From positions 1-64,000 of the forward strand of contig PYIY01000072.1 in NCBI GenBank assembly GCA_003635195.1: a DNA stretch of 64,000 nt, given 5' to 3'. A program made the position numbers and the translations under genes. The notes beneath the pieces were generated by a model. That model worked only from the letters and a program-made list of their open reading frames with translations. It did not search any database and was not told the origin of the DNA. The first letter of the stretch is position 1; each line of letters opens with the position of its first letter. The stretch comes from Candidatus Poribacteria bacterium (GTDB taxonomy: Bacteria; Poribacteria; WGA-4E; WGA-3G). This document shows, piece by piece, positions 1-64,000 of the stretch.

Positions 1-104
1 CATGTATAGTGCCGCCATTGGAAGCCGACCCGGTTGTGTTCCCAAAGCCCAAAGGTTTCGTTGACTAAAGTTTCCAATTCATTCAAAACTTGGCTGTAGT
101 TCAT
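1..104 (-). CDS. N-terminal fragment of an uncharacterised protein (runs off the window)
   Basis: The reverse strand has an ATG at 104-102 with a good ribosome binding site (AAAAGGAG) 5 bases upstream. It is open for 34 codons to the window edge. The visible peptide begins MNYSQVLNELETL and contains LWEHNRVGFQW followed by RHYT. I do not recognise the family with confidence; the tryptophan/histidine-rich stretch could lead into an HD-type hydrolase domain, but the deciding residues lie outside the window. It lies downstream of truA on the same strand and may be cotranscribed with it. Confidence 0.5.
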   Translation of the reverse strand, partial: MNYSQVLNELETLVNETFGLWEHNRVGFQWRHYT

Positions 105-118
105 ACAAACTCCTTTTG

Positions 119-150
119 AGTAGTTGTCAGTTATCAGTTAAGAGGTTTTT
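119..150. repeat. Heptad-like GTTATCAG repeat, short copy
   Basis: The sequence GTTGTCAGTTATCAGTTAAG belongs to a family of short tandem TTATCAG-type units that recurs between genes at about 1.1, 4.7, 6.7 and 61.4 kb. It sits in the gap between the partial gene and truA. Confidence 0.6.
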
Positions 151-236
151 GTAACTAATAATGCTTCGTGGGGTAAACCAAGTGTTCGTGATTTGCTGAA
201 GTTCCTTTTAACCGATTGCCGATAGACCATAACTGT

Positions 237-1028
237 TCACTGCAAGGGTTGTGAGGCGTTATATTTAACTTCAATGAGCGACAATCCGTGGGCAGGGACT
301 GACATCCCTGCTGTAGACCGATCTTTAGCCTCCAAAATGCGGAGAAACTCGGTTTTAGCATCCTGATATCTCGTATTTTGGACACCGCTTGCAACCAAAA
401 ATTTATGATTAAAAGTTAAAATGGTGCCGACAATCGCGCGAACCATGCCACGCAAAAACGAATCGGCTTCGATTTCAAAATAGATATAGGGTGCTTTCTG
501 CCACCAATGTGCCTCGTAAATTTCGCAGACAGGATTTATACGGTCACTACCTGTCTTTTGGAAGGAGGAAAAATCCTTTTTTCCAATCAGCATTTGACAG
601 AGATCGTTTATTCTCACTACATCGATTTCTTCAGGGAAAAAATAACTCGTCTGTCGCGAAAGCGCGCTCGGATATTCACGATTCAAAATTGTATATCGAT
701 ACCGCCGACTTGTCGCACTGAAACGGGCATGAAAATCGGCGGATACCTCTGTTGCAGAACAAACAACAATATCCCGTGGTAATGTAGCGTTGAGTCCTTT
801 CTGAAAACCGCTGAGCGGTATCTGTGCATCCGTCCGAAAATTCGCAACCTGTCCCTCCGCGTGGACACCACTATCTGTCCGCCCTGCTCCGATGACCTGT
901 ATCGGCGTTTTCGTTAATTTCATCAAGGCATTTTCGACTGTGGCTTGGACTGTTGGCACATTCGGCTGTGTCTGCCAACCGTTGTAGTTCGTGCCGTCAT
1001 ATTCAAGCACGAGTTTGATATTTCGCAT
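237..1028 (-). CDS. truA: tRNA pseudouridine(38-40) synthase TruA
   Basis: The protein has 263 aa, the usual length for TruA, which isomerises uridines 38-40 in the anticodon stem-loop of many tRNAs in the cytoplasm. The catalytic motif GAGRTDSGVHA is present, with the nucleophilic aspartate at residue 52. The N-terminal LEYDGTNYNGWQ and later FLRGMVRAIVGT are family signatures. The ATG start at 1028 is preceded on the minus strand by AGGGTGA. The neighbouring divergent gene is another pseudouridine synthase, so two RNA-modification genes lie head to head across a repeat-filled 230-bp gap. Confidence 0.95.
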   Translation of the reverse strand: MRNIKLVLEYDGTNYNGWQTQPNVPTVQATVENALMKLTKTPIQVIGAGRTDSGVHAEGQVANFRTDAQIPLSGFQKGLNATLPRDIVVCSATEVSADFHARFSATSRRYRYTILNREYPSALSRQTSYFFPEEIDVVRINDLCQMLIGKKDFSSFQKTGSDRINPVCEIYEAHWWQKAPYIYFEIEADSFLRGMVRAIVGTILTFNHKFLVASGVQNTRYQDAKTEFLRILEAKDRSTAGMSVPAHGLSLIEVKYNASQPLQ

Positions 1029-1095
1029 AGTGTCACCCTGTCGTCGGGCATCTCAAAGCCTGGTACATAAAGGGTATCACATTCCGGGTTAAGTG

Positions 1096-1251
1096 TCAAA
1101 TCAATTCAGTTTTCAGTTTTCAGTACAGCGACTGCGTCGCCTTTCAGTTGTCAGACTTCAGAGGACTGGTTATTAGTTTTCCTCTTTGCTGGCGAGGTTT
1201 ACCAACTTCGTCTTAACTGATAACTGAGTGCTGACAACTGATAACTAATCA
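1096..1251. repeat. GTTATCAG-family repeat block between truA and the rluD-like gene
   Basis: This 230-bp divergent intergenic region is largely filled by CAGTTTTCAGTTTTCAGT, TTTCAGTTGTCAG and, in the opposite orientation, TAACTGATAACTGAGTG and GACAACTGATAACT. The two orientations could pair over a distance of about 100 bases. The same family occurs elsewhere in this window. The block ends just before the -35 box of the next promoter. Confidence 0.7.
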
Positions 1252-1256
1252 AGCAA

Positions 1257-1285
1257 TTGACAAATACCAAACTAAGATATATAAT
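1257..1285 (+). promoter_or_regulatory. Perfect-consensus sigma70 promoter of the rluD-like gene
   Basis: TTGACA (1257-1262), 17 bp, then TATAAT (1280-1285) is an exact match to the housekeeping promoter consensus. It overlaps the region that a longest-ORF rule would call the gene start (a TTG at 1257), so that start is not credible. Transcription should begin near 1292, at or next to an in-frame ATG at 1293. Confidence 0.8.
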
Positions 1286-1307
1286 GACTTTGATGAAGAA
1301 TGAAACT

Positions 1308-2282
1308 ATGGTCTATCACATCGGAAAAGAGCATAGCGGCACCCGTTTGGACCGGTTTCTTATCGGCGCGACTGAAGAGATGTCTCGCACTTACCTGCAG
1401 CGACTGATTCGCGATGGCGATGTTACCGTCAACGGCAAAGTGGCTAAACAACCGAGTTATCTGCTCCGAGATAGCGACCGCGTGTGTTTAACGCTTCCGC
1501 CACCGCGCCCTTTAGATACCGTAGCACCTGAGAACATTCCGCTTGATATCCTTCATGAGGATAGCCACTTACTCGTTCTGAATAAACCTGCTGGTATGCT
1601 TGTGCATCCAGCGAACGGCGTAAACCATGGCACGCTTGTCAATGCGCTACTGGCGCACTGTACCGACCTGTCCGGCATCGGCGGTGTAGAACGACCTGGG
1701 ATCGTTCACAGACTGGACAAGGATACCTCTGGGATCCTCGTTGTTGCGAAAACAGATGTTGTGCATCGGGGACTCTCCACGCAGTTTGAGCGACATAGCA
1801 TTACGCGTCAATATGTTGCTATCGTGTGTGGCGTGCCTGCGGAAACCACTGGTGCGATTGATGCGCGGATTGCACGGAGTCGAAGGGATCGGCGGCGAAT
1901 GACAACCGTTGAAACTGATGGACGGCATGCCGTTACGCACTATGAGATTTTGGAACAGTATCCGCAATTTGCACTCGTTCAACTTACACTGGAAACCGGA
2001 CGGCTCCATCAGATCCGCGTCCATCTCCAACATATTGGTCATCCGGTTGTTGGTGATGCGGTGTATGGAGGTGAGCAACGCGCCTTAAATGATGCCGATA
2101 CAGCAGCGTTGAAACAGGCACTCGCACAGTTAAAACGTCAAGCGTTGCATGCCTGTCTGCTCGGTTTTGAACATCCGGCTACGGGTGAAACTTTAACTTT
2201 TTCAGCACCGATGCCAAAAGATATGCAGCGGGTCGTAGATGCCTTGCGAATGAACGAAAATTATAGCGAAGCTCATAATTGA
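1308..2282 (+). CDS. rluD: RluA/RluD-family ribosomal large subunit pseudouridine synthase
   Basis: The protein has 324 aa from the ATG at 1308. An S4 RNA-binding domain (about residues 5-70, with GTRLDRFL and VTVNGKV) precedes the catalytic domain. The family motif HRLDKDTSG lies near residues 134-142, with its catalytic Asp near 137, and RLHQIRVHL follows. It likely makes pseudouridines in 23S rRNA; RluD rather than RluC is a guess from the overall layout. The upstream promoter places the RNA start near 1292, so translation starts either at 1308 or, on a leaderless transcript, at the in-frame ATG 1293. No strong ribosome binding site is visible. Confidence 0.88.
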   Translation: MVYHIGKEHSGTRLDRFLIGATEEMSRTYLQRLIRDGDVTVNGKVAKQPSYLLRDSDRVCLTLPPPRPLDTVAPENIPLDILHEDSHLLVLNKPAGMLVHPANGVNHGTLVNALLAHCTDLSGIGGVERPGIVHRLDKDTSGILVVAKTDVVHRGLSTQFERHSITRQYVAIVCGVPAETTGAIDARIARSRRDRRRMTTVETDGRHAVTHYEILEQYPQFALVQLTLETGRLHQIRVHLQHIGHPVVGDAVYGGEQRALNDADTAALKQALAQLKRQALHACLLGFEHPATGETLTFSAPMPKDMQRVVDALRMNENYSEAHN

Positions 2283-2346
2283 GAATATACTTTTAAATTT
2301 GTCCGTTTTGAAAAATCGGTCTATGAGAGGTTAAGGAAATTTATCT

Positions 2347-3333
2347 ATGGAATACGTTAATTTTGGAAAAGCAGGGGTTAAAGTCAGTCCACTTGCTTTA
2401 GGCTTAGGACTCAGAGGACAAGGCGACGAAGCTGCCGCCCAGCATTTGATTGAGCACGCCATTGATTCCGGTATCAACTTTATTGATTGCGCCAATATCT
2501 ATGGGCTTATGGACGATCGTGCTAATATCGGCCGCTCCGAGGAAATTCTCGGCAAAGCGATTCAAGGCAAACGCGACGATGTGGTGATTACGTCAAAAGT
2601 ATTCAGTCAGATCGGTACAGGTCCAAACGACGCTGGTTTGTCTCGATACCATATCATGCGGGAGATCGAGCGTTCCTTGAGACGACTCAACACCGACCAT
2701 ATTGATATCTATCTCATTCATGCCTATGATGAAGGCACCCCACAGGAAGAGACAGTTCGCGCAATGGACGATCTTGTCGGGTCAGGCAAAGTCCGTTACA
2801 TCGGCTGTTGTAATCATCAGGCATGGCAGGCGTGTAAAGCACTTTGGATCGCTGATCGAATTAACGCAACGCCTTATATGTGTATCCAGAACATGTATAA
2901 CCTGCTGAATCGGGATATGGAAACCGAGTTATTTGGCTTGGCGCGTGAGGAAGGGTTGGGGGTGATGTGTTATAGTCCGTTAGCGGTTGGTTTATTAAGC
3001 GGTGTCTATTCTCCAGATGAGCCACCCCCCGAAGGCACTTTATGGGGAACACGCCTCCGTGACGAATTCTCACAGCGGATGAGTGGCGCAACCGGACAGG
3101 TGATATTGACGCTTAAGCGGCTCGCAGCGGAATTAGGTAAAACGCCTGCACAACTCGCTGTCGCGTGGGTGTTATCGCATCCAGAGGTCACAGTCGCAAT
3201 CAGTGGCAGCGATACAATTGAACAACTCGACGATACGCTCGGTGGTGTCGGTTGGGAACTTGATGCAGCAGTTCGGGATGAATTGGACGAAGTTTCGCGT
3301 TCATTCGTCCGTCTGATTGCACCACCGGCTTAG
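2347..3333 (+). CDS. Aldo/keto reductase
   Basis: The 328-aa protein is an NAD(P)H-dependent TIM-barrel oxidoreductase of the AKR superfamily. The catalytic tetrad is visible: Asp47 and Tyr52 (FIDCANIYG), Lys84 (ITSKVF) and His125 (YLIHAYDE). The C-terminal cofactor-binding part includes VAISGSDTIEQLD. The start at 2347 has AAGGA about 9 bases upstream. It follows the pseudouridine synthase on the same strand after 64 bp. The substrate cannot be read from the sequence; relatives include L-fucose/galactose dehydrogenase-like and general aldehyde reductases. Confidence 0.9.
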   Translation: MEYVNFGKAGVKVSPLALGLGLRGQGDEAAAQHLIEHAIDSGINFIDCANIYGLMDDRANIGRSEEILGKAIQGKRDDVVITSKVFSQIGTGPNDAGLSRYHIMREIERSLRRLNTDHIDIYLIHAYDEGTPQEETVRAMDDLVGSGKVRYIGCCNHQAWQACKALWIADRINATPYMCIQNMYNLLNRDMETELFGLAREEGLGVMCYSPLAVGLLSGVYSPDEPPPEGTLWGTRLRDEFSQRMSGATGQVILTLKRLAAELGKTPAQLAVAWVLSHPEVTVAISGSDTIEQLDDTLGGVGWELDAAVRDELDEVSRSFVRLIAPPA

Positions 3334-3399
3334 TGGCTATCGGTTCCCAACAACGGTCAGCGGTCGATAAACGTTGCGCTTACACAGAAGATATAACGG

Positions 3400-3433
3400 C
3401 AAAAAACAAAAAGGCGGATCCGAAGATCCGCCT
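3400..3433 (-). terminator. Rho-independent terminator of the PhyH gene
   Basis: Read on the minus strand, a 9-bp stem AGGCGGATC / GATCCGCCT closed by a TTCG tetraloop is followed by TTTTTGTTTTTTG. It lies 15 bases beyond the stop codon of the minus-strand PhyH gene. The UUCG loop plus U-rich tail is a typical intrinsic terminator. Confidence 0.85.
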
Positions 3434-3448
3434 CTACATTTTATGCCT

Positions 3449-4630
3449 CTACGATTCGGACACAGTTTGGTAGCGTTCCCACTTATCGCCCGCAGCAGCG
3501 GCTTGACGTTCTAACTCGGTCCGCCACCCGACAACTTCGCCTGCTTTGATACGTTCGATATCAAAACCAGCATAGCGGTCTTCAAGCCTATCGCCGAGTT
3601 TGTGATTTGCTGCCCAGCGATCCCATGCCGTTTTCATCCATTCGTGCGGAAGTGCCTCACGAACAGCAGGGTCAAGCTGCCATGCGAATCGAGCATCAAC
3701 GACCTTTGGCTCCTCGTCGGAGGGGCCACCCCACTTTGACCAACCGATGGATAGCGTGTTGCGTTCACGCTCAGGCACGGTATGTCCCGTATGAATTGTC
3801 GCGCCGTTACGGATGAGAGCTTGTCCAGCCTTGAGCCGAATCGCGACTTGTCCAGGAAGCGGATCTGAGCCGTTCCAACTCGGTGTGTAGGGTACCCCTT
3901 GATCTTTCATAGATTTTGGGAGCAGCACGTCATGTTCAAGCGGTGTACGCCAGCGACTGTGGCTCCCGACAACGAGTTCATGGCATTCATCGTCTGCAAG
4001 TGCCAAAAACATACCGACACCGTTCCGTTCAGTAATTCGCTTCTCATTCTCTTCCTGAATTTCTTTCCAGCGAATTCGTTCGACTTCCTCGGAATAGGCT
4101 TCGGTCCCGTCTCCTCGGTCATCTTCTTGTGAGAAGTAACTTTTCCCAGTCCCCCACCATGTTACGTCCCGGTGCCATCCAAGTTTATTCTCTTTTTTGC
4201 GCGGATTGCACCAGAGGAGCATGTTCGTCATCACAAGCTCTTCAGGTTCAACATCACACCAAGACTTAACGAAGCCCGTAAAATCTGGCGATCCGTAAAA
4301 TTTAGCGAAATCGGGTTCTTGAAAAGCTGGATGGATTATGCCTCGGATTGCCCAAGGTTCATTCTCACCCGCGCGGTGCACATATCCCTTTGAACAGTCA
4401 ATGACATCATAGCCGTTTTCTGGTGCACACGCTTGCGTAACGCGGCGACCGGCCTCTCGGAGGATGGGTATCCACGGATTGTCAACAAAATCATTGATAA
4501 TCACGAAACCGTGTTCCCTTAAATGTTCCAACCTTTCGGGTGTGGCACCGGGTGCGGCGAGTTCCGGTTTGAAATCAGCAAACGCCGGGGCGCGATAGAC
4601 TTCTTTCTCAGGTGATTGATCGTTACTCAT
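3449..4630 (-). CDS. Phytanoyl-CoA dioxygenase (PhyH) family protein
   Basis: The 393-aa protein belongs to the Fe(II)/2-oxoglutarate-dependent PhyH family of oxygenases. The iron ligands are visible as His153-x-Asp155 (GWHRDVTWW) and a distal His near 280-283 (ATIHTGHTVPERER), with Arg290 placed to bind 2-oxoglutarate. LREHGFVIINDFV near residue 37 is the usual N-terminal signature. The start has a strong site, AAAGGAGG, 8 bases upstream. A TATAAT-like box lies on the minus strand at 4685-4680 but without a good -35. A terminator follows, so the gene is probably monocistronic. The substrate is unknown; an acyl-CoA is not implied by the family name. Confidence 0.88.
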   Translation of the reverse strand: MSNDQSPEKEVYRAPAFADFKPELAAPGATPERLEHLREHGFVIINDFVDNPWIPILREAGRRVTQACAPENGYDVIDCSKGYVHRAGENEPWAIRGIIHPAFQEPDFAKFYGSPDFTGFVKSWCDVEPEELVMTNMLLWCNPRKKENKLGWHRDVTWWGTGKSYFSQEDDRGDGTEAYSEEVERIRWKEIQEENEKRITERNGVGMFLALADDECHELVVGSHSRWRTPLEHDVLLPKSMKDQGVPYTPSWNGSDPLPGQVAIRLKAGQALIRNGATIHTGHTVPERERNTLSIGWSKWGGPSDEEPKVVDARFAWQLDPAVREALPHEWMKTAWDRWAANHKLGDRLEDRYAGFDIERIKAGEVVGWRTELERQAAAAGDKWERYQTVSES

Positions 4631-4697
4631 TGTCGTGCCTCCTTTGAAGGAACTTATTGAATATTCGTCAAAACTTGGAATTATACTATCACATACT

Positions 4698-4931
4698 TTG
4701 GTTATCAGTTATCAGTTTTCGGTTATCAGTTAAAGAGGTTTGCCGTGGTATTCTGTCAACCTATAGACTTTACCAGAAACCTTGGCACCCCTCAGTAGTT
4801 ATCAGTTATCGGTGCAGTTTTCTCTCACTGCGAGGCATGAAAACCCTTTCAGTTGTCAGAAAGAGGAAAACCTATGATTATCCCAACCCTCTTGTAACTG
4901 ATAACTGACAACTGGTAACTGATAACTTTTT
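4698..4931. repeat. GTTATCAG-family repeats including one arm of a long inverted repeat
   Basis: This 300-bp gap between PhyH and the exchanger gene holds GGTTATCAGTTATCAGTTTTC and AACTGATAACTGACAACTGG units in both orientations. The stretch 4798-4860 is an inverted copy of 6688-6756 on the other side of the exchanger gene and shares a core TTCTCTCACTGCGAGGCATG. No gene was found here. Confidence 0.75.
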
Positions 4932-6341
4932 TTAATGCATCTCAATTGAGAGCACATAACTCAGAATCGTCACTAACAGCCATGTCGCAACCAGCACGAC
5001 CCCAAACGGGCGTTTCAACTGGTCACCCGATACGAAGATACCGCACCGGAAGACGATCAGAATAAACAACATCGCCGGAAACAAAAACTGGAAGAACTGT
5101 CCATCCGCCTGCAAACCGCCTTGTGTGGCAGCGGCTGAGACACCCGCGACAAAGAGCACATTCAGGATATCCGCACCGATAATATTTCCGACTGCCAATT
5201 CACCGTGTCCACGTCTGACTGCCGTTATTGCCGTTACCAATTCTGGGAGCGATGTACCAAACGCAACAAGTGTCGCTGAAATAATATGTTTCGGTACCCC
5301 GATGCGTTCTGCCATGACACTCACGGCTGGGATTAAGATCTGTGCAGAGACAACAATAATAGCGATTGCCCCGATGAGTTTAGCAAGTATCCCGAAGGTA
5401 TTACCCTCCTCGGCATGTGTGTCTTCTGTGTCTTCAGTATCTGACGGCATTGAACCTGCCCATCGAATAGACTGCCAAATATACAACCCCAGAAGGACGA
5501 CGAAGACGATACCGACAAATTGAGGCAAAACGCCGCCGGCACTAAAAACTTTCGCTGGAGATGACCACGGAAAGCACGCCGCTACCATAAGGATACCGGC
5601 ACCCACCTGCACATTTGACAACCGTGAAGCCAACTGACGGTTGAGTGGTAACGGTGCTATTAGAGATGCCAATCCGAGGATAAGTCCCGTGTCACAAATA
5701 ATCGAACCGACTGCATTGCCGAGGGCGAGTCCCGGTTTGCCTTGTAGTGCCGATAGCACAGAGACCGCCGCCTCTGGTGTCGTTGTGCCGACGCTCACAA
5801 TCGTCGCACCGATAACGGCTTTCCCTAAGCCCCACCGTGTTGAAAGTGCCACGGCTTCATCAACAAGCCAGTCTGCGCCTTTACCGAGTGTGTAAAGCGT
5901 CACCGCGATGATAATAAAAAGTAACAGATACCCAAAACCGCTAATCGGTATTTTTCTAACAAGAAGTTCAAGCCAACCCGCATTCACAAGTCCGATGAGT
6001 TCTTCGAGTGCATCTGGATCTTGAAGCAAAGCCTGAAATTCGGCATCGTTGAATAGTGCTTGAACCCCCGCATCCTCAACTAACGTTTTTAGGGCTTCTG
6101 GATCCGCACCAATGCGGTTCAGGTTTTCCCTTATATCCTCCGAGGTCAAGCCTGTAGGGACCTCTGATACTTTGAAAATATTCAAGACACTTTGAATTTC
6201 TGTCCGTTGGAGTGTTGCTTTATGCTTTTCAAATACCTTTTCGGCAATGGAACCCTCGTCTCCGAAAACAGTGTGCGGAACTAAACTATGAAAAACACAG
6301 AACATAATAATTAGATAACAAATAATCGTTTGTTTTTTCAT
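4932..6341 (-). CDS. Na+/Ca2+ exchanger (CaCA superfamily) with an N-terminal exported region
   Basis: The 469-aa protein starts with a signal-like MKKQTIICYLIIMFCVF. It then has about 120 mostly soluble residues and about ten membrane segments from residue 135 on. The two alpha repeats that form the ion path are clear: GATIVSVGTTTPEAAVS with GNAVGSIICDT, and SATLVAFGTSLPELVTA with GNIIGADILN. The family exchanges Na+ or H+ for Ca2+ across the inner membrane. The start at 6341 was chosen because AGGAGGGG lies 4 bases upstream; an upstream in-frame ATG at 6371 has none. The N-terminal domain is unusual for YrbG-type exchangers, which begin directly with the first helix. Confidence 0.88.
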   Translation of the reverse strand: MKKQTIICYLIIMFCVFHSLVPHTVFGDEGSIAEKVFEKHKATLQRTEIQSVLNIFKVSEVPTGLTSEDIRENLNRIGADPEALKTLVEDAGVQALFNDAEFQALLQDPDALEELIGLVNAGWLELLVRKIPISGFGYLLLFIIIAVTLYTLGKGADWLVDEAVALSTRWGLGKAVIGATIVSVGTTTPEAAVSVLSALQGKPGLALGNAVGSIICDTGLILGLASLIAPLPLNRQLASRLSNVQVGAGILMVAACFPWSSPAKVFSAGGVLPQFVGIVFVVLLGLYIWQSIRWAGSMPSDTEDTEDTHAEEGNTFGILAKLIGAIAIIVVSAQILIPAVSVMAERIGVPKHIISATLVAFGTSLPELVTAITAVRRGHGELAVGNIIGADILNVLFVAGVSAAATQGGLQADGQFFQFLFPAMLFILIVFRCGIFVSGDQLKRPFGVVLVATWLLVTILSYVLSIEMH

Positions 6342-6531
6342 CAACCCCTCCTGATTTTTAACGTAGTGCACTTTTACTTGAGAATAGATTAACAGATACG
6401 TTGAACGAAGTCAAGCAAATCCACAATTTATCGCAGGGTGATTTTTCTTTTTCAGTCCCGGTGCGGTTAATGAAGATTAATTTTTTAATTCAGTGATTTC
6501 ACTGAGATAACTCGGACGTTTCTGGGTTATA

Positions 6532-6561
6532 CCCGGTGCGGTTCCAACCGCACCTACCGGG
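6532..6561. repeat. GC-rich palindrome in the 410-bp gap upstream of the exchanger gene
   Basis: GGTGCGGTT-CC-AACCGCACC (6535-6554) forms a 9-bp stem, with flanking CCCGG and CCGGG adding a possible second stem. It resembles the palindrome at 22900-22928 in style (GGT...AACCGC...ACC). The rest of 6342-6640 holds no recognisable gene. Confidence 0.55.
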
Positions 6562-6639
6562 CCTGGGGGTCTAAAACTGGGTTAAAAAACCGAAAACTAA
6601 ATAGTCCTGCAATTTATCGATAGTTGTCAAGACTCAATT

Positions 6640-6757
6640 ATATTCTTGTGGCAGTTACCAGAAAAGGACTCCCACGAATTGTCTTTTAACTGATAACTGA
6701 AAGATTTTTCATGCCTCGCAGTGAGAGAAAATCGCACTGATAACTGAAAACTGTTAA
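6640..6757. repeat. GTTATCAG-family repeat block, right arm of the inverted pair
   Basis: The block contains TTTTAACTGATAACTGAAAG and CTGATAACTGAAAACTG. Positions 6688-6756 are the inverted counterpart of 4798-4860, sharing CATGCCTCGCAGTGAGAGAA. The block runs into the 3' end of the next minus-strand gene. Confidence 0.7.
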
Positions 6758-8694
6758 TAATAAAACGTATAAGTAGGTCTATCAAGAATAATGCTTAAGA
6801 TATTCCAGAAACTCCCCATGACAAAATCGCCGAGTGCCAATCCGAGAAAGAGCGGCACTGTTTTCCGGTAGAGACCGAGTCCACCGTATTTTAACACACT
6901 CCATTTGGCAACGGCACTAATGATAAACGCCGCCCAAAAGAGATGGAGGTGAAAAGATACGCCGTAGCCGAGCGGATGGACCGGCCACCAAAAAAGTCGA
7001 CTCCGTACTGCTGAAAGCAGGATTGTGACGGCGAAGCCGAACCCTATCGCGGCGATGTGGCCATTGTTTGCATCTTGCGGCGAAGTGAGCCAACCTTCAA
7101 GAAAGCGATACGCACGTCCGCCAAAACTGTTAATCTGACCGCCTACCTTGCCGGAATTAACACCGAGCGCAAAAAACGTGTCCACCAGCATGAAGATGCA
7201 CAACGGCATCGCAATGATTGTCAGCATAAGCATCAAACGCGATAGGCCCTTTACATCAAGGTTACCGCGTTCGGCGAGTTTAAACGCTTCAAGTTGGTGC
7301 GGCATCGGATGACTCCGATTGTCTCGATTGAACCAGAAAAAGAGGGCAAACCACGTCAGGTTGCGTGCCCCGATCCGTCGGGTGCCAAGCATGCTGACAA
7401 GGCTATGGTGCGGTCCAATAAAGGTCGTTGAGTGGATAGGGAAACCGATTTGTGCGCGTATACGCGTCAACGGGATTGCAATCGTCGCAAAATGTGCAGC
7501 AAAAAAGAGTACCGCGACCCACATCGCCATGCCACCACGCATCGCAAATCCAATAATGAATATTCCACCGAAAACGATCCCCAAAAATGCCGTACGATAA
7601 CGCATCGGTTCATCCGCGTCCGATATCTGTCTTCGTCCAAACGCTGTACGAAACGCCCGCCAGATTTGTCGGCGTGTCCCCCAGAGGGCAACTGCACAGA
7701 TACCGATGTACGCACCGATGTTCTGCTCATACGGATAAGGGAAGCCGGGGATGTTCTCCAATCCCGTTAGGATAGCGACGAAATATTGGACTTTATAAAG
7801 AAAAAAGAAGAGCAGGCACGATGTGAGCAGCTCAAGCGGCATCAGAAAACCGAGTCCAACAGCAAACGGATAGACAATGATCGCATTTCCACCGCGGAGA
7901 AGAGCCGTCCACGGCCTTTCGGTGAATAGCGCGTTAAGAGGTATGTGCTTGTTCGGGAAAGCCGGAATTGATGGAAAAAAGATGTTAATCCCATTCACAA
8001 GACTGATGATGGACGCGATGCCGAATCCCCACCACATCGCTCGACTCCGTAAGAACCGATTTGTGTTATAGGCAAGTTGATAGGGTAACTCAACAATCGG
8101 ATACACGAGGCGTTCCTGTTCCGTCCACTGTTTGCGGATAATTACATTGATACACTGCATCACGAAGATTAGCGCGAAAGTAAATACGCACCACCAGAAC
8201 GTCGGGATCATCCATTTCATCATATAATGGGTCTCAAAAAACGGTTCTTCACCGAGATAGAACGCGCGAAGCACGCTCGGATCGTTGATTGTTAACCAAT
8301 CCGGCAGATAACGCCAAAATAGTTCGCGCCATTCGTTTTCAGGCGTACCGAAATAGAAGGCATGGACAATAATTGAGACGAGCGGAAGAAACATGTCGTA
8401 GGACATGAACAGTAGTGTGATTGACATCAGGACATAGAGGCTAATCAATTCACCGCCTGTCAGCGCGTGCTTCGCTGCATATTTTTTAACAACGATGTTG
8501 AGCATCGCGATGACCAGCAGTGTGAATACAACACTATAGAACGGTGCCATCAACGTTGGGAAGGTATATCGAAGGGCTTCACATTCGATATGCCATTTGT
8601 AGATGAACGGCAAGAGTAGCAACGATATAAGTACGGTACGCACGGTAATCTTTTCATGATTTGGCATATCCAGAGGCGAATGTGATAGAGACAT
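6754..8694 (-). CDS. Large polytopic membrane protein (DUF6785/DUF6784-like)
   Basis: The 646-aa protein has roughly a dozen or more hydrophobic segments, for example VLISLLLLPFIYKW near residue 23, FYSVVFTLLVIAML near 52 and IIAMPLCIFMLVDTFFALG near 500. A conserved-looking C-terminal half contains GGRAYRFLEGWL and HPLGYGVSFHLHLFW. I associate this pattern with the uncharacterised DUF6785/DUF6784 membrane proteins, which look transporter-like (oligopeptide-transporter style), but this rests on memory of the family. No strong ribosome binding site precedes the ATG at 8694; an alternative ATG lies at 8667. The neighbours are a divergent enolase-superfamily gene and an ion exchanger. Confidence 0.7.
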   Translation of the reverse strand: MSLSHSPLDMPNHEKITVRTVLISLLLLPFIYKWHIECEALRYTFPTLMAPFYSVVFTLLVIAMLNIVVKKYAAKHALTGGELISLYVLMSITLLFMSYDMFLPLVSIIVHAFYFGTPENEWRELFWRYLPDWLTINDPSVLRAFYLGEEPFFETHYMMKWMIPTFWWCVFTFALIFVMQCINVIIRKQWTEQERLVYPIVELPYQLAYNTNRFLRSRAMWWGFGIASIISLVNGINIFFPSIPAFPNKHIPLNALFTERPWTALLRGGNAIIVYPFAVGLGFLMPLELLTSCLLFFFLYKVQYFVAILTGLENIPGFPYPYEQNIGAYIGICAVALWGTRRQIWRAFRTAFGRRQISDADEPMRYRTAFLGIVFGGIFIIGFAMRGGMAMWVAVLFFAAHFATIAIPLTRIRAQIGFPIHSTTFIGPHHSLVSMLGTRRIGARNLTWFALFFWFNRDNRSHPMPHQLEAFKLAERGNLDVKGLSRLMLMLTIIAMPLCIFMLVDTFFALGVNSGKVGGQINSFGGRAYRFLEGWLTSPQDANNGHIAAIGFGFAVTILLSAVRSRLFWWPVHPLGYGVSFHLHLFWAAFIISAVAKWSVLKYGGLGLYRKTVPLFLGLALGDFVMGSFWNILSIILDRPTYTFYY

Positions 8695-8843
8695 AATGCG
8701 GATTTGAGTGACTGGGCAGTGAATAAAAGGTCTTGATGTGTTATCGCAGAAAAGTGAACCATCTCTTTAATATTTTACGTTTATTTATCTAAAAGTTCAA
8801 GGAATTCCATCTTGGATGTTGAGCTCAGAGAGGACATTTGATC

Positions 8844-9989
8844 ATGGAAATCACACAAGTAGAAGCCTTTGCACTCCGGTTCCAAACGGGGAAATCATCA
8901 GAACAACAGGAAGACAATTATTACTTACCGGATGAAGGGTGGCGTTGTATCTACGCACGCCATCACGAAACAATGGTCGTACGAATCACCACATCAGATG
9001 GCATTGTCGGCTATGGCGAAGGGCAAAGTCCGGTCTCACCGCGCACCTCAAAAACAATCGTCGAGGATTTGTGTCGCCCGATACTCATAGAGAAAGACCC
9101 GTTTGATGTGGAATATCTTTGGCAACGCATGTTCACAGCGATGCGCGAGCGTGGACACTATACAGGCTTTTTTATTGACGCACTCGCTGGATGTGATATC
9201 GCGTTATGGGACATCATCGGGCAAGCGACAGGTAAACCCGTGCACAAAGTACTTGGGGGTAGATATCGGGACCGGATCTCCTTATACGCTGGGGTTGGTG
9301 GTAGCACGCCAGAATCAGCAGCGGCGCAAGCATCGGAGTATGTTGCACAGGGATATGGCGGATTGAAGATTCACGCAACACGGAGCCGTGAGGAGATTTT
9401 GGCGATCGTTGCAGCTGTCCGCGAACAAGTAGGTCCGCATGTCAAGTTGATGGTAGATGTCCATACCCAATACAGCATCCCAGACGCGATTCTGCTCGGA
9501 CGCGGGCTTGAGGAATTGGACGTGATGTGGTTAGAATCGCCGACGGTGCCGGAGGATATTCCAGGGCAAGCAGCATTGACACAAGCGTTGGATATGTCGG
9601 TCGCTATTGGCGAATGGACACGCACCCGTTTTGAATTGCGGGAAGTATTTGAACGCCGCGCCTGCGACATCACTATGCCCGATATTGCACGCACAGGACT
9701 CACAGAAGGTAAGCGCATTGCCAGTCTTGCCGATACCTACAACATTCCGGTGACACCGCATATCGGTGGCGGCGGTATCTTATCGATCGCCGCAACAATC
9801 CAATTTTCTGCGACGATTCCTAATTTCCTCATCATGGAACATTCACCCGGCGCGTATGAGATGAAGGGACAAATCACCACGCGAAAACCGACAGTCCAAG
9901 ACGGGGCATTTATCTTGGACGATACCCCCGGACTCGGCGTTACTATTGATACAGATGTGTTAGAGGCGTTTGCCATAAACAGTCAGTAA
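8844..9989 (+). CDS. Mandelate racemase / muconate lactonizing enzyme family protein
   Basis: The 381-aa protein is an enolase-superfamily enzyme, probably a sugar-acid dehydratase or epimerase. The N-terminal capping domain (about 1-130) is followed by the barrel. Metal ligands appear as Asp205 (LMVDVHTQY), Glu231 (WLESPTVPED) and Glu257 (IGEWTRTRFE). The dyad Asp280 (TMPDIARTG) and His306 (TPHIGGGG) is present. The second-strand motif reads Lys175-Ile-His177 instead of the common Lys-x-Lys. The ATG at 8844 was chosen over the TTG at 8838, with AGAGGA 9 bases upstream. It is divergent from the membrane protein, which could carry its substrate. Confidence 0.88.
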   Translation: MEITQVEAFALRFQTGKSSEQQEDNYYLPDEGWRCIYARHHETMVVRITTSDGIVGYGEGQSPVSPRTSKTIVEDLCRPILIEKDPFDVEYLWQRMFTAMRERGHYTGFFIDALAGCDIALWDIIGQATGKPVHKVLGGRYRDRISLYAGVGGSTPESAAAQASEYVAQGYGGLKIHATRSREEILAIVAAVREQVGPHVKLMVDVHTQYSIPDAILLGRGLEELDVMWLESPTVPEDIPGQAALTQALDMSVAIGEWTRTRFELREVFERRACDITMPDIARTGLTEGKRIASLADTYNIPVTPHIGGGGILSIAATIQFSATIPNFLIMEHSPGAYEMKGQITTRKPTVQDGAFILDDTPGLGVTIDTDVLEAFAINSQ

Positions 9990-10130
9990 TGAGTAGCTCC
10001 TAAATCAGAAATGCGAAAGGCAAGAAAAACTACATATTGAAAATCTTCAGTAGACATCATTAAACAGTGAGGCTTTCTAAAAAGATGACCTTTTGACACC
10101 GAAATACTGACTGCTGATGGCTGATAGCCA

Positions 10131-11078
10131 TTAATACCCTTTTTCCTTATCCACAACATTGGACAACGGTTCCCCGTTCACATATTTGTGCATATTCTCA
10201 ATAAACAACTCCATCGCGCGTTTGGCGATATTTTGCGAGGCACCCGCAGTATGGGACGTTAAAATCACGTTCGGTAGCGTCCACAGCGGATTATCTGCTG
10301 GACACGGTTCGGTGTAGGTGACATCCAGTCCTGCGCCTGCTAACTTCTCACTTTCCAGCGCGGCAATCAATGCCGCCTCGTCGACCACTTTACCGCGACT
10401 CACATTGATAAAGTAGCTCCCCTCTGGTAAGGCATCGAATTCGGCATGGGAGAGCAGCTTGTGAGTTTGGGGCGTAATTGGACAACAGACCATCAGGACT
10501 TCGCAGCGGGATAGGAACTCCGGCAGCCAATCCAGTTGTCCCAATTCATCAACGGTGTCCGGCTTTTCCATCGGTTCTGGATCGACTGCAATCACGTTGA
10601 ACTCAAACGCCTTAGCGCGTTGTGCGACCGCCCTACCGATACCACCGAGTCCGAGAACCCCCATCGTCATTCCTGCGACTTCCACACAAGGCAGCCACTT
10701 CCACTCTTTCTCTCGCATCAGATCGAGTTGTGTATTGACACCACGCGTCAGTGCCAGTAGCAGCGCGAACGCGTGTTCAGCGAGTTGTGGTCCGTACAAT
10801 CGCTTGCTGTTCACCAAAGTGATAGGACTCTCCTTAAAAGCGGGGTACATTGAGCCTTCCACACCTACGAAAGGCTGCATCACCCATTGAAGGGATTGCG
10901 CATAAGGGAATGCCGCCTCTGACACCGTTCCGTAGAGAATTTCGACATCTGAAAGGTGATCGCTGAGAGATTCACCTTCCGGCAGAAAATTTATTTCCAT
11001 CTCTGGAGGCGCGTCCTGCAGCATATCCGCAACCTCTTGACTGATCCCACTGGCGATCAGCACCTTAATTTTAGCCAT
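10131..11078 (-). CDS. D-2-hydroxyacid dehydrogenase (NAD-dependent)
   Basis: The 315-aa protein belongs to the D-isomer-specific 2-hydroxyacid dehydrogenase family, which reduces 2-keto acids or oxidises D-2-hydroxy acids with NAD(P). The Rossmann loop GLGGIG lies at residues 143-148. The catalytic residues Arg228 (NVSRGKVVDE), Glu257 (TYTEPCP) and His276 (LTSHTAGA) are visible. The start has AAGGAG 8 bases upstream. It faces the enolase-superfamily gene tail to tail. The substrate cannot be assigned; glyoxylate/hydroxypyruvate reductase-type activity is possible. Confidence 0.9.
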   Translation of the reverse strand: MAKIKVLIASGISQEVADMLQDAPPEMEINFLPEGESLSDHLSDVEILYGTVSEAAFPYAQSLQWVMQPFVGVEGSMYPAFKESPITLVNSKRLYGPQLAEHAFALLLALTRGVNTQLDLMREKEWKWLPCVEVAGMTMGVLGLGGIGRAVAQRAKAFEFNVIAVDPEPMEKPDTVDELGQLDWLPEFLSRCEVLMVCCPITPQTHKLLSHAEFDALPEGSYFINVSRGKVVDEAALIAALESEKLAGAGLDVTYTEPCPADNPLWTLPNVILTSHTAGASQNIAKRAMELFIENMHKYVNGEPLSNVVDKEKGY

Positions 11079-11136
11079 TGATAGTCTCCTTAGCTGTAGT
11101 ATTTACTGTGATAATTCTTGACAGAAAATTAATGCG

Positions 11137-11556
11137 TCAATACGGGCGCGCTTGAGGGGCAATCCTATTCCATGATGGATTCACACGGAACGGCGGCACC
11201 ACAGGGATAGGTTTAGTGTCGGGGAAACGGGAACCTACTAAAGGCTTTAACGTTTTGCTGAGGTAAGCCTCCACACCGTTGCGGGAGTAGGGCAGTACAT
11301 CTGTCCATGTGACGAGTAAACTCAGGTGCGCGTAACGTTGAATTTGAGGGTCTTTGCGGTGTGCAGCGATTCTATTCCTGATATTCCCTTGCCCAACCCT
11401 AACCGTTACAGGGTTCCCAATATTATCCCAATACCAGATAATATAGACCCCTTCAAAGTTGTCGTAGTATTTGTGACTTAAATCCACACGCTCTAATAAA
11501 CACCATGCGTTGTTATCACATTTCATCCAAAACGGATTTATTGTTGTTTGGTTCAT
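11137..11556 (-). CDS. Small GIY-YIG-like protein downstream of the FRG-TPR gene
   Basis: The 139-aa protein contains GVYIIWYWDN (about residues 36-45), RVGQGNIRNRIAAHRK (about 53-68) and NGVEAYLSKTLKPLVG (about 93-108). This order matches a GIY-YIG nuclease fold: the GxY strand, the G-x-x-x-x-R-x-x-x-H helix and the Glu in the last helix. The second Y-I-G strand is not obvious, so it may be a divergent or inactive member. GGAGG lies 7 bases before the ATG. Only 50 bp separate it from the upstream FRG-TPR gene on the same strand, so the two probably form an operon. Assignment to the fold is an inference from motif reading. Confidence 0.6.
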   Translation of the reverse strand: MNQTTINPFWMKCDNNAWCLLERVDLSHKYYDNFEGVYIIWYWDNIGNPVTVRVGQGNIRNRIAAHRKDPQIQRYAHLSLLVTWTDVLPYSRNGVEAYLSKTLKPLVGSRFPDTKPIPVVPPFRVNPSWNRIAPQARPY

Positions 11557-11606
11557 CCTTGCCTCCAGTTTGTTGTGGTTAGGCAGAGCCGCTCATCTAT
11601 ATTGCC

Positions 11607-12923
11607 TTATCCTGACTGGACTAATTCTTCTGACTGTCGGCGATCTTCCTCTGCTTCTTCATATTTGCCCAGTTGTGCTTTCATAGTTCCGCGCTGTCGA
11701 TAAAAAAAAGCATCATTAGGGTATAGTTGAATTGCTTCGTCATAAACAGCAATAACCTCTTCGTATTGCCCAATTTCCGCCTTTGAAAGTGCGCGCTGCT
11801 GATAATAAGCAGATGAGTCGTTGGGGTTTAGTCGGATTGCATTGTTGTAATCGGCAATTGCATCTTCATATTGTCCAAGTTGATCCTTCACAAGCCCACG
11901 CTGCTGATAGGTAGGCGCGTCGTTGGGGTTTAGTCGGATTGCATCGTTGTAATCGACAATCGCGTCTAAGAGTTGTCCTAATTGCTCCTTGGCAAGTCCG
12001 CGTTGATAGTAAACGGATGCATTGTTGGGGTTTAGCTGGATTGCATTGTTGTAATCGGCAATTGCATCTTCATATTGTCCAAGTTGATCCTTCACAAGCC
12101 CACGCGAGTAATGAAGGGATGCATCATTAGGTTTTCGATAGATTGCTTTGTCATAATCGGCGATAGCTTCCTCAAACTTATGTCTTCGGAGTGCTTGTTT
12201 GGCACGCTTTTCATGTTCATCAGCACTCAGCGGCGTATATGATGCGTAGTCATCGCGTAAACTGGCGAAACCCTCAAAGTCGGGAAACAGCCTTATTTCA
12301 GTGATACCTGATATTCGCTCCAATTCGGTACGAATATCTTCCTTCTTACATTTTTCTATAATACACGCTGCATCTTCCTCAAATTCGTAATGTCCAAAGA
12401 AAAAGATAGACTGCTGGGCAAGAATACGGTTGTTCTGTTGCCGAGGCTGCCAGTGGTACAGTTGTGGTTCTTTTCCATCTAAAAAGTAAGAAACAGACTC
12501 TGTTAACAAATGGGGCTCAATTTCTATAAACCTATCCGCGTTCTTATGCACCGCAAATACCTTACCATTTGTGGAATCTGAGGTTTTGGAATCTTGTCCA
12601 CAGGCAAACCAGAGTGCGACTTGTGCACTATAGGTAAAGTCTATTAGACATGTCGCTGCTTTGAAGTGTTGAAGACCAGCAAGTATTTCTAAATCACCAA
12701 GAGACCGTCCATCTTTCTGATCGTATCCCCGGAGCCGCGCTTCACGAATCAAAGCCGTATTAATTTCAACAAATGTTGGGAAACCTTTGTCCTCAGAATT
12801 TTGCTCATTTTCTGGCACTCGACGATAAGCAGACGCTTGTATGTCATATTTATCATTAGGAACACCACGAAATACATAGGTTCCTTCGTCGAATCGACTC
12901 GCCCATTCTAAGAAATCGCTCAA
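11607..12923 (-). CDS. FRG domain protein fused to TPR repeats
   Basis: The 438-aa protein joins an FRG domain (about residues 1-215) to six tetratricopeptide repeats (about 225-430) with the pattern GQYEDAIADYNNAIRLNPND. FRG hallmarks are TYVFRG (Arg19), LQHFKAATCLIDFT (84-97) and ILAQQSIFFFG (168-178). The same three motifs recur in the FRG proteins at 51298 and 54062, where the TPR part is a separate gene. The FRG domain has no settled biochemical role; it is common in accessory regions. The start is uncertain: the TTG at 12923 has no ribosome binding site, and the frame stays open upstream for about 30 codons without ATG or GTG. Confidence 0.82.
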   Translation of the reverse strand: MSDFLEWASRFDEGTYVFRGVPNDKYDIQASAYRRVPENEQNSEDKGFPTFVEINTALIREARLRGYDQKDGRSLGDLEILAGLQHFKAATCLIDFTYSAQVALWFACGQDSKTSDSTNGKVFAVHKNADRFIEIEPHLLTESVSYFLDGKEPQLYHWQPRQQNNRILAQQSIFFFGHYEFEEDAACIIEKCKKEDIRTELERISGITEIRLFPDFEGFASLRDDYASYTPLSADEHEKRAKQALRRHKFEEAIADYDKAIYRKPNDASLHYSRGLVKDQLGQYEDAIADYNNAIQLNPNNASVYYQRGLAKEQLGQLLDAIVDYNDAIRLNPNDAPTYQQRGLVKDQLGQYEDAIADYNNAIRLNPNDSSAYYQQRALSKAEIGQYEEVIAVYDEAIQLYPNDAFFYRQRGTMKAQLGKYEEAEEDRRQSEELVQSG

Positions 12924-13131
12924 TATTTTAACAGGTTTGGATTTTTTCTTCTCACTTAATTTACGCCTCTCAATATGGGTTTGTCTAATTCTTTTCGCTT
13001 CCGAAAAAGGGGACCGGTGTCAGATATACCGTCTGTAGAATTCGCCTTTATAGTAACTAACTGGAGTTGGAGATTATATAAAATCTACCACATAAAAGAG
13101 AAAAATGCAACTCAAATCCCTTCCTTTTCCA

Positions 13132-13160
13132 TTGACAGAAAAACAAATCTGTGCTAAAAT
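13132..13160 (+). promoter_or_regulatory. Sigma70-type promoter of the DUF5916 gene
   Basis: TTGACA (13132-13137), 17 bp, TAAAAT (13155-13160). It lies 46 bp before the start codon of the CBM9/DUF5916 gene. The remaining 12924-13131 between the divergent genes shows no further feature beyond a TATAAT on the minus strand (13078-13073) that may serve the FRG-TPR gene. Confidence 0.75.
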
Positions 13161-13205
13161 CACAAACGGATTGACACTAAAGGGAGGGGTTGGACACATA
13201 AACGA

Positions 13206-15398
13206 ATGCGAACAATTAAAGCACGGCTTGGAAACTCATATCTTTTGACGTTGGTCGTCTATTTCATGTTTTGTTTGTTGACGAGTAAAGCATCTCCAGC
13301 AAACACAGATCACAAATCCACTGAAACTTCTGCACACCGAGAGATTAAGGCTATCCGAACGGAAACCCCACCGACAATTGATGGAAAATTAGATGACCCA
13401 TGCTGGCAAGATAGTGCAAAAACAGGAGACCTTATTCAATTTGAACCACAGCGCGGCGAGCAAGCAACACAACCAACGACTATCTACCTCGCCTACGACG
13501 CGAATAAACTCTATGTGGCGTTTGAATGTTTCAAGACCGATATGGACAACCTCGCGGCAAATCAGACACGACGCGACGCTTTCTTCTTCTCCGATGACCA
13601 TGTTGAGGTTTTAATTGACACCTTCCTTGACGGTAGGAATTGTTATGCGTTTGCTTTAAACGCACTCGGCACACAAACTGACCAACGTTTTATTAACGAA
13701 GGCGCGAACAGGCGCACCGGTTCATCGAGCATCGGAACAGCTATCTCATGGGATTGCGATTGGCAAGGGCAAGCAGCAAAAGGGACAGACAAATGGACAG
13801 CCGAATTCGCGATTCCGTTTGCCGAACTCCGATTTTCAAAGCGCGCGGAAGCAGCAACATGGGGTATCAACTTTTGGCGAAATGATGAAGCTCCCGCGGA
13901 AGAACAGACCTGGGCAGATTTGGGCGAACGACAGTACGCTGTCTCAAAATTCGGGCACCTAACGAATCTTCCAATCGCAGACTTGGTTACCAAACGACCG
14001 GTAAAATTCAAACCGTATGGCACACTAAAACCACAAATACTGCAATCAGAAGATGGTGAAACGACAGCAGCTGTGAAACCGGATGCCGGACTTGACCTCC
14101 GATATCCAATCAAAGATTTCACAGTCGACTTGACGTTAAACCCGGATTTCGCACAAATCGAGGCAGATCCAGACCTCGTGAATCTCAGCGATATCCCGCT
14201 CCGTTTCCCTGAGAAACGTCCATTTTTCCTTGAAGGAAATGAGCTTTTTCAAATGCCGCTTGATCTGTTCTATAGCCGACGGGTTGAAGATTTGATTGGC
14301 GGCGGGAAAGTTATCGGCAAATTCAGCAAATACAACCTCGCTTTTATGGGTGCCGTCGCGGGACCAGAAAACTTAGATAAAGAGATAAAAAAAGGCGAGT
14401 TGCCCCTTGCCAACTACAATTACGCTGTTCTTAGATTGCAACGGGAAATCGGGAAAACATCATCGGTTGGATTTTTAGGCGTAAATAAACAACGCGGCAG
14501 CATCTATGATCGCGCCGGTGGTGTGGATGCCCGCATCCAACTGCCAGCAGACTTAAATCTCAACATGGAATATGCAGCGGAATGGAAAGCAGGGGGCTTT
14601 GAAATGCCAGAGAGCACTACAGATGACCTGATTTTTGTTCAACTCGCTCGTCGGACAAATGTATTCTCGTTAGATGCGGTTTATGCAGACATCGGGGAAC
14701 ACTTTAGCCCCGAAACAGGTTTCGTTCCGCGCATAGACAGACGTGGTCTTGTTATTAGAAGTCGGTATAACAAGCAATACAAAGGGGCACTCGAAAGGCT
14801 CCGGGGTGAAGCTGAATATGAACGGCTCGCGAATCATGCGGGGGAACTGACAAATCATAGGGCACGTTTTAGTGGGCTCCTCGGTGTGAGTAATGTTTTC
14901 TTTCTGCTCGGACCGGAGTGGTACTATCACGTTAACGATGACAATCAACCCTTCACCGACAGGACAGTGCGATTCTTCGCTGGGTGGTTTCCACCAAAAT
15001 ACGTACAGATCCGAAATACCGGTAGTTTTGGCATCCGCGACAATAAAGACACTTTTTTTATCCGCCCAGAGCTTACGATCCGGCCCACTGCTAAACTCAG
15101 TTTTGAGTTTATTCTACAGCGACTCCACGAAAGAGAGTCGGAGGCAGCGCAGTGGCACCTTTCGGAATGGACGCGTCGTTTCATCGTGAACTATCAATTT
15201 GCACAACGGATGTATGCCAGAGCCAGTGCGGAATTTACCTTGGAAAAAGAACGCCGAGTCTTCGCTCTTTTCGCGTATGAGTATCGTCCCGAAAGCAATT
15301 TCTTTATTGTTTATAACGACAACCGAGATGTAGAAGGCAACACCGAGCGGATCGTATTCATTAAAATCGCCCATCTATTGAAAACGAATATTTTTTAG
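13206..15398 (+). CDS. CBM9-like / DUF5916 outer-membrane protein
   Basis: The 730-aa protein has a signal peptide (LLTLVVYFMFCLLTSKASPA). A carbohydrate-binding-family-9-like domain follows (about 45-235: PPTIDGKLDDPCWQ, YDANKLYVAFEC, WTAEFAIPFAELRF). A long DUF5916 region rich in beta strands comes next and ends in phenylalanine, as outer-membrane barrels often do. LRFPEKRPFFLEGNELF is a recognisable DUF5916 signature. The family is thought to sit in the outer membrane, with the role unknown. An AGGGAGGGG lies 17 bases before the ATG, further away than usual, but no other start is in frame. Confidence 0.85.
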   Translation: MRTIKARLGNSYLLTLVVYFMFCLLTSKASPANTDHKSTETSAHREIKAIRTETPPTIDGKLDDPCWQDSAKTGDLIQFEPQRGEQATQPTTIYLAYDANKLYVAFECFKTDMDNLAANQTRRDAFFFSDDHVEVLIDTFLDGRNCYAFALNALGTQTDQRFINEGANRRTGSSSIGTAISWDCDWQGQAAKGTDKWTAEFAIPFAELRFSKRAEAATWGINFWRNDEAPAEEQTWADLGERQYAVSKFGHLTNLPIADLVTKRPVKFKPYGTLKPQILQSEDGETTAAVKPDAGLDLRYPIKDFTVDLTLNPDFAQIEADPDLVNLSDIPLRFPEKRPFFLEGNELFQMPLDLFYSRRVEDLIGGGKVIGKFSKYNLAFMGAVAGPENLDKEIKKGELPLANYNYAVLRLQREIGKTSSVGFLGVNKQRGSIYDRAGGVDARIQLPADLNLNMEYAAEWKAGGFEMPESTTDDLIFVQLARRTNVFSLDAVYADIGEHFSPETGFVPRIDRRGLVIRSRYNKQYKGALERLRGEAEYERLANHAGELTNHRARFSGLLGVSNVFFLLGPEWYYHVNDDNQPFTDRTVRFFAGWFPPKYVQIRNTGSFGIRDNKDTFFIRPELTIRPTAKLSFEFILQRLHERESEAAQWHLSEWTRRFIVNYQFAQRMYARASAEFTLEKERRVFALFAYEYRPESNFFIVYNDNRDVEGNTERIVFIKIAHLLKTNIF

Positions 15399-15407
15399 CA
15401 GGAAGCT

Positions 15408-15442
15408 CTTGTAGGAGGGGTTTGTAACCCCGATTCTTGCTC
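15408..15442. repeat. GTAGGAGGG...CCC short palindromic repeat
   Basis: TGTAGGAGGGGTTTGTAACC followed by CCGATT has a GGGGTT-TGT-AACCCC hairpin. It matches two tandem copies at 40344-40395. It lies 10 bases after the DUF5916 stop codon. Confidence 0.65.
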
Positions 15443-15487
15443 AGAAAACCGAAAACGCAATGGCTCTGAACAGCGCAGTAGAATTTC

Positions 15488-15516
15488 TTGACATATCCCA
15501 TTCTGCAGTTTAAAAT
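15488..15516 (+). promoter_or_regulatory. Sigma70-type promoter of lnt
   Basis: TTGACA (15488-15493), 17 bp, TAAAAT (15511-15516), ending 25 bp before the lnt start codon. Confidence 0.75.
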
Positions 15517-15541
15517 TAAAGTAAGTTCAATGTGATAGAAT

Positions 15542-17275
15542 ATGGGGGATATTCCTACGGACAACCTTTTGAAACGCCACCAGCATTGGCTACTCGCTAT
15601 ACTTTCAGCATTCTTGCTGTTTCTGAGTTTCCCGAATGTAAACCTCTATCCGTTGGCTTGGATAGCGATGGTGCCATTTTTCATTGCACTCACGCGGGCA
15701 ACGGGCTGGAAATCTGCTTTCTGGATCGGTTACCTAACAGGTCTCCTATTTTTCGCAGGTTTGCTCCTCGCTATTATCCTGCTCTATCCATACGAGAATA
15801 TCTTCGCTACGACGGTCGGTTATCTGCTCCTCGTCGGCTATACGGGGCTCTATTTTGCTGTTTTTGCCGCCCTAATGCAGTTTGGGCAGGTGCGTTCAGG
15901 TATACTATTCCCGCTTGCCGCTGCGTGCATCTGGACAGCATTGGAATGGGTACGGAGTTGGTTAATGACAGGATTTCCATGGGGAAGTATTGGCTACTCA
16001 CAATGGAACAACCTAATAGGCATACAAGTTGCTTCCGTTGTTGGCGTACACGGCATCAGTTTTGTGATTGTGCTCTTCAATGCCGGTATCGCTACTGTGC
16101 TGAGGAACCGCCAACAGTGGCGACAAGAAATTCGTGCCGTAGTCCTACCGGTGGTTCTGATGCTGCTCTGCTTCGGTTATGGTGCCTTCCAACTTCAAGA
16201 TGCTGAACCTTTAGATCGTGAGACAAATGCCACAGTGACGACAGATACAGAAACCTTAAATGTCGCACTTATCCCCGGTAATATCTCGCAGTTACAAAAA
16301 TGGGATGTGAATCAATTCCCAGCGATTTTGCGGCGTTACATCAACTTGACCTATAAAGCAAGCAGGGCGGCACCTGACTTAATTGTATGGCCCGAAACAT
16401 CGATTCGAAGCCAGGCATTGACGGGTGAATGGCCAATATACTACGGTAGGTTTTCCGGAATGCTCCGTGAGACAGCTATTCCTATAATCGTTGGGACAGC
16501 TAACAGGGGAGAAACAGACGAAGCAATCGGCAAATTTTCCAAAGATGCTGATAAAAAAAGTGAACCGATATACAACCGCGTCCTTTCGATAGCCTCAGAT
16601 GGCAAGATACACGGTACCTACGCGAAGATGCACCTTGTGCCGTTTGGCGAGTACGTACCCTTGGAAAACCTACTCCCGGATTTTATCCCCGATTTTATCC
16701 AGTTTGAACCCTTTGCGCATGGAAAAACAGTAAACCTTTTACCCGTGTTTATCGTTAAAGATAAGACGAACACTGTGAAACGGACGGACGGTCTGTTTCG
16801 CGACGCAAAAGTGTTTGTTGTTAAAGATAAGGCAGACACACAGAAAGTAGAGATCGGTGCTTCGATCTGCTTTGAATCGGTGTTCCCGAACGAATTTCGT
16901 AGACCTGTCCAAAAAGGTGCCAGAGTGATGGGAATCTTCACGAACGATGCTTGGTTCGATGGGACTGCTTTCCCCGAACTGCATCTGTCGATGGCACCTT
17001 TCCGCGCAATCGAAAACCGAATAGCCGTGTTCCGTTGCGCAAATGGCGGATTCACGTGCATTGTAGACAAATTCGGTAGGATAACAACCCCTATGGTTGC
17101 ACCGAACGCCACGCAAGAGGTCCTTATTGCACCCGTCCCCCTGCTCTCATCTACGAAACGTGAACAGACGCTTTATACTCGCTACGGCGATTGGTTTCCG
17201 ATCCTCTGTATGTTTATCTGTGCCGGAGGGTTCGGCAGTCAACTCGTTATACGGCGATGGCGTAAACATTCTTAA
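15542..17275 (+). CDS. lnt: Apolipoprotein N-acyltransferase
   Basis: The 577-aa inner-membrane enzyme adds the third acyl chain to the N-terminal cysteine of lipoproteins. Six or so membrane segments occupy residues 15-215, and the periplasmic nitrilase-like domain follows. The catalytic triad is Glu285 (VWPETSIRS), Lys362 (YAKMHLVPFGEY) and Cys443 (GASICFESVFP). Between Lys and Cys there is an extra stretch (about 400-436) with an internal duplication, VFIVKDKTNT and VFVVKDKADT, which lengthens the protein beyond the usual 500-520 aa. The RBS is weak. It precedes prfB by 18 bp and likely shares its transcript. It fits with the LolC/D-like and BamA genes nearby. Confidence 0.93.
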   Translation: MGDIPTDNLLKRHQHWLLAILSAFLLFLSFPNVNLYPLAWIAMVPFFIALTRATGWKSAFWIGYLTGLLFFAGLLLAIILLYPYENIFATTVGYLLLVGYTGLYFAVFAALMQFGQVRSGILFPLAAACIWTALEWVRSWLMTGFPWGSIGYSQWNNLIGIQVASVVGVHGISFVIVLFNAGIATVLRNRQQWRQEIRAVVLPVVLMLLCFGYGAFQLQDAEPLDRETNATVTTDTETLNVALIPGNISQLQKWDVNQFPAILRRYINLTYKASRAAPDLIVWPETSIRSQALTGEWPIYYGRFSGMLRETAIPIIVGTANRGETDEAIGKFSKDADKKSEPIYNRVLSIASDGKIHGTYAKMHLVPFGEYVPLENLLPDFIPDFIQFEPFAHGKTVNLLPVFIVKDKTNTVKRTDGLFRDAKVFVVKDKADTQKVEIGASICFESVFPNEFRRPVQKGARVMGIFTNDAWFDGTAFPELHLSMAPFRAIENRIAVFRCANGGFTCIVDKFGRITTPMVAPNATQEVLIAPVPLLSSTKREQTLYTRYGDWFPILCMFICAGGFGSQLVIRRWRKHS

Positions 17276-17293
17276 CTATTTATGAGGTAATCT

Positions 17294-18398
17294 ATGCTAA
17301 TAGATCTAAAAAACCGGGCTGACGAGATGCAAACGCGCCTCTTAGAACTCGGAGGTTATCTTTGACCTCGGTGCAAAACGAAAAGAATTAACAGAACTTG
17401 AGGAAATAACGATCGCTCCAGACTTTTGGAGCAACACACAACGCGTTCAAAAAATCAATCAACGGATCGCTGTCCTCCGAGATGAGATTAGCAAATACGA
17501 GGAACTGAACCTCAAAATCCAAGACATCCAGACGCTCGTTGAACTCGCAATTGAAGAGAACGATGAAAGTTTACAGGCGGAAGTTGGAGATGGATTGGAA
17601 GGTGTCGCCAGTCATCTTGAACAGATGGAACTCCGGTTAATGTTGAATGGTGAGTTTGATGAGAATAATGCCATTCTCAATATCCATTCTGGCGCAGGCG
17701 GGGTCGACGCACAAGATTGGGCGGGGATGTTGATGCGCATGTACCTCCGTTGGTGCGATAGGCGTGGCTATCAAACGCAAATCGTGGATATCACTGTCGG
17801 AGATGAAGCCGGTATCAAAGGCACAACCATTCTTGTTACAGGCGATATGGCTTACGGTTACCTTCAGGCTGAAACGGGTGTGCATAGGCTCGTCCGTCTG
17901 TCTCCTTACGATTTTAATAAGCGACGACATACCTCTTTTGCCGCTGTTGACGTTACGCCTGAAATCGACGATGCAGTGGACGTAGACATTCAAGCAGAAG
18001 ACCTACGCATAGATAGTTATCGAGCCAGCGGTGCAGGCGGCCAACATGTCAACGTCACAGATTCAGCGATTCGGATTACACATAAACCGACCGGGATTAT
18101 TGTTCAGTGTCAGAACGAGCGTTCTCAGCACAAGAACCGAGAAATCGCGATGAAACTCCTCCGATCACGTCTTCATGAAAAATATCGTGCTGAACGGGAA
18201 GCAGAACTCGCGAAACAGCGGAGTGAGCGTTTAGACATCGAATTCGGTAGTCAAATCCGGTCGTATGTGATGCATCCTTATCAACGCGTCAAGGATTTAC
18301 GCACGGATGTTGAAACTGGAAACGTCAACGCCGTGTTAGATGGCACGTTAGACGAGTTCATTGAGAGTTATCTTAAAATGAAGGCACAAGAGAAGTGA
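17294..18398 (+). CDS. prfB: Peptide chain release factor 2, with programmed +1 frameshift
   Basis: The gene is join(17294..17362,17364..18398), giving about 367 aa, the normal RF2 length. The first 23 codons (MLIDLKNRADEMQ...) end at an in-frame TGA (17363-17365). The rest continues in the +1 frame from GAC at 17364. GGQ is present in SGAGGQHVNVTD, which triggers peptide release. The stop-recognition tripeptide reads Ser-Pro-Tyr (RLSPYDFN) where RF2 usually has Ser-Pro-Phe. GAGG lies 6 bases before the ATG at 17294. A caller without frameshift handling would begin the gene only at 17595 and lose the N-terminal domain. Confidence 0.93.
17351..17366 (+). promoter_or_regulatory. RF2 autoregulatory +1 frameshift site
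   Basis: GGAGG (17351-17355), TTAT, then CTT TGA C (17360-17366). The internal Shine-Dalgarno-like GGAGG, the slippery CTT codon and the poor-context TGA match the classic prfB element. When RF2 is scarce, ribosomes pause at TGA and slip +1. Confidence 0.92.
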
Positions 18399-18441
18399 TA
18401 CCAATCAGGAAGCCGATAACTAACCATCCATGTATTTTAGT

Positions 18442-18470
18442 TTGCTTTACTTGTGCAACTGAAGTATAAT
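18442..18470 (+). promoter_or_regulatory. Probable promoter of lysS
   Basis: TTGCTT (18442-18447), 17 bp, TATAAT (18465-18470). It lies 200 bp before the lysS start, leaving a long leader in which I see no recognisable riboswitch or T-box. Confidence 0.55.
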
Positions 18471-18669
18471 TATTACTATATTTTGGACAATTTCCTGTAG
18501 AATAGGCTGCTGGTTTCCTGTTTCATCTTGCGTCTTTTCTGCAAGTTCGCCACCGCTCAAAACTTGTAGAAAAATAGAAACAGTCTTGAAAATAGATACT
18601 ATACGGAACAAAAAACTGCCCAAACTATTGTAATTAAAAAAATAGCGCGAAAAAAAGGAGGCGTAATTC

Positions 18670-20142
18670 GTGGAAGAAACAAAGGATTTAATTCAGCAAC
18701 GTCGTGACAAATTGGACGAAATCCGCCAATTTGGTGTAGAACCGTATCCACACAAATACGAACCTACACATACGACATCCGCAGTGCACCAAGATTTTGC
18801 CGATATTCAAGAGACACCTGACGAAACGTATACCGTTCGCGTCGCAGGCAGAATCATGACCAAACGCGACCACGGCAAAAGCAGCTTCGCACACCTCCAA
18901 GATGGCGAAGGCAAAATCCAGATTTACGTCCGGCGCGATAAAGTCGGTGCTGAACCCTATAAAATCTATCGGCGTTTTGATAGCGGTGATATTGTCGGTG
19001 CTGAAGGAACGGTCTTCCGAACACGAACTGGTGAATTGACTGTTCTTGTTGATTCCATAGAACTGCTCTCTAAATCTATCCGACCGCTCCCCGAAAAATG
19101 GCACGGTTTGCAAGATAAACAGACGCGCTATAGGCAACGATATGCCGACCTCATCATGAATCCTGAGGTAAAGGATGTCTTTCTGAAAAGGACACAAATT
19201 GTTCAAGCCATTCGCGATATGCTCAACGCTCAAAGTTTTATTGAAGTTGAAACGCCGGTTCTTCAACCAATTTATGGCGGCGCAAACGCTCGACCGTTCA
19301 CAACATATCACAATACTTTGGAACAATCGCTTTATCTACGCATCGCAAATGAACTCTACCTCAAACGCTTGATCGTCGGCGGATTTGAACGGGTTTATGA
19401 ATTCTCGCGCGACTTCCGAAACGAAGGGATGGATAGAGACCATAACCCTGAATTTACCATGCTTGAACTCTATCAGGCTTATGCTGACTACATCCAGATA
19501 ATGGAACTTACTGAAACCTTAATCGCTGATACAGCGAAAACCATTCATGGGACAACGAAAATTCCTTATCAGGAGCATGAGCTTGATCTCACACCGCCTT
19601 GGCGGCGGATGAATATGGTCGATGCCGTGCGAGAACACAGCGGTATAGATCCTGTGCCATTGTCAGGGGATGAGTTGTACAAGGCAGCCGTTGACGTAGG
19701 AGTCGACTTAGCAGGCGATGAGACGAAGGGTAAAATTATCGCTGAACTCTTTGACAGGTTTGTCGAATCAAAACTAATTCAGCCGACATTTATAACAGAT
19801 CATCCGATTGAAGTCTCACCGTTTGCGAAAAAGAAACCTGACAATCCAGAGTTCGTCGAACGGTTTGAATTCTTTATCTGTGGAATGGAGGTCGGCAACG
19901 CTTTTAGTGAACTTAACGATCCCATTGACCAACGCCAACGCTTTCTTGAGCAGGCAAGCAGTTTAGAGGCTGGTGATGACGAAGCGTTCATGGTGGACGA
20001 AGATTATCTACGGGCGTTGGAATACGGTATGCCACCGACGGGCGGGCTCGGCATCGGTATTGACCGCTTGACAATGCTGCTAACGAACCAATACTCTATC
20101 CGGGACGTAATCCTGTTTCCACAAATGCGCCCGGAAACTTAA
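18670..20142 (+). CDS. lysS: Lysyl-tRNA synthetase, class II
   Basis: The 490-aa protein has an N-terminal OB-fold anticodon-binding domain (about 55-150, VRVAGRIMTKRDHGKSSF) followed by the class II catalytic core. Motif 2 is FRNEGMDRDHNPEFT and motif 3 is GLGIGIDRLTMLL. It charges tRNA-Lys. The start is a GTG at 18670 with AAAGGAGG 8 bases upstream, a strong site that decides the start. It is followed after 1 bp by an acetyltransferase gene, suggesting cotranscription. Confidence 0.96.
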   Translation: MEETKDLIQQRRDKLDEIRQFGVEPYPHKYEPTHTTSAVHQDFADIQETPDETYTVRVAGRIMTKRDHGKSSFAHLQDGEGKIQIYVRRDKVGAEPYKIYRRFDSGDIVGAEGTVFRTRTGELTVLVDSIELLSKSIRPLPEKWHGLQDKQTRYRQRYADLIMNPEVKDVFLKRTQIVQAIRDMLNAQSFIEVETPVLQPIYGGANARPFTTYHNTLEQSLYLRIANELYLKRLIVGGFERVYEFSRDFRNEGMDRDHNPEFTMLELYQAYADYIQIMELTETLIADTAKTIHGTTKIPYQEHELDLTPPWRRMNMVDAVREHSGIDPVPLSGDELYKAAVDVGVDLAGDETKGKIIAELFDRFVESKLIQPTFITDHPIEVSPFAKKKPDNPEFVERFEFFICGMEVGNAFSELNDPIDQRQRFLEQASSLEAGDDEAFMVDEDYLRALEYGMPPTGGLGIGIDRLTMLLTNQYSIRDVILFPQMRPET

Positions 20143-20143
20143 G

Positions 20144-20674
20144 ATGATAACCGCACCGATACTTCATACAGAAAGGTTGATACTCCGTTCATTTACGCTT
20201 GAAGATGCCGCTGATGTAAAGCGTCTTGCCAGCGATCCTGACGTAGCACCGGCAACCTATTTCATTGAACGTTCCTATGAAGAAGGTGCAGCGGAAGAGT
20301 GGATTTGGTGGTGCCACGAATGGCTTGAAGACGGTGAACGCGCAAATTTGGCAATCACACTTAGAACCGATGGAACGTTGATCGGCACAGTTGAATTGAC
20401 ATTCCGGATTCACCTGCCTTATAATGATGCAGCGCTCGGCTATTGGATTGGAAAACCCTATTGGAACTGTGGGTATGCGACCGAGGCGGCAAAGGCTATG
20501 GTCGCTTATGGATTTCGTGAACACGACATCGATCTGATTTACGCCGATTATTCCAAACAAAATCCTGCCTCTGGACGCGTGATGCAAAAGATTGGGATGC
20601 ATTACGCTTATGATTTGTCCGAAGACGATATGATTCGTTACAGAATTCTAAAGAGTGAGTTTGCAGAAAAATGA
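20144..20674 (+). CDS. GNAT family N-acetyltransferase (RimJ/RimL type), copy 1
   Basis: The 176-aa protein has the GNAT layout: TERLILRSFTLEDAADV at the N-terminus, IGTVELTF, the acetyl-CoA region GYWIGKPYWNCGYATEAA and NPASGRVMQKIGMH. It starts one base after the lysS stop codon and overlaps the next gene by 4 bp (ATGA). It is clearly related to the next gene, so the pair is a tandem duplication. The substrate is unknown; RimJ/RimL-type enzymes acetylate protein N-termini or small amines. Confidence 0.88.
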   Translation: MITAPILHTERLILRSFTLEDAADVKRLASDPDVAPATYFIERSYEEGAAEEWIWWCHEWLEDGERANLAITLRTDGTLIGTVELTFRIHLPYNDAALGYWIGKPYWNCGYATEAAKAMVAYGFREHDIDLIYADYSKQNPASGRVMQKIGMHYAYDLSEDDMIRYRILKSEFAEK

Positions 20675-21237
20675 GAACGGCACCGCCTCTTCTTACAGAA
20701 AGATTACTACTTCGCTCACTCACACTTGAGGACGCGCAAGATGTGCAACACCTTGCAGGTGAACGTGATATCGCTTTAATGGTCTGCCGCATTCCGCACC
20801 CTTATGAAGATGGTATGGCGGAAGAATGGATTCGCACTTGTGCTGACGCGTACAAAAAAGACGAAGCCATAAATTTCGCAATTACGCTGAGAACAGACAG
20901 AAACTTAATCGGGACTATAGGACTTGAACTCGAGCAAGAAAACGAGAGAGCTGAGCTCGGTTATTGGATAGGAAAACCTTACTGGAACCATGGGTATGCG
21001 ACTGAGGCAGCACGCGCCGTTGTTGCTTACAGTTTTGAAGTGTTGAAGTTGAATCGAATTTATGCTTATCACTTCACGCGAAATCCTGCTTCTGGACGGG
21101 TGCTGGAAAAAGTCGGGATGCGCTATGAAGGGCACCGCCGACAACATACAAAGAAATGGGATAACTTTGAGGATTCAATCGGATACGGGATGCTAAAATC
21201 AGACTATGATTCATTATATTCTATAAAGTCCCCCTGA
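20671..21237 (+). CDS. GNAT family N-acetyltransferase (RimJ/RimL type), copy 2
   Basis: The 188-aa paralogue of the preceding protein has TERLLLRSLTLEDAQDV, IGTIGLEL, GYWIGKPYWNHGYATEAA and NPASGRVLEKVGMRYEG. It starts inside the stop of copy 1 (ATGA overlap), the usual sign of translational coupling. The last five residues (SIKSP) and the stop codon are encoded by the AAAGTCCCCCTGATAAG repeat that begins here, so the original C-terminus may have been altered by insertion of the repeat. Confidence 0.88.
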   Translation: MRTAPPLLTERLLLRSLTLEDAQDVQHLAGERDIALMVCRIPHPYEDGMAEEWIRTCADAYKKDEAINFAITLRTDRNLIGTIGLELEQENERAELGYWIGKPYWNHGYATEAARAVVAYSFEVLKLNRIYAYHFTRNPASGRVLEKVGMRYEGHRRQHTKKWDNFEDSIGYGMLKSDYDSLYSIKSP

Positions 21238-21324
21238 TAAGGGGGATTTAGGGGGTTTAAAGGGCGAAAATTATCGGTTGTTGCATTTAAATGTCCAATA
21301 TTTCCTCAATTTGCGTAAATCCTA
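21222..21324. repeat. Degenerate AGGACTTACGCA-family element, left end lost
   Basis: The body AAGTCCCCCTGATAAGGGGG and GGGCGAAAA is followed by ATGTCCAATATTTCC and the right terminal repeat TGCGTAAATCCTA (21312-21324). It matches the complete elements at 27415-27533 and 38659-38800. The left terminal repeat is absent where the element meets the acetyltransferase gene. Confidence 0.75.
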
Positions 21325-21424
21325 ACCAATTTAAAACCAGACGTATCCCGAACCAGGTCGGAATTAATCAGACCCCATCGTGGAACGTATTGGAACGATG
21401 CCCAGGGGTCCATAGTTAAAAAAT

Positions 21425-22882
21425 ATGAAATTTGAATGGTTTGTAGCCTCCCGCTATTTGCGTTCTCGGCGCAAACAGTCGTTTATTTCAATTATTAGCA
21501 TTATTTCAATCGGTGGTGTCGCACTCGGTGTCGCAACAGTCATCCTCGTCATCGCGGTCTTGGACGGCGTTGAGCATGGACTCAAGGACAGATTTCTCTC
21601 AAACGAGGCACATGTCGTTTTGAGTTTGATTGATTACGGTTTTTTCAGAGACTATCAAAAACGAATCAAACGGATTGAGGCACTTGATGATGTCGTTGCA
21701 GCGTCGCCTGCTATTTTGACACAAACGGGCGTTTTTCGAGAACGTACAGATGCCATTCAAGATGTAATTGTTATCAAAGGCATTGACCCTGCGCAGGAAG
21801 ACAAGGTTACTGGTTTCTCAACCTATGTGGATGGCTCAACAGACTTCCTAAACTCGGAGCTTATTGAAAAAGCTCGGCTTATCAGAGACGAAACGATTAC
21901 CGGGGGCATCATTCTTGGCGGACGTTTGGCGGCTCGGCTCGGTATTATCAAAGGCGATGTCCTGCGGTTACTCATTAAAATTGCGGAGGGGCCAGTACAT
22001 GGGGCATTGCTACCGGACTTAGCGAATTTTGTTGTCATCGGGTTTTATGAATCTGAAATGGAGTATTACGATAACAAGCTTGGGCTTATTCACATAGATT
22101 CTGCCCAAAAATTGTATGGCGTAAAGGAGCGAGCGAATTCCATTTTCGTCCGATTGACCGATGCTGAATTGGCACCGCGAATTGCTACACGCATTGAAGA
22201 TGTTGCTGGATTCACTGTCTTAGAAGGGATGCCGCATGCAAGGACATGGATGGAGGCACAAGCACAGCTCTTTTGGGCACTGCGATTAGAAAAAATAGCA
22301 ACTATCGTCATTGAAGCACTTATTATTATCGTTGCGTCCTTTAATATCGCAAGCACACTTATCATGACTGTGATGGAAAAAACAAAAGACGTGGGAACGC
22401 TCAGGACACTCGGTTCCTCACGCGGCAACATCATGCGAATCTTTATGATTCAGGGCAGCATTATCGGAATGATCGGGACAATACTTGGGACCGCTTTAGG
22501 GCTCTCGTTCTGCTGGCTTCTCAGTTCTAACACTGCGAGACCTGCTTACTGGTATGCGTTTGTGCTGGCTGTGCCAATTCTTTTACAAATCTTCATAGCC
22601 ACGCAGCGTGTGTTGCCAAACAAGGGCGGATGGAAATTGGCAGCCTGGATTTTATTGCTTGTTGGCGTAGGTTTCGCGCTCTACTGTCTGGTCAGACCAA
22701 TTTCATTCGTAGATCTCGGACTTAGCCAAATTTACCAGATGCACCAAATGCCCATAAAAGTAAATTGGTTATTCGTTATTTTCATTAACGCGCTTTCACT
22801 CGTTATCTGCTGGTTCGCAACGCTCTATCCGGCGTGGCAAGCAGCAAATCTGAAGCCGGTTGAAGCTTTGCAACATGAGTAG
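21425..22882 (+). CDS. lolC: LolC/LolE-type ABC transporter permease
   Basis: The 485-aa protein begins MKFEWFVASRYLRSRRKQSF, the LolC/E signature, followed by the first membrane helix (residues 22-48). A periplasmic MacB/FtsX domain occupies about 50-285. The C-terminal half holds further helices and ends PAWQAANLKPVEALQHE. With the downstream ATPase it should release lipoproteins from the inner membrane. It is about 70 residues longer than typical LolC/E; the excess (about 375-440) looks like an extra helical hairpin with two more hydrophobic segments. No good ribosome binding site is visible. Its stop codon overlaps a short mobile element that separates it from lolD. Confidence 0.88.
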   Translation: MKFEWFVASRYLRSRRKQSFISIISIISIGGVALGVATVILVIAVLDGVEHGLKDRFLSNEAHVVLSLIDYGFFRDYQKRIKRIEALDDVVAASPAILTQTGVFRERTDAIQDVIVIKGIDPAQEDKVTGFSTYVDGSTDFLNSELIEKARLIRDETITGGIILGGRLAARLGIIKGDVLRLLIKIAEGPVHGALLPDLANFVVIGFYESEMEYYDNKLGLIHIDSAQKLYGVKERANSIFVRLTDAELAPRIATRIEDVAGFTVLEGMPHARTWMEAQAQLFWALRLEKIATIVIEALIIIVASFNIASTLIMTVMEKTKDVGTLRTLGSSRGNIMRIFMIQGSIIGMIGTILGTALGLSFCWLLSSNTARPAYWYAFVLAVPILLQIFIATQRVLPNKGGWKLAAWILLLVGVGFALYCLVRPISFVDLGLSQIYQMHQMPIKVNWLFVIFINALSLVICWFATLYPAWQAANLKPVEALQHE

Positions 22883-22965
22883 GACTTACGCACTTTACTG
22901 GTAGGGGCGGTTTCAAACCGCCCCTACCGAAGATAGATGACTCAGCATAATTTTGCGTAAATCCT
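22881..22965. mobile_element. Short element with AGGACTTACGCA terminal inverted repeats and an internal hairpin
   Basis: AGGACTTACGCA (22881-22892) and TGCGTAAATCCT (22954-22965) form 12-bp terminal inverted repeats with one mismatch. Between them, GGTAGGGGCGGTTT (22900-22913) and AAACCGCCCCTACC (22915-22928) form an almost perfect 14-bp palindrome. The element fills the gap between lolC and lolD and could affect readthrough. It has no coding capacity, so it is MITE-like. Confidence 0.8.
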
Positions 22966-22990
22966 GATGGATAGAAAAAAGAGGAAGCCT

Positions 22991-23674
22991 GTGCTGAATA
23001 CTACAGAAGCACTCATCCGTATTGTAGATTTACACAAATCCTATTATGATGGCGAAGCGGAACTTCCAGTACTTCAAGGTGTTGATCTTGAAGTGAATAT
23101 GTCAGAATTGCTTGCAGTTATCGGAGCGTCAGGTGTAGGAAAAAGCACACTCCTTCATATTATCGGCACCCTTGACCGACCAACTGCAGGACGCGTCTTA
23201 TATGATGAACAGGACATTTTTACTTGGCACGATACCGAACTCGCACGGTTTCGGAACAAGGAAATCGGGTTTGTGTTTCAATTTCATCATCTACTACCGG
23301 AATTTACAGCACTTGAAAATGTCGCAATGGGGGCTTTAATCACAACACCAAACGATAAAGCAGTTTATGAGGAAGCCGCCTCCCTGCTTGAATATGTTGG
23401 ACTCTCAGAACGGTTCTCCCACTATCCAAGCCAGTTGTCCGGGGGTGAACGGCAACGCGTCGCTATCGCACGGGCATTGATTAATAAACCTAAAGTCGTA
23501 CTCGCTGATGAACCAACAGGGAACCTTGACCGGCGAAGCAGTGAAGCTGTACTGGAACTTCTGTGGGATTTAAACTCGAAATCTGGACAAACCTTCGTTA
23601 TTGTAACCCACAATCAAGAACTTGCTCAGAAAGTGGATAGAGTCGTCCAACTTGTTGATGGAAAAATTTCTTAA
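22991..23674 (+). CDS. lolD: LolD-type ABC transporter ATP-binding protein
   Basis: The 227-aa ATPase shows Walker A GASGVGKSTL, signature LSGGERQRVAIARAL, Walker B VVLADEPTGNLD and a switch His (VTHNQ). FQFHHLLPEFTALENV is typical of the LolD/MacB class. It should pair with the upstream permease in lipoprotein release. The GTG at 22991 is preferred because GAGGAAG lies 5 bases upstream; an ATG at 22967 directly abuts the inserted repeat and has no site. Confidence 0.9.
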   Translation: MLNTTEALIRIVDLHKSYYDGEAELPVLQGVDLEVNMSELLAVIGASGVGKSTLLHIIGTLDRPTAGRVLYDEQDIFTWHDTELARFRNKEIGFVFQFHHLLPEFTALENVAMGALITTPNDKAVYEEAASLLEYVGLSERFSHYPSQLSGGERQRVAIARALINKPKVVLADEPTGNLDRRSSEAVLELLWDLNSKSGQTFVIVTHNQELAQKVDRVVQLVDGKIS

Positions 23675-23857
23675 CTATGGGCATCCCGGGCACCGCTCCA
23701 TTACATTTTTCGCCCTTCTCCAATAACGGGTGAGGCCCCGGTTTCCGGTGAATCCCAACTGTATTTATTACGGATTTGAACGTTTTTTCTTTTTTTATTA
23801 ACAGCACCAATCTATAATATTAGCCGAGGATGACCAGAAACCTGCCCGAAATGTAAT

Positions 23858-23966
23858 GGAGGGGTGTTTTTGTTGGGGGTGTTTTGCTTGGGTGTTTCTG
23901 CGTATTCTGTGTATTAATAGGGTGTTTCTGCGTATTTCTGCGTATTGCTTGGGTATTTTTTAAGAT
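23858..23966. repeat. G/T-rich imperfect tandem repeat upstream of ilvE
   Basis: The units GGGTGTTT(T/C)TG, GCTTGGGTGTTTCTGCGTAT and TTTCTGCGTATT recur four to five times in about 110 bp. They fill most of the 312-bp gap between lolD and ilvE. A shorter related stretch is inserted in the element at 38659-38800. No gene or clear promoter was found in 23675-23986 apart from an isolated TATAAT at 23813. Confidence 0.65.
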
Positions 23967-23986
23967 CAGGAGGCCATAATTAAAAA

Positions 23987-24865
23987 ATGTTGATTTATAT
24001 CGACGGAGAATTTTTACCAAAAGCAGAGGCAAAAGTCTCAGTATTTGACCACGGTTTGCTTTATGGAGATGGTGTCTTTGAAGGCATCCGCTCCTATAAT
24101 GGTAGGGTCTTTAAACTCGACGAACATCTTGAACGACTTTACAATTCTGCAAAATCGATTATGTTACAGATCCCTATTTCCATTGAAACGATGAAGGAAA
24201 CGGTTCTGGAGACGCTCCGTCGAAATCATCTCACGGAAGCCTATATTCGATTGGTTGTAACGCGTGGTGTCGGGGATCTCGGACTCGATCCAGATAAATG
24301 TCCGAAGCCGAGTATAATAATTATTGCAGATAAAATCGTCTTATATCCACAAAAATTCTATGAAGATGGATTGGAGATCGTAACCGCCTCTGTCCGACGA
24401 AATTATGCCGAAGCCATTAATCCGCGAATTAAATCGTTGAACTATCTAAATAACATTTTAGCAAAAATTGAAGGAAAACAAGCAGGGGCACAAGAGGTCT
24501 TGATGCTTAATGCCGAAGGTTATGTTGTTGAATGTAGCGTGGACAATATCTTCTGGATAAAAAATGAAACAATAGTCACACCGCCAGTTCACATGGGGAT
24601 TTTAGAGGGTGTTACGCGAAACAGTGTCATCGGTCTTGCCCGCGAGGCCGGCATGAAGGTCGAAGAACGCGTCTTCACACGACACGACCTCTATATCGCT
24701 GATGAATGCTTTTTGACAGGCACAGCTGCCGAAGTTATTCCCGTCGTGAAAATTGACCAGCGCACTATTGGGAGTGGACAACCCGGAAAGATAACACAGC
24801 GACTGCTCTCTACATTCCGACAATATGCGAATAGCTCCGGCACTCCGATCTATATCACAGAATAG
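23987..24865 (+). CDS. ilvE: Branched-chain-amino-acid aminotransferase (fold IV PLP enzyme)
   Basis: The 292-aa protein has the fold-type IV signature: FDHGLLYGDGVFEGIR near residues 20-35, and the PLP-binding lysine near 149 in NPRIKSLNYLNNILAK. ECSVDNIFW and LTGTAAEVIPV complete the pocket. It transfers amino groups between Leu/Ile/Val and 2-oxoglutarate. A D-amino-acid transaminase is the main alternative in this fold, but the length and signatures favour BCAT. AGGAGG lies 13 bases before the ATG, a wide spacing. It ends 55 bp before bamA. Confidence 0.9.
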   Translation: MLIYIDGEFLPKAEAKVSVFDHGLLYGDGVFEGIRSYNGRVFKLDEHLERLYNSAKSIMLQIPISIETMKETVLETLRRNHLTEAYIRLVVTRGVGDLGLDPDKCPKPSIIIIADKIVLYPQKFYEDGLEIVTASVRRNYAEAINPRIKSLNYLNNILAKIEGKQAGAQEVLMLNAEGYVVECSVDNIFWIKNETIVTPPVHMGILEGVTRNSVIGLAREAGMKVEERVFTRHDLYIADECFLTGTAAEVIPVVKIDQRTIGSGQPGKITQRLLSTFRQYANSSGTPIYITE

Positions 24866-24920
24866 ATACCGCGCCTATAGAATATGGGAAAACCCGCAAT
24901 ATACAGGGGGACATTTCATT

Positions 24921-27407
24921 ATGAATGCGATAAGAAACATCCTGATTCTCATCAGTCTAATCGTCGGACTTACGGCAACCGCTGCTGTTGCAGAAGAACA
25001 GACCGACGTAGTATTTGGACCTGAAGTGCCGACTGCAGAAAAACAGATAGATACGGCGAAAGATGCTCAGGCAGCTCCATCTACCGAAACTGACAAAGAA
25101 GACACGACAGCTACCACTGAATCGCTTGTTGATCCGAGATTCCTTATCAAGAAAATTACTTTTCAAGGTGTAGAGACTGTCTCCGAAGACATGCTGCGCA
25201 CACTTATTCAAACACAAACCGGTGATGAAGCCTCACCAGAACTCCTTACGCAGGACCTGAAGAGCCTTTTTAAAGACACAGGGTTCTTTGCTGATGTCCA
25301 AATAGATACCCAATCCGCTGAAGGTGGAGGGCTTGAAATCATATATAAGGTATTTGAGAGTCCTAAAATTTCTGGCATTAACTTTCTCGGAAACGAGAAT
25401 TTGGATACCGGTAAGCTAAAGAACGAGATAACGCTCCGTCCCGATGAGATTTTCAGTGACCGGCGGCGCTGGGAGAGCGAGCGAGCACTCCAAAAGTTGT
25501 ACCATGAAAAAGGATATTATCTTGTCGGTATCCAGACACATCTTGATAAGAGCAGTCGTGAAGATGATACAGAGGCAAATACTGTTCAAGTCACGTTTGA
25601 GATAAATGAAGGACCGAGGGTCCGAATTGAGGAGATCAATTTTATCGGAAACGAACTGGTTTCCGCTAATACGCTACGAAAGAAACTCAAAACCCGCACG
25701 GGTAAACCGTTTGACCAGATTTTGTTTGAAGAAGAGGATCTGTCGCTAAACCTCCGCAACTACTATCAGGACCGCGGCTTCGCACAGGTGAAAGTACTCG
25801 GTTACGAGAAACGTTTCACAGAAGACAAAACCGGTATGATGCTTGACATCACTGTTGATGAAGGCCCCGAATTTATTATCGGAACCTATACACTTGAAGT
25901 GCAAGCCGGTGCCAAAAACCTCTTTTCAGAAAAAAAGATACGGGGGATGCTTGACCCCGCAGAGGGTGAGATATTCAATCGCGGTAACTTTGATGAATCC
26001 ATCTCGAAATTACAGAAGGCATATCTCGATAAAGGCTATTTGCTTTCAGAGGTCATTCCCACACCGTTCTTCAATGAGGCAGACGGCGTGGTGGACATTA
26101 CCTTGAAAATCAACGAAGGTGATGTCATAATTATCGGTAAGGTGATTATCACTGGACTCGAAAAAACGAATGAACACATCGTTAAACGCGAATTGGATTT
26201 TTTAGGCATCAGGACGGGTGAATTATTAGATCTGAAATCCTGGACCAAAGCGCGACAACGTTTGTTCCAGATGGGTTCTTTCATTCGTGCCGTCGATCTT
26301 CAACCCATCGACACTGCTGAAGAGAATCGAAAGGATTTAAGAGTTAATATCGCTGAAACACCGCGAACGGGAATGCTCAGCCTCGGAGGTGGGTACGGAA
26401 GCGAGGGCGGAATCTTTGGCACCGCTGAGGTCGGACAAAACAACCTCCTCGGACGCGCCTATCGCGTCCATCTAAAAGGCGAATTGGGCACGCGGGACCA
26501 TCATACAGCCGAACTGAGTTTTGGAACGCCTTGGGTGTTTGGGACACCCACCCGACTTAACGCTCGTATCTATGATAATCGACGTTTCCGACGCTACTAC
26601 GGAACCGTCGGCGCTGTACTCAATCGGCGCACAAATAACTACCTATACGATAGATATGTTTGGGGACGGCGAGGCGCGTCCGTAACGCTCGGGCGGCCGA
26701 TAATACATGACATTGATCTGTCCGTCCGGCTTCGCAATGAACATGTTGAGGCGCATAACCCCGATGCCGAATTGATTAACCGCTCCACGCGTAGTATCCT
26801 CTTTGCCGTTGGCAGAGATACGCGGAACTATCGGACCTCTTTGAACGATCCGACAGGTGGGTCATTCCATACGGTTTCCTATGAATACTCCGGTGGAATC
26901 TTAGGCGCAGATAATGAGTTCCAGAAATACTCCGCAGATACCAGCTGGTTCTATAGCGGTTGGTGGAACCATGTCTTTGCCGTACATGCACGCGCAGGCT
27001 ACATGGTCAGTAAAAGCACTGATTCCTACTTCCTATTTTACGAACGCTTTTTCCTCGGCGGCGCAGACACCGTTCGCGGCTATGAAGACTATGAAATTTA
27101 CCCTGATCCTGATGCATCGGGTGCTTTTAATCCTTACGGCGGTGATAAAGTCTTCTTCGCGAACTTTGAGTATCGTATTCCGGTTTCACAGCAGCTCACA
27201 GCAGCCCTGTTTTTCGATATAGGACAAGTATGGGATGAAAGTGTTATAAATCCGTTTAATCAAATTAACATGAAAAAAGGGCTCGGTGTTGAAGCCCGAC
27301 TCAACATGTTCGGCATGTTAGCTCGGTTAGGTTGGGGATATGGCTTAGATCGCATTAGCGGTGAGCCGGCAGGCAGATTCCATTTCACGATTGGCCCCGG
27401 GTTCTAA
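24921..27407 (+). CDS. bamA: Outer membrane protein assembly factor BamA
   Basis: The 828-aa Omp85 protein has a signal peptide (NILILISLIVGLTATAAVA), an acidic linker and five POTRA domains (about residues 75-500, each ending in patterns such as VTFEINEGPRV or ITLKINEGD). The 16-strand barrel follows, with the lid-lock motif GGADTVRGY and a terminal phenylalanine (TIGPGF). It inserts beta-barrel proteins into the outer membrane. The longer frame from 24825 would overlap ilvE and mask the signal peptide; the ATG at 24921 with AGGGGGA upstream is preferred. skp and lpxD follow in the conserved order. Confidence 0.95.
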   Translation: MNAIRNILILISLIVGLTATAAVAEEQTDVVFGPEVPTAEKQIDTAKDAQAAPSTETDKEDTTATTESLVDPRFLIKKITFQGVETVSEDMLRTLIQTQTGDEASPELLTQDLKSLFKDTGFFADVQIDTQSAEGGGLEIIYKVFESPKISGINFLGNENLDTGKLKNEITLRPDEIFSDRRRWESERALQKLYHEKGYYLVGIQTHLDKSSREDDTEANTVQVTFEINEGPRVRIEEINFIGNELVSANTLRKKLKTRTGKPFDQILFEEEDLSLNLRNYYQDRGFAQVKVLGYEKRFTEDKTGMMLDITVDEGPEFIIGTYTLEVQAGAKNLFSEKKIRGMLDPAEGEIFNRGNFDESISKLQKAYLDKGYLLSEVIPTPFFNEADGVVDITLKINEGDVIIIGKVIITGLEKTNEHIVKRELDFLGIRTGELLDLKSWTKARQRLFQMGSFIRAVDLQPIDTAEENRKDLRVNIAETPRTGMLSLGGGYGSEGGIFGTAEVGQNNLLGRAYRVHLKGELGTRDHHTAELSFGTPWVFGTPTRLNARIYDNRRFRRYYGTVGAVLNRRTNNYLYDRYVWGRRGASVTLGRPIIHDIDLSVRLRNEHVEAHNPDAELINRSTRSILFAVGRDTRNYRTSLNDPTGGSFHTVSYEYSGGILGADNEFQKYSADTSWFYSGWWNHVFAVHARAGYMVSKSTDSYFLFYERFFLGGADTVRGYEDYEIYPDPDASGAFNPYGGDKVFFANFEYRIPVSQQLTAALFFDIGQVWDESVINPFNQINMKKGLGVEARLNMFGMLARLGWGYGLDRISGEPAGRFHFTIGPGF

Positions 27408-27414
27408 TAGGATC

Positions 27415-27533
27415 AGAACTTACGCATTTTATCTCAAAGTCCCCTGATAAGGGGGATTTAGGGGGTTTAAAGGGCGAAAATTTTCACTTTTTGCATCGAA
27501 ATGTCCAATATTTCCTTAATTTGCGTAAGTCCT
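27415..27533. mobile_element. MITE-like element with ACTTACGCA / TGCGTAAGT inverted ends
   Basis: AGAACTTACGCA (27415-27426) and TGCGTAAGTCCT (27522-27533) are the ends. The body holds CCTGATAAGGGGGATTTAGG and GGGCGAAAATTTT. It lies between bamA and skp, 7 bases after the bamA stop. It has no ORF. Confidence 0.8.
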
Positions 27534-27693
27534 AAGAATATTGAAATTACAGGTGGATACACCATCTATCTAAACGCCTCGCTCAAGAAGTGAGGAAATA
27601 TACAGATACACACAGATACTTGAATGTTTGGCAGTAAGTGCCGAGGCTTCAGATAATGCGTCGACAAATTTTTTCTCAAAAGAGAGGATCTAA

Positions 27694-28260
27694 ATGATGA
27701 AATCATTTCAGTTGGGTGCTTGTAAAGCACGTCTAACTATATTAATTATCGCTATAGCCGCTTTCTGCTTTAGTTCTGGAACCATCGGACAGGAAGCCTT
27801 CAAAATTGGAGTCGTGAACACAGAAGAAGTCCTAAAAGCGTCCGATGCAGCGACAAAAGCGACCGAACAGCTCAGAGCGGCAGGTGAAAAACTGCAGAAA
27901 AACTTGGAAAAAATAGCCGATGATGTTCGCGTACTCCAAGAAAAGAAGACTAAAACGGAACTCTTTGTTGAGGAAGAACAGACTGCGGATTTGAACAACG
28001 AAATCCTCCAGAAACAACAAGAATACCAACGTACACGCGAAGACGGTCAACAGGCACTCTTAGCAAAAGAGCGAGAATTGCTGGAACCGATTTATAAGAG
28101 TCTTGAAGACCTCATTATCAAAGTTGGCAAAGACGAAAACTATGACATCATTCTCGAAAAACGGCTCATCACGCTTTATGTGAAAGAGGAACACGATTTA
28201 ACACAGCGGTTAATCGACTTGATGAATGAAAACAATGAAAAGGACGAGAAACCTGAATAA
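27694..28260 (+). CDS. skp: OmpH/Skp-family periplasmic chaperone
   Basis: The 188-aa protein has a signal peptide (LTILIIAIAAFCFSSGTIG), a short beta strand (FKIGVVNTEEVLKAS) and a long charged coiled coil (about 60-130) returning to NYDIILEKRLITLYV. This is the jellyfish-like Skp fold that holds unfolded outer-membrane proteins for BamA. AGAGAGG lies 6 bases before the ATG. The bamA-skp-lpxD order is conserved in many diderms. Confidence 0.9.
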   Translation: MMKSFQLGACKARLTILIIAIAAFCFSSGTIGQEAFKIGVVNTEEVLKASDAATKATEQLRAAGEKLQKNLEKIADDVRVLQEKKTKTELFVEEEQTADLNNEILQKQQEYQRTREDGQQALLAKERELLEPIYKSLEDLIIKVGKDENYDIILEKRLITLYVKEEHDLTQRLIDLMNENNEKDEKPE

Positions 28261-28319
28261 CTTTACACTGCCTCAACTCCGTAAGGTGAAATAATTCAAA
28301 ACTACGGAGAAAGGATTAG

Positions 28320-29372
28320 ATGCGTATGAAACTCAAAGAAATTTGTGAACACCTCAATGGAGATCTCTCTGGTGATGGTGAGATTGAAATTACAGGAGTT
28401 TCTGGAATCAAAGAGGCACTCCCGACTCAGATTACCTTTGTTGCCAACCCGAAGTATCTCGCCGCGATAGCGACAACCCAAGCCGCTGCCATCATTATTG
28501 GGCACGGTGTCTCTGGCAACGGAAAGCCGACGATTCGCGTCGATAATCCTTATTGGGCTTTCGTTAAAGTTTTGGAAATGTTCTCATGGGACAAAAACCA
28601 TCGCGCACCTCCAGGGGTTGATGAAACGGCAATTTTAGGTAAGAACGTCACACTCGGTGAGCGCGTCTCAATTCAAGCGTTTACTTACATCGCTGACAAC
28701 GTTGAGATTGGTGATGACACCGTCATTCAACCGTTCGTTTACATCGGCGAAGGCACTAAAATCGGTGCTGATGGGCTTATCTATCCGCACGTTAATATCC
28801 GAGAAGAGGTAACCATCGGCGATCGCGTCATTATTCACTGTGGCGCTGTTATCGGGAGTGACGGTTTCGGGTTCGCACCCGTCAGCAACCGACACCATAA
28901 AATTCCACAGATTGGGACTGTTGTTATTGAAGATGATGTTGAAATCGGTGCCAATACGACTATTGATAGAGCAACACTTTCTGAAACACTCATCAAACGT
29001 GGCACGAAGTTAGATAATCTCGTCCAAATCGCGCACAACGTTGTCATTGGGGAGGACTGTTGTCTCGCAGCACAAGTTGGCATTGCAGGGAGCACCACGC
29101 TCGGCGACCGAGTCAATATCGCAGGGCACGGCGGTGCTGCAGGACATCTAACGCTCGGTGATGATAGCGTCGTTTACGCGAAGTCCGCAGTTACAAAAGA
29201 TATGCCTGCCGGAAGCCATCTCTCCGGATTCCCAGCGCGACCCCATAAACAGGAATTACGGATTCACGCCGCAACGCGAAAACTGCCAGAACTGCTCCCT
29301 GAGTTCGCAAAACTCCAGAAACGGGTAGCAGAACTTGAAGCAAAGATTCAAGAGTTGGAAGATGATTCATAG
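28320..29372 (+). CDS. lpxD: UDP-3-O-(3-hydroxyacyl)glucosamine N-acyltransferase
   Basis: The 350-aa acyltransferase carries out the third step of lipid A synthesis. The N-terminal uridine-binding domain (about 1-100) is followed by left-handed beta-helix hexapeptide repeats (about 100-290). SDGFGFAP and DNLVQIAHNVVIG contain the conserved catalytic His region, and a C-terminal coiled helix (LQKRVAELEAKIQELE) follows. A second in-frame ATG lies at 28326; GGAGAAAGGA precedes both. Its presence implies LPS or lipid A in this organism. Confidence 0.94.
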   Translation: MRMKLKEICEHLNGDLSGDGEIEITGVSGIKEALPTQITFVANPKYLAAIATTQAAAIIIGHGVSGNGKPTIRVDNPYWAFVKVLEMFSWDKNHRAPPGVDETAILGKNVTLGERVSIQAFTYIADNVEIGDDTVIQPFVYIGEGTKIGADGLIYPHVNIREEVTIGDRVIIHCGAVIGSDGFGFAPVSNRHHKIPQIGTVVIEDDVEIGANTTIDRATLSETLIKRGTKLDNLVQIAHNVVIGEDCCLAAQVGIAGSTTLGDRVNIAGHGGAAGHLTLGDDSVVYAKSAVTKDMPAGSHLSGFPARPHKQELRIHAATRKLPELLPEFAKLQKRVAELEAKIQELEDDS

Positions 29373-29532
29373 CAGCGTTTCTGAGCTGTTGCGTCTGCTC
29401 GTTTTTTCAAAATATACCGCGTACCTCAACCTTATTCTGCGATCAGGTACATTTGGATTTGCCGACTCTATACACGCCTACCGCTTAACACCGATACCCA
29501 TTGTCAATTTCTATTTCAATAGTTTACATCAC

Positions 29533-29690
29533 GAGTGTTATTCAAAGTCCTGATAAGCGGATTTAGGGGTTTCCTCCAAAATGGGTGTTATTTCAAGTCC
29601 CGCTGATAAGGGGGATTTAGGGGGTTCTTCCAAAACGAGTGTTATTCAAAGTCCCCTGATAAGGGGATTTAGGGGGTTCTTCCAAGAATG
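29533..29690. repeat. Three tandem copies of a 50-54 bp repeat
   Basis: Copies at 29533-29582, 29583-29636 and 29637-29689 each read (G)AGTGTTATTCAAAGTC, CCTGATAAGGGGGATTTAGG and TTCTTCCAA. The unit is the body of the AGGACTTACGCA family without its terminal repeats. The rest of the 410-bp gap 29373-29782 shows no gene. Confidence 0.8.
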
Positions 29691-29782
29691 AAATATGATA
29701 TATTAGAAATGGTATTATGTATCGCGGTTCGACATCCGCTACGCATACAAGGCTAAGCGACTGTGGATCAAGACTGAAAAAA

Positions 29783-30631
29783 ATGAAAACGCTTTTTGCG
29801 TATCTCGAACTGGCGCGCCCTCTTAACGGAATTATCGCTTTTATCTCCGCATGGCTTGGTGGGATGTTCGCGAGCCAAAGCACCATCGAAAGTCTTGTTG
29901 ACATTCGGCTTTGGTTGGTTTCTATCGCTGCATTCGTCATGCTTTCTGCTGGTAACGCCGTAAACGATTATTGCGATTATAACATTGACCAAATTAACCG
30001 ACCACGGCGACCCCTACCTTCTGGACGCCTTCGGCGCGTAGATGCGTTGATTTTTGCAATTGTTTTTGTTGGCATCGGTATCTATTTGGGGACCCTTATT
30101 AATAGAAACGCAACGGGGATTGCAATTCTCGTTTTCGTCGCACTCGCGAGTTACGCCGTCTGGTTGAAACGCGTACCGTTTGTCGGTAACTTAGTCGTAG
30201 GTGGTTTGACCGGTTTAACCTTCATCTCTGGTGGAGTAGCTATAGATTCGGTGCAAGGGACACTAATTCCAGCGATCTTTGCCTTCCTGTTCACAACAGC
30301 GCGGGAAATTATCAAAGACCTCGAAGATACAGAGGGCGACGTGAAAAACAGTGTGAAAACACTCGCAATTCTCAATCCACAACTCGCTGTAAAAACTGCT
30401 ATCAGCTTCATGGTGTTGGTTATTCTATTTAGTCCTATCCCTTATCTATTTGTAGGGTACTCATGGTATTATCTGTTCGCAGTTGTACTCGGTGTCGATT
30501 CAGTCCTTATCGGATGTGCAATTCGCCTATTGCGTGATGCTTCCAGAGAAAGTTGTGCTGCCATCCAACGTTGGATGAAGTGGGATATATTTGTCGGGCT
30601 TGGCGCAATCTACCTCGGAACGTTTTTATGA
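29783..30631 (+). CDS. UbiA-family prenyltransferase (digeranylgeranylglyceryl-phosphate-synthase-like)
   Basis: The 282-aa integral membrane protein has about eight to nine helices. The two Asp-rich motifs of UbiA enzymes are visible: NDYCDYNIDQINRPRRPLPS (about residues 61-80) and DLEDTEGDVKNS (about 180-192). The overall pattern (ARPLNGIIAF, YAVWLKR, TTAREIIKDLEDTEGD) looks most like archaeal-type DGGGP synthases, which add a second prenyl chain to glycerol-1-phosphate, rather than quinone prenyltransferases. The start at 29783 was chosen over 29717, which lies in repeat-derived sequence. It overlaps the next gene by 4 bp. A GGGP-synthase-like gene lies 1.4 kb downstream. Confidence 0.85.
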   Translation: MKTLFAYLELARPLNGIIAFISAWLGGMFASQSTIESLVDIRLWLVSIAAFVMLSAGNAVNDYCDYNIDQINRPRRPLPSGRLRRVDALIFAIVFVGIGIYLGTLINRNATGIAILVFVALASYAVWLKRVPFVGNLVVGGLTGLTFISGGVAIDSVQGTLIPAIFAFLFTTAREIIKDLEDTEGDVKNSVKTLAILNPQLAVKTAISFMVLVILFSPIPYLFVGYSWYYLFAVVLGVDSVLIGCAIRLLRDASRESCAAIQRWMKWDIFVGLGAIYLGTFL

Positions 30632-31854
30632 TAAACTACGATACAGTCATCGCTTTCTTGGAAAGAAAAAACCCAGATGCTGAGGTAGTCTCTTGCTTTA
30701 AACAGGCGTACCAAACCTTTTCTAAAACCGGTGAATGGCATCGTCCGTATCAGGTGTTTACCACAGGTTGGCAGACACTTGACGGGGTTTTACTAATGAC
30801 GCCAGAGGAGGTCTTTGATGCCGATTATCGGGTCTATCTCACTGCTACAACCGAACGAGGTTTAAGAGAAATACTCTTGGCTTTCCCAAGACGATGCACC
30901 GGAATATTTCACCTAACAGAAAAGTGGATGGCCAACGGCGTACACGATGTCTTAGAAGGTGAACTTGTCCATACGGATGATGGAAGGTTTTATCGAGGTG
31001 TTAAACGAGGTAGTGGTGCGGTCGTAGAACAGCGGATGATCTCTAAGCGCAAAGACGCAATCGCTGCGGATATGCGTAAATTAGCTACCTTGAAGGGGAA
31101 GCTTGAGTATTCACAATTTGTTGTTGAAGGAGACTTGATGGTAGAACGGGCAGTTAGAGACGGATTACCTATCGAGAAAATCCTTTATACCACCACTCTA
31201 CTTGAAGCAACGGAAGGGCAAAGCCTTTTGAAGAGCGCAACTGCCGATAATATTTCCTGTTACCAAGTTAACGATGGTGTGATGGGTTCAATCACTACAA
31301 CCCGTCCGGTACCATCAATAATAGCATCGGTGTACTTTAACTTTCGGCACTTTTTATCAGAATCGGGTAAATCTAATTTTCACTTTAGTCCGGGATGCAC
31401 AATGCTCGTTGCGGAGAACATCGCGAACCCAGACAATTTAGGTATGACTTTGCGGACAGCAGATGCAGTTGGAGTATCTGCTGTGTTACTAAGCAGTGTC
31501 GGGGCAAGTCCGTTTCATAAAAACTGTGTGCGGGCATCACGGGGCGCGGTTGGACGTTTACCCTTGTACTATGCTACAGATATCAGGGCTGCAATTGAGA
31601 CACTGCGTCTGTCAGGTTGGAATGTGTTAGGTGGAACATCCAATGCTGAAAAAGATCTGTACACTATGAAATTCTCACTACCCACCGCTATCGTTGTTGG
31701 CAATGAAAATATAGGGTTGTCTATAGAAACGCGAGCGGCCTGCACGGAACTCGTCCGTATTCCGATGGCATCTGGGCAATCATCGCTCAATGTAGGCGTT
31801 GCAGCAGGCATCCTGCTTTATGAGGTAGCACGTCAGTATAGCGGGCGGGTGTAG
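30628..31854 (+). CDS. TrmH/SpoU-type RNA methyltransferase with an extra N-terminal domain
   Basis: The C-terminal part (about residues 140-408) is an RNA 2'-O-ribose methyltransferase of the SPOUT class. It has a substrate-binding region (GKLEYSQFVVEGDLMVERAV), then motif 1 NPDNLGMTLRTADAVGV, motif 2 AIVVGNENIGLS and motif 3 IPMASGQSSLNVGVAAGILL. The N-terminal 135 residues (GEWHRPYQVFTTGWQTLDG, FPRRCTGIFHLTEKW) match no family I recognise and make the protein longer than the usual 250-280 aa. ATGA overlap with the prenyltransferase indicates coupling. The RNA target is unknown. Confidence 0.87.
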   Translation: MINYDTVIAFLERKNPDAEVVSCFKQAYQTFSKTGEWHRPYQVFTTGWQTLDGVLLMTPEEVFDADYRVYLTATTERGLREILLAFPRRCTGIFHLTEKWMANGVHDVLEGELVHTDDGRFYRGVKRGSGAVVEQRMISKRKDAIAADMRKLATLKGKLEYSQFVVEGDLMVERAVRDGLPIEKILYTTTLLEATEGQSLLKSATADNISCYQVNDGVMGSITTTRPVPSIIASVYFNFRHFLSESGKSNFHFSPGCTMLVAENIANPDNLGMTLRTADAVGVSAVLLSSVGASPFHKNCVRASRGAVGRLPLYYATDIRAAIETLRLSGWNVLGGTSNAEKDLYTMKFSLPTAIVVGNENIGLSIETRAACTELVRIPMASGQSSLNVGVAAGILLYEVARQYSGRV

Positions 31855-31918
31855 AGTTTTGACCAAGGATGAGAAATTCTATAATTTCTTAAAACTGAAT
31901 GGCTCTGTCCTCTGGCAT

Positions 31919-31947
31919 TTGACAAATCGTCATAAATATGGTAAAAT
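31919..31947 (+). promoter_or_regulatory. Sigma70-type promoter of the GGGP-synthase-like gene
   Basis: TTGACA (31919-31924), 17 bp, TAAAAT (31942-31947). It lies in the 180-bp gap after the methyltransferase gene and 87 bp before the next start. Confidence 0.72.
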
Positions 31948-32033
31948 TTTAAAAGTAGGTGATGTGTCAACCTTTCAAAAAGTGCTAATTTGCAAGTCTA
32001 AATTTAACCGTAAGTAAAAAGGATAAATCGCAT

Positions 32034-32780
32034 TTGAGATCAAATTGGGTTCTGGACCACTTTAACAAGGTACTGAAAAAGCATAACGCTGGCTATTTTG
32101 TTTTAATCGATCCGGAGCAATGTGAGGTCGCTAAATGCGCTAAGCTCGCGCGGGAGATCGAGAACGCTGGTGCAGATGCGATTTTGTTAGGCGGCAGTTT
32201 TTTAACCAACGATTTGCATCCCATTGCGAGAGCACTCAAGGAGGAGACAGAACTCCCTATCGTGCTTTTCCCCGGTGATTCAATGCACCTTACGCCACAT
32301 GCAGACGCTATTCTCTATATCAGTCTGATCAGTGGACGCAACCCGAACTATCTTATTGGCGAGCAAGTTAAGGCAGCACCGTGGATACAGCGATATGCTC
32401 TTAAACCTATTCCTACCGGCTATATGCTCATTGAAGGGGGCAACAGAACTGCTGTTGAATTTATGAGTGGGACGGCACCTATTCCGCGTGATAAACCAGA
32501 TATCGCCGGACCGCATGCATTAGCTGCAGAATACCTTGGCATGCAGATGGTGTATTTAGAGGCTGGAAGCGGGGCGGCACATTCCGTGCCAGACGAGATG
32601 ATCTCCGCAGTGAAAAACCAAATTAGCATTCCATTAATCGTTGGTGGTGGTATCCGCACACCGAAAATCGCTGCAGAGAAAGTAGAAGCAGGTGCCGATT
32701 TCATTGTCACTGGCAATGTGCTCGAAGAAAATGGCTCCTTTGAATTGATGAAAGATTTCGCCAACGCTATTCATGCTTAG
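32034..32780 (+). CDS. Geranylgeranylglyceryl phosphate synthase family protein
   Basis: The 248-aa TIM-barrel prenyltransferase matches the GGGPS/PcrB family. Visible are FVLIDPEQ (about 22-29), NAGADAILLGGS, LFPGDSMHLTPHADAILYIS, IPTGYMLIEGG, IPRDKPDIAGPHALAAEYLG and YLEAGSGAAHSVP, then VGGGIRTPKIA and GADFIVTGN for phosphate binding. The family joins a prenyl diphosphate to glycerol-1-phosphate, the first committed step of archaeal ether lipids; bacterial relatives occur in Bacteroidetes and Firmicutes. The start is a TTG with AAGGA 11 bases upstream. Together with the UbiA gene it suggests two consecutive ether-lipid steps. Confidence 0.9.
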   Translation: MRSNWVLDHFNKVLKKHNAGYFVLIDPEQCEVAKCAKLAREIENAGADAILLGGSFLTNDLHPIARALKEETELPIVLFPGDSMHLTPHADAILYISLISGRNPNYLIGEQVKAAPWIQRYALKPIPTGYMLIEGGNRTAVEFMSGTAPIPRDKPDIAGPHALAAEYLGMQMVYLEAGSGAAHSVPDEMISAVKNQISIPLIVGGGIRTPKIAAEKVEAGADFIVTGNVLEENGSFELMKDFANAIHA

Positions 32781-32871
32781 AATATAGTTTTACGCGTGCT
32801 TTTCAAACACGCATTTATAGTAAAGCCCATAATTAATGAAACACATCAAATCGAAGCGATTCTGATCTTAT

Positions 32872-32897
32872 TCCCCCCTGATAAGTGGGGTGTTTTT
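32872..32897. repeat. Fragment of the CCTGATAAGGGG repeat
   Basis: CCCCCCTGATAAGTGGGGTG is a short remnant of the repeat body, followed by TTTTTG. With the hairpin GCGTG...CACGC at 32792-32813 it could act as a weak terminator for the upstream gene. The rest of the 190-bp gap before grpE is unremarkable. Confidence 0.5.
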
Positions 32898-32970
32898 GTA
32901 TTTCTAACCGAACCGGCGCAGAGTGTCTTATTAATTCTAAACTTTACTAAAAAAATAAAAGGACTTCATA

Positions 32971-33831
32971 ATGGCTGAAGTTAAAAAGATAAAAATAGAA
33001 GCAGAAGTAGAAGAATCTTCAGATAACGATTCCACCGACAATAAAGAAGGTAAAGAAAAAACACTTGTCACGCGTATGCGAGAAATCGCGGAGGTGGCTC
33101 TTGATACCATCAAATCAGAAGTGAAGCAAGAGATCGAAAAGCGTATTGCTCCTGTAGAAGAGACCGCTACCAACCTTGCATCGGAAGTTAAAGAGGAGGT
33201 AGAGGCGATTGTCCAACGGGTTCGTGAGCAATACGAAACAGAACGTGAAGAACTATTACGGGCAGAAATTGATAAAGAAGTAGAAACTGCTGTGCAAACA
33301 GTTCATGAAGACTACAAAGAGGAACGCGATCGCCTGCTACGTACAGCAGCGGAAGCTGAGAACACTAAGAAACGCTTGCAAACGGATTATCAGCGGCAAC
33401 TCAAGTTTGCCAACGAAGGGATCCTTGAGGGGATGGTCCCGGTGTTGGATAGTTTGGAAGCCGCAATCAAAAGCGTAACTGAGAGAGTTGAAGAAAGCAC
33501 TGTTTCGCCTGCGTTCGTAACCTTTAGTGAGGGCGTGCAACTGGTTCACAAACAGTTGTTGGATGCACTCAAAACCCACGGATTAGTGCCAATCGTAGCA
33601 GTGAATGAAACATTTGACCCAAATCAGCACGAGGCACTCCTTGTTACCCCATCAGACGACGTGCCGGAGGGGAAAGTAATTGAAGAGTTCCGGCGTGGTT
33701 ATATGTTACATACCCGTGTGCTACGCGCCTCGCAAGTAGTCGTCTCGCAGGGACCCCCCAAAGAAGAAGAAACAGCGAACGACACAGCAGACGGTACAGA
33801 TGATACGGATGAAACCGATGCTACTCAATAG
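32971..33831 (+). CDS. grpE: GrpE nucleotide-exchange factor with a long N-terminal extension
   Basis: The 286-aa protein ends in a GrpE domain: [56 protein letters not shown] and [20 protein letters not shown]. It releases ADP from DnaK. About 110 extra N-terminal residues are strongly charged and predicted coiled coil ([20 protein letters not shown]); the usual length is 180-210 aa. The C-terminus is acidic. AAGGA lies 8 bases before the ATG. dnaJ follows after 17 bp, but dnaK is not in the window. Confidence 0.92.
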
Positions 33832-33848
33832 GCTATAGGAAGGTTGAT

Positions 33849-34967
33849 ATGACGCAAAAACGCGACTATTATGAGGTTCTGGATGTAAATCGAGATGCTG
33901 ATGCTGATGAAATAAAAAAGGCTTATCGCAAACTTGCCATCCAATTTCATCCAGACAAAAACCCTGATAACAAAGAAGCTGAAGATAAATTTAAGGAAGC
34001 GACAGAGGCTTATGAAGTCCTGCGGGACGCTGAGAAACGACAGCAGTACGATAGATTCGGACATGCCGGACTCGAAGGGATGGGGGTCGATTTTGGTGGC
34101 ATCGGGATGAATTTGGATGATATCTTCAGCGAAGTCTTTGGCGACATTTTCGGCGGATTCGCTGGCAGGCAACGCACCCCGAAGCGTGGACGCAGTTTAC
34201 AATATAACCTTGAGGTGACACTCGAAGATGTCATTCATGGTAAGCAGGTCACGATTCAGGTGCCGCGGGTTGAAACCTGCTCGGAATGCGATGGCAGTGG
34301 CGCGAAAAGGGGAACACGAGTGATAACGTGTCCGCAATGCCACGGCAGAGGGCAAATCAGTCAATCGCAAGGCTTCTTTACAATGTCCCGCACCTGTTCA
34401 CAGTGTCGCGGTGAAGGGGAAATCATTCAAGAGCCCTGTCCACCTTGTGGCGGTCAAGGGCTTGTCCGAAATACACGCAACATTCCAATTAATATTGACA
34501 AAGGCATTGACACAGGTTTTAAATATCAATTCCGGGGTGAAGGTGAAGCCGGTGCCAACGGCGCGCCTCCGGGTGACCTATTTGTCGTCATCAACGTTGC
34601 ACCGCATGAACGTTTCCAACGCGACCGGAACGACCTCATCACATCCGCCAAAATTTCGTTCGTCCAAGCCACGCTCGGTGGAAACATTGAAGTTGCGGGT
34701 ATTGATGGACGTGAGGAGTTGCATATACCACCGGGGACGCAGTACGGTGCACAACTACGTATCCCCAACAAAGGTGTCCCCCATTATCAACGCTCCTATT
34801 CAGGTGATCTGGTTGTCGGGATAGAAATTGAAACCCCGAAAAATCTCAACGACGAGCAACGAAAAAAGTTAGAAGAATTCGCAAAACTACGTGGTGAATC
34901 CTATCATCATGAACACGGTTTCTGGGACAAATTGCTCGGACACCATGATGATGAAGAACCCCAATAG
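33849..34967 (+). CDS. dnaJ: Chaperone protein DnaJ
   Basis: The 372-aa type I J-protein has the J domain with His34-Pro35-Asp36 and a short glycine/phenylalanine region ([21 protein letters not shown]). Four zinc-finger motifs follow, [24 protein letters not shown] and CPPCGGQG, then the C-terminal substrate-binding domains ([35 protein letters not shown]). It delivers clients to DnaK and stimulates its ATPase. GGAAGG precedes the ATG. It is cotranscribed with grpE and probably prmA. Confidence 0.96.
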
Positions 34968-35003
34968 AAAGCGTCAGTCCGTTTTCGAGTGGTACGTGAA
35001 AAA

Positions 35004-35888
35004 ATGAACTGGGCAAGAATCACTGTAACCACTTCTCAAGAGGCATCCGAGGCAGTCGCGAACTGTCTCTTTGAGATGAATGCCGCTGGCGTTGAATTCA
35101 AGGAAAATTCTGACACTAAAGTAGATCTCATCGCCTACTATCCGTTAGATGATCGGGTTGGCGCGCGAATGCAAAAACTCCGAGATTTCCTCGCGGAACT
35201 TCCAACGTGGAATATCCAGCCGGATCCCGCAACTATCGACCTAAAACATGTCAAATCCGAAAAATGGGAAGAAGCGTGGAAAGCAGCGTTCCCACCACAA
35301 CGGGTCGGAAAACGGATTCTCATCACACCGACGTGGCACGACGCCCCTCACAACGAAACGGACATCTTGATTCAACTCGACCCTGGTATGGCGTTCGGCA
35401 CCGGCTACCATCCGACCACTCGCCTCTCCCTCGAATTGTTAGAAGGAACCGTCAAACCGCATCACCAAGTTGCTGACATCGGAACAGGTTCCGGTATTTT
35501 AACAATCGCCACTGTCAAGCTCGGTGCGAAACAGGTTGACGCGATAGAACTCGATCCGACAGCCATTCCTGTCGCCGCAGCGAATTTCCAAACAAATGAC
35601 GTGACACCACAGGTCCGTTTATCTCAAGGTGACGGGCTTAAAGGCGGAGAAAATAGATACCATCTCATCATCGGCAACATCCTGACAAAGGTGATTCTCC
35701 CGATTATTCCGGAGTGTCCATCGCGGCTACATCCTGCGGGGATTGTCATCTTCTCTGGTATTTTAGAGACCGAACTCGAACAGGTTCAATCCGTTTTAGA
35801 GGCAAATCGGTTTGAAATCCTTCAGGTCATCAGCGAGACAGAAGACAGTATCACGTGGGTAGGAATTAAGGCTGCGCTCCGATCTTAA
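35004..35888 (+). CDS. prmA: Ribosomal protein L11 methyltransferase
   Basis: The 294-aa protein trimethylates ribosomal protein L11 using S-adenosylmethionine. The N-terminal substrate-recognition domain is followed by PGMAFGTGYHPTTRLSL, the SAM site VADIGTGSGILTIATVKLGA, AIELDPTAIPVAAANF and IIGNILTKVI. The start at ATG 35004 (MNWARITV) fits the family better than the upstream GTG at 34989. It follows dnaJ by 36 bp, a common arrangement. Confidence 0.93.
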   Translation: MNWARITVTTSQEASEAVANCLFEMNAAGVEFKENSDTKVDLIAYYPLDDRVGARMQKLRDFLAELPTWNIQPDPATIDLKHVKSEKWEEAWKAAFPPQRVGKRILITPTWHDAPHNETDILIQLDPGMAFGTGYHPTTRLSLELLEGTVKPHHQVADIGTGSGILTIATVKLGAKQVDAIELDPTAIPVAAANFQTNDVTPQVRLSQGDGLKGGENRYHLIIGNILTKVILPIIPECPSRLHPAGIVIFSGILETELEQVQSVLEANRFEILQVISETEDSITWVGIKAALRS

Positions 35889-35911
35889 ACGAAAAATAAA
35901 TAACGCCTCAT

Positions 35912-36880
35912 TTAGTCACCGATAGGCTGCTTCAATCTGCCCCATAAGGTTGTTTGTGTCTCCGCAGTCGGAGCAACAGATAAAGGACCTGTTGGCACCC
36001 ATGTCGGCCCCATATCTATCTCCGGATCGCGTGTCAATCTGCGGCGATTCCCTATGATGCCATTGACATCTGTTCGATAGATGTCAGCAGTTCTATCCCA
36101 CCAAGACATGAAAACAATCGTGTGTCCATCAGGGGACCAAACGGGCGATCCCTCACCGTTCAGATGGCGGGTGATCTGCCTGAGATCTGTCCCATCAACG
36201 TTTAGGATGCAGATGTCATAGCCTCTGAAAAAAACCGCACTAAAGGCGATCTGTTTCCCATCCGGAGACCACGCGGGCGTATATGCTTGGTTGGGTTGGT
36301 TTTTGAGCCTGCTCTGATTTCCGCCATCTGCATCCATTATATAGATGCCAGCCGGGTCTCTGAAAGAACGAAAAGCAATGAATTGGCTATCAGGCGACCA
36401 AACGGGGGTGTTATTCTTCTCATCCGCGTCCGTCAACTGTTGGAGATTCGCACCACTCGGTTCGATTTTGTAGATGTCAAGCGTCCCTGCTCTCTCGGAG
36501 GTAAACGCAATCCATTGTCCGTCCGGGGACCACGCGGGACTACTGTCGCTTGCCGGATGGTTCGTCAACTGGCGGGATACCTTCGTCTTGAGATTCATCA
36601 CATAAATATCCGAATTGCCATCTGGAGAGAAAACGTAAGCCATCTGCTGTCCGTCGGGTGAAAACGTAGGATAAGTCTCATTAGCTAAATGGTTTGTCAG
36701 CCGCTGGAGATTATTGCCGTTTATATCGATCATGTAGATATCATAATTTTTATTCCGCCGCTTGGAACTAAAGGCAATATAAGGAACATCGGACGCGTAG
36801 ACATAAAAGTTCGACGCGAGCAAGAAACAACCGAATAGCAGTATCGCCTCAAACATAATATAAGTCGGGTGCCGTTTCAT
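35912..36880 (-). CDS. Exported TolB-like (PD40) beta-propeller protein
   Basis: The 322-aa protein has a signal peptide (MFEAILLFGCFLLASNFYVYA). Six PD40/WD40-like blades follow, each with a phrase like WSPDGQWIAFTSERAG or SPDGNSDIYVMN. Such propellers occur in TolB and in many surface sensing or binding proteins; there is no TolB N-terminal domain here. The start at 36880 is preferred because GGAGG lies 8 bases upstream; the longer frame from 36895 overlaps that site. It is convergent with prmA. Confidence 0.85.
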   Translation of the reverse strand: MKRHPTYIMFEAILLFGCFLLASNFYVYASDVPYIAFSSKRRNKNYDIYMIDINGNNLQRLTNHLANETYPTFSPDGQQMAYVFSPDGNSDIYVMNLKTKVSRQLTNHPASDSSPAWSPDGQWIAFTSERAGTLDIYKIEPSGANLQQLTDADEKNNTPVWSPDSQFIAFRSFRDPAGIYIMDADGGNQSRLKNQPNQAYTPAWSPDGKQIAFSAVFFRGYDICILNVDGTDLRQITRHLNGEGSPVWSPDGHTIVFMSWWDRTADIYRTDVNGIIGNRRRLTRDPEIDMGPTWVPTGPLSVAPTAETQTTLWGRLKQPIGD

Positions 36881-37204
36881 TTTTATATCCTCCATTCACG
36901 TCACTCAAAAATACCTAATAAAATGTTTAGGTTAAGTGTAGCAAATTCAGTGCCAATCTGGATAATATGACACCAATGGAGTTTTCTATAAAACGTAGAG
37001 AAAGCACTGCACAAAATTGGGCATTCTTTAGACGCAATTGCACAAAATGGGGCGGACCTAATACCCTACAGAAGCAAAAAGTCGTCAATTTTAAAAAAAA
37101 GTGATACAATACCGATAGAGAATTCCTTTTGTAAAGGATTTTTTGATGCCCTCGTTATACCAAAAGGATACGCTTTCTACCGTGCTTTTATTATGGCACT
37201 CGCG
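36881..37204. other. Intergenic region without a recognised gene
   Basis: This 324-bp stretch separates two minus-strand genes. It contains two direct copies of TGCACAAAAT(T/G)GGGC at 37008-37022 and 37039-37053, 31 bp apart. I see no convincing promoter or ORF. It presumably holds the promoter of the propeller gene. Confidence 0.4.
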
Positions 37205-37471
37205 TTATTTAACGTCCGTTTTCTCCTTCGATAACCCATGGCAAAGGTTACATCTACCGAGATTTAGATGCGGCATCGTAGGCGACTTTTCATCGCCTCT
37301 TAAATGGCATTTCAGACACTCAGCATCTTCATTTGAAGTGCGATGCACCTCAATATTAGAACGCGCCGGTGCAGCGTTAAAAAAAAGAATAACCATAACA
37401 ATCGCAAAGATGAGACCAATAACGCAGACAATATACATAAGCGTCTTGGCACTGGCTTGTTCCGTTGGCAT
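37205..37471 (-). CDS. Small membrane-anchored di-heme c-type cytochrome-like protein
   Basis: The 88-aa protein has one N-terminal membrane helix (about residues 11-32) and two haem-attachment motifs, CLKCH (52-56) and CNLCH (74-78), in a short C-terminal domain. It resembles NapC/NrfH-like anchors or small multihaem subunits in style, but has only two haems. AAGGAG lies upstream of the ATG, and the preceding PIG-L gene ends 18 bp before it on the same strand. The function is unknown. An overlapping plus-strand ORF is its shadow. Confidence 0.75.
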   Translation of the reverse strand: MPTEQASAKTLMYIVCVIGLIFAIVMVILFFNAAPARSNIEVHRTSNEDAECLKCHLRGDEKSPTMPHLNLGRCNLCHGLSKEKTDVK

Positions 37472-37489
37472 GTATTTAAGACAAACTCC

Positions 37490-38347
37490 TTATTGGAAAA
37501 ATGGAAAGAGAGTCGATATATTTTCTGCTGTCAGTGACACCCCGTATTCGCAGCCTTCAAATGCTTCAGCATATTTGATCTGCGCGCCTAATTTTTCGCC
37601 ATAGAGTGCTATGAGCAAATCGCGGTATTTGTCTGCTGTCGCGCCAAAACGATTTAAGAGCCGTTCGGCAAGCCAGGTACGTCGCGCCGAAGCATCAGTA
37701 GGAACAGCATCCAAGGTGCCACTGTTATAAGGAAGCCATTCATAGAACTGCGATACGTGGCAGTGAAGCATGTCAATCTTTTGTTCAACGACAGCGTCGA
37801 TACCGACAACGACATCTGGCGTGAACGGGTAAGGCTTCATGAAACCGTCACTCAAATAGACAATAACAGGATTTTTCTCCAGATGTGGCGTGAGTGCGCA
37901 GATATTCGGGACAGTAACCATATACGCTGCGTCTTGCACCAATGTTGACGTATAGCGATGATCCGGGTGATAATCGTTGGGACGGTGCGTCATGATCAAA
38001 TCTGGACGGAACTCGCGAATTGTGCGAATAACCTTATAGCGGTTTTCTAACGTAGGCATCAGTTCGCCGTCGTGATTATCAAGCAGTTCGTATTCAAGGT
38101 TTCCGATAACTTCAGCAGCGGCTTGTGCTTCGGCATATCGCCGCTGTGCTAAGGGACCGCCACCCATTTCGTGGTGACCAGCGTCGCCGTTTGTAACAGA
38201 GACAAACTTAACACGGTGTCCCTGTTGCCCATACAAAGCGGCAACACCGCCTGCTTTAATATCACAATCATCGGGGTGTGCCCCGAAAACCAAAATATTT
38301 AGTGACGTTGTTTGCGAATCCATATTAGAAGTTTGTTCAGTTGGCAT
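37490..38347 (-). CDS. PIG-L family deacetylase
   Basis: The 285-aa protein has the zinc-binding signature AHPDD near residue 24 and the second site HRPNDYHPDHRY near 120-131. The family removes acetyl groups from N-acetylglucosaminyl compounds (for example MshB, BshB, or glycolipid and antibiotic precursors). The substrate here is not known. AAGGA lies 9 bases before the ATG. It is followed by the small di-heme gene, and both proteins begin MPTEQ. Confidence 0.9.
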   Translation of the reverse strand: MPTEQTSNMDSQTTSLNILVFGAHPDDCDIKAGGVAALYGQQGHRVKFVSVTNGDAGHHEMGGGPLAQRRYAEAQAAAEVIGNLEYELLDNHDGELMPTLENRYKVIRTIREFRPDLIMTHRPNDYHPDHRYTSTLVQDAAYMVTVPNICALTPHLEKNPVIVYLSDGFMKPYPFTPDVVVGIDAVVEQKIDMLHCHVSQFYEWLPYNSGTLDAVPTDASARRTWLAERLLNRFGATADKYRDLLIALYGEKLGAQIKYAEAFEGCEYGVSLTAENISTLFPFFQ

Positions 38348-38423
38348 TTTTCACTGTCCTTGTTCATGTTAAAAAAGCATTTCGTTACAAAAGAGGTTCG
38401 CCTGCTTCTTCAAGGACCGCGTC

Positions 38424-38574
38424 GATTATAGTAGATCCCGTAATTACTTACACACTTAGCATCGGTTCGGTTAGGGGATTTAGTCTGGGAATAGACTAAA
38501 TCCATTCCTTGTATTACATTCCGAACCTACCGGGGGATGAAAGTGTAAATTTATTTTCGGATTTTACTATAATC
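38424..38574. mobile_element. MITE-like element with 34-bp imperfect terminal inverted repeats starting GATTATAGTA
   Basis: The left end (38424-38457) and the reverse complement of the right end (38541-38574) match at 25 of 34 positions, with the first ten identical. Inside, GGTTCGG (38464-38470) pairs with CCGAACC (38521-38527), and GGATTTAGTCT (38476-38486) pairs with AGACTAAATCC (38493-38503) across a 6-base loop. It has no coding capacity. Only one copy is in the window. Confidence 0.75.
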
Positions 38575-38658
38575 TATTGCTGAGTCGGAAGCCTTTTTGT
38601 AGTAGCTGTAATAGTAATGGCCGAATTTCTCTAATTCTTTCTTTCTTTTTACCAAATT

Positions 38659-38800
38659 AGGACTTACGCATTCCCTCTTAAAGTCCCCCTGATAAGGGGG
38701 TGTTTTTGCTTGGGTGTTTCTTCTATAGGGGGTTTAAAGAACAAAAATTGCCGCTTTTTGCGTCTAAATTTCCGATATTTGCTCAATTTGCGTAAGTCCT
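38659..38800. mobile_element. MITE-like element with perfect AGGACTTACGCA inverted ends
   Basis: AGGACTTACGCA (38659-38670) and TGCGTAAGTCCT (38789-38800) are exact inverted repeats. The body has CCCCCTGATAAGGGGG, then an insertion GTGTTTTTGCTTGGGTGTTT not found in the other copies, then the shared GGGTTTAAAG and TTTGCGTCTAAATTTCC. The 593-bp gap 38348-38940 contains this and the preceding element and no gene. Confidence 0.82.
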
Positions 38801-38872
38801 GTTTCATTAAAAAACACAGTTCATGGGTATGTTAACATTATAGCATTTTTCATAAGAAAACGTAATTTCAAT

Positions 38873-38900
38873 TTGACTTTATCTCAATTTTCTATACAAT
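38873..38900 (+). promoter_or_regulatory. Promoter of the tandem PurS-like gene
   Basis: TTGACT (38873-38878), 16 bp, TACAAT (38895-38900). It ends 40 bp before the ATG. Confidence 0.6.
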
Positions 38901-38940
38901 TGAGAAAAGCGTGTTAAAAAGACAAAGGAATTTCTATTTT

Positions 38941-39408
38941 ATGGATAATTGGAAAGTTGAAGTCTCTTATAAACCTGAAGTTCCTGATACCGTTGGGCAG
39001 GGTATCCTTGAGGATATTGCTGACCTCGGTATCAGTGATGTCAATTCTGTCCGGACCGCTATGGTCTATTGGATTGAAGGTTCCCTTGATACACAAAATG
39101 TTGACCGAATTGGTTCAGAACTCCTCGCCGATCCAATTACACAAATATACACCTTTGCTGCGCAAGATGAGGCTGCGAAAGGTTGGACGCTTGAAGTACA
39201 ATTTAAGCCCGGTGTTACCGATGCAGTTGGCGATAGCACTGTCAAAGGCATCAACGATTTAGGCATCACCGGTGTCACCGCCGTCCGCACCGGACACAAA
39301 TACTGGCTGACAGGTACCTTAAACGCTGAAATTATTGAAGTTATCGCACAACGTCTCCTTATGAACGATGTCATTCAAACGTTTTCTTATCAAAAACCCG
39401 CATCCTAA
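38941..39408 (+). CDS. Stand-alone protein of two tandem PurS-like domains
   Basis: The 155-aa protein is made of two similar halves of about 75 residues: WKVEVSYKPEVPDTVGQG...LGISDVNSVR...ELLADPITQIYTF, and WTLEVQFKPGVTDAVGDS...LGITGVTAVR...RLLMNDVIQTFSY. This matches the PurS fold, the small subunit that helps PurL and PurQ form the FGAM synthase complex in purine synthesis. A tandem fused form apart from purL/purQ is unusual. The ATG at 38941 has AAAGGA upstream; a GTG at 38911 lies too close to the promoter. The role as PurS is inferred from sequence pattern. Confidence 0.75.
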   Translation: MDNWKVEVSYKPEVPDTVGQGILEDIADLGISDVNSVRTAMVYWIEGSLDTQNVDRIGSELLADPITQIYTFAAQDEAAKGWTLEVQFKPGVTDAVGDSTVKGINDLGITGVTAVRTGHKYWLTGTLNAEIIEVIAQRLLMNDVIQTFSYQKPAS

Positions 39409-39414
39409 CGGATA

Positions 39415-39498
39415 TTTCAAGTCCCTGATAAGGGGATTTAGGGGGTTTCTTCCATCAGCCTTGAAGTCCCCCTGATAAGGGGATTTAGAGGGTTTCTG
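39415..39498. repeat. Two tandem copies of the CCTGATAAGGGG repeat body
   Basis: Copies at 39415-39453 and 39461-39497 read CAAGTCCCTGATAAGGGGAT then TTAGGGGGTTTCT. They fill the gap between the convergent PurS-like and methyltransferase genes and might act as bidirectional terminators. Confidence 0.75.
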
Positions 39499-39520
39499 GC
39501 AACGATTTATGAGACATACA

Positions 39521-40342
39521 TCAACTCGCATACACCCGAATCACTGTGCCTAAATGAAACCGAACCAATGTAGCAGTTGCCGCTTGGCGAAGCGCAAAAC
39601 GGAGATTTGTTGTTGGGCTAACGCGCTTGGGTCTACCCAACATAACGTTATTAAACCCGTGCTTCCGAAGCAACTTCGGCAAAGAATGTGCCGAGAAGTA
39701 GTAGAGATGGTCGTGCGGATGGACGTAGGGCCAATCCGCTTTCTGCAGCCGACTCTGTAGACTCTCACCATTCGGTACTTCAATAACTAAAGTGCCTGTC
39801 TCCGGTTGCAAAACTCGACGTAACTCACTCAGGAACGGATTTAATTCAGGAATATGTTCTAACACATGATAGAGTGTAATCGCGTCAAAGGACGCAGACG
39901 GAAAGTCTGCTTCAAAGATATCCGCGCACTGCACATCAAGTTCATACTTTTTCTGAGCGAAAGCACTCCCACTCTTGGACGGATCAATCCCGCAGGGTTC
40001 CCACCCGTGTTCACGAGATAGATGGAGAAAAGTACCGATGCCACACCCCACATCCAACAGTCGTCCTTTGCTTGGATGTTGTTCCGCCAACTCTGTGAGG
40101 CGTTCGTTCATCTGCAACCACTCCATGCTATCCGTACGAATACGTTCCACTTTATCAGGAGGATAATAGGTCTCGGTGTACTCCGCCTCAAGCGTCTGAC
40201 GGCTAACTCTTGGATTCACATATCGCAACTGGCACTGCTTGCAAATAACCACCGACAAGGAATCTTTATCAAAAAGCAGTTCCGTCTCATCTTGTTCACA
40301 GATGGGGCAGTCAATATGTTCTAAGTTGTTTGTGTTCATCAT
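39521..40342 (-). CDS. Class I SAM methyltransferase with N-terminal zinc ribbon
   Basis: The 273-aa protein opens with a zinc-ribbon-like CPIC...CKQC (about residues 12-42). A Methyltransf_23-type domain follows, with LLDVGCGIGTFLHL (SAM site), GIDPSKSG and YHVLEHIPELNPFLSEL. This layout is common in enzymes acting on sugars or surface polysaccharide and lipid intermediates. The start is at ATG 40342 or 40339; the longer frame would run through the GTAGGAGGG repeats and was rejected. No clear ribosome binding site is present. Confidence 0.85.
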   Translation of the reverse strand: MMNTNNLEHIDCPICEQDETELLFDKDSLSVVICKQCQLRYVNPRVSRQTLEAEYTETYYPPDKVERIRTDSMEWLQMNERLTELAEQHPSKGRLLDVGCGIGTFLHLSREHGWEPCGIDPSKSGSAFAQKKYELDVQCADIFEADFPSASFDAITLYHVLEHIPELNPFLSELRRVLQPETGTLVIEVPNGESLQSRLQKADWPYVHPHDHLYYFSAHSLPKLLRKHGFNNVMLGRPKRVSPTTNLRFALRQAATATLVRFHLGTVIRVYAS

Positions 40343-40343
40343 T

Positions 40344-40395
40344 CTGTAGGAGGGATTTGTAATCCTAACCTGTAGGAGGGATTTGTAATCCCGAT
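40344..40395. repeat. Two tandem GTAGGAGGGATTTGTAATCC repeats
   Basis: Copies CTGTAGGAGGGATTTGTAAT (40344-40363) and CTGTAGGAGGGATTTGTAAT (40370-40389) each include a GGGATT-TGT-AATCCC-type hairpin. They separate the methyltransferase and SMP-30 genes and match the copy at 15408. Confidence 0.75.
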
Positions 40396-41369
40396 TAAAA
40401 AAGTGGTACCCCTTGTGCTTCAACATAAACAGAATAAAGAGACTGGCTACCCATCATAAACAGTCGGTTCCGTTTCACGCCGCCGAAGCAGAGGTTTGCG
40501 CAGATTTCAGGCAGATGGATTTTCCCGATAAGCGTTCCATCTGGTGCGAAAACATGTACGCCGTCGTATCCGTCACCAACCCATCCAGCACTTGCCCACA
40601 GGTTACCATCAACATCGCACCGGATACCGTCAGCGATACCGGGTGCCATATCGCAGAACGCCTTTTGCTCACCTACTCGTTCACCCTCTATAACATCATA
40701 AACGTAGATATATCGCGGCGTTCCCTCTGTATGTGTAACCCCCGTATCAACGACATAGAGTTTATCATAATCCGGAGAAAAGCAGATACCGTTAGGTTTT
40801 TCGAGCGCATCCGTTACAACGATTGCTTCGCCTGTATCTGGGTTGAGGCGATACACACAAGTCGGTAGTTCAAATTCGGCGATATGCCCTTCGTAGTTGA
40901 GCATGATGCCGTATCCCGGATCCGTAAACCAGATGCCCCCATCTGGGTGGACGGCTACATCATTCGGGGCATTGAGTGGCTTTCCATTGAAGCTGTCCAT
41001 TAGTACGGTAATCGTTCCGTCGTATTCTGTGCGTGTAACGCGTCGTGCGCCGTGTTCACAACTAATCAATCTCCCTTGCCGATCGCGGGTGTGCCCGTTG
41101 CTATAGTTTGATGGCTTGCGATAGACGCTTACCTGACCGGTGGATTCCTCCCATTTCAGAATCCGGTTGTTCGGAATATCGCTCCAGAGCAGATACCCAC
41201 CGTCGCCGAACCACACAGGTCCCTCTGCCCAACGCGACCCCGTCCACAAACGTTCAACAACGGAGTTACCAATCTTATATTTTCCAAAACGGGGGTCTAT
41301 GACCTCAATCGCCGGATCCGGATAGCGGACAACCGACCCATCCCAATTTCTTTCTGGTGGTGTATGCAT
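40395..41369 (-). CDS. SMP-30/gluconolactonase family protein
   Basis: The 324-aa six-bladed propeller enzyme hydrolyses sugar or other lactones in related proteins. Signatures include RLWTGSRWAEGPVWFGDGGY (metal-binding Glu), NGHTRDRQGRLISCEHG, NAPNDVAVHPDGGIWFTDPG and LYVVDTGVT, ending with DGIRCDVDGNLWAS. The start at ATG 41369 is set by GGAGG 8 bases upstream; the TTG at 41384 overlaps that site. No signal peptide is seen. Confidence 0.9.
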   Translation of the reverse strand: MHTPPERNWDGSVVRYPDPAIEVIDPRFGKYKIGNSVVERLWTGSRWAEGPVWFGDGGYLLWSDIPNNRILKWEESTGQVSVYRKPSNYSNGHTRDRQGRLISCEHGARRVTRTEYDGTITVLMDSFNGKPLNAPNDVAVHPDGGIWFTDPGYGIMLNYEGHIAEFELPTCVYRLNPDTGEAIVVTDALEKPNGICFSPDYDKLYVVDTGVTHTEGTPRYIYVYDVIEGERVGEQKAFCDMAPGIADGIRCDVDGNLWASAGWVGDGYDGVHVFAPDGTLIGKIHLPEICANLCFGGVKRNRLFMMGSQSLYSVYVEAQGVPLF

Positions 41370-41422
41370 GCAAATTTCCTCCAAGTTGTGCTAAGCAGCA
41401 GAACGCTTTCAGTTTCTGTAAC

Positions 41423-41431
41423 AGTATACCA
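41423..41431 (-). promoter_or_regulatory. Extended -10 promoter candidate for the SMP-30 gene
   Basis: On the minus strand TGGTATACT (41431-41423) combines the TG of an extended -10 with TATACT. There is no good -35. It lies about 55 bp before the start codon. Confidence 0.4.
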
Positions 41432-41553
41432 CATATTGAGAAGTTATATACAGAAAATCGCAGAGATAATCTTTGTTTCCCCAGGTCTGGTAGAGTTTTT
41501 ACTTGGGTATTCCGATCAAAACTGAACGGCTTCTGACTTCTCTCATAGAAAGG

Positions 41554-41582
41554 TTGACAATTTGCTAAAAATCCTTTATACT
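41554..41582 (+). promoter_or_regulatory. Sigma70-type promoter of the AbrB-Uma2 pair
   Basis: TTGACA (41554-41559), 17 bp, TATACT (41577-41582), 47 bp before the AbrB-like start codon. It marks the left edge of the accessory island. Confidence 0.78.
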
Positions 41583-41629
41583 TAAAAACACACCAATTAT
41601 TGAAAACTCATCCAAAAAGGAGCAAAAAT

Positions 41630-41989
41630 ATGGCAATTGCTAAAATCCTCGAACATGGACAAATAACCATCCCTAAACCAATCCGAGAAAGTTTAGGACT
41701 TAAAAAGGGCGATGTTGTGGATGCTCGAATTGAAGGTGATTCCGTCGTGATTACGCCCCAAAAATTAGTGACCTCAGAAAATTGGGAGAAACTCCTACAA
41801 GTAATGAACAACGTCCACGAAGAAAATAGAGGTATCAGCGAAGAAGAAGTCTATCAAGATGTTGAACGCGCAGTTGCTGAGCTTCGACAGGAAGAATATG
41901 ACAAACAGAAGAAAACTGCATCCGGAGAAAATCATGGCAACCCCCGCAGGACAAACACGCCTTACACCCGAGGAATACATCGCTTTTGA
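41630..41989 (+). CDS. AbrB/SpoVT-fold DNA-binding protein
   Basis: The 119-aa protein has an N-terminal swapped-hairpin AbrB domain (AKILEHGQITIPKPIRESLG, then LKKGDVVDARIEGDSVVITP) as found in antitoxins such as MazE/VapB and in transition-state regulators. The C-terminal part is charged and helical. AAGGAG lies 7 bases before the ATG at 41630. The gene overlaps the following Uma2 gene by 56 bp in another frame, so the last 18 residues are constrained by both frames. It may repress its own promoter. Confidence 0.85.
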   Translation: MAIAKILEHGQITIPKPIRESLGLKKGDVVDARIEGDSVVITPQKLVTSENWEKLLQVMNNVHEENRGISEEEVYQDVERAVAELRQEEYDKQKKTASGENHGNPRRTNTPYTRGIHRF

Positions 41990-42551
41990 ACGCAAAGCAC
42001 TGCCAGATGCCGGAATAATCAGACATGAATACATAAACGGCGAATTAATTGCGATGTCCGGTGCAAGTCGCGAGCATAATCTGATTACAGGTAATATCTT
42101 TGGTGAACTCCGCACTTTATTAAGAGGCAGCGAATGTGAAACCTACGCGAACGAGATGCGCGTAAGTACCCCTACGACGACCTCCTACTTCTACCCAGAT
42201 GTCGTTGTCGTTTGTGAAGAACCGCGCTTTGAAGACGATGTCTTTGACACACTTCTCAACCCCATTGTTTTGGTAGAGGTGCTCTCCCCTTCAACGCACG
42301 TTTATGATCGACGCGAAAAATTCGCACACTACCGACACCTCGCGTCGTTGCAGGAATACGTCCTCGTTGCCCAAGACAAAGTACTGGTCGAACACCACCG
42401 TCGCCAAGAAACACAAGAGCCTGCACCGGCTACAGGAAATGACTGGATTTTCACCGACTTCCAAAAACTTGAAGAAAGCCTGCCACTCACCTCCATCCAC
42501 TGCGAACTGCCTTTAGAAGAAATATACGAACGTGTCCTATTTTCTGATTAA
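41934..42551 (+). CDS. Uma2 family (DUF820) restriction-endonuclease-like protein
   Basis: The 205-aa protein shows the Uma2 pattern: RLTPEEYIAFERKA, ISGAS-like MSGASREHNLITGNIFGELR, FYPDVVVVCEE (catalytic Asp), PIVLVEVLSPSTHVYDRREK (catalytic Glu and downstream Lys) and YRHLASLQEYVLVAQ. This is a PD-(D/E)XK nuclease fold of unknown target. The start at 41934 has GGAGA 7 bases upstream and overlaps the AbrB gene. A second Uma2 gene lies at 57863. Confidence 0.88.
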   Translation: MATPAGQTRLTPEEYIAFERKALPDAGIIRHEYINGELIAMSGASREHNLITGNIFGELRTLLRGSECETYANEMRVSTPTTTSYFYPDVVVVCEEPRFEDDVFDTLLNPIVLVEVLSPSTHVYDRREKFAHYRHLASLQEYVLVAQDKVLVEHHRRQETQEPAPATGNDWIFTDFQKLEESLPLTSIHCELPLEEIYERVLFSD

Positions 42552-42564
42552 GGTTAAGACATCT

Positions 42565-45500
42565 ATGTCAAATAAAAACACATCTCTAAAATCCGGTATC
42601 AGAGACAACCTTCTTCGTGAAACAGTTCACGACTTTCTACAACAGGAAATTAAGAACGGTTCCGCCCTCTCCATCGTATCCGCCTACTTTACCATCTATG
42701 CTTACGAAAAAATGCAACATTCCCTCAACAAAATAGAGGAACTCCGATTTCTTTTCGGTGATCCCGATTTTGTCAAACGCATGGATCCGAACAATACAGA
42801 TAAAAAAGCGTTTGACATAACGGATACAGGCTTAGCACTCAACCAGCAACTCCGACAGAAACCGATTGCCAAAGCGTGTGCCGAATGGATAAAAGAGAAG
42901 GTCGAAATCCGCACGACCCGCGACGCAAATCTGATACACGGGAAGATGTACCATATCGCCAATAACGGTGTTGATAAAGCAATTCTCGGCAGCTCCAACT
43001 TTACGGTGCGCGGACTCGGACTCAGTTCAAATAACAGCAACATTGAACTCAACTTAGAGGTGGATAGTGATCGAGACCGGATTGATCTGAAGGCGTGGTT
43101 TGATGAACTCTGGAATAACGATGCACTCGTTGAAGATGTCAAAGAGAAAGTGCTGGCAAAACTAAAGCAGATAGGGCAAGATCACCCACCAGAACTCATC
43201 TATTACAAAACACTATACGAACTGTTCCGTGAAGAAATTGAGACCCGAAAAACAGACGAACAGACCCTTGAGGATATACATCTATACGACACAAAAATTT
43301 GGGACAAGTTATACGACTTCCAAAAAGAGGGCGCGAAAAGTGTTATTGCTCGGTTGTTGCGACACAACGGTTGTATTTTGGCGGATAGCGTCGGTTTAGG
43401 AAAAACATACACTGCACTCGCCGTGATAAAGTTCTTTGAATTGCGAAACGAACGCGTCCTTGTTCTCTGTCCGAAAAAACTTCGAGAAAATTGGGCACGC
43501 TATCCGGCACATAATGCACAAGCATCTAATGAGTTCCTTGACGATAAGTTCGGATACACCTTACTATCACACACCGACCTATCCAGATATAGCGGTGATT
43601 CTGGGGGTGTCAATCTATCAGATTTCAATTGGCAGAATTTTGACTTGATCGTGATTGACGAATCCCACAACTTCCGAAACGACAGCAAGCCCCGCGAGGA
43701 CAAGGACGGCAATTTCCGACACACCCGTTATTCCCGTCTATTAGAGGAAGTTATCAAGGAAGGCACGAAAACCAAAGTCCTAATGCTTTCCGCAACACCG
43801 GTAAATACATCACTTACCGACCTTCGCAATCAGATATATCTCATGACAGAAAAACGCGAGGATGTCTTTAGAAACAGTTTGGGGGTTAGCAATATCCGTA
43901 CTTTAATACGACGGGCACAAAAAGCCTTCAAGGCGTGGGAAGAAAATGCGACTAAAGGCGGCACAAGAGATAAAACAGAATTATTTGATACTTTAGGCAC
44001 AGAATTTTTCCAACTGCTCGGCGGCGTTTCTATCGCGCGTTCCCGAAGGCATATCATAAAATACTATGCCGAAGAGATAGAAAAAATTGGTGAATTCCCC
44101 ACACAACTGGATCCAATCAATTGCCATCCACCTACCGACCTGTCAGGTGAACTTTCATATAAAGCGTTGGCGGATCAGATAGGTGATTTTGAACTGTCCA
44201 TCTATAGACCCTCCAGTTATGTTATTGATGAAGCAGCAAAACAGCGGTTGGCAGATGAGAAAAAGCGACTCCGTTTCAATCAGGAAGACCGTGAGAAATT
44301 CCTCATCGGCATGATGCAGACCAACTTCCTCAAACGGTTGGAAAGTTCCGCTGACTCCCTCTCCAAAACGCTCAAACGCACTATCAACAAACACGATGAA
44401 ATGCTCGACAAGATTGAACGCTTTCAGAAAAACAGCAATATAGCAGATGCAGCAGCAAATGTCCTTCCCGATGATGATGAAGACGATGAGGAATTTTTAA
44501 TCAATCGTGCCAGAAACCCTTATCATCTCAAAGAATTGGATTGCACCCGATGGAAACTGGACATCATCCAAGATAAACAGACCCTAACCGCTGCGTTGGA
44601 AAAAGTAAAATCCATCACGCCAGAAAGAGATGGAAAATTGAAAGCGATTAAAAAGCATATTCGAGACAAGGTACTAAACCCTACGGAAGATAAGGACGGA
44701 AACCCGAATCGGAAGTTGCTCATCTTCACCACCTTCAAGGATACGGCAGAATATCTCTATGATAACTTGGCTGAACTCACTTCGGAACTAAATCTAAACA
44801 TGGCACTGGTTTCTGGAGATATGACGCGAACGACCTCCGGAGAAAATAAATTCAACGCTATTCTCACAAACTTCGCACCACGCGCCAGAGGACGTTCTGA
44901 TGACACAAGCGACACTATAGACCTGATTATTGCGACAGACTGTATCTCAGAAGGGCAAAACCTTCAGGATTGCGATACTGTCCTCAACTACGATATACAC
45001 TGGAATCCCGTCCGTATCATGCAACGGTTTGGACGGATTGACAGGATCGGGAGCAATAACGTCGCCGTCAAGATGATTAACTATTGGCCCACCGAAGATA
45101 TGGAGGTCTATCTCCGTTTGCGCAATCGCGTTGAATCCCGCATGGCACTCGCCGATGCCACCGCAAGTGGTGATGACGACCCATTGAATGAATCGGCTTA
45201 TGAACAGGCACAGATGGAACTCAATTTCCGGGATCAGCAGTTAGAACGGCTCCGTGAAGAGGTGCTTGATTTAGATGATCTCTCTGACGGTGTAGTAATG
45301 AGCGATTTTACGTTAGATTATTTCTTCGCACAACTCCTGAAGTATCTCGAAAGAAATAGAGCGAAACTTGAGGCAACACCTGATGGTGCTTATGCTGTTA
45401 CCAACAACGAAAATAACCCCACGGAAAACGGTGTCATCTTCTTTCTTCAACAAACAAACGCAAGTGCAGATAAACAGCAGAAAACCGTCAGTCCCATCCA

Positions 45501-45843
45501 TCCGTACTATGCCGTTTATATCCGAAACAGTGGCGATATCCGTTACGGGTGTATCAATGCCAAACAGGTGTTGGATCTCTTTGAAGCATCTACTGTTGGC
45601 AAGGAGAACGCAATAGATGATCTGTGTCTCTGGTTTGACCAAGAAACCGAATACGGTGATAACATGGCACATTACAACAAACTTTTGGACACCGTCATTT
45701 CACATATCACACGGTCGCATACGAAAACGCAGAGCCAAATTTTGAAGAGCGGTAGTCCCCGCGATGCAAAACTCACACCAACATCCAAAGCACCTAAAGA
45801 CACTGGCAATTTCAAATTGGTGACATGGTTGGTGATTGCATGA
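42565..45843 (+). CDS. PLD-like nuclease fused to a SNF2-type helicase
   Basis: The 1092-aa protein has an N-terminal phospholipase-D-like domain with one HKD-type motif (HGKMYHIANNG, about 125-135, and GSSNFTVRG, about 142-150). A superfamily 2 helicase core follows: Walker A ADSVGLGKTYTA (about 273-284), DESHNF (about 365-370), LSATPVNTSL, then the C-terminal half with ATDCISEGQNLQDCD and QRFGRIDRIGS. Such PLD-helicases resemble RapA/DrmD-type enzymes of restriction-like defence systems. An HTH gene and a PglX-like methyltransferase follow. The start at 42565 (MSNKN) has AAGG upstream. No complete DISARM or BREX set is present. Confidence 0.87.
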   Translation: MSNKNTSLKSGIRDNLLRETVHDFLQQEIKNGSALSIVSAYFTIYAYEKMQHSLNKIEELRFLFGDPDFVKRMDPNNTDKKAFDITDTGLALNQQLRQKPIAKACAEWIKEKVEIRTTRDANLIHGKMYHIANNGVDKAILGSSNFTVRGLGLSSNNSNIELNLEVDSDRDRIDLKAWFDELWNNDALVEDVKEKVLAKLKQIGQDHPPELIYYKTLYELFREEIETRKTDEQTLEDIHLYDTKIWDKLYDFQKEGAKSVIARLLRHNGCILADSVGLGKTYTALAVIKFFELRNERVLVLCPKKLRENWARYPAHNAQASNEFLDDKFGYTLLSHTDLSRYSGDSGGVNLSDFNWQNFDLIVIDESHNFRNDSKPREDKDGNFRHTRYSRLLEEVIKEGTKTKVLMLSATPVNTSLTDLRNQIYLMTEKREDVFRNSLGVSNIRTLIRRAQKAFKAWEENATKGGTRDKTELFDTLGTEFFQLLGGVSIARSRRHIIKYYAEEIEKIGEFPTQLDPINCHPPTDLSGELSYKALADQIGDFELSIYRPSSYVIDEAAKQRLADEKKRLRFNQEDREKFLIGMMQTNFLKRLESSADSLSKTLKRTINKHDEMLDKIERFQKNSNIADAAANVLPDDDEDDEEFLINRARNPYHLKELDCTRWKLDIIQDKQTLTAALEKVKSITPERDGKLKAIKKHIRDKVLNPTEDKDGNPNRKLLIFTTFKDTAEYLYDNLAELTSELNLNMALVSGDMTRTTSGENKFNAILTNFAPRARGRSDDTSDTIDLIIATDCISEGQNLQDCDTVLNYDIHWNPVRIMQRFGRIDRIGSNNVAVKMINYWPTEDMEVYLRLRNRVESRMALADATASGDDDPLNESAYEQAQMELNFRDQQLERLREEVLDLDDLSDGVVMSDFTLDYFFAQLLKYLERNRAKLEATPDGAYAVTNNENNPTENGVIFFLQQTNASADKQQKTVSPIHPYYAVYIRNSGDIRYGCINAKQVLDLFEASTVGKENAIDDLCLWFDQETEYGDNMAHYNKLLDTVISHITRSHTKTQSQILKSGSPRDAKLTPTSKAPKDTGNFKLVTWLVIA

Positions 45844-45854
45844 TTTTCTGAATC

Positions 45855-45884
45855 TTGACTTTTTATAATGGGGCATGGTATCAT
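45855..45884 (+). promoter_or_regulatory. Promoter of the HTH regulator
   Basis: TTGACT (45855-45860), 18 bp, TATCAT (45879-45884), 24 bp before the ATG. An AT-rich TTTTTATAATGG lies between the boxes. Confidence 0.6.
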
Positions 45885-45908
45885 ATTTCAAAGGAGAGAC
45901 ATATAACA

Positions 45909-46325
45909 ATGAAAATTTACCGAACATGGCATGCTTTCCTCATTGAACAACTCGCGGAAGAAGAAAGTGTGAGCGGTTATCTCGATGCAGTCATAGAAGA
46001 ATATCAGGTCCACAAGAATCTCGCCATAATTCAGTTGGCACTTCAGTATGTCGTTGAAGCAAAGGGCGGAATTTCTGCACTCGCCAAGAAAATAGATATT
46101 GAACCACACCTCCTATCGGAAGTGTCAGATAGCACGAAAACACCAAAAATTGATCCACTTAGCACCGTTCTTAACGCGCTTGGGTGTCAACTATCAATTG
46201 CACCACTGTCATCTACAAATCTACAGCTTGAAGATACGACTGAGGATTCTTCAGTTGCCTCACCAGAGTTAGTAACCTCTAATCCCAAACTTGATGAACA
46301 CCACGTTTCAACAGAGGAAGGGTAA
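45909..46325 (+). CDS. HTH regulator / addiction-module antidote-like protein
   Basis: The 138-aa protein resembles the HI1420-type antidote proteins: YLDAVIEEYQVHKNLAIIQL, VVEAKGGISALAKKIDIEPH (helix-turn-helix) and DPLSTVLNALGCQLSIAPL. The C-terminal 45 residues are acidic and probably disordered. AAAGGAGAG lies 11 bases before the ATG. It has its own promoter and sits between the PLD-helicase and the methyltransferase genes, so it may regulate this locus. No matching HigB-like toxin is adjacent. Confidence 0.75.
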   Translation: MKIYRTWHAFLIEQLAEEESVSGYLDAVIEEYQVHKNLAIIQLALQYVVEAKGGISALAKKIDIEPHLLSEVSDSTKTPKIDPLSTVLNALGCQLSIAPLSSTNLQLEDTTEDSSVASPELVTSNPKLDEHHVSTEEG

Positions 46326-46387
46326 TTATGAGTCATCTATTTTCATAGTCGGGTTATGTAGGTTTCAGAAAAGAAATCAGATAGAAC

Positions 46388-49300
46388 ATGAACAAAGAAG
46401 CAATCAAATCCGTACTATCAGCAATCCCCACCGGTGATTTCTTAGAAAAATCGAGAGATCTCTTGGCAACGATAGGCTACCGCAGCGAACGCACGCTTGA
46501 ACTCTCCGGCACCGTCCACGACTTTCTTGAAGAATTCCCACCACTGAACCCGAACACCAGAACCGAACAAGAATTCCGCAAAAACACCGAATCTGTGCAA
46601 CTCGTGTTCCAGTTCACAAGCGATGAAATCGCTGACGATATTCAGCAAAGACTCTTCGAGTCAGACGGTTTCGACAAAGGCAACATAAAAAGTTTCCTGT
46701 TCTGTGCAGTTGAACTAAAAGATAACAACTATTCCCGAACCAAATACGCCGAGTTCACACGAGAAATCAATAAAAGACTGTTCGCACCCACTGTGATCTT
46801 ATTTCGCGCAGGGAATCGTTTGACGGTTGCATTTGCCGATCGCCGTCCAGATAAAACGAACGAGGACCGCGATGTACTCGGACAAGTCACCCTCATCAAA
46901 GACATCCGTTTGGAAAATCCACACCGCGCACATCTTGACATCCTGTCTGAACTCTCACTTGCGGAATGCGTCAAATGGATAGATGAGAAACAAAAACCGA
47001 AAAACTTTGACGGTCTACTATCAGCGTGGCTTGCCAAACTGGATATCGAGGAACTCAACAAACAGTTCTATCGAAAACTGTTCGCCTGGTATGAATGGGC
47101 AGTTAAAGAGGCAACGTTCCCAACAGACGAAAACCGCACCCTAAAACCAGCGGAGCATGTGATACGCCTCATCACGCGTCTACTCTTTATCTGGTTTATC
47201 AAGGAAAAGGGACTGATCGCCGAGGAATTATTCAACAAATCACAAATCCAAGACCTACTGAAAGAGGACAACTTTGATAACGGCGATGCCTACTATCGCG
47301 CTGTCCTCCAAAACCTCTTTTTCGCCACACTGAACACCGAAATAGACAAGCGAAAGTTCAGCACCGTCGGCTACACCACAAATCGTGATTTCTCACGCTA
47401 TCGCTATAAGAATCAGATGCACGACCCCGATAAACTACTGGAATTGTTCGGCAAAACCCCGTTCATCAACGGCGGGTTGTTCGATTGTCTGGATAGCTGG
47501 GAAGCAACAGGACAAGAGAGTTACCGCATAGACTGTTTCTCTGATAATCAGTCCCATAAGTTATCCATCCCCAACCGCCTCTTTTTTGACGAAAACCGAG
47601 GACTTCTTCCGCTACTTGAACACTACAAATTCACCGTTGAGGAAAACACACCGATAGAGCAGGAAGTCGCACTTGACCCCGAACTACTTGGTAGGGTGTT
47701 TGAGAATCTACTCGCCGCCTACAACCCTGAAACTGGGGCAACAGTACGGAAACAGACCGGATCCTACTACACCCCACGCGCGATTGTTGACTATATGGTA
47801 GAAGAAGCGTTAGTCGCCACGTTATCCCAAAAATGCAACCCAACCGATGGTGACACAAAACTGTGGGATGAACGGCTCCACTATCTCCTCGACTATGCAC
47901 AAGCCTTTGACGATGCCAATGAATGGTTTGATGATACCGAGACAGATGGCATCGTCCGAGCCATTTCTGAACTGAAGGTCCTGGATCCGGCAGTCGGTTC
48001 CGGGGCGTTCCCGATGGGGATGCTCCACAAACTGACACTTGCACTCCGCAGACTTGACCCAGATAACAGTCGATGGGAACAATTACAGAAGGAACGCGCC
48101 GTCCAACGCGCAGAAGTCGCTTTTGATACACAAGATGACGAAGCACGCCGTGAAGAACTCGTTGAAATTGACGAAACTTTCAAACGCTACCGAGATTCAG
48201 ACTTCGGACGCAAGTTATATCTCATCCAAAACAGTATCTTCGGTGTAGACATCCAACCCGTGGCATGCCAAATCGCCAAACTCCGCTTCTTCATATCTCT
48301 CGCAATTGAGCAGGCACCGGAGCAGAACGCAGAGAACTTCGGTATCAAACCGCTGCCGAATTTAGAGACACGTTTTATTGCGGCAAACACACTGATCGGT
48401 CTCAAGGCGCAAGGAACATTGACGAGCAACACAGCACAAGATTTGGAACGAGCACTGCGCGACAACCGCGAGCAGCATTTCCACGCCACCACTCGCCAAC
48501 GCAAACGCGCATGCAAAATTAAGGACGAAGAATTGCGAATAGAATTGGCAACCGAACTAAAACGTTTCGGCATGCCAGCAGACGATGCTGAAAGGATTGC
48601 CCGTTGGGATCCCTACGACCAAAACGCCACCGCCGATTGGTTCGACTCGGAATGGATGTTCGGAATCACAGAAGGGTTTGATGTAGTCATTGGCAATCCG
48701 CCTTACATTAGTCACGATAAAATCCCAAAACAACTTAAAGTCCAAATCAAGAATCATTACCAGTCATACCAGCCATTTGCAGACGTATATTGTTATTTCA
48801 TTGAAAAGGCATTAGAACTACAGAGTAAGAGCGGTATTCTTGGTCTCATTACTTCAAATTCGTACTTAAGAGCGGAATATGGAGCACCAATCCGAAACCT
48901 ACTGCTAAGTAAAAATACACTGCTTAGAGTATTGAATATTGAGGACTCACAGGTTTTCGAGAGTGCAATTGTTAATGTTGCGATAATTGTTTCTCGTAAA
49001 CAGACAAATTCCACTGATGACCTTTGCATTGTTGTTAATTCTCCATTTTCAGGTAATAGTTTCGCTGACTTTGCGAAAATCAATGGCTTTAATTATCCTC
49101 AAGCGTACTTTAATTCAAAGTCGTGGAATCTTGCAGAACCAAAACTTGTTGAACTGCAAAAGAAACTGGAATTATCAGGAAAAACCCTTGAAGAGTTTCG
49201 GACGAAAATTAGACTTGGGATTGCTACTGGCAGCAACGAAGCCTTTCTCATCAATGAAAATCAAAAACGGGAATTTTGTGAGAAAAATCCCATCAATGCT

Positions 49301-49939
49301 GAAATCATAAAACCCGTCTTGAGAGGTCGGGACATTTCACGCTACAGTTACACTTTACCTGGGCAGTATATCCTACTCTCCAAAAATGGAGTTAATGTAG
49401 AAAGAGATTATCCTGATATATACGAACATTTAGAGTCGTTTGGAGATAGATTCAAAAATCGTGGAGCGCGGGGACAACATTGGACTAATCTACGAGCTTG
49501 TTCATTCTATGATGACTTCAAAAAGGAAAAGATCGTGTGGATTGAATTATCGGATTTGGGGAGGTTTGCCCTATGTGATGAAGAAATCTATTTACTCAAC
49601 TCAGCGTACTTTTTGTTACCACCTTCCGGTATAGATTCAAAATTTCTTCTTGGCATCCTAAATTCAAGCACAATTCGTTTTTACTTGAGTCTTGTTGCAG
49701 AAACAAGTGGAATGGGAACAAGCCGTTGGATTAACAATTATGTGAAAGAATTTCCAATACCAGTGATTGCTCATGAGCAACAAACTGAAATCATTGAAAT
49801 CGTCAATCAAATCCTTGATGCTAAACGCACCGACCCGAACGCTGACACTTCTGGCCTTGAAGATGAAATTGATAAACTGGTGTATGAATTGTATAATTTA
49901 ACGGAAGATGAGATTGCGATTGTGGAGGGGAATGCCTGA
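46388..49939 (+). CDS. Large adenine-specific DNA methyltransferase (PglX/Eco57I type)
   Basis: The 1183-aa protein has an N-terminal nuclease-like or scaffold region (about 1-380). A gamma-class N6-adenine methyltransferase core follows, with motif I VLDPAVGSGAFPMGML (about 530-545) and motif IV IGNPPYISHD (about 766-775). The C-terminal part (from about 830) looks like a target-recognition domain (GRDISRYSY, NPIPV-like FPIPVIAHEQQTEIIEIVNQ). This is the layout of PglX, DrmMI and Eco57I-type enzymes. Its stop codon TGA (49937-49939) is also the first part of a CCGCG repeat. It probably acts with the PLD-helicase. The ribosome binding site is weak. Confidence 0.9.
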   Translation: MNKEAIKSVLSAIPTGDFLEKSRDLLATIGYRSERTLELSGTVHDFLEEFPPLNPNTRTEQEFRKNTESVQLVFQFTSDEIADDIQQRLFESDGFDKGNIKSFLFCAVELKDNNYSRTKYAEFTREINKRLFAPTVILFRAGNRLTVAFADRRPDKTNEDRDVLGQVTLIKDIRLENPHRAHLDILSELSLAECVKWIDEKQKPKNFDGLLSAWLAKLDIEELNKQFYRKLFAWYEWAVKEATFPTDENRTLKPAEHVIRLITRLLFIWFIKEKGLIAEELFNKSQIQDLLKEDNFDNGDAYYRAVLQNLFFATLNTEIDKRKFSTVGYTTNRDFSRYRYKNQMHDPDKLLELFGKTPFINGGLFDCLDSWEATGQESYRIDCFSDNQSHKLSIPNRLFFDENRGLLPLLEHYKFTVEENTPIEQEVALDPELLGRVFENLLAAYNPETGATVRKQTGSYYTPRAIVDYMVEEALVATLSQKCNPTDGDTKLWDERLHYLLDYAQAFDDANEWFDDTETDGIVRAISELKVLDPAVGSGAFPMGMLHKLTLALRRLDPDNSRWEQLQKERAVQRAEVAFDTQDDEARREELVEIDETFKRYRDSDFGRKLYLIQNSIFGVDIQPVACQIAKLRFFISLAIEQAPEQNAENFGIKPLPNLETRFIAANTLIGLKAQGTLTSNTAQDLERALRDNREQHFHATTRQRKRACKIKDEELRIELATELKRFGMPADDAERIARWDPYDQNATADWFDSEWMFGITEGFDVVIGNPPYISHDKIPKQLKVQIKNHYQSYQPFADVYCYFIEKALELQSKSGILGLITSNSYLRAEYGAPIRNLLLSKNTLLRVLNIEDSQVFESAIVNVAIIVSRKQTNSTDDLCIVVNSPFSGNSFADFAKINGFNYPQAYFNSKSWNLAEPKLVELQKKLELSGKTLEEFRTKIRLGIATGSNEAFLINENQKREFCEKNPINAEIIKPVLRGRDISRYSYTLPGQYILLSKNGVNVERDYPDIYEHLESFGDRFKNRGARGQHWTNLRACSFYDDFKKEKIVWIELSDLGRFALCDEEIYLLNSAYFLLPPSGIDSKFLLGILNSSTIRFYLSLVAETSGMGTSRWINNYVKEFPIPVIAHEQQTEIIEIVNQILDAKRTDPNADTSGLEDEIDKLVYELYNLTEDEIAIVEGNA

Positions 49940-50135
49940 ATCGCGGATTACGCGGATGACACGGATTAACGCGGATTTTAAGAGCATCGCATCAGCACAG
50001 CCTATGAGCGTGTCAACATCCTATATTAGCAAACATGAGAATACAATTTGATGATACCAAAGTCAATAATCCGCGAAATCTGCGTAATCCGTGATAATCC
50101 GCGATTCAGACAACAAAGATAATCCGCGATTCCAA
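49936..50135. repeat. CCGCG-family inverted repeat pair after the methyltransferase gene
   Basis: The left arm (49936-49978) reads CTGAATCGCGGATTACGCGG onward. The right arm (50068-50109) is its inverted counterpart ending AATCCGCGATTCAG. A short extra copy follows (50116-50135). The arms are about 43 bp and flank about 90 bp of unrelated sequence. Within an arm, ATCCGCG-like units recur every 9-10 bases. The 221-bp gap holds no gene. Confidence 0.8.
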
Positions 50136-50160
50136 CAACCACCTACGTGAAGGACACCAA

Positions 50161-50568
50161 ATGAACACTAATTTGAAATACAAAGACATAACAGAAAAAA
50201 TCATCGGAGCAGCATTTGAGGTGCATAAGTTTTTAGGTAACGGCTTCCAAGAATTGATTTACCAGCGAGCGTTAGCAATTGAGATGCAAAAAGCGGGGTT
50301 GGAATTTGCTAGGGAAATTAAGCAGGACATTTACTATAAAGATTTTTTGAAGCCCATCGGTACGCGTAGAGCAGATTTTGTAGTAGCAGGAAAAGTATTA
50401 GTTGAATTGAAGGCTATTACTGAATTAGAAGCTGTACATGAGGCACAATTATTAAATTACTTGAAGGCGTATCGTTTGGAAGTCGGTTTATTAATCAACT
50501 TCGGTGAGAAAAGTTTAAACTACAAAAGACTAATTCTCTCACAACGCAATCCGGGTACACACAGTTGA
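50161..50568 (+). CDS. GxxExxY family protein
   Basis: The 135-aa protein carries the naming motif as Gly-Phe-Gln-Glu-Leu-Ile-Tyr in LGNGFQELIYQRAL, then RRADFVVAGKVLVELKAI (PD-(D/E)XK-like Asp and Glu-x-Lys) and EAQLLNYLKAYRLEVGLLINFG. The family is a putative nuclease of unknown role, often found among mobile or defence genes. AAGGA lies 7 bases before the ATG. It is bounded by CCGCG repeats on both sides and has no obvious partner gene. Confidence 0.88.
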   Translation: MNTNLKYKDITEKIIGAAFEVHKFLGNGFQELIYQRALAIEMQKAGLEFAREIKQDIYYKDFLKPIGTRRADFVVAGKVLVELKAITELEAVHEAQLLNYLKAYRLEVGLLINFGEKSLNYKRLILSQRNPGTHS

Positions 50569-50582
50569 CGCTGCTTTCTTTT

Positions 50583-50791
50583 TGAATCGCGGATTTTCGC
50601 GGATTTATCGGATGACGCGGATTTTTGACGCTGGTGTCGTCAAATTATATTGTGTGAGGTTGTCAAAATCGGGCATCCACACGCGCGAAGGGTTGTCCCA
50701 ATGCAATAACTTAGAATCCGCGAAATCTGTGTCATCCGCCTAATCCGCGATTCCGAAAAGAGAGGTAATCCGCGAAAATCCGAGATTCAGA
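50583..50791. repeat. CCGCG-family inverted repeat pair after the GxxExxY gene
   Basis: The left arm (50583-50626) reads TGAATCGCGGATTTTCGCGG onward. The right arm (50709-50751) is an inverted copy ending TAATCCGCGATTCC. A third partial copy lies at 50764-50791. About 80 bp of sequence unlike that at 49980-50066 lies between the arms. The 360-bp gap otherwise holds only the next promoter. Confidence 0.8.
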
Positions 50792-50866
50792 CAACAGAAA
50801 AATCCATTCTCTTCCCAAAAACACCCATCCCAAATCCTGCCAATTAGAAATTGCCCACTAAAACCG

Positions 50867-50895
50867 TTGATAACCGACGCGAGTTGTGGTATACT
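50867..50895 (+). promoter_or_regulatory. Sigma70-type promoter of the DUF433 gene
   Basis: TTGATA (50867-50872), 17 bp, TATACT (50890-50895), 33 bp before the ATG. Confidence 0.75.
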
Positions 50896-50928
50896 TTTTT
50901 CAACTATTTGTAGGCAAAGGTGAATACC

Positions 50929-51195
50929 ATGAACGACTATAGAGACATTATTACCATTGAACCGGGTAAACGCAGCGGGCAGCCATGTATTCGGGGAATG
51001 CGGATCACCGTTTACGATGTCTTTGAATACTTGGCATCGGGTATGACCGTAGCGGAAGTGCTTCACGATTTCCCCGAGTTAACCGAGACAGATATTCGCG
51101 CCTGCTTTGCTTACGCTGCGGACAAAGAAAAATCGCAGATGGTCGTTTACACAAGTACCAAAATCAATAATCCGCGAAATCTGTGTCATCCATGA
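50929..51195 (+). CDS. DUF433 domain protein with repeat-encoded C-terminus
   Basis: The 88-aa protein has the DUF433 pattern: ITIEPGKRSGQPCIRGMRIT, VYDVFEYLASGMTVAEVLHD and FPELTETDIRACFAYAAD, a winged-helix-like small domain found in VapB-like antitoxins. The ATG at 50929 has AAAGGTG 6 bases upstream and is preferred to the GTG at 50920. The last ten residues (INNPRNLCHP) and the stop codon are encoded by a CCGCG repeat that begins at 51167, so the natural end has probably been replaced. No PIN-like toxin partner (DUF5615) follows. Confidence 0.82.
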   Translation: MNDYRDIITIEPGKRSGQPCIRGMRITVYDVFEYLASGMTVAEVLHDFPELTETDIRACFAYAADKEKSQMVVYTSTKINNPRNLCHP

Positions 51196-51213
51196 TAATC
51201 CGCGATTCTGACA
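51167..51213. repeat. CCGCG-family repeat, single direct copy
   Basis: It reads AATAATCCGCGAAATCTGTG, then TCATCCATGATAATCCGCG and ATTCTGAC. It overlaps the 3' end of the DUF433 gene and is followed 17 bp later by the promoter of the first FRG gene. Confidence 0.82.
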
Positions 51214-51230
51214 GTTCCGCAAAATTGAAA

Positions 51231-51259
51231 TTGACAAGCGAGCGCGAACATAGTATGAT
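51231..51259 (+). promoter_or_regulatory. Sigma70-type promoter of FRG+TPR pair 1
   Basis: TTGACA (51231-51236), 17 bp, TATGAT (51254-51259), 38 bp before the TTG start. Confidence 0.77.
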
Positions 51260-51297
51260 TTAATATCGGAAAGAATCCATATTGTGGAGAACAGCGT

Positions 51298-52014
51298 TTG
51301 AACACACCAGGAACCGAACTGAACAGGATTTTAGAGATAATCGGCAGGATAGCAGAAACAACTGCCGATGGTGACTTCATCTATCGTGGTGAACCTGAAC
51401 ACTATGAGAAAGTATCTTCAAGTTTGTGGCGTGAATGCAAGAATGTACTGGAAACGGAGGAATTTGATATAGAAGCGATCCAAAAGCGCATGCTCGAAGC
51501 CTCTAAAGACTATACCCATGAAGAAGACGATTTTGAAATCCTCACAGAACTCCAACACTACGGTGGCCATACCAATCTTATAGATTTCACAACTGATAAC
51601 CACATAGCCCTTTTCTTCGCATGTGATGGGTCTCCTGACAAACCCGGTAGAATTATTTTGTTTCAAAGAACTGAAGAGATAAATGAAGAATATAAAATCA
51701 GGAAACCGCAGAATCCGAGAAATCGTGTCATCGCACAGAAAAGTATTTTCGTTCAACCCCCCAAAGGTTTTCTTGATTTAAAGAAATATGAAGTTATTGA
51801 TACTCCGCAATCGCTTAAAGAGCCGATGTTAGACCATCTGCAAAAACAACACGGTATTTCAACCCAAGCCGTTTACAACGATCTCCATGGATTTATTAGA
51901 AACCAGAGCATCCACCAGAAAACATATATAGAAGGTTTCAGAGTCGGAACGCAGCCGAAAGAGGATGTCTTCCAAATCGCTCCATCTCAACCGAGCGACA
52001 AAAAGGAGATGTAA
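51298..52014 (+). CDS. FRG domain protein, pair 1
   Basis: The 238-aa protein is mainly one FRG domain. The three motifs are FIYRG (Arg30), LQHYGGHTNLIDFT (85-98) and VIAQKSIF (144-151). They align by eye with the fused protein at 11607-12923 and the protein at 54062, while the sequence between them diverges. The start is a TTG with TGGAGA 7 bases upstream; the N-terminal MNTP is shared with the third FRG protein. The TPR gene follows after 3 bp, so the two are translated together. The biochemical activity is unknown. Confidence 0.85.
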   Translation: MNTPGTELNRILEIIGRIAETTADGDFIYRGEPEHYEKVSSSLWRECKNVLETEEFDIEAIQKRMLEASKDYTHEEDDFEILTELQHYGGHTNLIDFTTDNHIALFFACDGSPDKPGRIILFQRTEEINEEYKIRKPQNPRNRVIAQKSIFVQPPKGFLDLKKYEVIDTPQSLKEPMLDHLQKQHGISTQAVYNDLHGFIRNQSIHQKTYIEGFRVGTQPKEDVFQIAPSQPSDKKEM

Positions 52015-52017
52015 AAC

Positions 52018-52821
52018 ATGCAGGCACAAACAAATCGGGCATCTTATGAAACCGATATCCAACATTATAACAAAGCAATTAAAGAGTTACCCACCTTTGC
52101 CCAGGCATATAATTATCGTGGAGTCGCTTACGGCAATATAGGTGAAATTGACCGTGCCATTGCGGACTTTAATAAGGCAATACGACTTAAGGAAAACTAT
52201 GCCGAAGCATACAGCAATCGCGGTGGTGCCTACCGTATTAAAGGAGACTATGACCGCGCTATCAAAGATTGTAACACAGCAATAAGATTTGACCCGAATT
52301 TACCAGAAGCATATAACAACCGTGGGATAAGTTATAAACTCAAAGATGAAACAGATCGCGCTATTCAAGACTATAACATGGCTATAGAACTTGATCCAAG
52401 CTTTGCTTATGCCTATTACAATCGTGGTATTATTTACCACGAAAAAGACGATTTCGATCTTGCTATCAAAGACTATACGAAGTCAATAGAGCTGAGACCC
52501 GACCTTGTCCATCCGTATAACAACCGCGGGAACGCTTACGCCCAAAAAGGCAAGTATGAACTTGCTATCAAAGACTATGACAAGGCAATACAACTTAACC
52601 CTGATTTGATAGAGGCGTATTACAATCGCGGTATGGCATTTTTACACTTGCAAGAATGGGAAAAAGCCAAAGAAGATCTTACAACTGCCAGAGACAAACA
52701 GGAAAATATTATCATTGAACAGTTTCGCAAAGAATACAAAAACGTTGCCGATTTTGAGCAGAAACATGGCGTTAAACTACCAGAAGACATCGCTGCACTG
52801 TTAACTCCCTCGCAGACATAG
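52018..52821 (+). CDS. TPR repeat protein, pair 1
   Basis: The 267-aa protein consists of about seven tetratricopeptide repeats (AYNNRGISYKLKDETDRAIQ, DYNMAIELDPSF and similar). It ends with a distinct C-terminal tail, FEQKHGVKLPEDIAALLTPS. The tail recurs in the TPR protein of pair 2 (LEQHPDVNPPEDIATLLTLP). The start has AAGGAG 10 bases upstream inside the end of the FRG gene. TPRs mediate protein-protein contact, so it probably binds or senses something for the FRG protein. Confidence 0.87.
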   Translation: MQAQTNRASYETDIQHYNKAIKELPTFAQAYNYRGVAYGNIGEIDRAIADFNKAIRLKENYAEAYSNRGGAYRIKGDYDRAIKDCNTAIRFDPNLPEAYNNRGISYKLKDETDRAIQDYNMAIELDPSFAYAYYNRGIIYHEKDDFDLAIKDYTKSIELRPDLVHPYNNRGNAYAQKGKYELAIKDYDKAIQLNPDLIEAYYNRGMAFLHLQEWEKAKEDLTTARDKQENIIIEQFRKEYKNVADFEQKHGVKLPEDIAALLTPSQT

Positions 52822-52842
52822 CAGCAAAACTGCCCTCTAAGC

Positions 52843-52891
52843 AGATAACTTGATGTTACAGAGTATCAATCCGTGTAATCCGCGATTCTGA
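52843..52891. repeat. Shared 3' flank plus partial CCGCG repeat after pair 1
   Basis: AGATAACTTGATGTTACAGA (52843-52862) and ATCAATCCGTGTAATCCGCG with ATTCTG follow the TPR gene. The same GATAACTTGATGTTACAGA-TCAATCCGCG flank recurs at 53819 and in diverged form at 56138, so it marks the right boundary of three modules. Confidence 0.78.
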
Positions 52892-53152
52892 AAAAATTTG
52901 ACTTTCTACATTATATATGCTATCATACATAGACAAGTTATCATATATTAATGTAACAGCATTTGAAAAACCAAAGCAACCTTGCCTATAAAATGAGTTG
53001 TCCACAAACCAAATTAACAAACGTTAACCAATAAAATTCGCATTTTATGAACAACTTAAAAACAAACCGAATCCATCAAGTGCCATCAAGCCAATCGAAC
53101 ACTATGCTCGTGGCACTTTGAAAAGAGATAGACAAAAATTAAAATTGCCCAA

Positions 53153-53459
53153 TTGTTCACGAAAATTCCAGAGACATAGAATTCAAAAACGTCATGGTCC
53201 AACGGCCTGACTGCGTTTGCCCTGTTTAAAAAGGGAAAAAAGAATCGTGAACAATTTCGTGAACATTTGTGAACATCCTGGGCAACAGATCATCGTGCAT
53301 AGAACCTATTGCGCTCACAAACCCACGCCTTGAATGGGTTCACAACCCTGTATACTATGAACACGAAAATTGAACAAATCGCGAATGTTCATGAAAATCC
53401 GTGCCATGTTCACGAAATGTTCATAATTTACGTCCGAGAAACCCATTGTCCACGAAACA
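53153..53459. promoter_or_regulatory. Cluster of TGTTCACGAAAT-like direct and inverted motifs
   Basis: Within the 673-bp gap before the 86-aa gene, copies occur at 53153-53166 (TTGTTCACGAAAAT), 53245-53277 (three TTCGTGAACA-type copies inverted), 53386-53398, 53407-53426 (TGTTCACGAAATGTTCATAA) and 53447-53459. Spacing is irregular. It could be an array of protein-binding sites. The rest of the gap is AT-rich and holds no convincing ORF. Confidence 0.5.
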
Positions 53460-53494
53460 AAAAAAATTAACAAATAGTTAATTTATTCGGTAAG

Positions 53495-53755
53495 ATGAAC
53501 AAACTCAGAGTTTTCGCAGACTTCCACAACGCAGACGTGAAAGGCAGGGTCCGGTTGAGCTGCGCTGGTACGATAGCAGATCTCGAACGTCAAGGAATTG
53601 TGCTGCGAGATGGGCAATCCCTTATCATCTATAGCGAAGAGCTGGAGGTTGAGGGCATCGTTCACTACTCAGAAGAAGAAAAATTGTGGACAGCAATAAT
53701 TGATTGGAATGCCATTCGAGAAATAGACTCCGTTGTATCTCAAATAACGCCATAA
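53495..53755 (+). CDS. Uncharacterised 86-aa protein
   Basis: The small protein reads LRVFADFHNADVKGRVRLSC near the start, then DGQSLIIYSEELEVEGIV and LWTAIIDWNAIREI. The strand-rich pattern suggests a small beta barrel. I do not recognise a named family, though similar short proteins seem to occur in other bacteria. The ATG at 53495 has no clear ribosome binding site. The GTTCACGAA cluster lies directly upstream and a CCGCG-bounded flank downstream, so it appears to be its own module. Confidence 0.65.
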   Translation: MNKLRVFADFHNADVKGRVRLSCAGTIADLERQGIVLRDGQSLIIYSEELEVEGIVHYSEEEKLWTAIIDWNAIREIDSVVSQITP

Positions 53756-53818
53756 GTCCGGGATGTAACAAGTTAAGCCGCTGTGCCACAAACAGCGTCA
53801 TTCAGTTCTCCTATTATC

Positions 53819-53973
53819 GGATAACTTGATGTTACAGAATGTCAATCCGCGTCCTCCGCGCCCTCCGTGATAATCCGCGATTCTGACAAGAAACGCAATG
53901 AATTGCGCAACTATGAAAAGAGACACTCTTAAAATCCGCGTAATCTATTTAGTCCGCGATAATTTACGATTCA
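53819..53973. repeat. Shared flank and two CCGCG-family repeats before FRG pair 2
   Basis: GGATAACTTGATGTTACAGA (53819-53838) leads into the first repeat (53844-53887: TCAATCCGCGTCCTCCGCGC, then CTCCGTGATAATCCGCGATT). A second copy lies at 53932-53973 (AAAATCCGCGTAATCTATTT onward). They fill most of the 306-bp gap and stop 14 bp before the next promoter. Confidence 0.78.
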
Positions 53974-53986
53974 TATAAAACGGCAA

Positions 53987-54015
53987 TTGACAAACACATT
54001 CCTAAATTGTATAAT
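53987..54015 (+). promoter_or_regulatory. Perfect-consensus sigma70 promoter of FRG+TPR pair 2
   Basis: TTGACA (53987-53992), 17 bp, TATAAT (54010-54015) is an exact consensus match, 46 bp before the FRG start codon. Confidence 0.82.
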
Positions 54016-54061
54016 CTGATTAAGGATTGTGGTCGAATGACATAGCATCAAAGAATACCGC

Positions 54062-54835
54062 ATGAACACACCGGTAGAAATATCCAGTTTAGTAGACTAC
54101 ATCAACCAAATAGACGCGATAACCGATCCCGAAAAAAGTTATCTCTATCGTGGTCAGGAAAACGAGACATGGCGTATAACCAGTAGTGCCTATCGTCGCT
54201 TGGTAAGCAGCTCCGAGGATTTGAGACGAGAAGATGATCTTCTGTCTTATCCGTTGCGTGATTTGTACCAGAATTATCTCCTTGAAATTATTGATGAGAT
54301 TAAACTGAGGTATCCATCTACATATAGAGACCTGTGCGCTTTAGAGTGCATGGCACATTTACAGCATAACAGAGTTGCTACAGGCTTAATTGACTTTACC
54401 GTTAGTCCGTTAGTCGCTCTTTGGTTTGCTTGCGCCGATGAGAACATAAATGGCAAGGTTATTGTGTTGGAAAACGATAGTGAGAAAATTGAAGAGATAA
54501 CAACTATTGAACAGCTTCAACAGGATTTGGCAGTATTTTTTCCGATTGATCAAGAAAATTGGTATCTATGGTCTCCGACGCTGGACAGTCAGATAGTGGA
54601 AACCCAGCGGTTGATTATGCAGCAATCGGTGTTCTTATTTGGCTTACCGGAAATAGATACAGAAATGATCACGCAAGAAATCACAATCCGTAGCGATGAC
54701 AAAGCAGGTATCAGAATGGCGTTAGAAAAAATGGGAATCTCGGAAGAGACCTTGTTTTCCGACTTACTCGGTTTTTTTGAAAGAAATAGTGCTACGCAGC
54801 CTTATAACCTATCAGTTGACACACTTGATTCCTGA
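54062..54835 (+). CDS. FRG domain protein, pair 2
   Basis: The 257-aa FRG protein begins MNTPVEISS. It carries YLYRG (Arg30), SSAYRRL, LQHNRVATGLIDFT (100-113) followed by ALWFACA, and LIMQQSVFLFG (184-194). The motifs are closer to the fused protein at 11607-12923 (SAYRR, ALWFACG, QQSIFFFG) than to pair 1. No strong ribosome binding site precedes the ATG. The TPR gene follows after 11 bp. The function is unknown; a conserved Arg, His, Asp and Gln set suggests an enzyme active site, but this is inference. Confidence 0.85.
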   Translation: MNTPVEISSLVDYINQIDAITDPEKSYLYRGQENETWRITSSAYRRLVSSSEDLRREDDLLSYPLRDLYQNYLLEIIDEIKLRYPSTYRDLCALECMAHLQHNRVATGLIDFTVSPLVALWFACADENINGKVIVLENDSEKIEEITTIEQLQQDLAVFFPIDQENWYLWSPTLDSQIVETQRLIMQQSVFLFGLPEIDTEMITQEITIRSDDKAGIRMALEKMGISEETLFSDLLGFFERNSATQPYNLSVDTLDS

Positions 54836-54846
54836 AGGACACTACT

Positions 54847-56109
54847 ATGAACAACGAATTAACCGACAGGGACAACCCTTTTTCCAAACATTCGCGACGA
54901 GGTGCCCAGAGGTTGTTCGCGAGAAAATACGACGAAGCCATTGAAGAATACAACAAAGCAATAGAACTAAAACCCGATTACGCGCCTATCTATAGTATAC
55001 GCGGCTATGTATATCGCATCAAAGGTGATTTTGAATCTGCTATCAAAGACTATAATAAACTGATAGAACTCAGACCCGATAATGCTGATGGTTATTGTGA
55101 TCGCGGGATCGCCTACAGCAGAAAAGGTGAATTTACGCGTGCCATCCAAGATTTCAACAAAGCGATACAACTTAAACCAAACCTCGCTGATACATACAAT
55201 GGTCGTGGCTTAACGTACCACCAGATGAATGAAGTGGATCTGGCCCTTCAAGACTTCAACAAGGCAATAGAACTCAGACCTGATTTTGCCAAGGCATATA
55301 ACAATCGTGCCCTTGTTTATCAAGATAAAGGCGATGCTGATAAGACAATCGAAGACACCAGCAAAGCGATAGAATTTCAGCCTAATTTATCATACGCCTA
55401 TAATAATCGCGGTAATGCTTATGTCAGGAAAGGCATAACGAGCCTCGCTATCAAAGACTTTAGCAAAGCGATACATCTAAACCCTGAGCTTGCTGAAGCC
55501 TACTGCAATCGCGGTGTTGCTTACGAAAATAGGGGTGAATTTGAGTGTGCTATTGAAGACTATACAAAGGCGATAGAACTTCAACCTGATTATGCAGTAG
55601 CGTATAACAATCGCGGCGTAGTTTACAACAAAATGGATAGAATTGAGCTTGCTATCGAAAACTTTAGCAAGGCGATAGAGATTAATCCGAAGTCTGCAAA
55701 TGCTTATAGCGGTCGTGGGCACGCGTATACGGTTAAAGGTGAATTTGATCGCGCTATTGTAGACCATAACATGGCGATAAAACTCAACCCGAACCTTGCT
55801 GAAGCCTATTACAATCGCGGGAATGCTTATTTCACCAAGGGTGAACTGGACCGTGCTATTGAAGACTTAGACAAAGCCATTGAACTTAAATCGGATTATG
55901 CCGAAGCCTATTACAATCGCGGCGTGGTATGGTCAAGGCTGCAGCAGTGGGAAAATGCAAGATTGGATCTGACTGTTGCGAATATCATAGGAAAAAACAG
56001 CATCAACGCATTCCATCCTATCAACAGAAACATCGTAAATCTTGAACAGCACCCCGATGTCAATCCGCCAGAAGACATTGCCACGCTGCTAACCCTCCCG
56101 CAGGCATAG
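54847..56109 (+). CDS. TPR repeat protein, pair 2
   Basis: The 420-aa protein has about eleven tetratricopeptide repeats (AYNNRGVVYNKMDRIELAIE, NFSKAIEINPKSA and similar). It ends with the tail LEQHPDVNPPEDIATLLTLP shared with pair 1. An N-terminal stretch of about 20 polar residues precedes the first repeat. AAGGACACTACT lies before the ATG. Compared with the pair 1 protein it has about four more repeats, as expected if TPR units were gained or lost by recombination. Confidence 0.87.
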   Translation: MNNELTDRDNPFSKHSRRGAQRLFARKYDEAIEEYNKAIELKPDYAPIYSIRGYVYRIKGDFESAIKDYNKLIELRPDNADGYCDRGIAYSRKGEFTRAIQDFNKAIQLKPNLADTYNGRGLTYHQMNEVDLALQDFNKAIELRPDFAKAYNNRALVYQDKGDADKTIEDTSKAIEFQPNLSYAYNNRGNAYVRKGITSLAIKDFSKAIHLNPELAEAYCNRGVAYENRGEFECAIEDYTKAIELQPDYAVAYNNRGVVYNKMDRIELAIENFSKAIEINPKSANAYSGRGHAYTVKGEFDRAIVDHNMAIKLNPNLAEAYYNRGNAYFTKGELDRAIEDLDKAIELKSDYAEAYYNRGVVWSRLQQWENARLDLTVANIIGKNSINAFHPINRNIVNLEQHPDVNPPEDIATLLTLPQA

Positions 56110-56137
56110 CAGTCCAACAAAAGACTGTCCTCTTAGC

Positions 56138-56207
56138 AAATCACCTGATGTTCCAGAATCTTCAATCCGCGAGATCCGGGTCATCCGCGATAATCTGTGA
56201 TACTGCC
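56138..56207. repeat. Shared flank and CCGCG repeat after pair 2
   Basis: AAATCACCTGATGTTCCAGA (56138-56157) is a diverged copy of the flank at 52843 and 53819. TTCAATCCGCGAGATCCGGG and TCATCCGCGATAATCTGTG follow. It is the last copy of the family and marks the right end of the island. Confidence 0.72.
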
Positions 56208-56305
56208 GCCATCTCTCGTCAAAAATTTTACGCAGTACTGATAGCAAATACTTGAGGAATGTTCCGCCACTTTTCCGTTCCTGTCATACTTTCGTCCTTT
56301 ATCGA

Positions 56306-56341
56306 AACTTTCATAGCAACTTTCATAGCAACTTTCATAGC
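56306..56341. repeat. Three 12-bp tandem repeats AACTTTCATAGC
   Basis: Exact units lie at 56306-56317, 56318-56329 and 56330-56341. They sit in a 509-bp gap between the TPR gene and the oxidoreductase gene. A minus-strand ORF across them would encode CYESCYESCYES and is probably not a gene. Confidence 0.8.
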
Positions 56342-56396
56342 ACTCTCCACCAGAACCGTCAAAACCCACATGTAGCTTAGGTTCAAAGCCATTTAC

Positions 56397-56439
56397 AAAT
56401 TTCACAGTTCCCCGATTTGCTATGAAAACTGTGAAATTT
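56397..56439. repeat. 13-bp inverted repeat AAATTTCACAGTT / AACTGTGAAATTT
   Basis: Perfect 13-bp arms at 56397-56409 and 56427-56439 are separated by 17 bases. It lies about 100 bp before the promoter at 56542 and could be an operator or a terminator-like hairpin. Confidence 0.6.
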
Positions 56440-56541
56440 TACACCATTTTTCGGTATTGCTGGAGAGGTCCGTGGAGGATTTATTCTATACAACCGACAG
56501 AAATAGGAAAACTGAACGGTTCTGGAAACGAAAACAAAACC

Positions 56542-56570
56542 TTGAAAAAAATCATCAAATATGGAATAAT
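56542..56570 (+). promoter_or_regulatory. Promoter of the Gfo/Idh/MocA gene
   Basis: TTGAAA (56542-56547), 17 bp, AATAAT (56565-56570), 48 bp before the ATG. Confidence 0.55.
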
Positions 56571-56618
56571 ATAAAGTGGAATTAAAATACTTTATTTTCA
56601 AAGGAGAAAACACGCAAG

Positions 56619-57791
56619 ATGCCACTGGATAGGAAAATACGTTATGGCATGGTCGGTGGTGGACCGGATGCCTTCATCGGTGCCGTCCATCGTAAAGCCG
56701 CTGCACTTGACGGAGAAATCGATCTCGTCGCTGGCGCGTTCTCGTCATCACCTGAAAAATCTCGCCAGCAAGGGGCCGAACTCTTTCTTGACGCAAACCG
56801 GATTTATGGCTCTTATCACGAAATGGCAGAAAAAGAGAGTCAACTGCCCGAAGGCGAACGCATTGATTTCGTCTCAATTGTGACACCGAATCACGTCCAT
56901 TTTGATGTCGCCAAAACTTTTATTGAAGCCGGGTTCCACGTCGTCTGCGATAAACCGATGACAACAACGGTTGCCGATGCCGAGACACTCTGTAATCTCG
57001 TCAAACAGCACGATGTTGTCTTCGCGCTCACACACAACTACACCGGTTACCCAATGGTGAAACAGGCACGCGAACTCGTGAAAGAAGGGAAACTCGGAAC
57101 GCTCCGAAAAATCGTCGTAGAATACCCGCAAGGCTGGCTCGCCACATTTCTGGAAAACGAAGGCGCGAAACAAGCCGTCTGGCGCACGGATCCGAAACAA
57201 GCGGGTGCCTCTTCGTGTATTGGGGACATCGGTTCTCACGCCGAAAACTTAGCACACTATATCACAGGACTGGAAATCGAAGAAATCTGTGCAGACATGA
57301 CCACCTTTGTAGAGGGACGGCTCTTAGAAGACGACGGGAATTTATTGGTGCATTATGAAAATGGTGTCCGCGGTATCTTGTACGCCTCGCAAATCTCAGT
57401 AGGTGAAGAAAACAACTTACGCATCCGCGTCTACGGCACTGAGGCTTCACTGGAATGGCATCAGGAGAACCCGAATTACCTCCACGTCCGTTTCCCGGAC
57501 GGTCCCGAGCAAGTTTACAAACGCGGCAACGACTATTTGGCAGAGGTCGTCCAGCACAACTCGCGGATACCTTTCGGACATCCCGAAGCATTTATTGAGG
57601 CATTCGCAAATATCTATGTGAACGCCGCACGCACGATGGCTGCAAAAATCGCAGGCGAAATCCCTGCGGAGTTTGACACGGACTTCCCGACCGTCCAAGA
57701 TGGAGCACGCGGCGTACACTTTATCAATGCCGCTGTAGGGAGTGGCAAACAGCGCGCCTGGATCGATGCAAGGTATACGCCACCGGCATAA
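56619..57791 (+). CDS. Gfo/Idh/MocA family oxidoreductase
   Basis: The 390-aa NAD(P)-dependent sugar or polyol dehydrogenase has the Rossmann start YGMVGGGPDAFIGAVHRKAA. VSIVTPNHVHFDVAKTFIEAG with HVVCDKPMTTT follows (catalytic Lys near 111). In the second domain, GASSCIGDIGSHAENLAHYI carries the conserved Asp and His. AAAGGAG lies upstream of the ATG. The sugar isomerase 1 kb downstream is a frequent partner in inositol or rare-sugar catabolism. The exact substrate is unknown. Confidence 0.9.
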   Translation: MPLDRKIRYGMVGGGPDAFIGAVHRKAAALDGEIDLVAGAFSSSPEKSRQQGAELFLDANRIYGSYHEMAEKESQLPEGERIDFVSIVTPNHVHFDVAKTFIEAGFHVVCDKPMTTTVADAETLCNLVKQHDVVFALTHNYTGYPMVKQARELVKEGKLGTLRKIVVEYPQGWLATFLENEGAKQAVWRTDPKQAGASSCIGDIGSHAENLAHYITGLEIEEICADMTTFVEGRLLEDDGNLLVHYENGVRGILYASQISVGEENNLRIRVYGTEASLEWHQENPNYLHVRFPDGPEQVYKRGNDYLAEVVQHNSRIPFGHPEAFIEAFANIYVNAARTMAAKIAGEIPAEFDTDFPTVQDGARGVHFINAAVGSGKQRAWIDARYTPPA

Positions 57792-57862
57792 TCTTTTCGT
57801 AAGGCTACATAGAACAAAATGTTCGTGTATTCAGGCATCTCACGAAAATGGGAGAGACCTCA

Positions 57863-58651
57863 ATGGATATCTATAAAGAAAGGACTCATATCCCTTACGC
57901 CCCTACAGAGGACGATGAACTTTATCCTGATTCGGATGGAAAACCTATGGCGGTTAGCGACCTTCACAGACGTATCCTTACGCGGACGTTACAAGTCCTT
58001 GACACCCATTTTGAAGGAAGCCCGGAAGTTTATGTTTCTGGCGATATACTCATGTATTATGTCGAGGGGGACCCACGTCAATCGGTTTCGCCTGATGTTC
58101 TGGTCGCTTTTGGCTTAGGTAAGAAGCCCCGGCGGAGTTATCTCGTCTGGAAGGAGGGGAAGGTCCCTGATTTCGCGATGGAGTTCTCCAGCAAAGGCAC
58201 CTATCGCAACGACTTAGGTCGCAAGATGGAGCTCTACGCTTCACTCGGAATCCAAGACTATTTCTTATATGATGCCGAGGGACTATATCTGTCATCGCCT
58301 ATAATGGGTTTTACCTTGGTTGATGGTTCGTATGTCCCGATCTCCGCAGGCCCAGATGGGGGTCTGCACTCCACCACTCTCAATTTAGATTTCTATGTTG
58401 GTGATGTCGGTTTAGGTATCTACGATCCGGTTGCAGGTATCTGGTTGCAAACACCCGCGGAGTCAGCAATCGCACGCGCTGAAATTGCTGAAACACGCGC
58501 TGACCGAGAAGCCACGCGTGCTGAGCTACAAACGATACGCGCTGACATGGCTGAATCACGCGCTGACGAAGAAGCCGCTGCACGCCAAAGAGTCGAGGCA
58601 GAACTCGCGGAACTCCGAGAAGAACTCGAACGTTTGAAAGCACGAACCTAA
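57863..58651 (+). CDS. Uma2 family endonuclease-like protein with coiled-coil tail
   Basis: The 262-aa protein has an Uma2 (DUF820) domain: VYVSGDILMYYVEGDPRQSV, SPDVLVAFGLGKKPRRSYLV, PDFAMEFSSKGTYRNDLGRK (catalytic Glu region) and YASLGIQDYFLYDAEG. A C-terminal coiled coil of about 60 residues follows, with repeated ETRADREATRAEL-type units. GGGAGAG before the ATG at 57863 favours that start over 57848. The tail suggests self-association. It lies between two sugar-metabolism genes without an obvious link to them. Confidence 0.87.
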   Translation: MDIYKERTHIPYAPTEDDELYPDSDGKPMAVSDLHRRILTRTLQVLDTHFEGSPEVYVSGDILMYYVEGDPRQSVSPDVLVAFGLGKKPRRSYLVWKEGKVPDFAMEFSSKGTYRNDLGRKMELYASLGIQDYFLYDAEGLYLSSPIMGFTLVDGSYVPISAGPDGGLHSTTLNLDFYVGDVGLGIYDPVAGIWLQTPAESAIARAEIAETRADREATRAELQTIRADMAESRADEEAAARQRVEAELAELREELERLKART

Positions 58652-58782
58652 TTTCAATTTTGCTTTGCCAAGTCCGGTAGCTTGATGATGAAAACGCTGC
58701 TCTCCATCTTTTTGGATCACCAGCGCAGCACCGGGCAAGACATTCCCCTAAGACGGGGCAATCATGAAGGAGCAACACTATT

Positions 58783-59781
58783 ATGGCAAGACCTGTAACA
58801 CTCTTTACAGGCCAATGGGCAGATTTAACACTGGAAGAATTAGCAGAAAAAGCAAGTAGTTGGGGCTATGACGGCTTAGAACTCGCCTGCTGGGGTGACC
58901 ACTTTGAAGTCGATAAAGCACTCGCAGATGACAGTTACTGTCAAGGCAGGCACGATCTCCTCGCGAAATATGGACTCAAGGTCTGGGCAATCAGCAACCA
59001 TCTCGTTGGGCAGGCCGTCTGTGATAACATCGACAGTCGGCATCAAGGGATTCTGTCAGAAACCATTTGGGGCGATGGCGATCCCGCAGGTGTCCAAGAA
59101 CGCGCCGCTGAAGAAATGAAGAACACAGCACGCGCTGCCGCAAAACTCGGCGTAAGTGTTGTGAACGGTTTCACGGGCAGCTCTATATGGCATCTCCTCT
59201 ACTCTTTCCCACCCAACGATCCCGGGCAAATTGATGCCGGTTTTGAGGATTTTGCGAACCGTTGGAACCCGATTTTCGATGTCTTTGACGAAGTTGGTGT
59301 TAAATTCGGACTCGAAGTCCATCCCACTGAGATCGCCTTTGACATCGTCACTGCGGAACGCGCAATTGAGGCGGTCAACGGCAGAGAAGCATTCGGATTC
59401 AACTACGATCCAAGCCATCTCGGCTATCAAGGTGTTGACTACGTCGCATTCCTTGAACGGTTGAGCGACCGGATTTACCACGTCCACATGAAAGATGTCT
59501 GGTGGGCGGATACAGCGCGGTTATCCGGGGTGTTCGGCGGACACCTGAACTTCGGTGACGCGCGAAGAAATTGGGATTTCCGCTCCATTGGTCGCGGCAA
59601 TATCAATTTTGAAGAGATTATTCGGGCATTGAACCACATGGAATACGACGGCCCACTTTCCATTGAATGGGAAGACAGTGGCATGGATCGCGAACACGGT
59701 GCCCGTGAATCTTGTGGTGCCGTCAAAGGCTACGATTTTGAACCTTCTGCAGTAGCATTTGATGCCGCATTTGAGGAATAA
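58783..59781 (+). CDS. Sugar phosphate isomerase/epimerase (xylose-isomerase-like TIM barrel)
   Basis: The 332-aa protein belongs to the AP-endonuclease-2/xylose-isomerase-like barrel family. [20 protein letters not shown] opens the barrel. Metal-binding residues appear in [12 protein letters not shown] (Glu, His), [14 protein letters not shown] (Asp, His), [12 protein letters not shown] (His, Asp) and [10 protein letters not shown] (Glu). Members act on inositol-type ketoses, hydroxypyruvate or rare sugars. GAAGGAG lies 10 bases before the ATG. With the Gfo/Idh/MocA enzyme it suggests a small sugar-acid or polyol pathway. Confidence 0.9.
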
Positions 59782-59800
59782 GTCGTTCATATATTATTTT

Positions 59801-59820
59801 GGCGGGTCCTCGGACCCGCC
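59801..59820 (+). terminator. GC-rich hairpin after the sugar isomerase gene
   Basis: GGCGGGTCC-TC-GGACCCGCC forms a 9-bp stem 19 bases after the stop codon. No clear U-tract follows (GACTTTATC), so it may be a weak terminator, or a repeat related to the hairpin at 3412. Confidence 0.5.
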
Positions 59821-59839
59821 GACTTTATCAGGGGGATTT

Positions 59840-60163
59840 ATGAAAAATGACGATGCTGAACGCGTTCATAGTGCCCTTGCAGGCGATGATAATGCGTTCT
59901 CCTTACTTATCGAGAAATATCAACCATGGATTCGTGAATTCGCATTGCATAAGACTGGAGATTCACACGTCGCTGAAGAGATTACGGGAGACACCTTCCT
60001 GAGAGCATACCAGAAGTTGGGTACGTTGAAAGAACCACAGAATTTTGCGAATTGGCTTCGTGTGATAGCAAATCGTTGCTGCATTGAGTGGCTACGCAAA
60101 AAGCATTTCGCGAGCCGATCGCTTGAACATACGAACACGGAACCTGAAGCACAAAGCAAATAG
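59840..60163 (+). CDS. Truncated ECF-type sigma factor (region 2 only)
   Basis: The 107-aa protein matches sigma70 region 2: FSLLIEKYQPWIREFALHKT, VAEEITGDTFLRAYQKLGTL and FANWLRVIANRCCIEWLRKK. This region binds core polymerase and the -10 element. The frame stops at TAG 60161 after a polar tail, and region 4, which binds the -35 element, is absent. No region 4 was found in the next frames. The ATG at 59840 is preceded by AGGGGGATTT. It is either a remnant or a regulator that works with region 2 alone. It precedes the PL22-like gene by 10 bp. Confidence 0.75.
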   Translation: MKNDDAERVHSALAGDDNAFSLLIEKYQPWIREFALHKTGDSHVAEEITGDTFLRAYQKLGTLKEPQNFANWLRVIANRCCIEWLRKKHFASRSLEHTNTEPEAQSK

Positions 60164-60173
60164 GAACACACGC

Positions 60174-61277
60174 ATGGCGAAAGGCACAGTCTACGGACCC
60201 GAATCTCGGACCTTTTATGATCGATACACCGGCACACAAATCCGGCAGGTCACGACCGCGTCCGCACATCACCATCACCCGTTTTTTATCATACCGGCGT
60301 ATGATGACGCGATGCAGCGACTGATTTTTGTCTCTAACCGCACCGGCACCCCGCAGATATTTGCTGAAGAACGGGCTACCGGTGAACTTCGCCAATTGAC
60401 GGACAGACCTGACCTCGCAGAATCAGAATGGTCTGTGCATCCATCACACAACGGAAAGGCGGTATTTTTCACTGCTGGAACAAGCGGGTGGCGACTCGAC
60501 TTGGAAACGCTTGAGGAACGGGAACTTGTTAACTTCGCGGCAACAGCGATGAAAGACGAAGGCATGGTCGCTGCCGCTATGGGAACAACCGCACTCAGTC
60601 ACGACGATAAATGGTGGGCAATCCGATTTAAAGTCGGTAAGGAATCAGCACTCGCTATCGTAGATACAGACACAGGCGAGCACGACATCATCTTGCGAAG
60701 GGACAGTATCGCACACCTTCAATTCTGTCCTGATGATGCCAACTTGCTCTATTATGCTGGTCCTCTCACCGACCGCGTGTGGGTAATTCATCGTGATGGA
60801 AGCGGGAATCGTCGTCTCTACGCACGGAACGTCGAAAAAAATGAGTGGATTACGCACGAAACATGGATTCCAGGAACGCGTGAACTCGCTTTTGTTGATT
60901 GGCCCCGAGGTGTGAGGTGCATCAATGTTGACACGGGGACAGAGCAACAGGTGACAACCTTCAACGCCTGGCACGCTATTAGCAATCCTGCTGGAACGCG
61001 TATGGTTGCGGATACCAACTTCCCAGACATCGGTATCCAGATTTTCGATCTACACGACGGGATTGGCGAACCACAGCCCTTATGCTATCCCAATGCTTCG
61101 TCTATCGGCGAACATTGGAACGGCGCGTTTCCGTATGCCAACGGTCCGGTACAGGTATATGCCCCTCAACATACACATCCGCACCCATCTTTCAGTCCGG
61201 ATGGACAACATGTCGTATTCACATCGGATCGGAGTGGATACGCCCAAATTTATGAGGCAACCCTCAATAACACATAA
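60174..61277 (+). CDS. Oligogalacturonate lyase-like (PL22-type) beta-propeller protein
   Basis: The 367-aa cytoplasmic-looking propeller shows RTFYDRYTGTQIRQVT, PFFIIPAYDDAMQRLIFVSN, ITHETWIPGTRELAFVDWPR and QHTHPHPSFSPDGQHVVFTS. The conserved histidines in HHHHPFF, THETW and HTHPHPSF fit the metal site of PL22 oligogalacturonide lyases, which cleave unsaturated pectin oligomers. Close relatives of unknown substrate are common, so the activity is tentative. AGGA lies upstream of the ATG at 60174; the longer frame overlaps the sigma gene and was rejected. Confidence 0.78.
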   Translation: MAKGTVYGPESRTFYDRYTGTQIRQVTTASAHHHHPFFIIPAYDDAMQRLIFVSNRTGTPQIFAEERATGELRQLTDRPDLAESEWSVHPSHNGKAVFFTAGTSGWRLDLETLEERELVNFAATAMKDEGMVAAAMGTTALSHDDKWWAIRFKVGKESALAIVDTDTGEHDIILRRDSIAHLQFCPDDANLLYYAGPLTDRVWVIHRDGSGNRRLYARNVEKNEWITHETWIPGTRELAFVDWPRGVRCINVDTGTEQQVTTFNAWHAISNPAGTRMVADTNFPDIGIQIFDLHDGIGEPQPLCYPNASSIGEHWNGAFPYANGPVQVYAPQHTHPHPSFSPDGQHVVFTSDRSGYAQIYEATLNNT

Positions 61278-61375
61278 AGACAAATGGATACATGACACTA
61301 CTAACGTATACAACTTTGAATCAAAAGTATAAATTACACGTACTAAAGTCAACGTAAGCAAAACTTAGGAATGAC

Positions 61376-61456
61376 TATCAGTTAAAAGAGAACTTCGAGC
61401 ACCAGACACCTCTTTACTGATGACTGAAGGCTGGCTGCCGATTACCAGTAAAAAAG
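61376..61456. repeat. GTTATCAG-family repeat, diverged copy
   Basis: CTATCAGTTAAAAGAG and ACTGATGACTGAAGGCTG in opposite orientations resemble the blocks at 1.1 and 4.7 kb. It lies in the gap before the crystallin-like gene. Confidence 0.5.
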
Positions 61457-61465
61457 GAGAAAAAA

Positions 61466-62857
61466 ATGCCAATCGTCGTACCGCGCCTCATTGTTGAATT
61501 GTTCCAACATACAAACTTCCGAGGTAGAATGGGATATGTTGTCGAACCTGTTCCATTTACGGCACACATCGGATTTCAAGACAATATCTCTTCGCTTCGC
61601 GTCTATAAGGGCCCAAATTTCTCATCAAATCCGAACTATAAGGTAATCCTCTACCAACATCGTGACTTCCGCGGTAAAAAGTTGGCACTCGGTCCTGGGC
61701 TTTATCCGAACCTGCATGATACCGCTTTCAACTTCGCGGACAGAATATCATCAATCAACTTCGGGTCATCATTAGATGTCGCTGGACCTGAATGGGGGAC
61801 GATCCCACTGATTGTTGACTGCTATGAACACGTCGAATTCCGCGGCAAAAAAATCACTATCCTACGGGATATAGCAAACCTACGCGACCCCCAAGGCGGA
61901 ACATGGTTTGAAGATCGGATTTCGTCAATTCGCATCTTTAAAGGACCCGATTTCCCACGAGACGGCGCGGAGGTCGTCTTTTATGAACACCCTGAGTTTG
62001 AAGGAGCAAGCATACCCATCCGGATGGAGCCGAGCGAATATAAAAAAGAATTGCCGAATCTCCATCTACTCCCTCAAAACTTTGGAGATTCTATCTCCGC
62101 TATCAAAATTGAAGGGTGGGCATCCTCTGGTGAATTTACTGAACTTGTGTTTGAGGATGAATTTATTGGCAACCGTATGCGTCCAGAGTGGCGATGGGAA
62201 GACCCACAGGGCGGAGGTTCATGGGCAGAACGCCAAGGCTACCTGGAAATGCGAACGGAACCCGGACAAGATCTGTGGCACGGAAATGGGAGCGGCGGCG
62301 ATATGAGTGCACCGCGGCTCCTTATGAGAGTGCCAGGGGATTTTGCTATCGAAACCCGCATGCGAATTACACCACAACTCAGAGAACACGGCGGTTTATT
62401 GATATGGAAAAACGCCAACCGATTCCTACGACTTGAGAAAACTTCAGGTCCCCACGCCTTCAGAGGCGATGTCCGATTTGAACGACACGTCGGACGCTCC
62501 TTTAACCTACGCGGGCGCGGTGGTGGACTTAGAAACGTCCGGGAATTGTTCCTACGGCTGGAACGTCGAGGGAATCAATTCTCATCTTTCGCGAGTCATG
62601 ACGGCATCCAGTGGAAAAGCTGCGGGCAAACCAACGTCGGCATGGGAGAAGCAACGGATGTCGGCTTACATGCGCTCTGCCCAGGGAATATCCCGCCGAC
62701 CTTAACCCGTTTCGACTACTTCCGGGTATTCAAACGGAAGAGCGAAGTCGCCGAATATCGTCCCGTCATTGCTGAACAGACCGGTCAAATGTCCGACGAG
62801 GAGCGCGAACGGCAAGAGGCAGATAGACGTGAACGTGCCATGCGCGATATGTTTTAA
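61466..62857 (+). CDS. Beta/gamma-crystallin protein with a C-terminal DUF1349-like domain
   Basis: The 463-aa protein has four beta/gamma-crystallin motifs in the first 230 residues. Each begins with an aromatic strand (LFQHTNFRG, LYQHRDFRG, CYEHVEFRG, FYEHPEFEG) and ends with a calcium-binding-type motif (DNISSLRV, DRISSINF, DRISSIRI, DSISAIKI). The C-terminal half (about 235-430) resembles concanavalin-like DUF1349 domains (EFIGNRMRPEWRWEDP, HGGLLIWKNANRFLRLEK). The tail is charged. No signal peptide is seen. AAAGGAG lies 7 bases before the ATG. Calcium binding is likely by family; the role is unknown. Confidence 0.83.
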   Translation: MPIVVPRLIVELFQHTNFRGRMGYVVEPVPFTAHIGFQDNISSLRVYKGPNFSSNPNYKVILYQHRDFRGKKLALGPGLYPNLHDTAFNFADRISSINFGSSLDVAGPEWGTIPLIVDCYEHVEFRGKKITILRDIANLRDPQGGTWFEDRISSIRIFKGPDFPRDGAEVVFYEHPEFEGASIPIRMEPSEYKKELPNLHLLPQNFGDSISAIKIEGWASSGEFTELVFEDEFIGNRMRPEWRWEDPQGGGSWAERQGYLEMRTEPGQDLWHGNGSGGDMSAPRLLMRVPGDFAIETRMRITPQLREHGGLLIWKNANRFLRLEKTSGPHAFRGDVRFERHVGRSFNLRGRGGGLRNVRELFLRLERRGNQFSSFASHDGIQWKSCGQTNVGMGEATDVGLHALCPGNIPPTLTRFDYFRVFKRKSEVAEYRPVIAEQTGQMSDEERERQEADRRERAMRDMF

Positions 62858-62993
62858 AGTCTGACCGTGCTTCTTTCGCTGTAGTGCGATGTACTTGTTT
62901 TTTCTATTCTCATAAACTGAAGTTACAATAGGGAAACCTGAGTCTCTTGACCTCGGTTTCTCGCACCATATCATCAGATATAAGGAGGACATT

Positions 62994-63869
62994 ATGTGCG
63001 TAAAAAACAGCGTCCGTTCACAGCGAAGATATTTTGCGAAAAATGCACAAATCTTCACAATAACCTTTCTCCTTCTCACATTTCTCGCGTGGAATGCACA
63101 ACCTGCCGATGCGATTGTCGGGGCAGTTGAAGATGGCTTGGTTGCCTACTGGTCTTTCAACAAAGATACGGTAAAAATTAAAACAGAGGCAGTAGATGTT
63201 TTGTCAGGACTTGCTGCTGCTGTTCACGGTGATCCAGAACTTGCACCCGCCGCCGATTGCAAAGTCGGCGAGTGTATTCTTTTTGACGGCAGTGTTGACC
63301 GCCTCCTCGTCGAAGATTCAAAACCGCCGAAAATTGACCGCGACTGGGATGAGATTACTTTGGAATGCTGGGTCTACATCAACGCCTTGGATGATAGTTG
63401 GAACCGGATTATCTCACTCGACGATATGCCGGCAAACACCGCAGTCGCAAGTCTGTATTACGATGACGATGACAACCAACACGGTTTTTTCGTCAGAGCC
63501 GGTGGTCAATCAACGCAGGCAGCGAAAGACAACGTCCTGAAAGATATTCCGCTTGAAGAATGGCTGCATCTCGTCGGGACATACGATGGCGCAACGGTCC
63601 ACTATTATGTGAACGGGAAACAGGAGAAAAAGTACGCCATGAAAGGCGGTAAGCTCCCTAAAGGCGGACTCCTCCTCGGTATTGGTGACCGTTCAGATGG
63701 ATGCGATTGCGATACAATTCAAGGGTATATTGACGAATTCCGAATTTACGACCGAGTCCTAAGCGCAGCAGAGGTTCGGAAAAATATGGAAGCCACAGGG
63801 CTTGATGTTTCTCCCTCTGCGAATCATCTAAGCGTTACATGGGGACACATCAAGGCGAGGCGAAGGTAA
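62994..63869 (+). CDS. Exported LamG/concanavalin-like domain protein
   Basis: The 291-aa protein has a signal peptide (IFTITFLLLTFLAWNAQPADA) and a LamG-like jelly roll: LVAYWSFNKDT, CILFDGSVDRLLVED, ITLECWVYINALDD, HLVGTYDGATVHYYVNGKQE and GYIDEFRIYDRVLSAAEV. Such domains bind carbohydrate or protein surfaces, and these proteins are abundant in marine heterotrophs. AAGGAGG lies 6 bases before the ATG. It may be partnered with the preceding crystallin protein, but they have separate intergenic regions. Confidence 0.88.
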   Translation: MCVKNSVRSQRRYFAKNAQIFTITFLLLTFLAWNAQPADAIVGAVEDGLVAYWSFNKDTVKIKTEAVDVLSGLAAAVHGDPELAPAADCKVGECILFDGSVDRLLVEDSKPPKIDRDWDEITLECWVYINALDDSWNRIISLDDMPANTAVASLYYDDDDNQHGFFVRAGGQSTQAAKDNVLKDIPLEEWLHLVGTYDGATVHYYVNGKQEKKYAMKGGKLPKGGLLLGIGDRSDGCDCDTIQGYIDEFRIYDRVLSAAEVRKNMEATGLDVSPSANHLSVTWGHIKARRR

Positions 63870-63975
63870 ACAACCTTGAGTAGTGGCTAATGACTGTAAG
63901 TCTAAGCAACACGCCGGGCCGGATATACGTTTAGGAGCGTTTTTATCAAAACCGCCTGAACAAACCGCAAGGAAA

Positions 63976-64000
63976 ATGAAAAATATGGAAACGATTGGAG
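63976..64000 (+). CDS. Possible start of a gene running off the window
   Basis: ATG at 63976 or 63985 follows AAGGA (63969-63973) and is open for 5-8 codons to the window end. The second ATG has the better spacing. Too little is visible to say more. The stretch 63870-63968 holds no other feature. Confidence 0.3.

Follow-up and report, generated by a model that had tools for sequence, protein, structure and literature searches.

The Aravind group has already placed the FRG domain in the ADP-ribosyltransferase (ART) superfamily, where it counts as a potential effector against viruses (PMC9503650, citing J. Bacteriol. 2020 e00365-20), and PADLOC carries it as candidate PDC-S15. An earlier note on this DNA, which called FRG a domain of unknown function, was thus out of date on that point. 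FRG genes are common in plasmids, prophages and genomes alike, where they still have no function in annotations. Stand-alone FRGs occur in phages and plasmids, in accessory positions where the phages are temperate. Two further groups of NAD-linked systems are relevant here: those built on TIR domains, which are NADases, and those with TPR-S (PF20308), which a 2020 study reportedly described as the sensor TPR of predicted NAD-derived-signal systems.

Here, we propose that the FRG-TPR pair or fusion is a two-part conflict module, most likely anti-phage, in which an ART-fold FRG that would use NAD+ is under the control of a TPR array, the whole forming an exchangeable hotspot cassette. We give this reading a probability of roughly 0.6. 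The window (the whole 64,000-nucleotide stretch that was analysed, from a Candidatus Poribacteria sponge symbiont) holds three FRG loci, two of them FRG-then-TPR pairs that span 51298-52821 and 54062-56109. In the first, FRG1 (51298..52014, + strand; 238 aa, TTG start) is followed after 3 bp by TPR1 (52018..52821, +; 267 aa, about 6-7 TPRs), and in the second, FRG2 (54062..54835, +; 257 aa) is followed after 11 bp by TPR2 (54847..56109, +; 420 aa, about 10-11 TPRs). The third is a single-gene fusion (11607..12923, - strand; 438 aa), whose real start, judging from a stop-to-stop frame of 470 aa, may lie slightly upstream of the called one. Against Pfam FRG (PF08867, cut-off 25 bits), FRG1, FRG2 and the fusion score 55.9, 61.5 and 53.8 bits, and TPR_1 matches TPR1, TPR2 and the fusion with 201, 329 and 126 bits. 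The PDC-S15 profile matches the window's FRGs with E-values of 4e-21 (FRG1) to 1e-27 (FRG2). Thus the three FRG proteins, their strict motif order ([FY]RG, then LQH....T.LIDFT....AL[WF]FAC, then Q[QK]S[IV]F) and their link to TPRs, twice as an adjacent gene and once by fusion, are all as first read from the sequence. R30 and G31 are invariant in the aligned FRGs, and the N-terminal (F/Y)RG motif together with the PF08867 match places these proteins in the FRG family.

A single module duplicated in tandem does not account for the two pairs: FRG1 shares only 25% identity with FRG2, and the two fall in separate deep clades of the FRG tree. Neither the pace of TPR evolution nor a common C-terminal tail of the TPR proteins proved informative: TPR2 changes faster than FRG2 (about 83% vs 95%) but TPR1 no faster than FRG1, so that rapid change in the TPR partner could not serve to prove that it is a sensor, and the tail is not specific.

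What might the FRG domain be? Two independent AlphaFold models, of FRG2 (pLDDT 88) and of the FRG domain of the fusion (pLDDT 89), were compared with known structures by Foldseek. The top PDB matches are mostly ADP-ribosyltransferases, with TreTu and TreX (E 0.02-0.09, probability 0.72-0.91) joined by toxin A1 subunits, Arr, PltA and, weakly, MbcT. Even the best of these matches are weak (E 0.02-2, TM-scores of 0.2-0.3 by query length), none for the FRG models reaching E<0.001, and a sequence search for FRG among solved structures gave no match up to E=10. A viral structure library likewise gave weak matches to the FRG model, one of them DarT-like. On these models, FRG looks like an unusual ADP-ribosyltransferase-like fold. 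The conserved Arg, His, Asp and Gln that had been picked out as a likely active site are found across the sampled FRGs, stand-alone ones included (R30, R45, Q101, H102, T107, D111, R183 and Q187). The first-strand Arg and Gln are kept, and the final Glu of the classical [EQ]xE is Ser in TPR-linked FRGs and Gly in stand-alone ones, so that the classical ART catalytic triad (R-S-E or H-Y-E with [EQ]xE) is absent from the FRGs sampled. With Ser or Gly in place of this second Glu, the FRG enzyme may be inactive, or its chemistry may differ from that of classical ARTs; other ARTs, too, lack the final catalytic Glu. We dropped RES-type Ser catalysis as an analogy because the Ser position is Gly in stand-alone FRGs. 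In the comparison with ART folds that the earlier note had recommended, the nearest solved structures are mostly ARTs, but the similarity is weak and FRG lacks the catalytic Glu.

FRG and TPR are linked far above chance. In this genome, eight of nine FRG genes are fused to TPRs or lie directly 5' of a TPR gene, the ninth having sub-threshold TPRs, and across the phylum, where nearly all the Poribacteria genomes compared are metagenome assemblies, 74 of 83 FRG loci are TPR-linked. The background among 186 control genes is about 3% (3 that are themselves TPR genes, 2 with a TPR gene next downstream), so the linkage count that the note had asked for favours its claim. A sample of Pseudomonadota gave 0 TPR-linked loci out of 29. 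The order is fixed: TPRs are C-terminal to the FRG domain in all 108 fused ORFs, and in the phylum's loci an adjacent TPR gene is always downstream of FRG, often with a 4-bp overlap. The FRG tree requires at least 12 changes between the fused and the adjacent state, and the number of TPRs varies from about 2 to 25 per protein. Sponge symbionts commonly have TPR genes, and trypsin-like proteases also occur fused to the arrays, which makes the TPR a generic scaffold here.

Such an arrangement also invites a toxin-antitoxin reading, with FRG as a constitutive toxin, the TPR protein as its antitoxin, and addiction to the island rather than phage sensing as the outcome. Two-gene operons with gaps of 3-11 bp or 4-bp overlaps are consistent with it, as is the existence of ART-like toxins, TreTu, TreX and MbcT being among the FRG matches. 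We nevertheless consider it unlikely, given how often the two parts form one protein (the 108 fused ORFs) and how variable the TPR number is; the stand-alone FRGs of Pseudomonadota, which have no TPR partner at all, argue against an obligate TPR antitoxin.

The FRG-TPR pairs sit in a chromosomal hotspot, empty or filled, with defence genes between conserved flanks. The left conserved edge is a gene that reads as SMP-30-like (40395..41384, -) and the right one a Gfo/Idh-type oxidoreductase (56619..57791, +). Between them, besides the pairs, the window carries an HKD(PLD)-Snf2 helicase (42532..45843, +; PADLOC C3a139, 7e-107) and, from profile scans, a small HTH/antidote-like protein (45855..46325, +) and a type IIG-like restriction/methyltransferase (Eco57I, TaqI_C; 46388..49939, +). 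In relatives, this interval is almost empty in one genome (G021) and 2-21 kb long elsewhere, its complement of FRG-TPR and TIR differing between genomes; with the relatives included, its defence-type content comprises the helicase, the IIG methyltransferase, TIR-TPR proteins and an AbiEii-like AAA protein. A genome-rare repeat punctuates the island, 5 of its 16 genomic copies, including all 3 exact ones, lying within 3.8 kb here. Copies stand before FRG1 (51155..51210, +; core TAATCCGCGATTCTG at 51196), after TPR1 (52834..52904, +; core at 52876), before FRG2 (53810..53899, +; core at 53871) and, in diverged form, after TPR2 (56129..56205, +). The pairs do have their own near-consensus sigma-70-like promoters, as had been claimed (51231..51259, +, TTGACA-17-TATGAT, 11/12; 53987..54015, +, TTGACA-17-TATAAT, a perfect 12/12), and both are conserved in orthologous loci, but promoters matching at least 11/12 are ordinary in this organism, where control genes have them upstream almost as often (15/121 vs 12/159), and were set aside as a special feature of the modules. 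The probable defence island proposed in the note holds up as a variable hotspot with restriction-type genes. Genome-wide, the top PADLOC families near FRG loci reach at most 3/140 neighbours, against at most 2/131 for controls; the defence context is convincing only for this hotspot and for the TIR neighbours, and general enrichment around FRG loci is not clear.

At the same hotspot in relatives, five TPR-array proteins bear TIR in place of FRG. One of these was tested (L184), and both it and a TIR-TPR protein of this genome (L196) match PADLOC ThsB of Thoeris. In addition, 14 loci (8 distinct at 97%) hold a 405-aa TIR gene, which in most of them stands about 120 bp upstream of an FRG-TPR fusion. 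TIR is known here only from relatives and from elsewhere in the genome, outside the window: a purpose-built TIR profile found no TIR ORF in the 64 kb, and there was no Thoeris match among ten window proteins scanned against PADLOC.

The hosts of these modules suggest another role, in symbiosis, where eukaryote-like TPR repeats would bring an ART-like enzyme to act on sponge cells. Sponge-symbiont MAGs are enriched in TPRs and other eukaryote-like repeats, thought to be host-modulating (PMC8163846), and most FRG-TPR relatives come from MAGs of Poribacteria, Caldilineaceae, Entotheonella and Latescibacterota. This reading is improbable in view of the restriction-type genes and TIR swaps in the island, a member in a Methanomicrobiales archaeon (L081), the FRGs that stand alone in phages and plasmids, and the N-termini of FRG1, FRG2 and TPR1, which look cytoplasmic by eye. 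A housekeeping or metabolic role, with the TPR array recruiting substrate to an ART-like enzyme, would suit the presence of FRG in 56 of 58 genomes of the family but is very hard to reconcile with a copy number of 0 to 11, an empty-or-filled site, a patchy distribution across phyla and one copy interrupted by a stop (genome G044).

If the FRG-TPR pair is a conflict module, as proposed, how might it work? The data are best explained with FRG as the effector and the TPR protein as its sensor or its restraint, the TPR role being what we infer. As an ADP-ribosyltransferase-fold enzyme using NAD+, FRG would destroy NAD+ or ADP-ribosylate a target, and growth or phage production would stop. The downstream or C-terminal TPR array would keep FRG inactive, bind the trigger and then switch FRG on, or do both; candidate triggers are a protein, of the phage or of the host, or a signal derived from NAD. 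The modules would be exchangeable cassettes in a repeat-punctuated defence hotspot, their place taken in related genomes by TIR-TPR proteins. More tentatively, FRG-TPR, TIR-TPR and perhaps trypsin-TPR might form a single immune class, with a common TPR sensor chassis and interchangeable effectors in repeat-bounded cassettes of a sponge-symbiont hotspot, FRG being an ART with a non-canonical site; in the relatives' operons of TIR and FRG-TPR, a TIR-made NAD-derived signal, read by the TPR array, could then fire FRG. The near-constant partner, the fixed gene order, the fusions seen in nature and the site at which TIR NADases are swapped in offer a concrete handle on possible FRG control; in Poribacteria, what was a domain prediction becomes a two-part immune module open to direct testing.

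How do these modules compare with known systems? RES-domain and MbcT-type toxins are likewise ART-fold, NAD-consuming, two-gene systems, but they have no sequence link to FRG, MbcT is a weak Foldseek match, and the FRG partner is a TPR protein and not an MbcA-type antitoxin; RES genes (PF08808) were found in 0 of the 40 genomes searched in this phylum. TPR-S resembles FRG-TPR in pairing TPR arrays with NAD-linked enzymes. The cut-off of its model is exceeded by some of the arrays, such as TPR2 (29 bits) and L186 (50 bits), and not by TPR1 or the window's fusion, and the match probably reflects generic cross-similarity among TPRs. TIR-TPR proteins, with their Thoeris ThsB-type TIR, resemble FRG-TPR in having an NAD-linked effector domain on the N-terminal side of a TPR array, and they lie at the same hotspot; the FRG fold, predicted to be ART-like, is unrelated to TIR, and the hotspot genes examined included no recognisable ThsA. 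FRG/PDC-S15 as already described has the same domain family, predicted ART fold and predicted antiviral effector or NADase role. In PADLOC and in the text of PMC9503650, FRG is a single protein or domain; here, it forms a TPR-linked branch with a fixed gene order, a Q-x-S motif (most stand-alone FRGs have Q-x-G) and a documented exchange with TIR. The claim of an undescribed system accordingly narrows to this branch and its exchange with TIR, which look new, although the 2020 source paper may already mention TPR links. Since FRG is joined to TPR near-constantly, in a swappable island where TIR is also found on TPR arrays, FRG-TPR appears to be a variant, so far undescribed, of a predicted NAD-based bacterial immune effector that carries its sensor with it.

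We propose that FRG (PF08867) and TPR proteins form one unit, in which FRG would be the effector. The three FRG proteins described in the earlier note, their two TPR partners, the 3- and 11-bp gaps and the motif order were all recovered from the window sequence (FRG1 51298-52014 with TPR1 52018-52821, and FRG2 54062-54835 with TPR2 54847-56109, plus strand; FRG-TPR fusion 11607-12923, minus strand). FRG1 has a TTG start codon whose position is homologous to that of the FRG2 ATG (AGAACAGCGTTTGAACACACC vs AGAATACCGCATGAACACACC). The near-consensus promoters proposed for the pairs match at 12/12 and 11/12 positions and are conserved at orthologous loci, but promoters of this kind are ordinary 5' of control genes. 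The window is part of a 112-kb contig (C72) of a 6.45 Mb genome in 214 contigs; its closest relatives with a name are Candidatus Poribacteria, with FRG2 95% identical in JAJDTM010000062.1. Most sequences are from metagenome assemblies, with ORFs taken as genes.

FRG-TPR linkage is enriched, as the earlier note expected: 74/83 FRG loci read in the phylum are linked (35 fused, 39 adjacent), against 2/186 genes with a TPR gene next (and 3/186 TPR genes) at random loci in related genomes, with TPR counts depending on a small profile made from the window sequence and several loci, de-duplicated for the FRG tree but not for every count, sharing contigs. A second round covered 40 further loci, many selected for short ORFs to expose an absent partner. 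FRG is present in 56/58 genomes of the family, at 0-11 copies per genome; the genome studied here has nine, six TPR-fused, two with a TPR gene next and one (L042) with sub-threshold TPR matches only. A Pseudomonadota sample had FRG in 30/299 genomes and TPR linkage at 0/29 loci read; linkage thus characterizes certain branches and not FRG generally. It also occurs in Chloroflexota, Latescibacterota, Tectimicrobiota, Binatota, Gemmatimonadota, some Pseudomonadota and one methanogen.

The strongest argument for a single unit is that fusion and fission preserve gene order. The TPRs lie C-terminal to the FRG domain in 108/108 fused ORFs, and in adjacent pairs FRG is the upstream gene. An FRG tree of 156 sequences requires at least 12 switches between fused and adjacent; between linked and unlinked it has 11, vs 28 with shuffled labels. 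Repeated fusion and splitting at a fixed order usually points to a physical or functional unit. At one locus (L180:2639-3445, genome G044) the FRG2 orthologue is interrupted by an in-frame stop and its TPR2 partner is intact. A second repeat scaffold, a pentapeptide-repeat protein, is fused to FRG at L033:946-2433.

Both pairs lie in a hotspot whose flanking genes (40395-41384, minus strand, and 56619-57791, plus strand) are conserved across the genus. The interval between them spans ~0.3 kb in G021 and ~2 kb in G016, and reaches ~21 kb elsewhere. Filled sites mostly have a common HKD-Snf2 helicase, HTH protein and type IIG-like enzyme; their FRG-TPR modules differ. In the window this trio, recurrent at the hotspot in many genus members, occupies 42532-49939 and looks like one restriction-type system. 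Recurrent small neighbours are PDDEXK_3 nuclease-like (50161-50568) and DUF433 (50920-51195) proteins. Island modules are separated by a short repeat, TAATCCGCGATTCTG (50095, 50741, 51196, 52876, 53871; minus strand, 49936), which is the core of a longer element of 40-56 nt and possibly marks cassette borders. Its density is 14.6 copies per 100 kb at hotspot loci, and 4-6 at other Poribacteria FRG loci, whereas ~495 kb of control and other own-genome stretches held a single copy. The genome has 16 near-copies in all; 5 of them fall at 50.1-53.9 kb of the window, among these all 3 that are exact.

What argues most strongly for FRG as effector is its replacement by TIR, an effector domain known to process NAD, at the N-terminus of TPR arrays at this one chromosomal site (L180, L184, L190 with two genes, L193). 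In the genome studied here, other TPR arrays carry TIR or are joined to trypsin-like proteases, so the array is a general chassis. The protease fusions are at L201 (C64:1-11000), L205, L207 and L214, four in tandem on C64 (Pfam-checked for L214 and one of the four, others by reading); another array (L197:1224-3788) is fused to a TaqI_C-like specificity domain. A separate 405-aa conserved protein, an N-terminal TIR with a C-terminal 270 aa, is encoded at 14 loci, 8 of them distinct at 97% identity, and in most of these its gene lies ~120 bp upstream of an FRG-TPR fusion (L013:91-1305; also L014, L018, L025, L035, L096, L105, L110, L183 and others).

FRG2 (pLDDT 88, pTM 0.87) and the FRG domain of the window fusion (pLDDT 89, pTM 0.84) were modelled with AlphaFold from different alignments, and the two models agree in the order of their structural elements. 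Compared with the PDB by Foldseek, both gave leading matches that are mostly ADP-ribosyltransferases (ARTs) but weak, none at E<0.001 (TreTu, TreX, toxin A1 subunits, Arr, PARP2, PltA, MbcT). On the ART scheme, [FY]RG would be the NAD-binding Arg strand, LIDFT...AL[WF]FA would stand for the S-T-S strand with its helix, and Q-x-S for [EQ]xE. R30, G31, R45, Q101, H102, T107, D111, R183 and Q187 are kept even among stand-alone FRGs, bearing out the conserved Arg, His, Asp and Gln claimed earlier. Since the catalytic-Glu position is Ser in TPR-linked FRGs and mostly Gly in stand-alone ones, the mechanism, if FRG is an enzyme, would be other than the textbook one.

FRG-like proteins occur in 248 plasmid records, mostly conjugative, and in temperate phages: near the genome end in P2_2H1 (a P2 relative), in PhiR11_1 close to an IS2 and the gene for the side tail fibre, and after lysin as TP901-1 ORF54. 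The end of P2 is, we take it, the tin/old accessory-gene locus. The FRG family, two phage copies checked included, is PADLOC PDC-S15. An anti-phage function of FRG-TPR is the weakest step of our interpretation, because PADLOC families among FRG-locus neighbours in general are not clearly richer than in controls, and control stretches also hold restriction genes. A serious rival is that FRG-TPR proteins are effectors acting on the sponge host, as TPR-type repeat proteins of sponge symbionts are thought to do (PMC8163846).

FRG is no longer aptly called a domain of unknown function, as it had been: PMC9503650, with reference to a 2020 paper, assigns Frg to the ART superfamily and proposes that it may be an antiviral NADase. 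Hence the domain is not new, while no FRG-TPR system was met in a limited look at the FRG-domain literature. The hotspot TIR-TPR protein L184 matches ThsB models of Thoeris, as does L196 from the genome studied here, these being the two checked.
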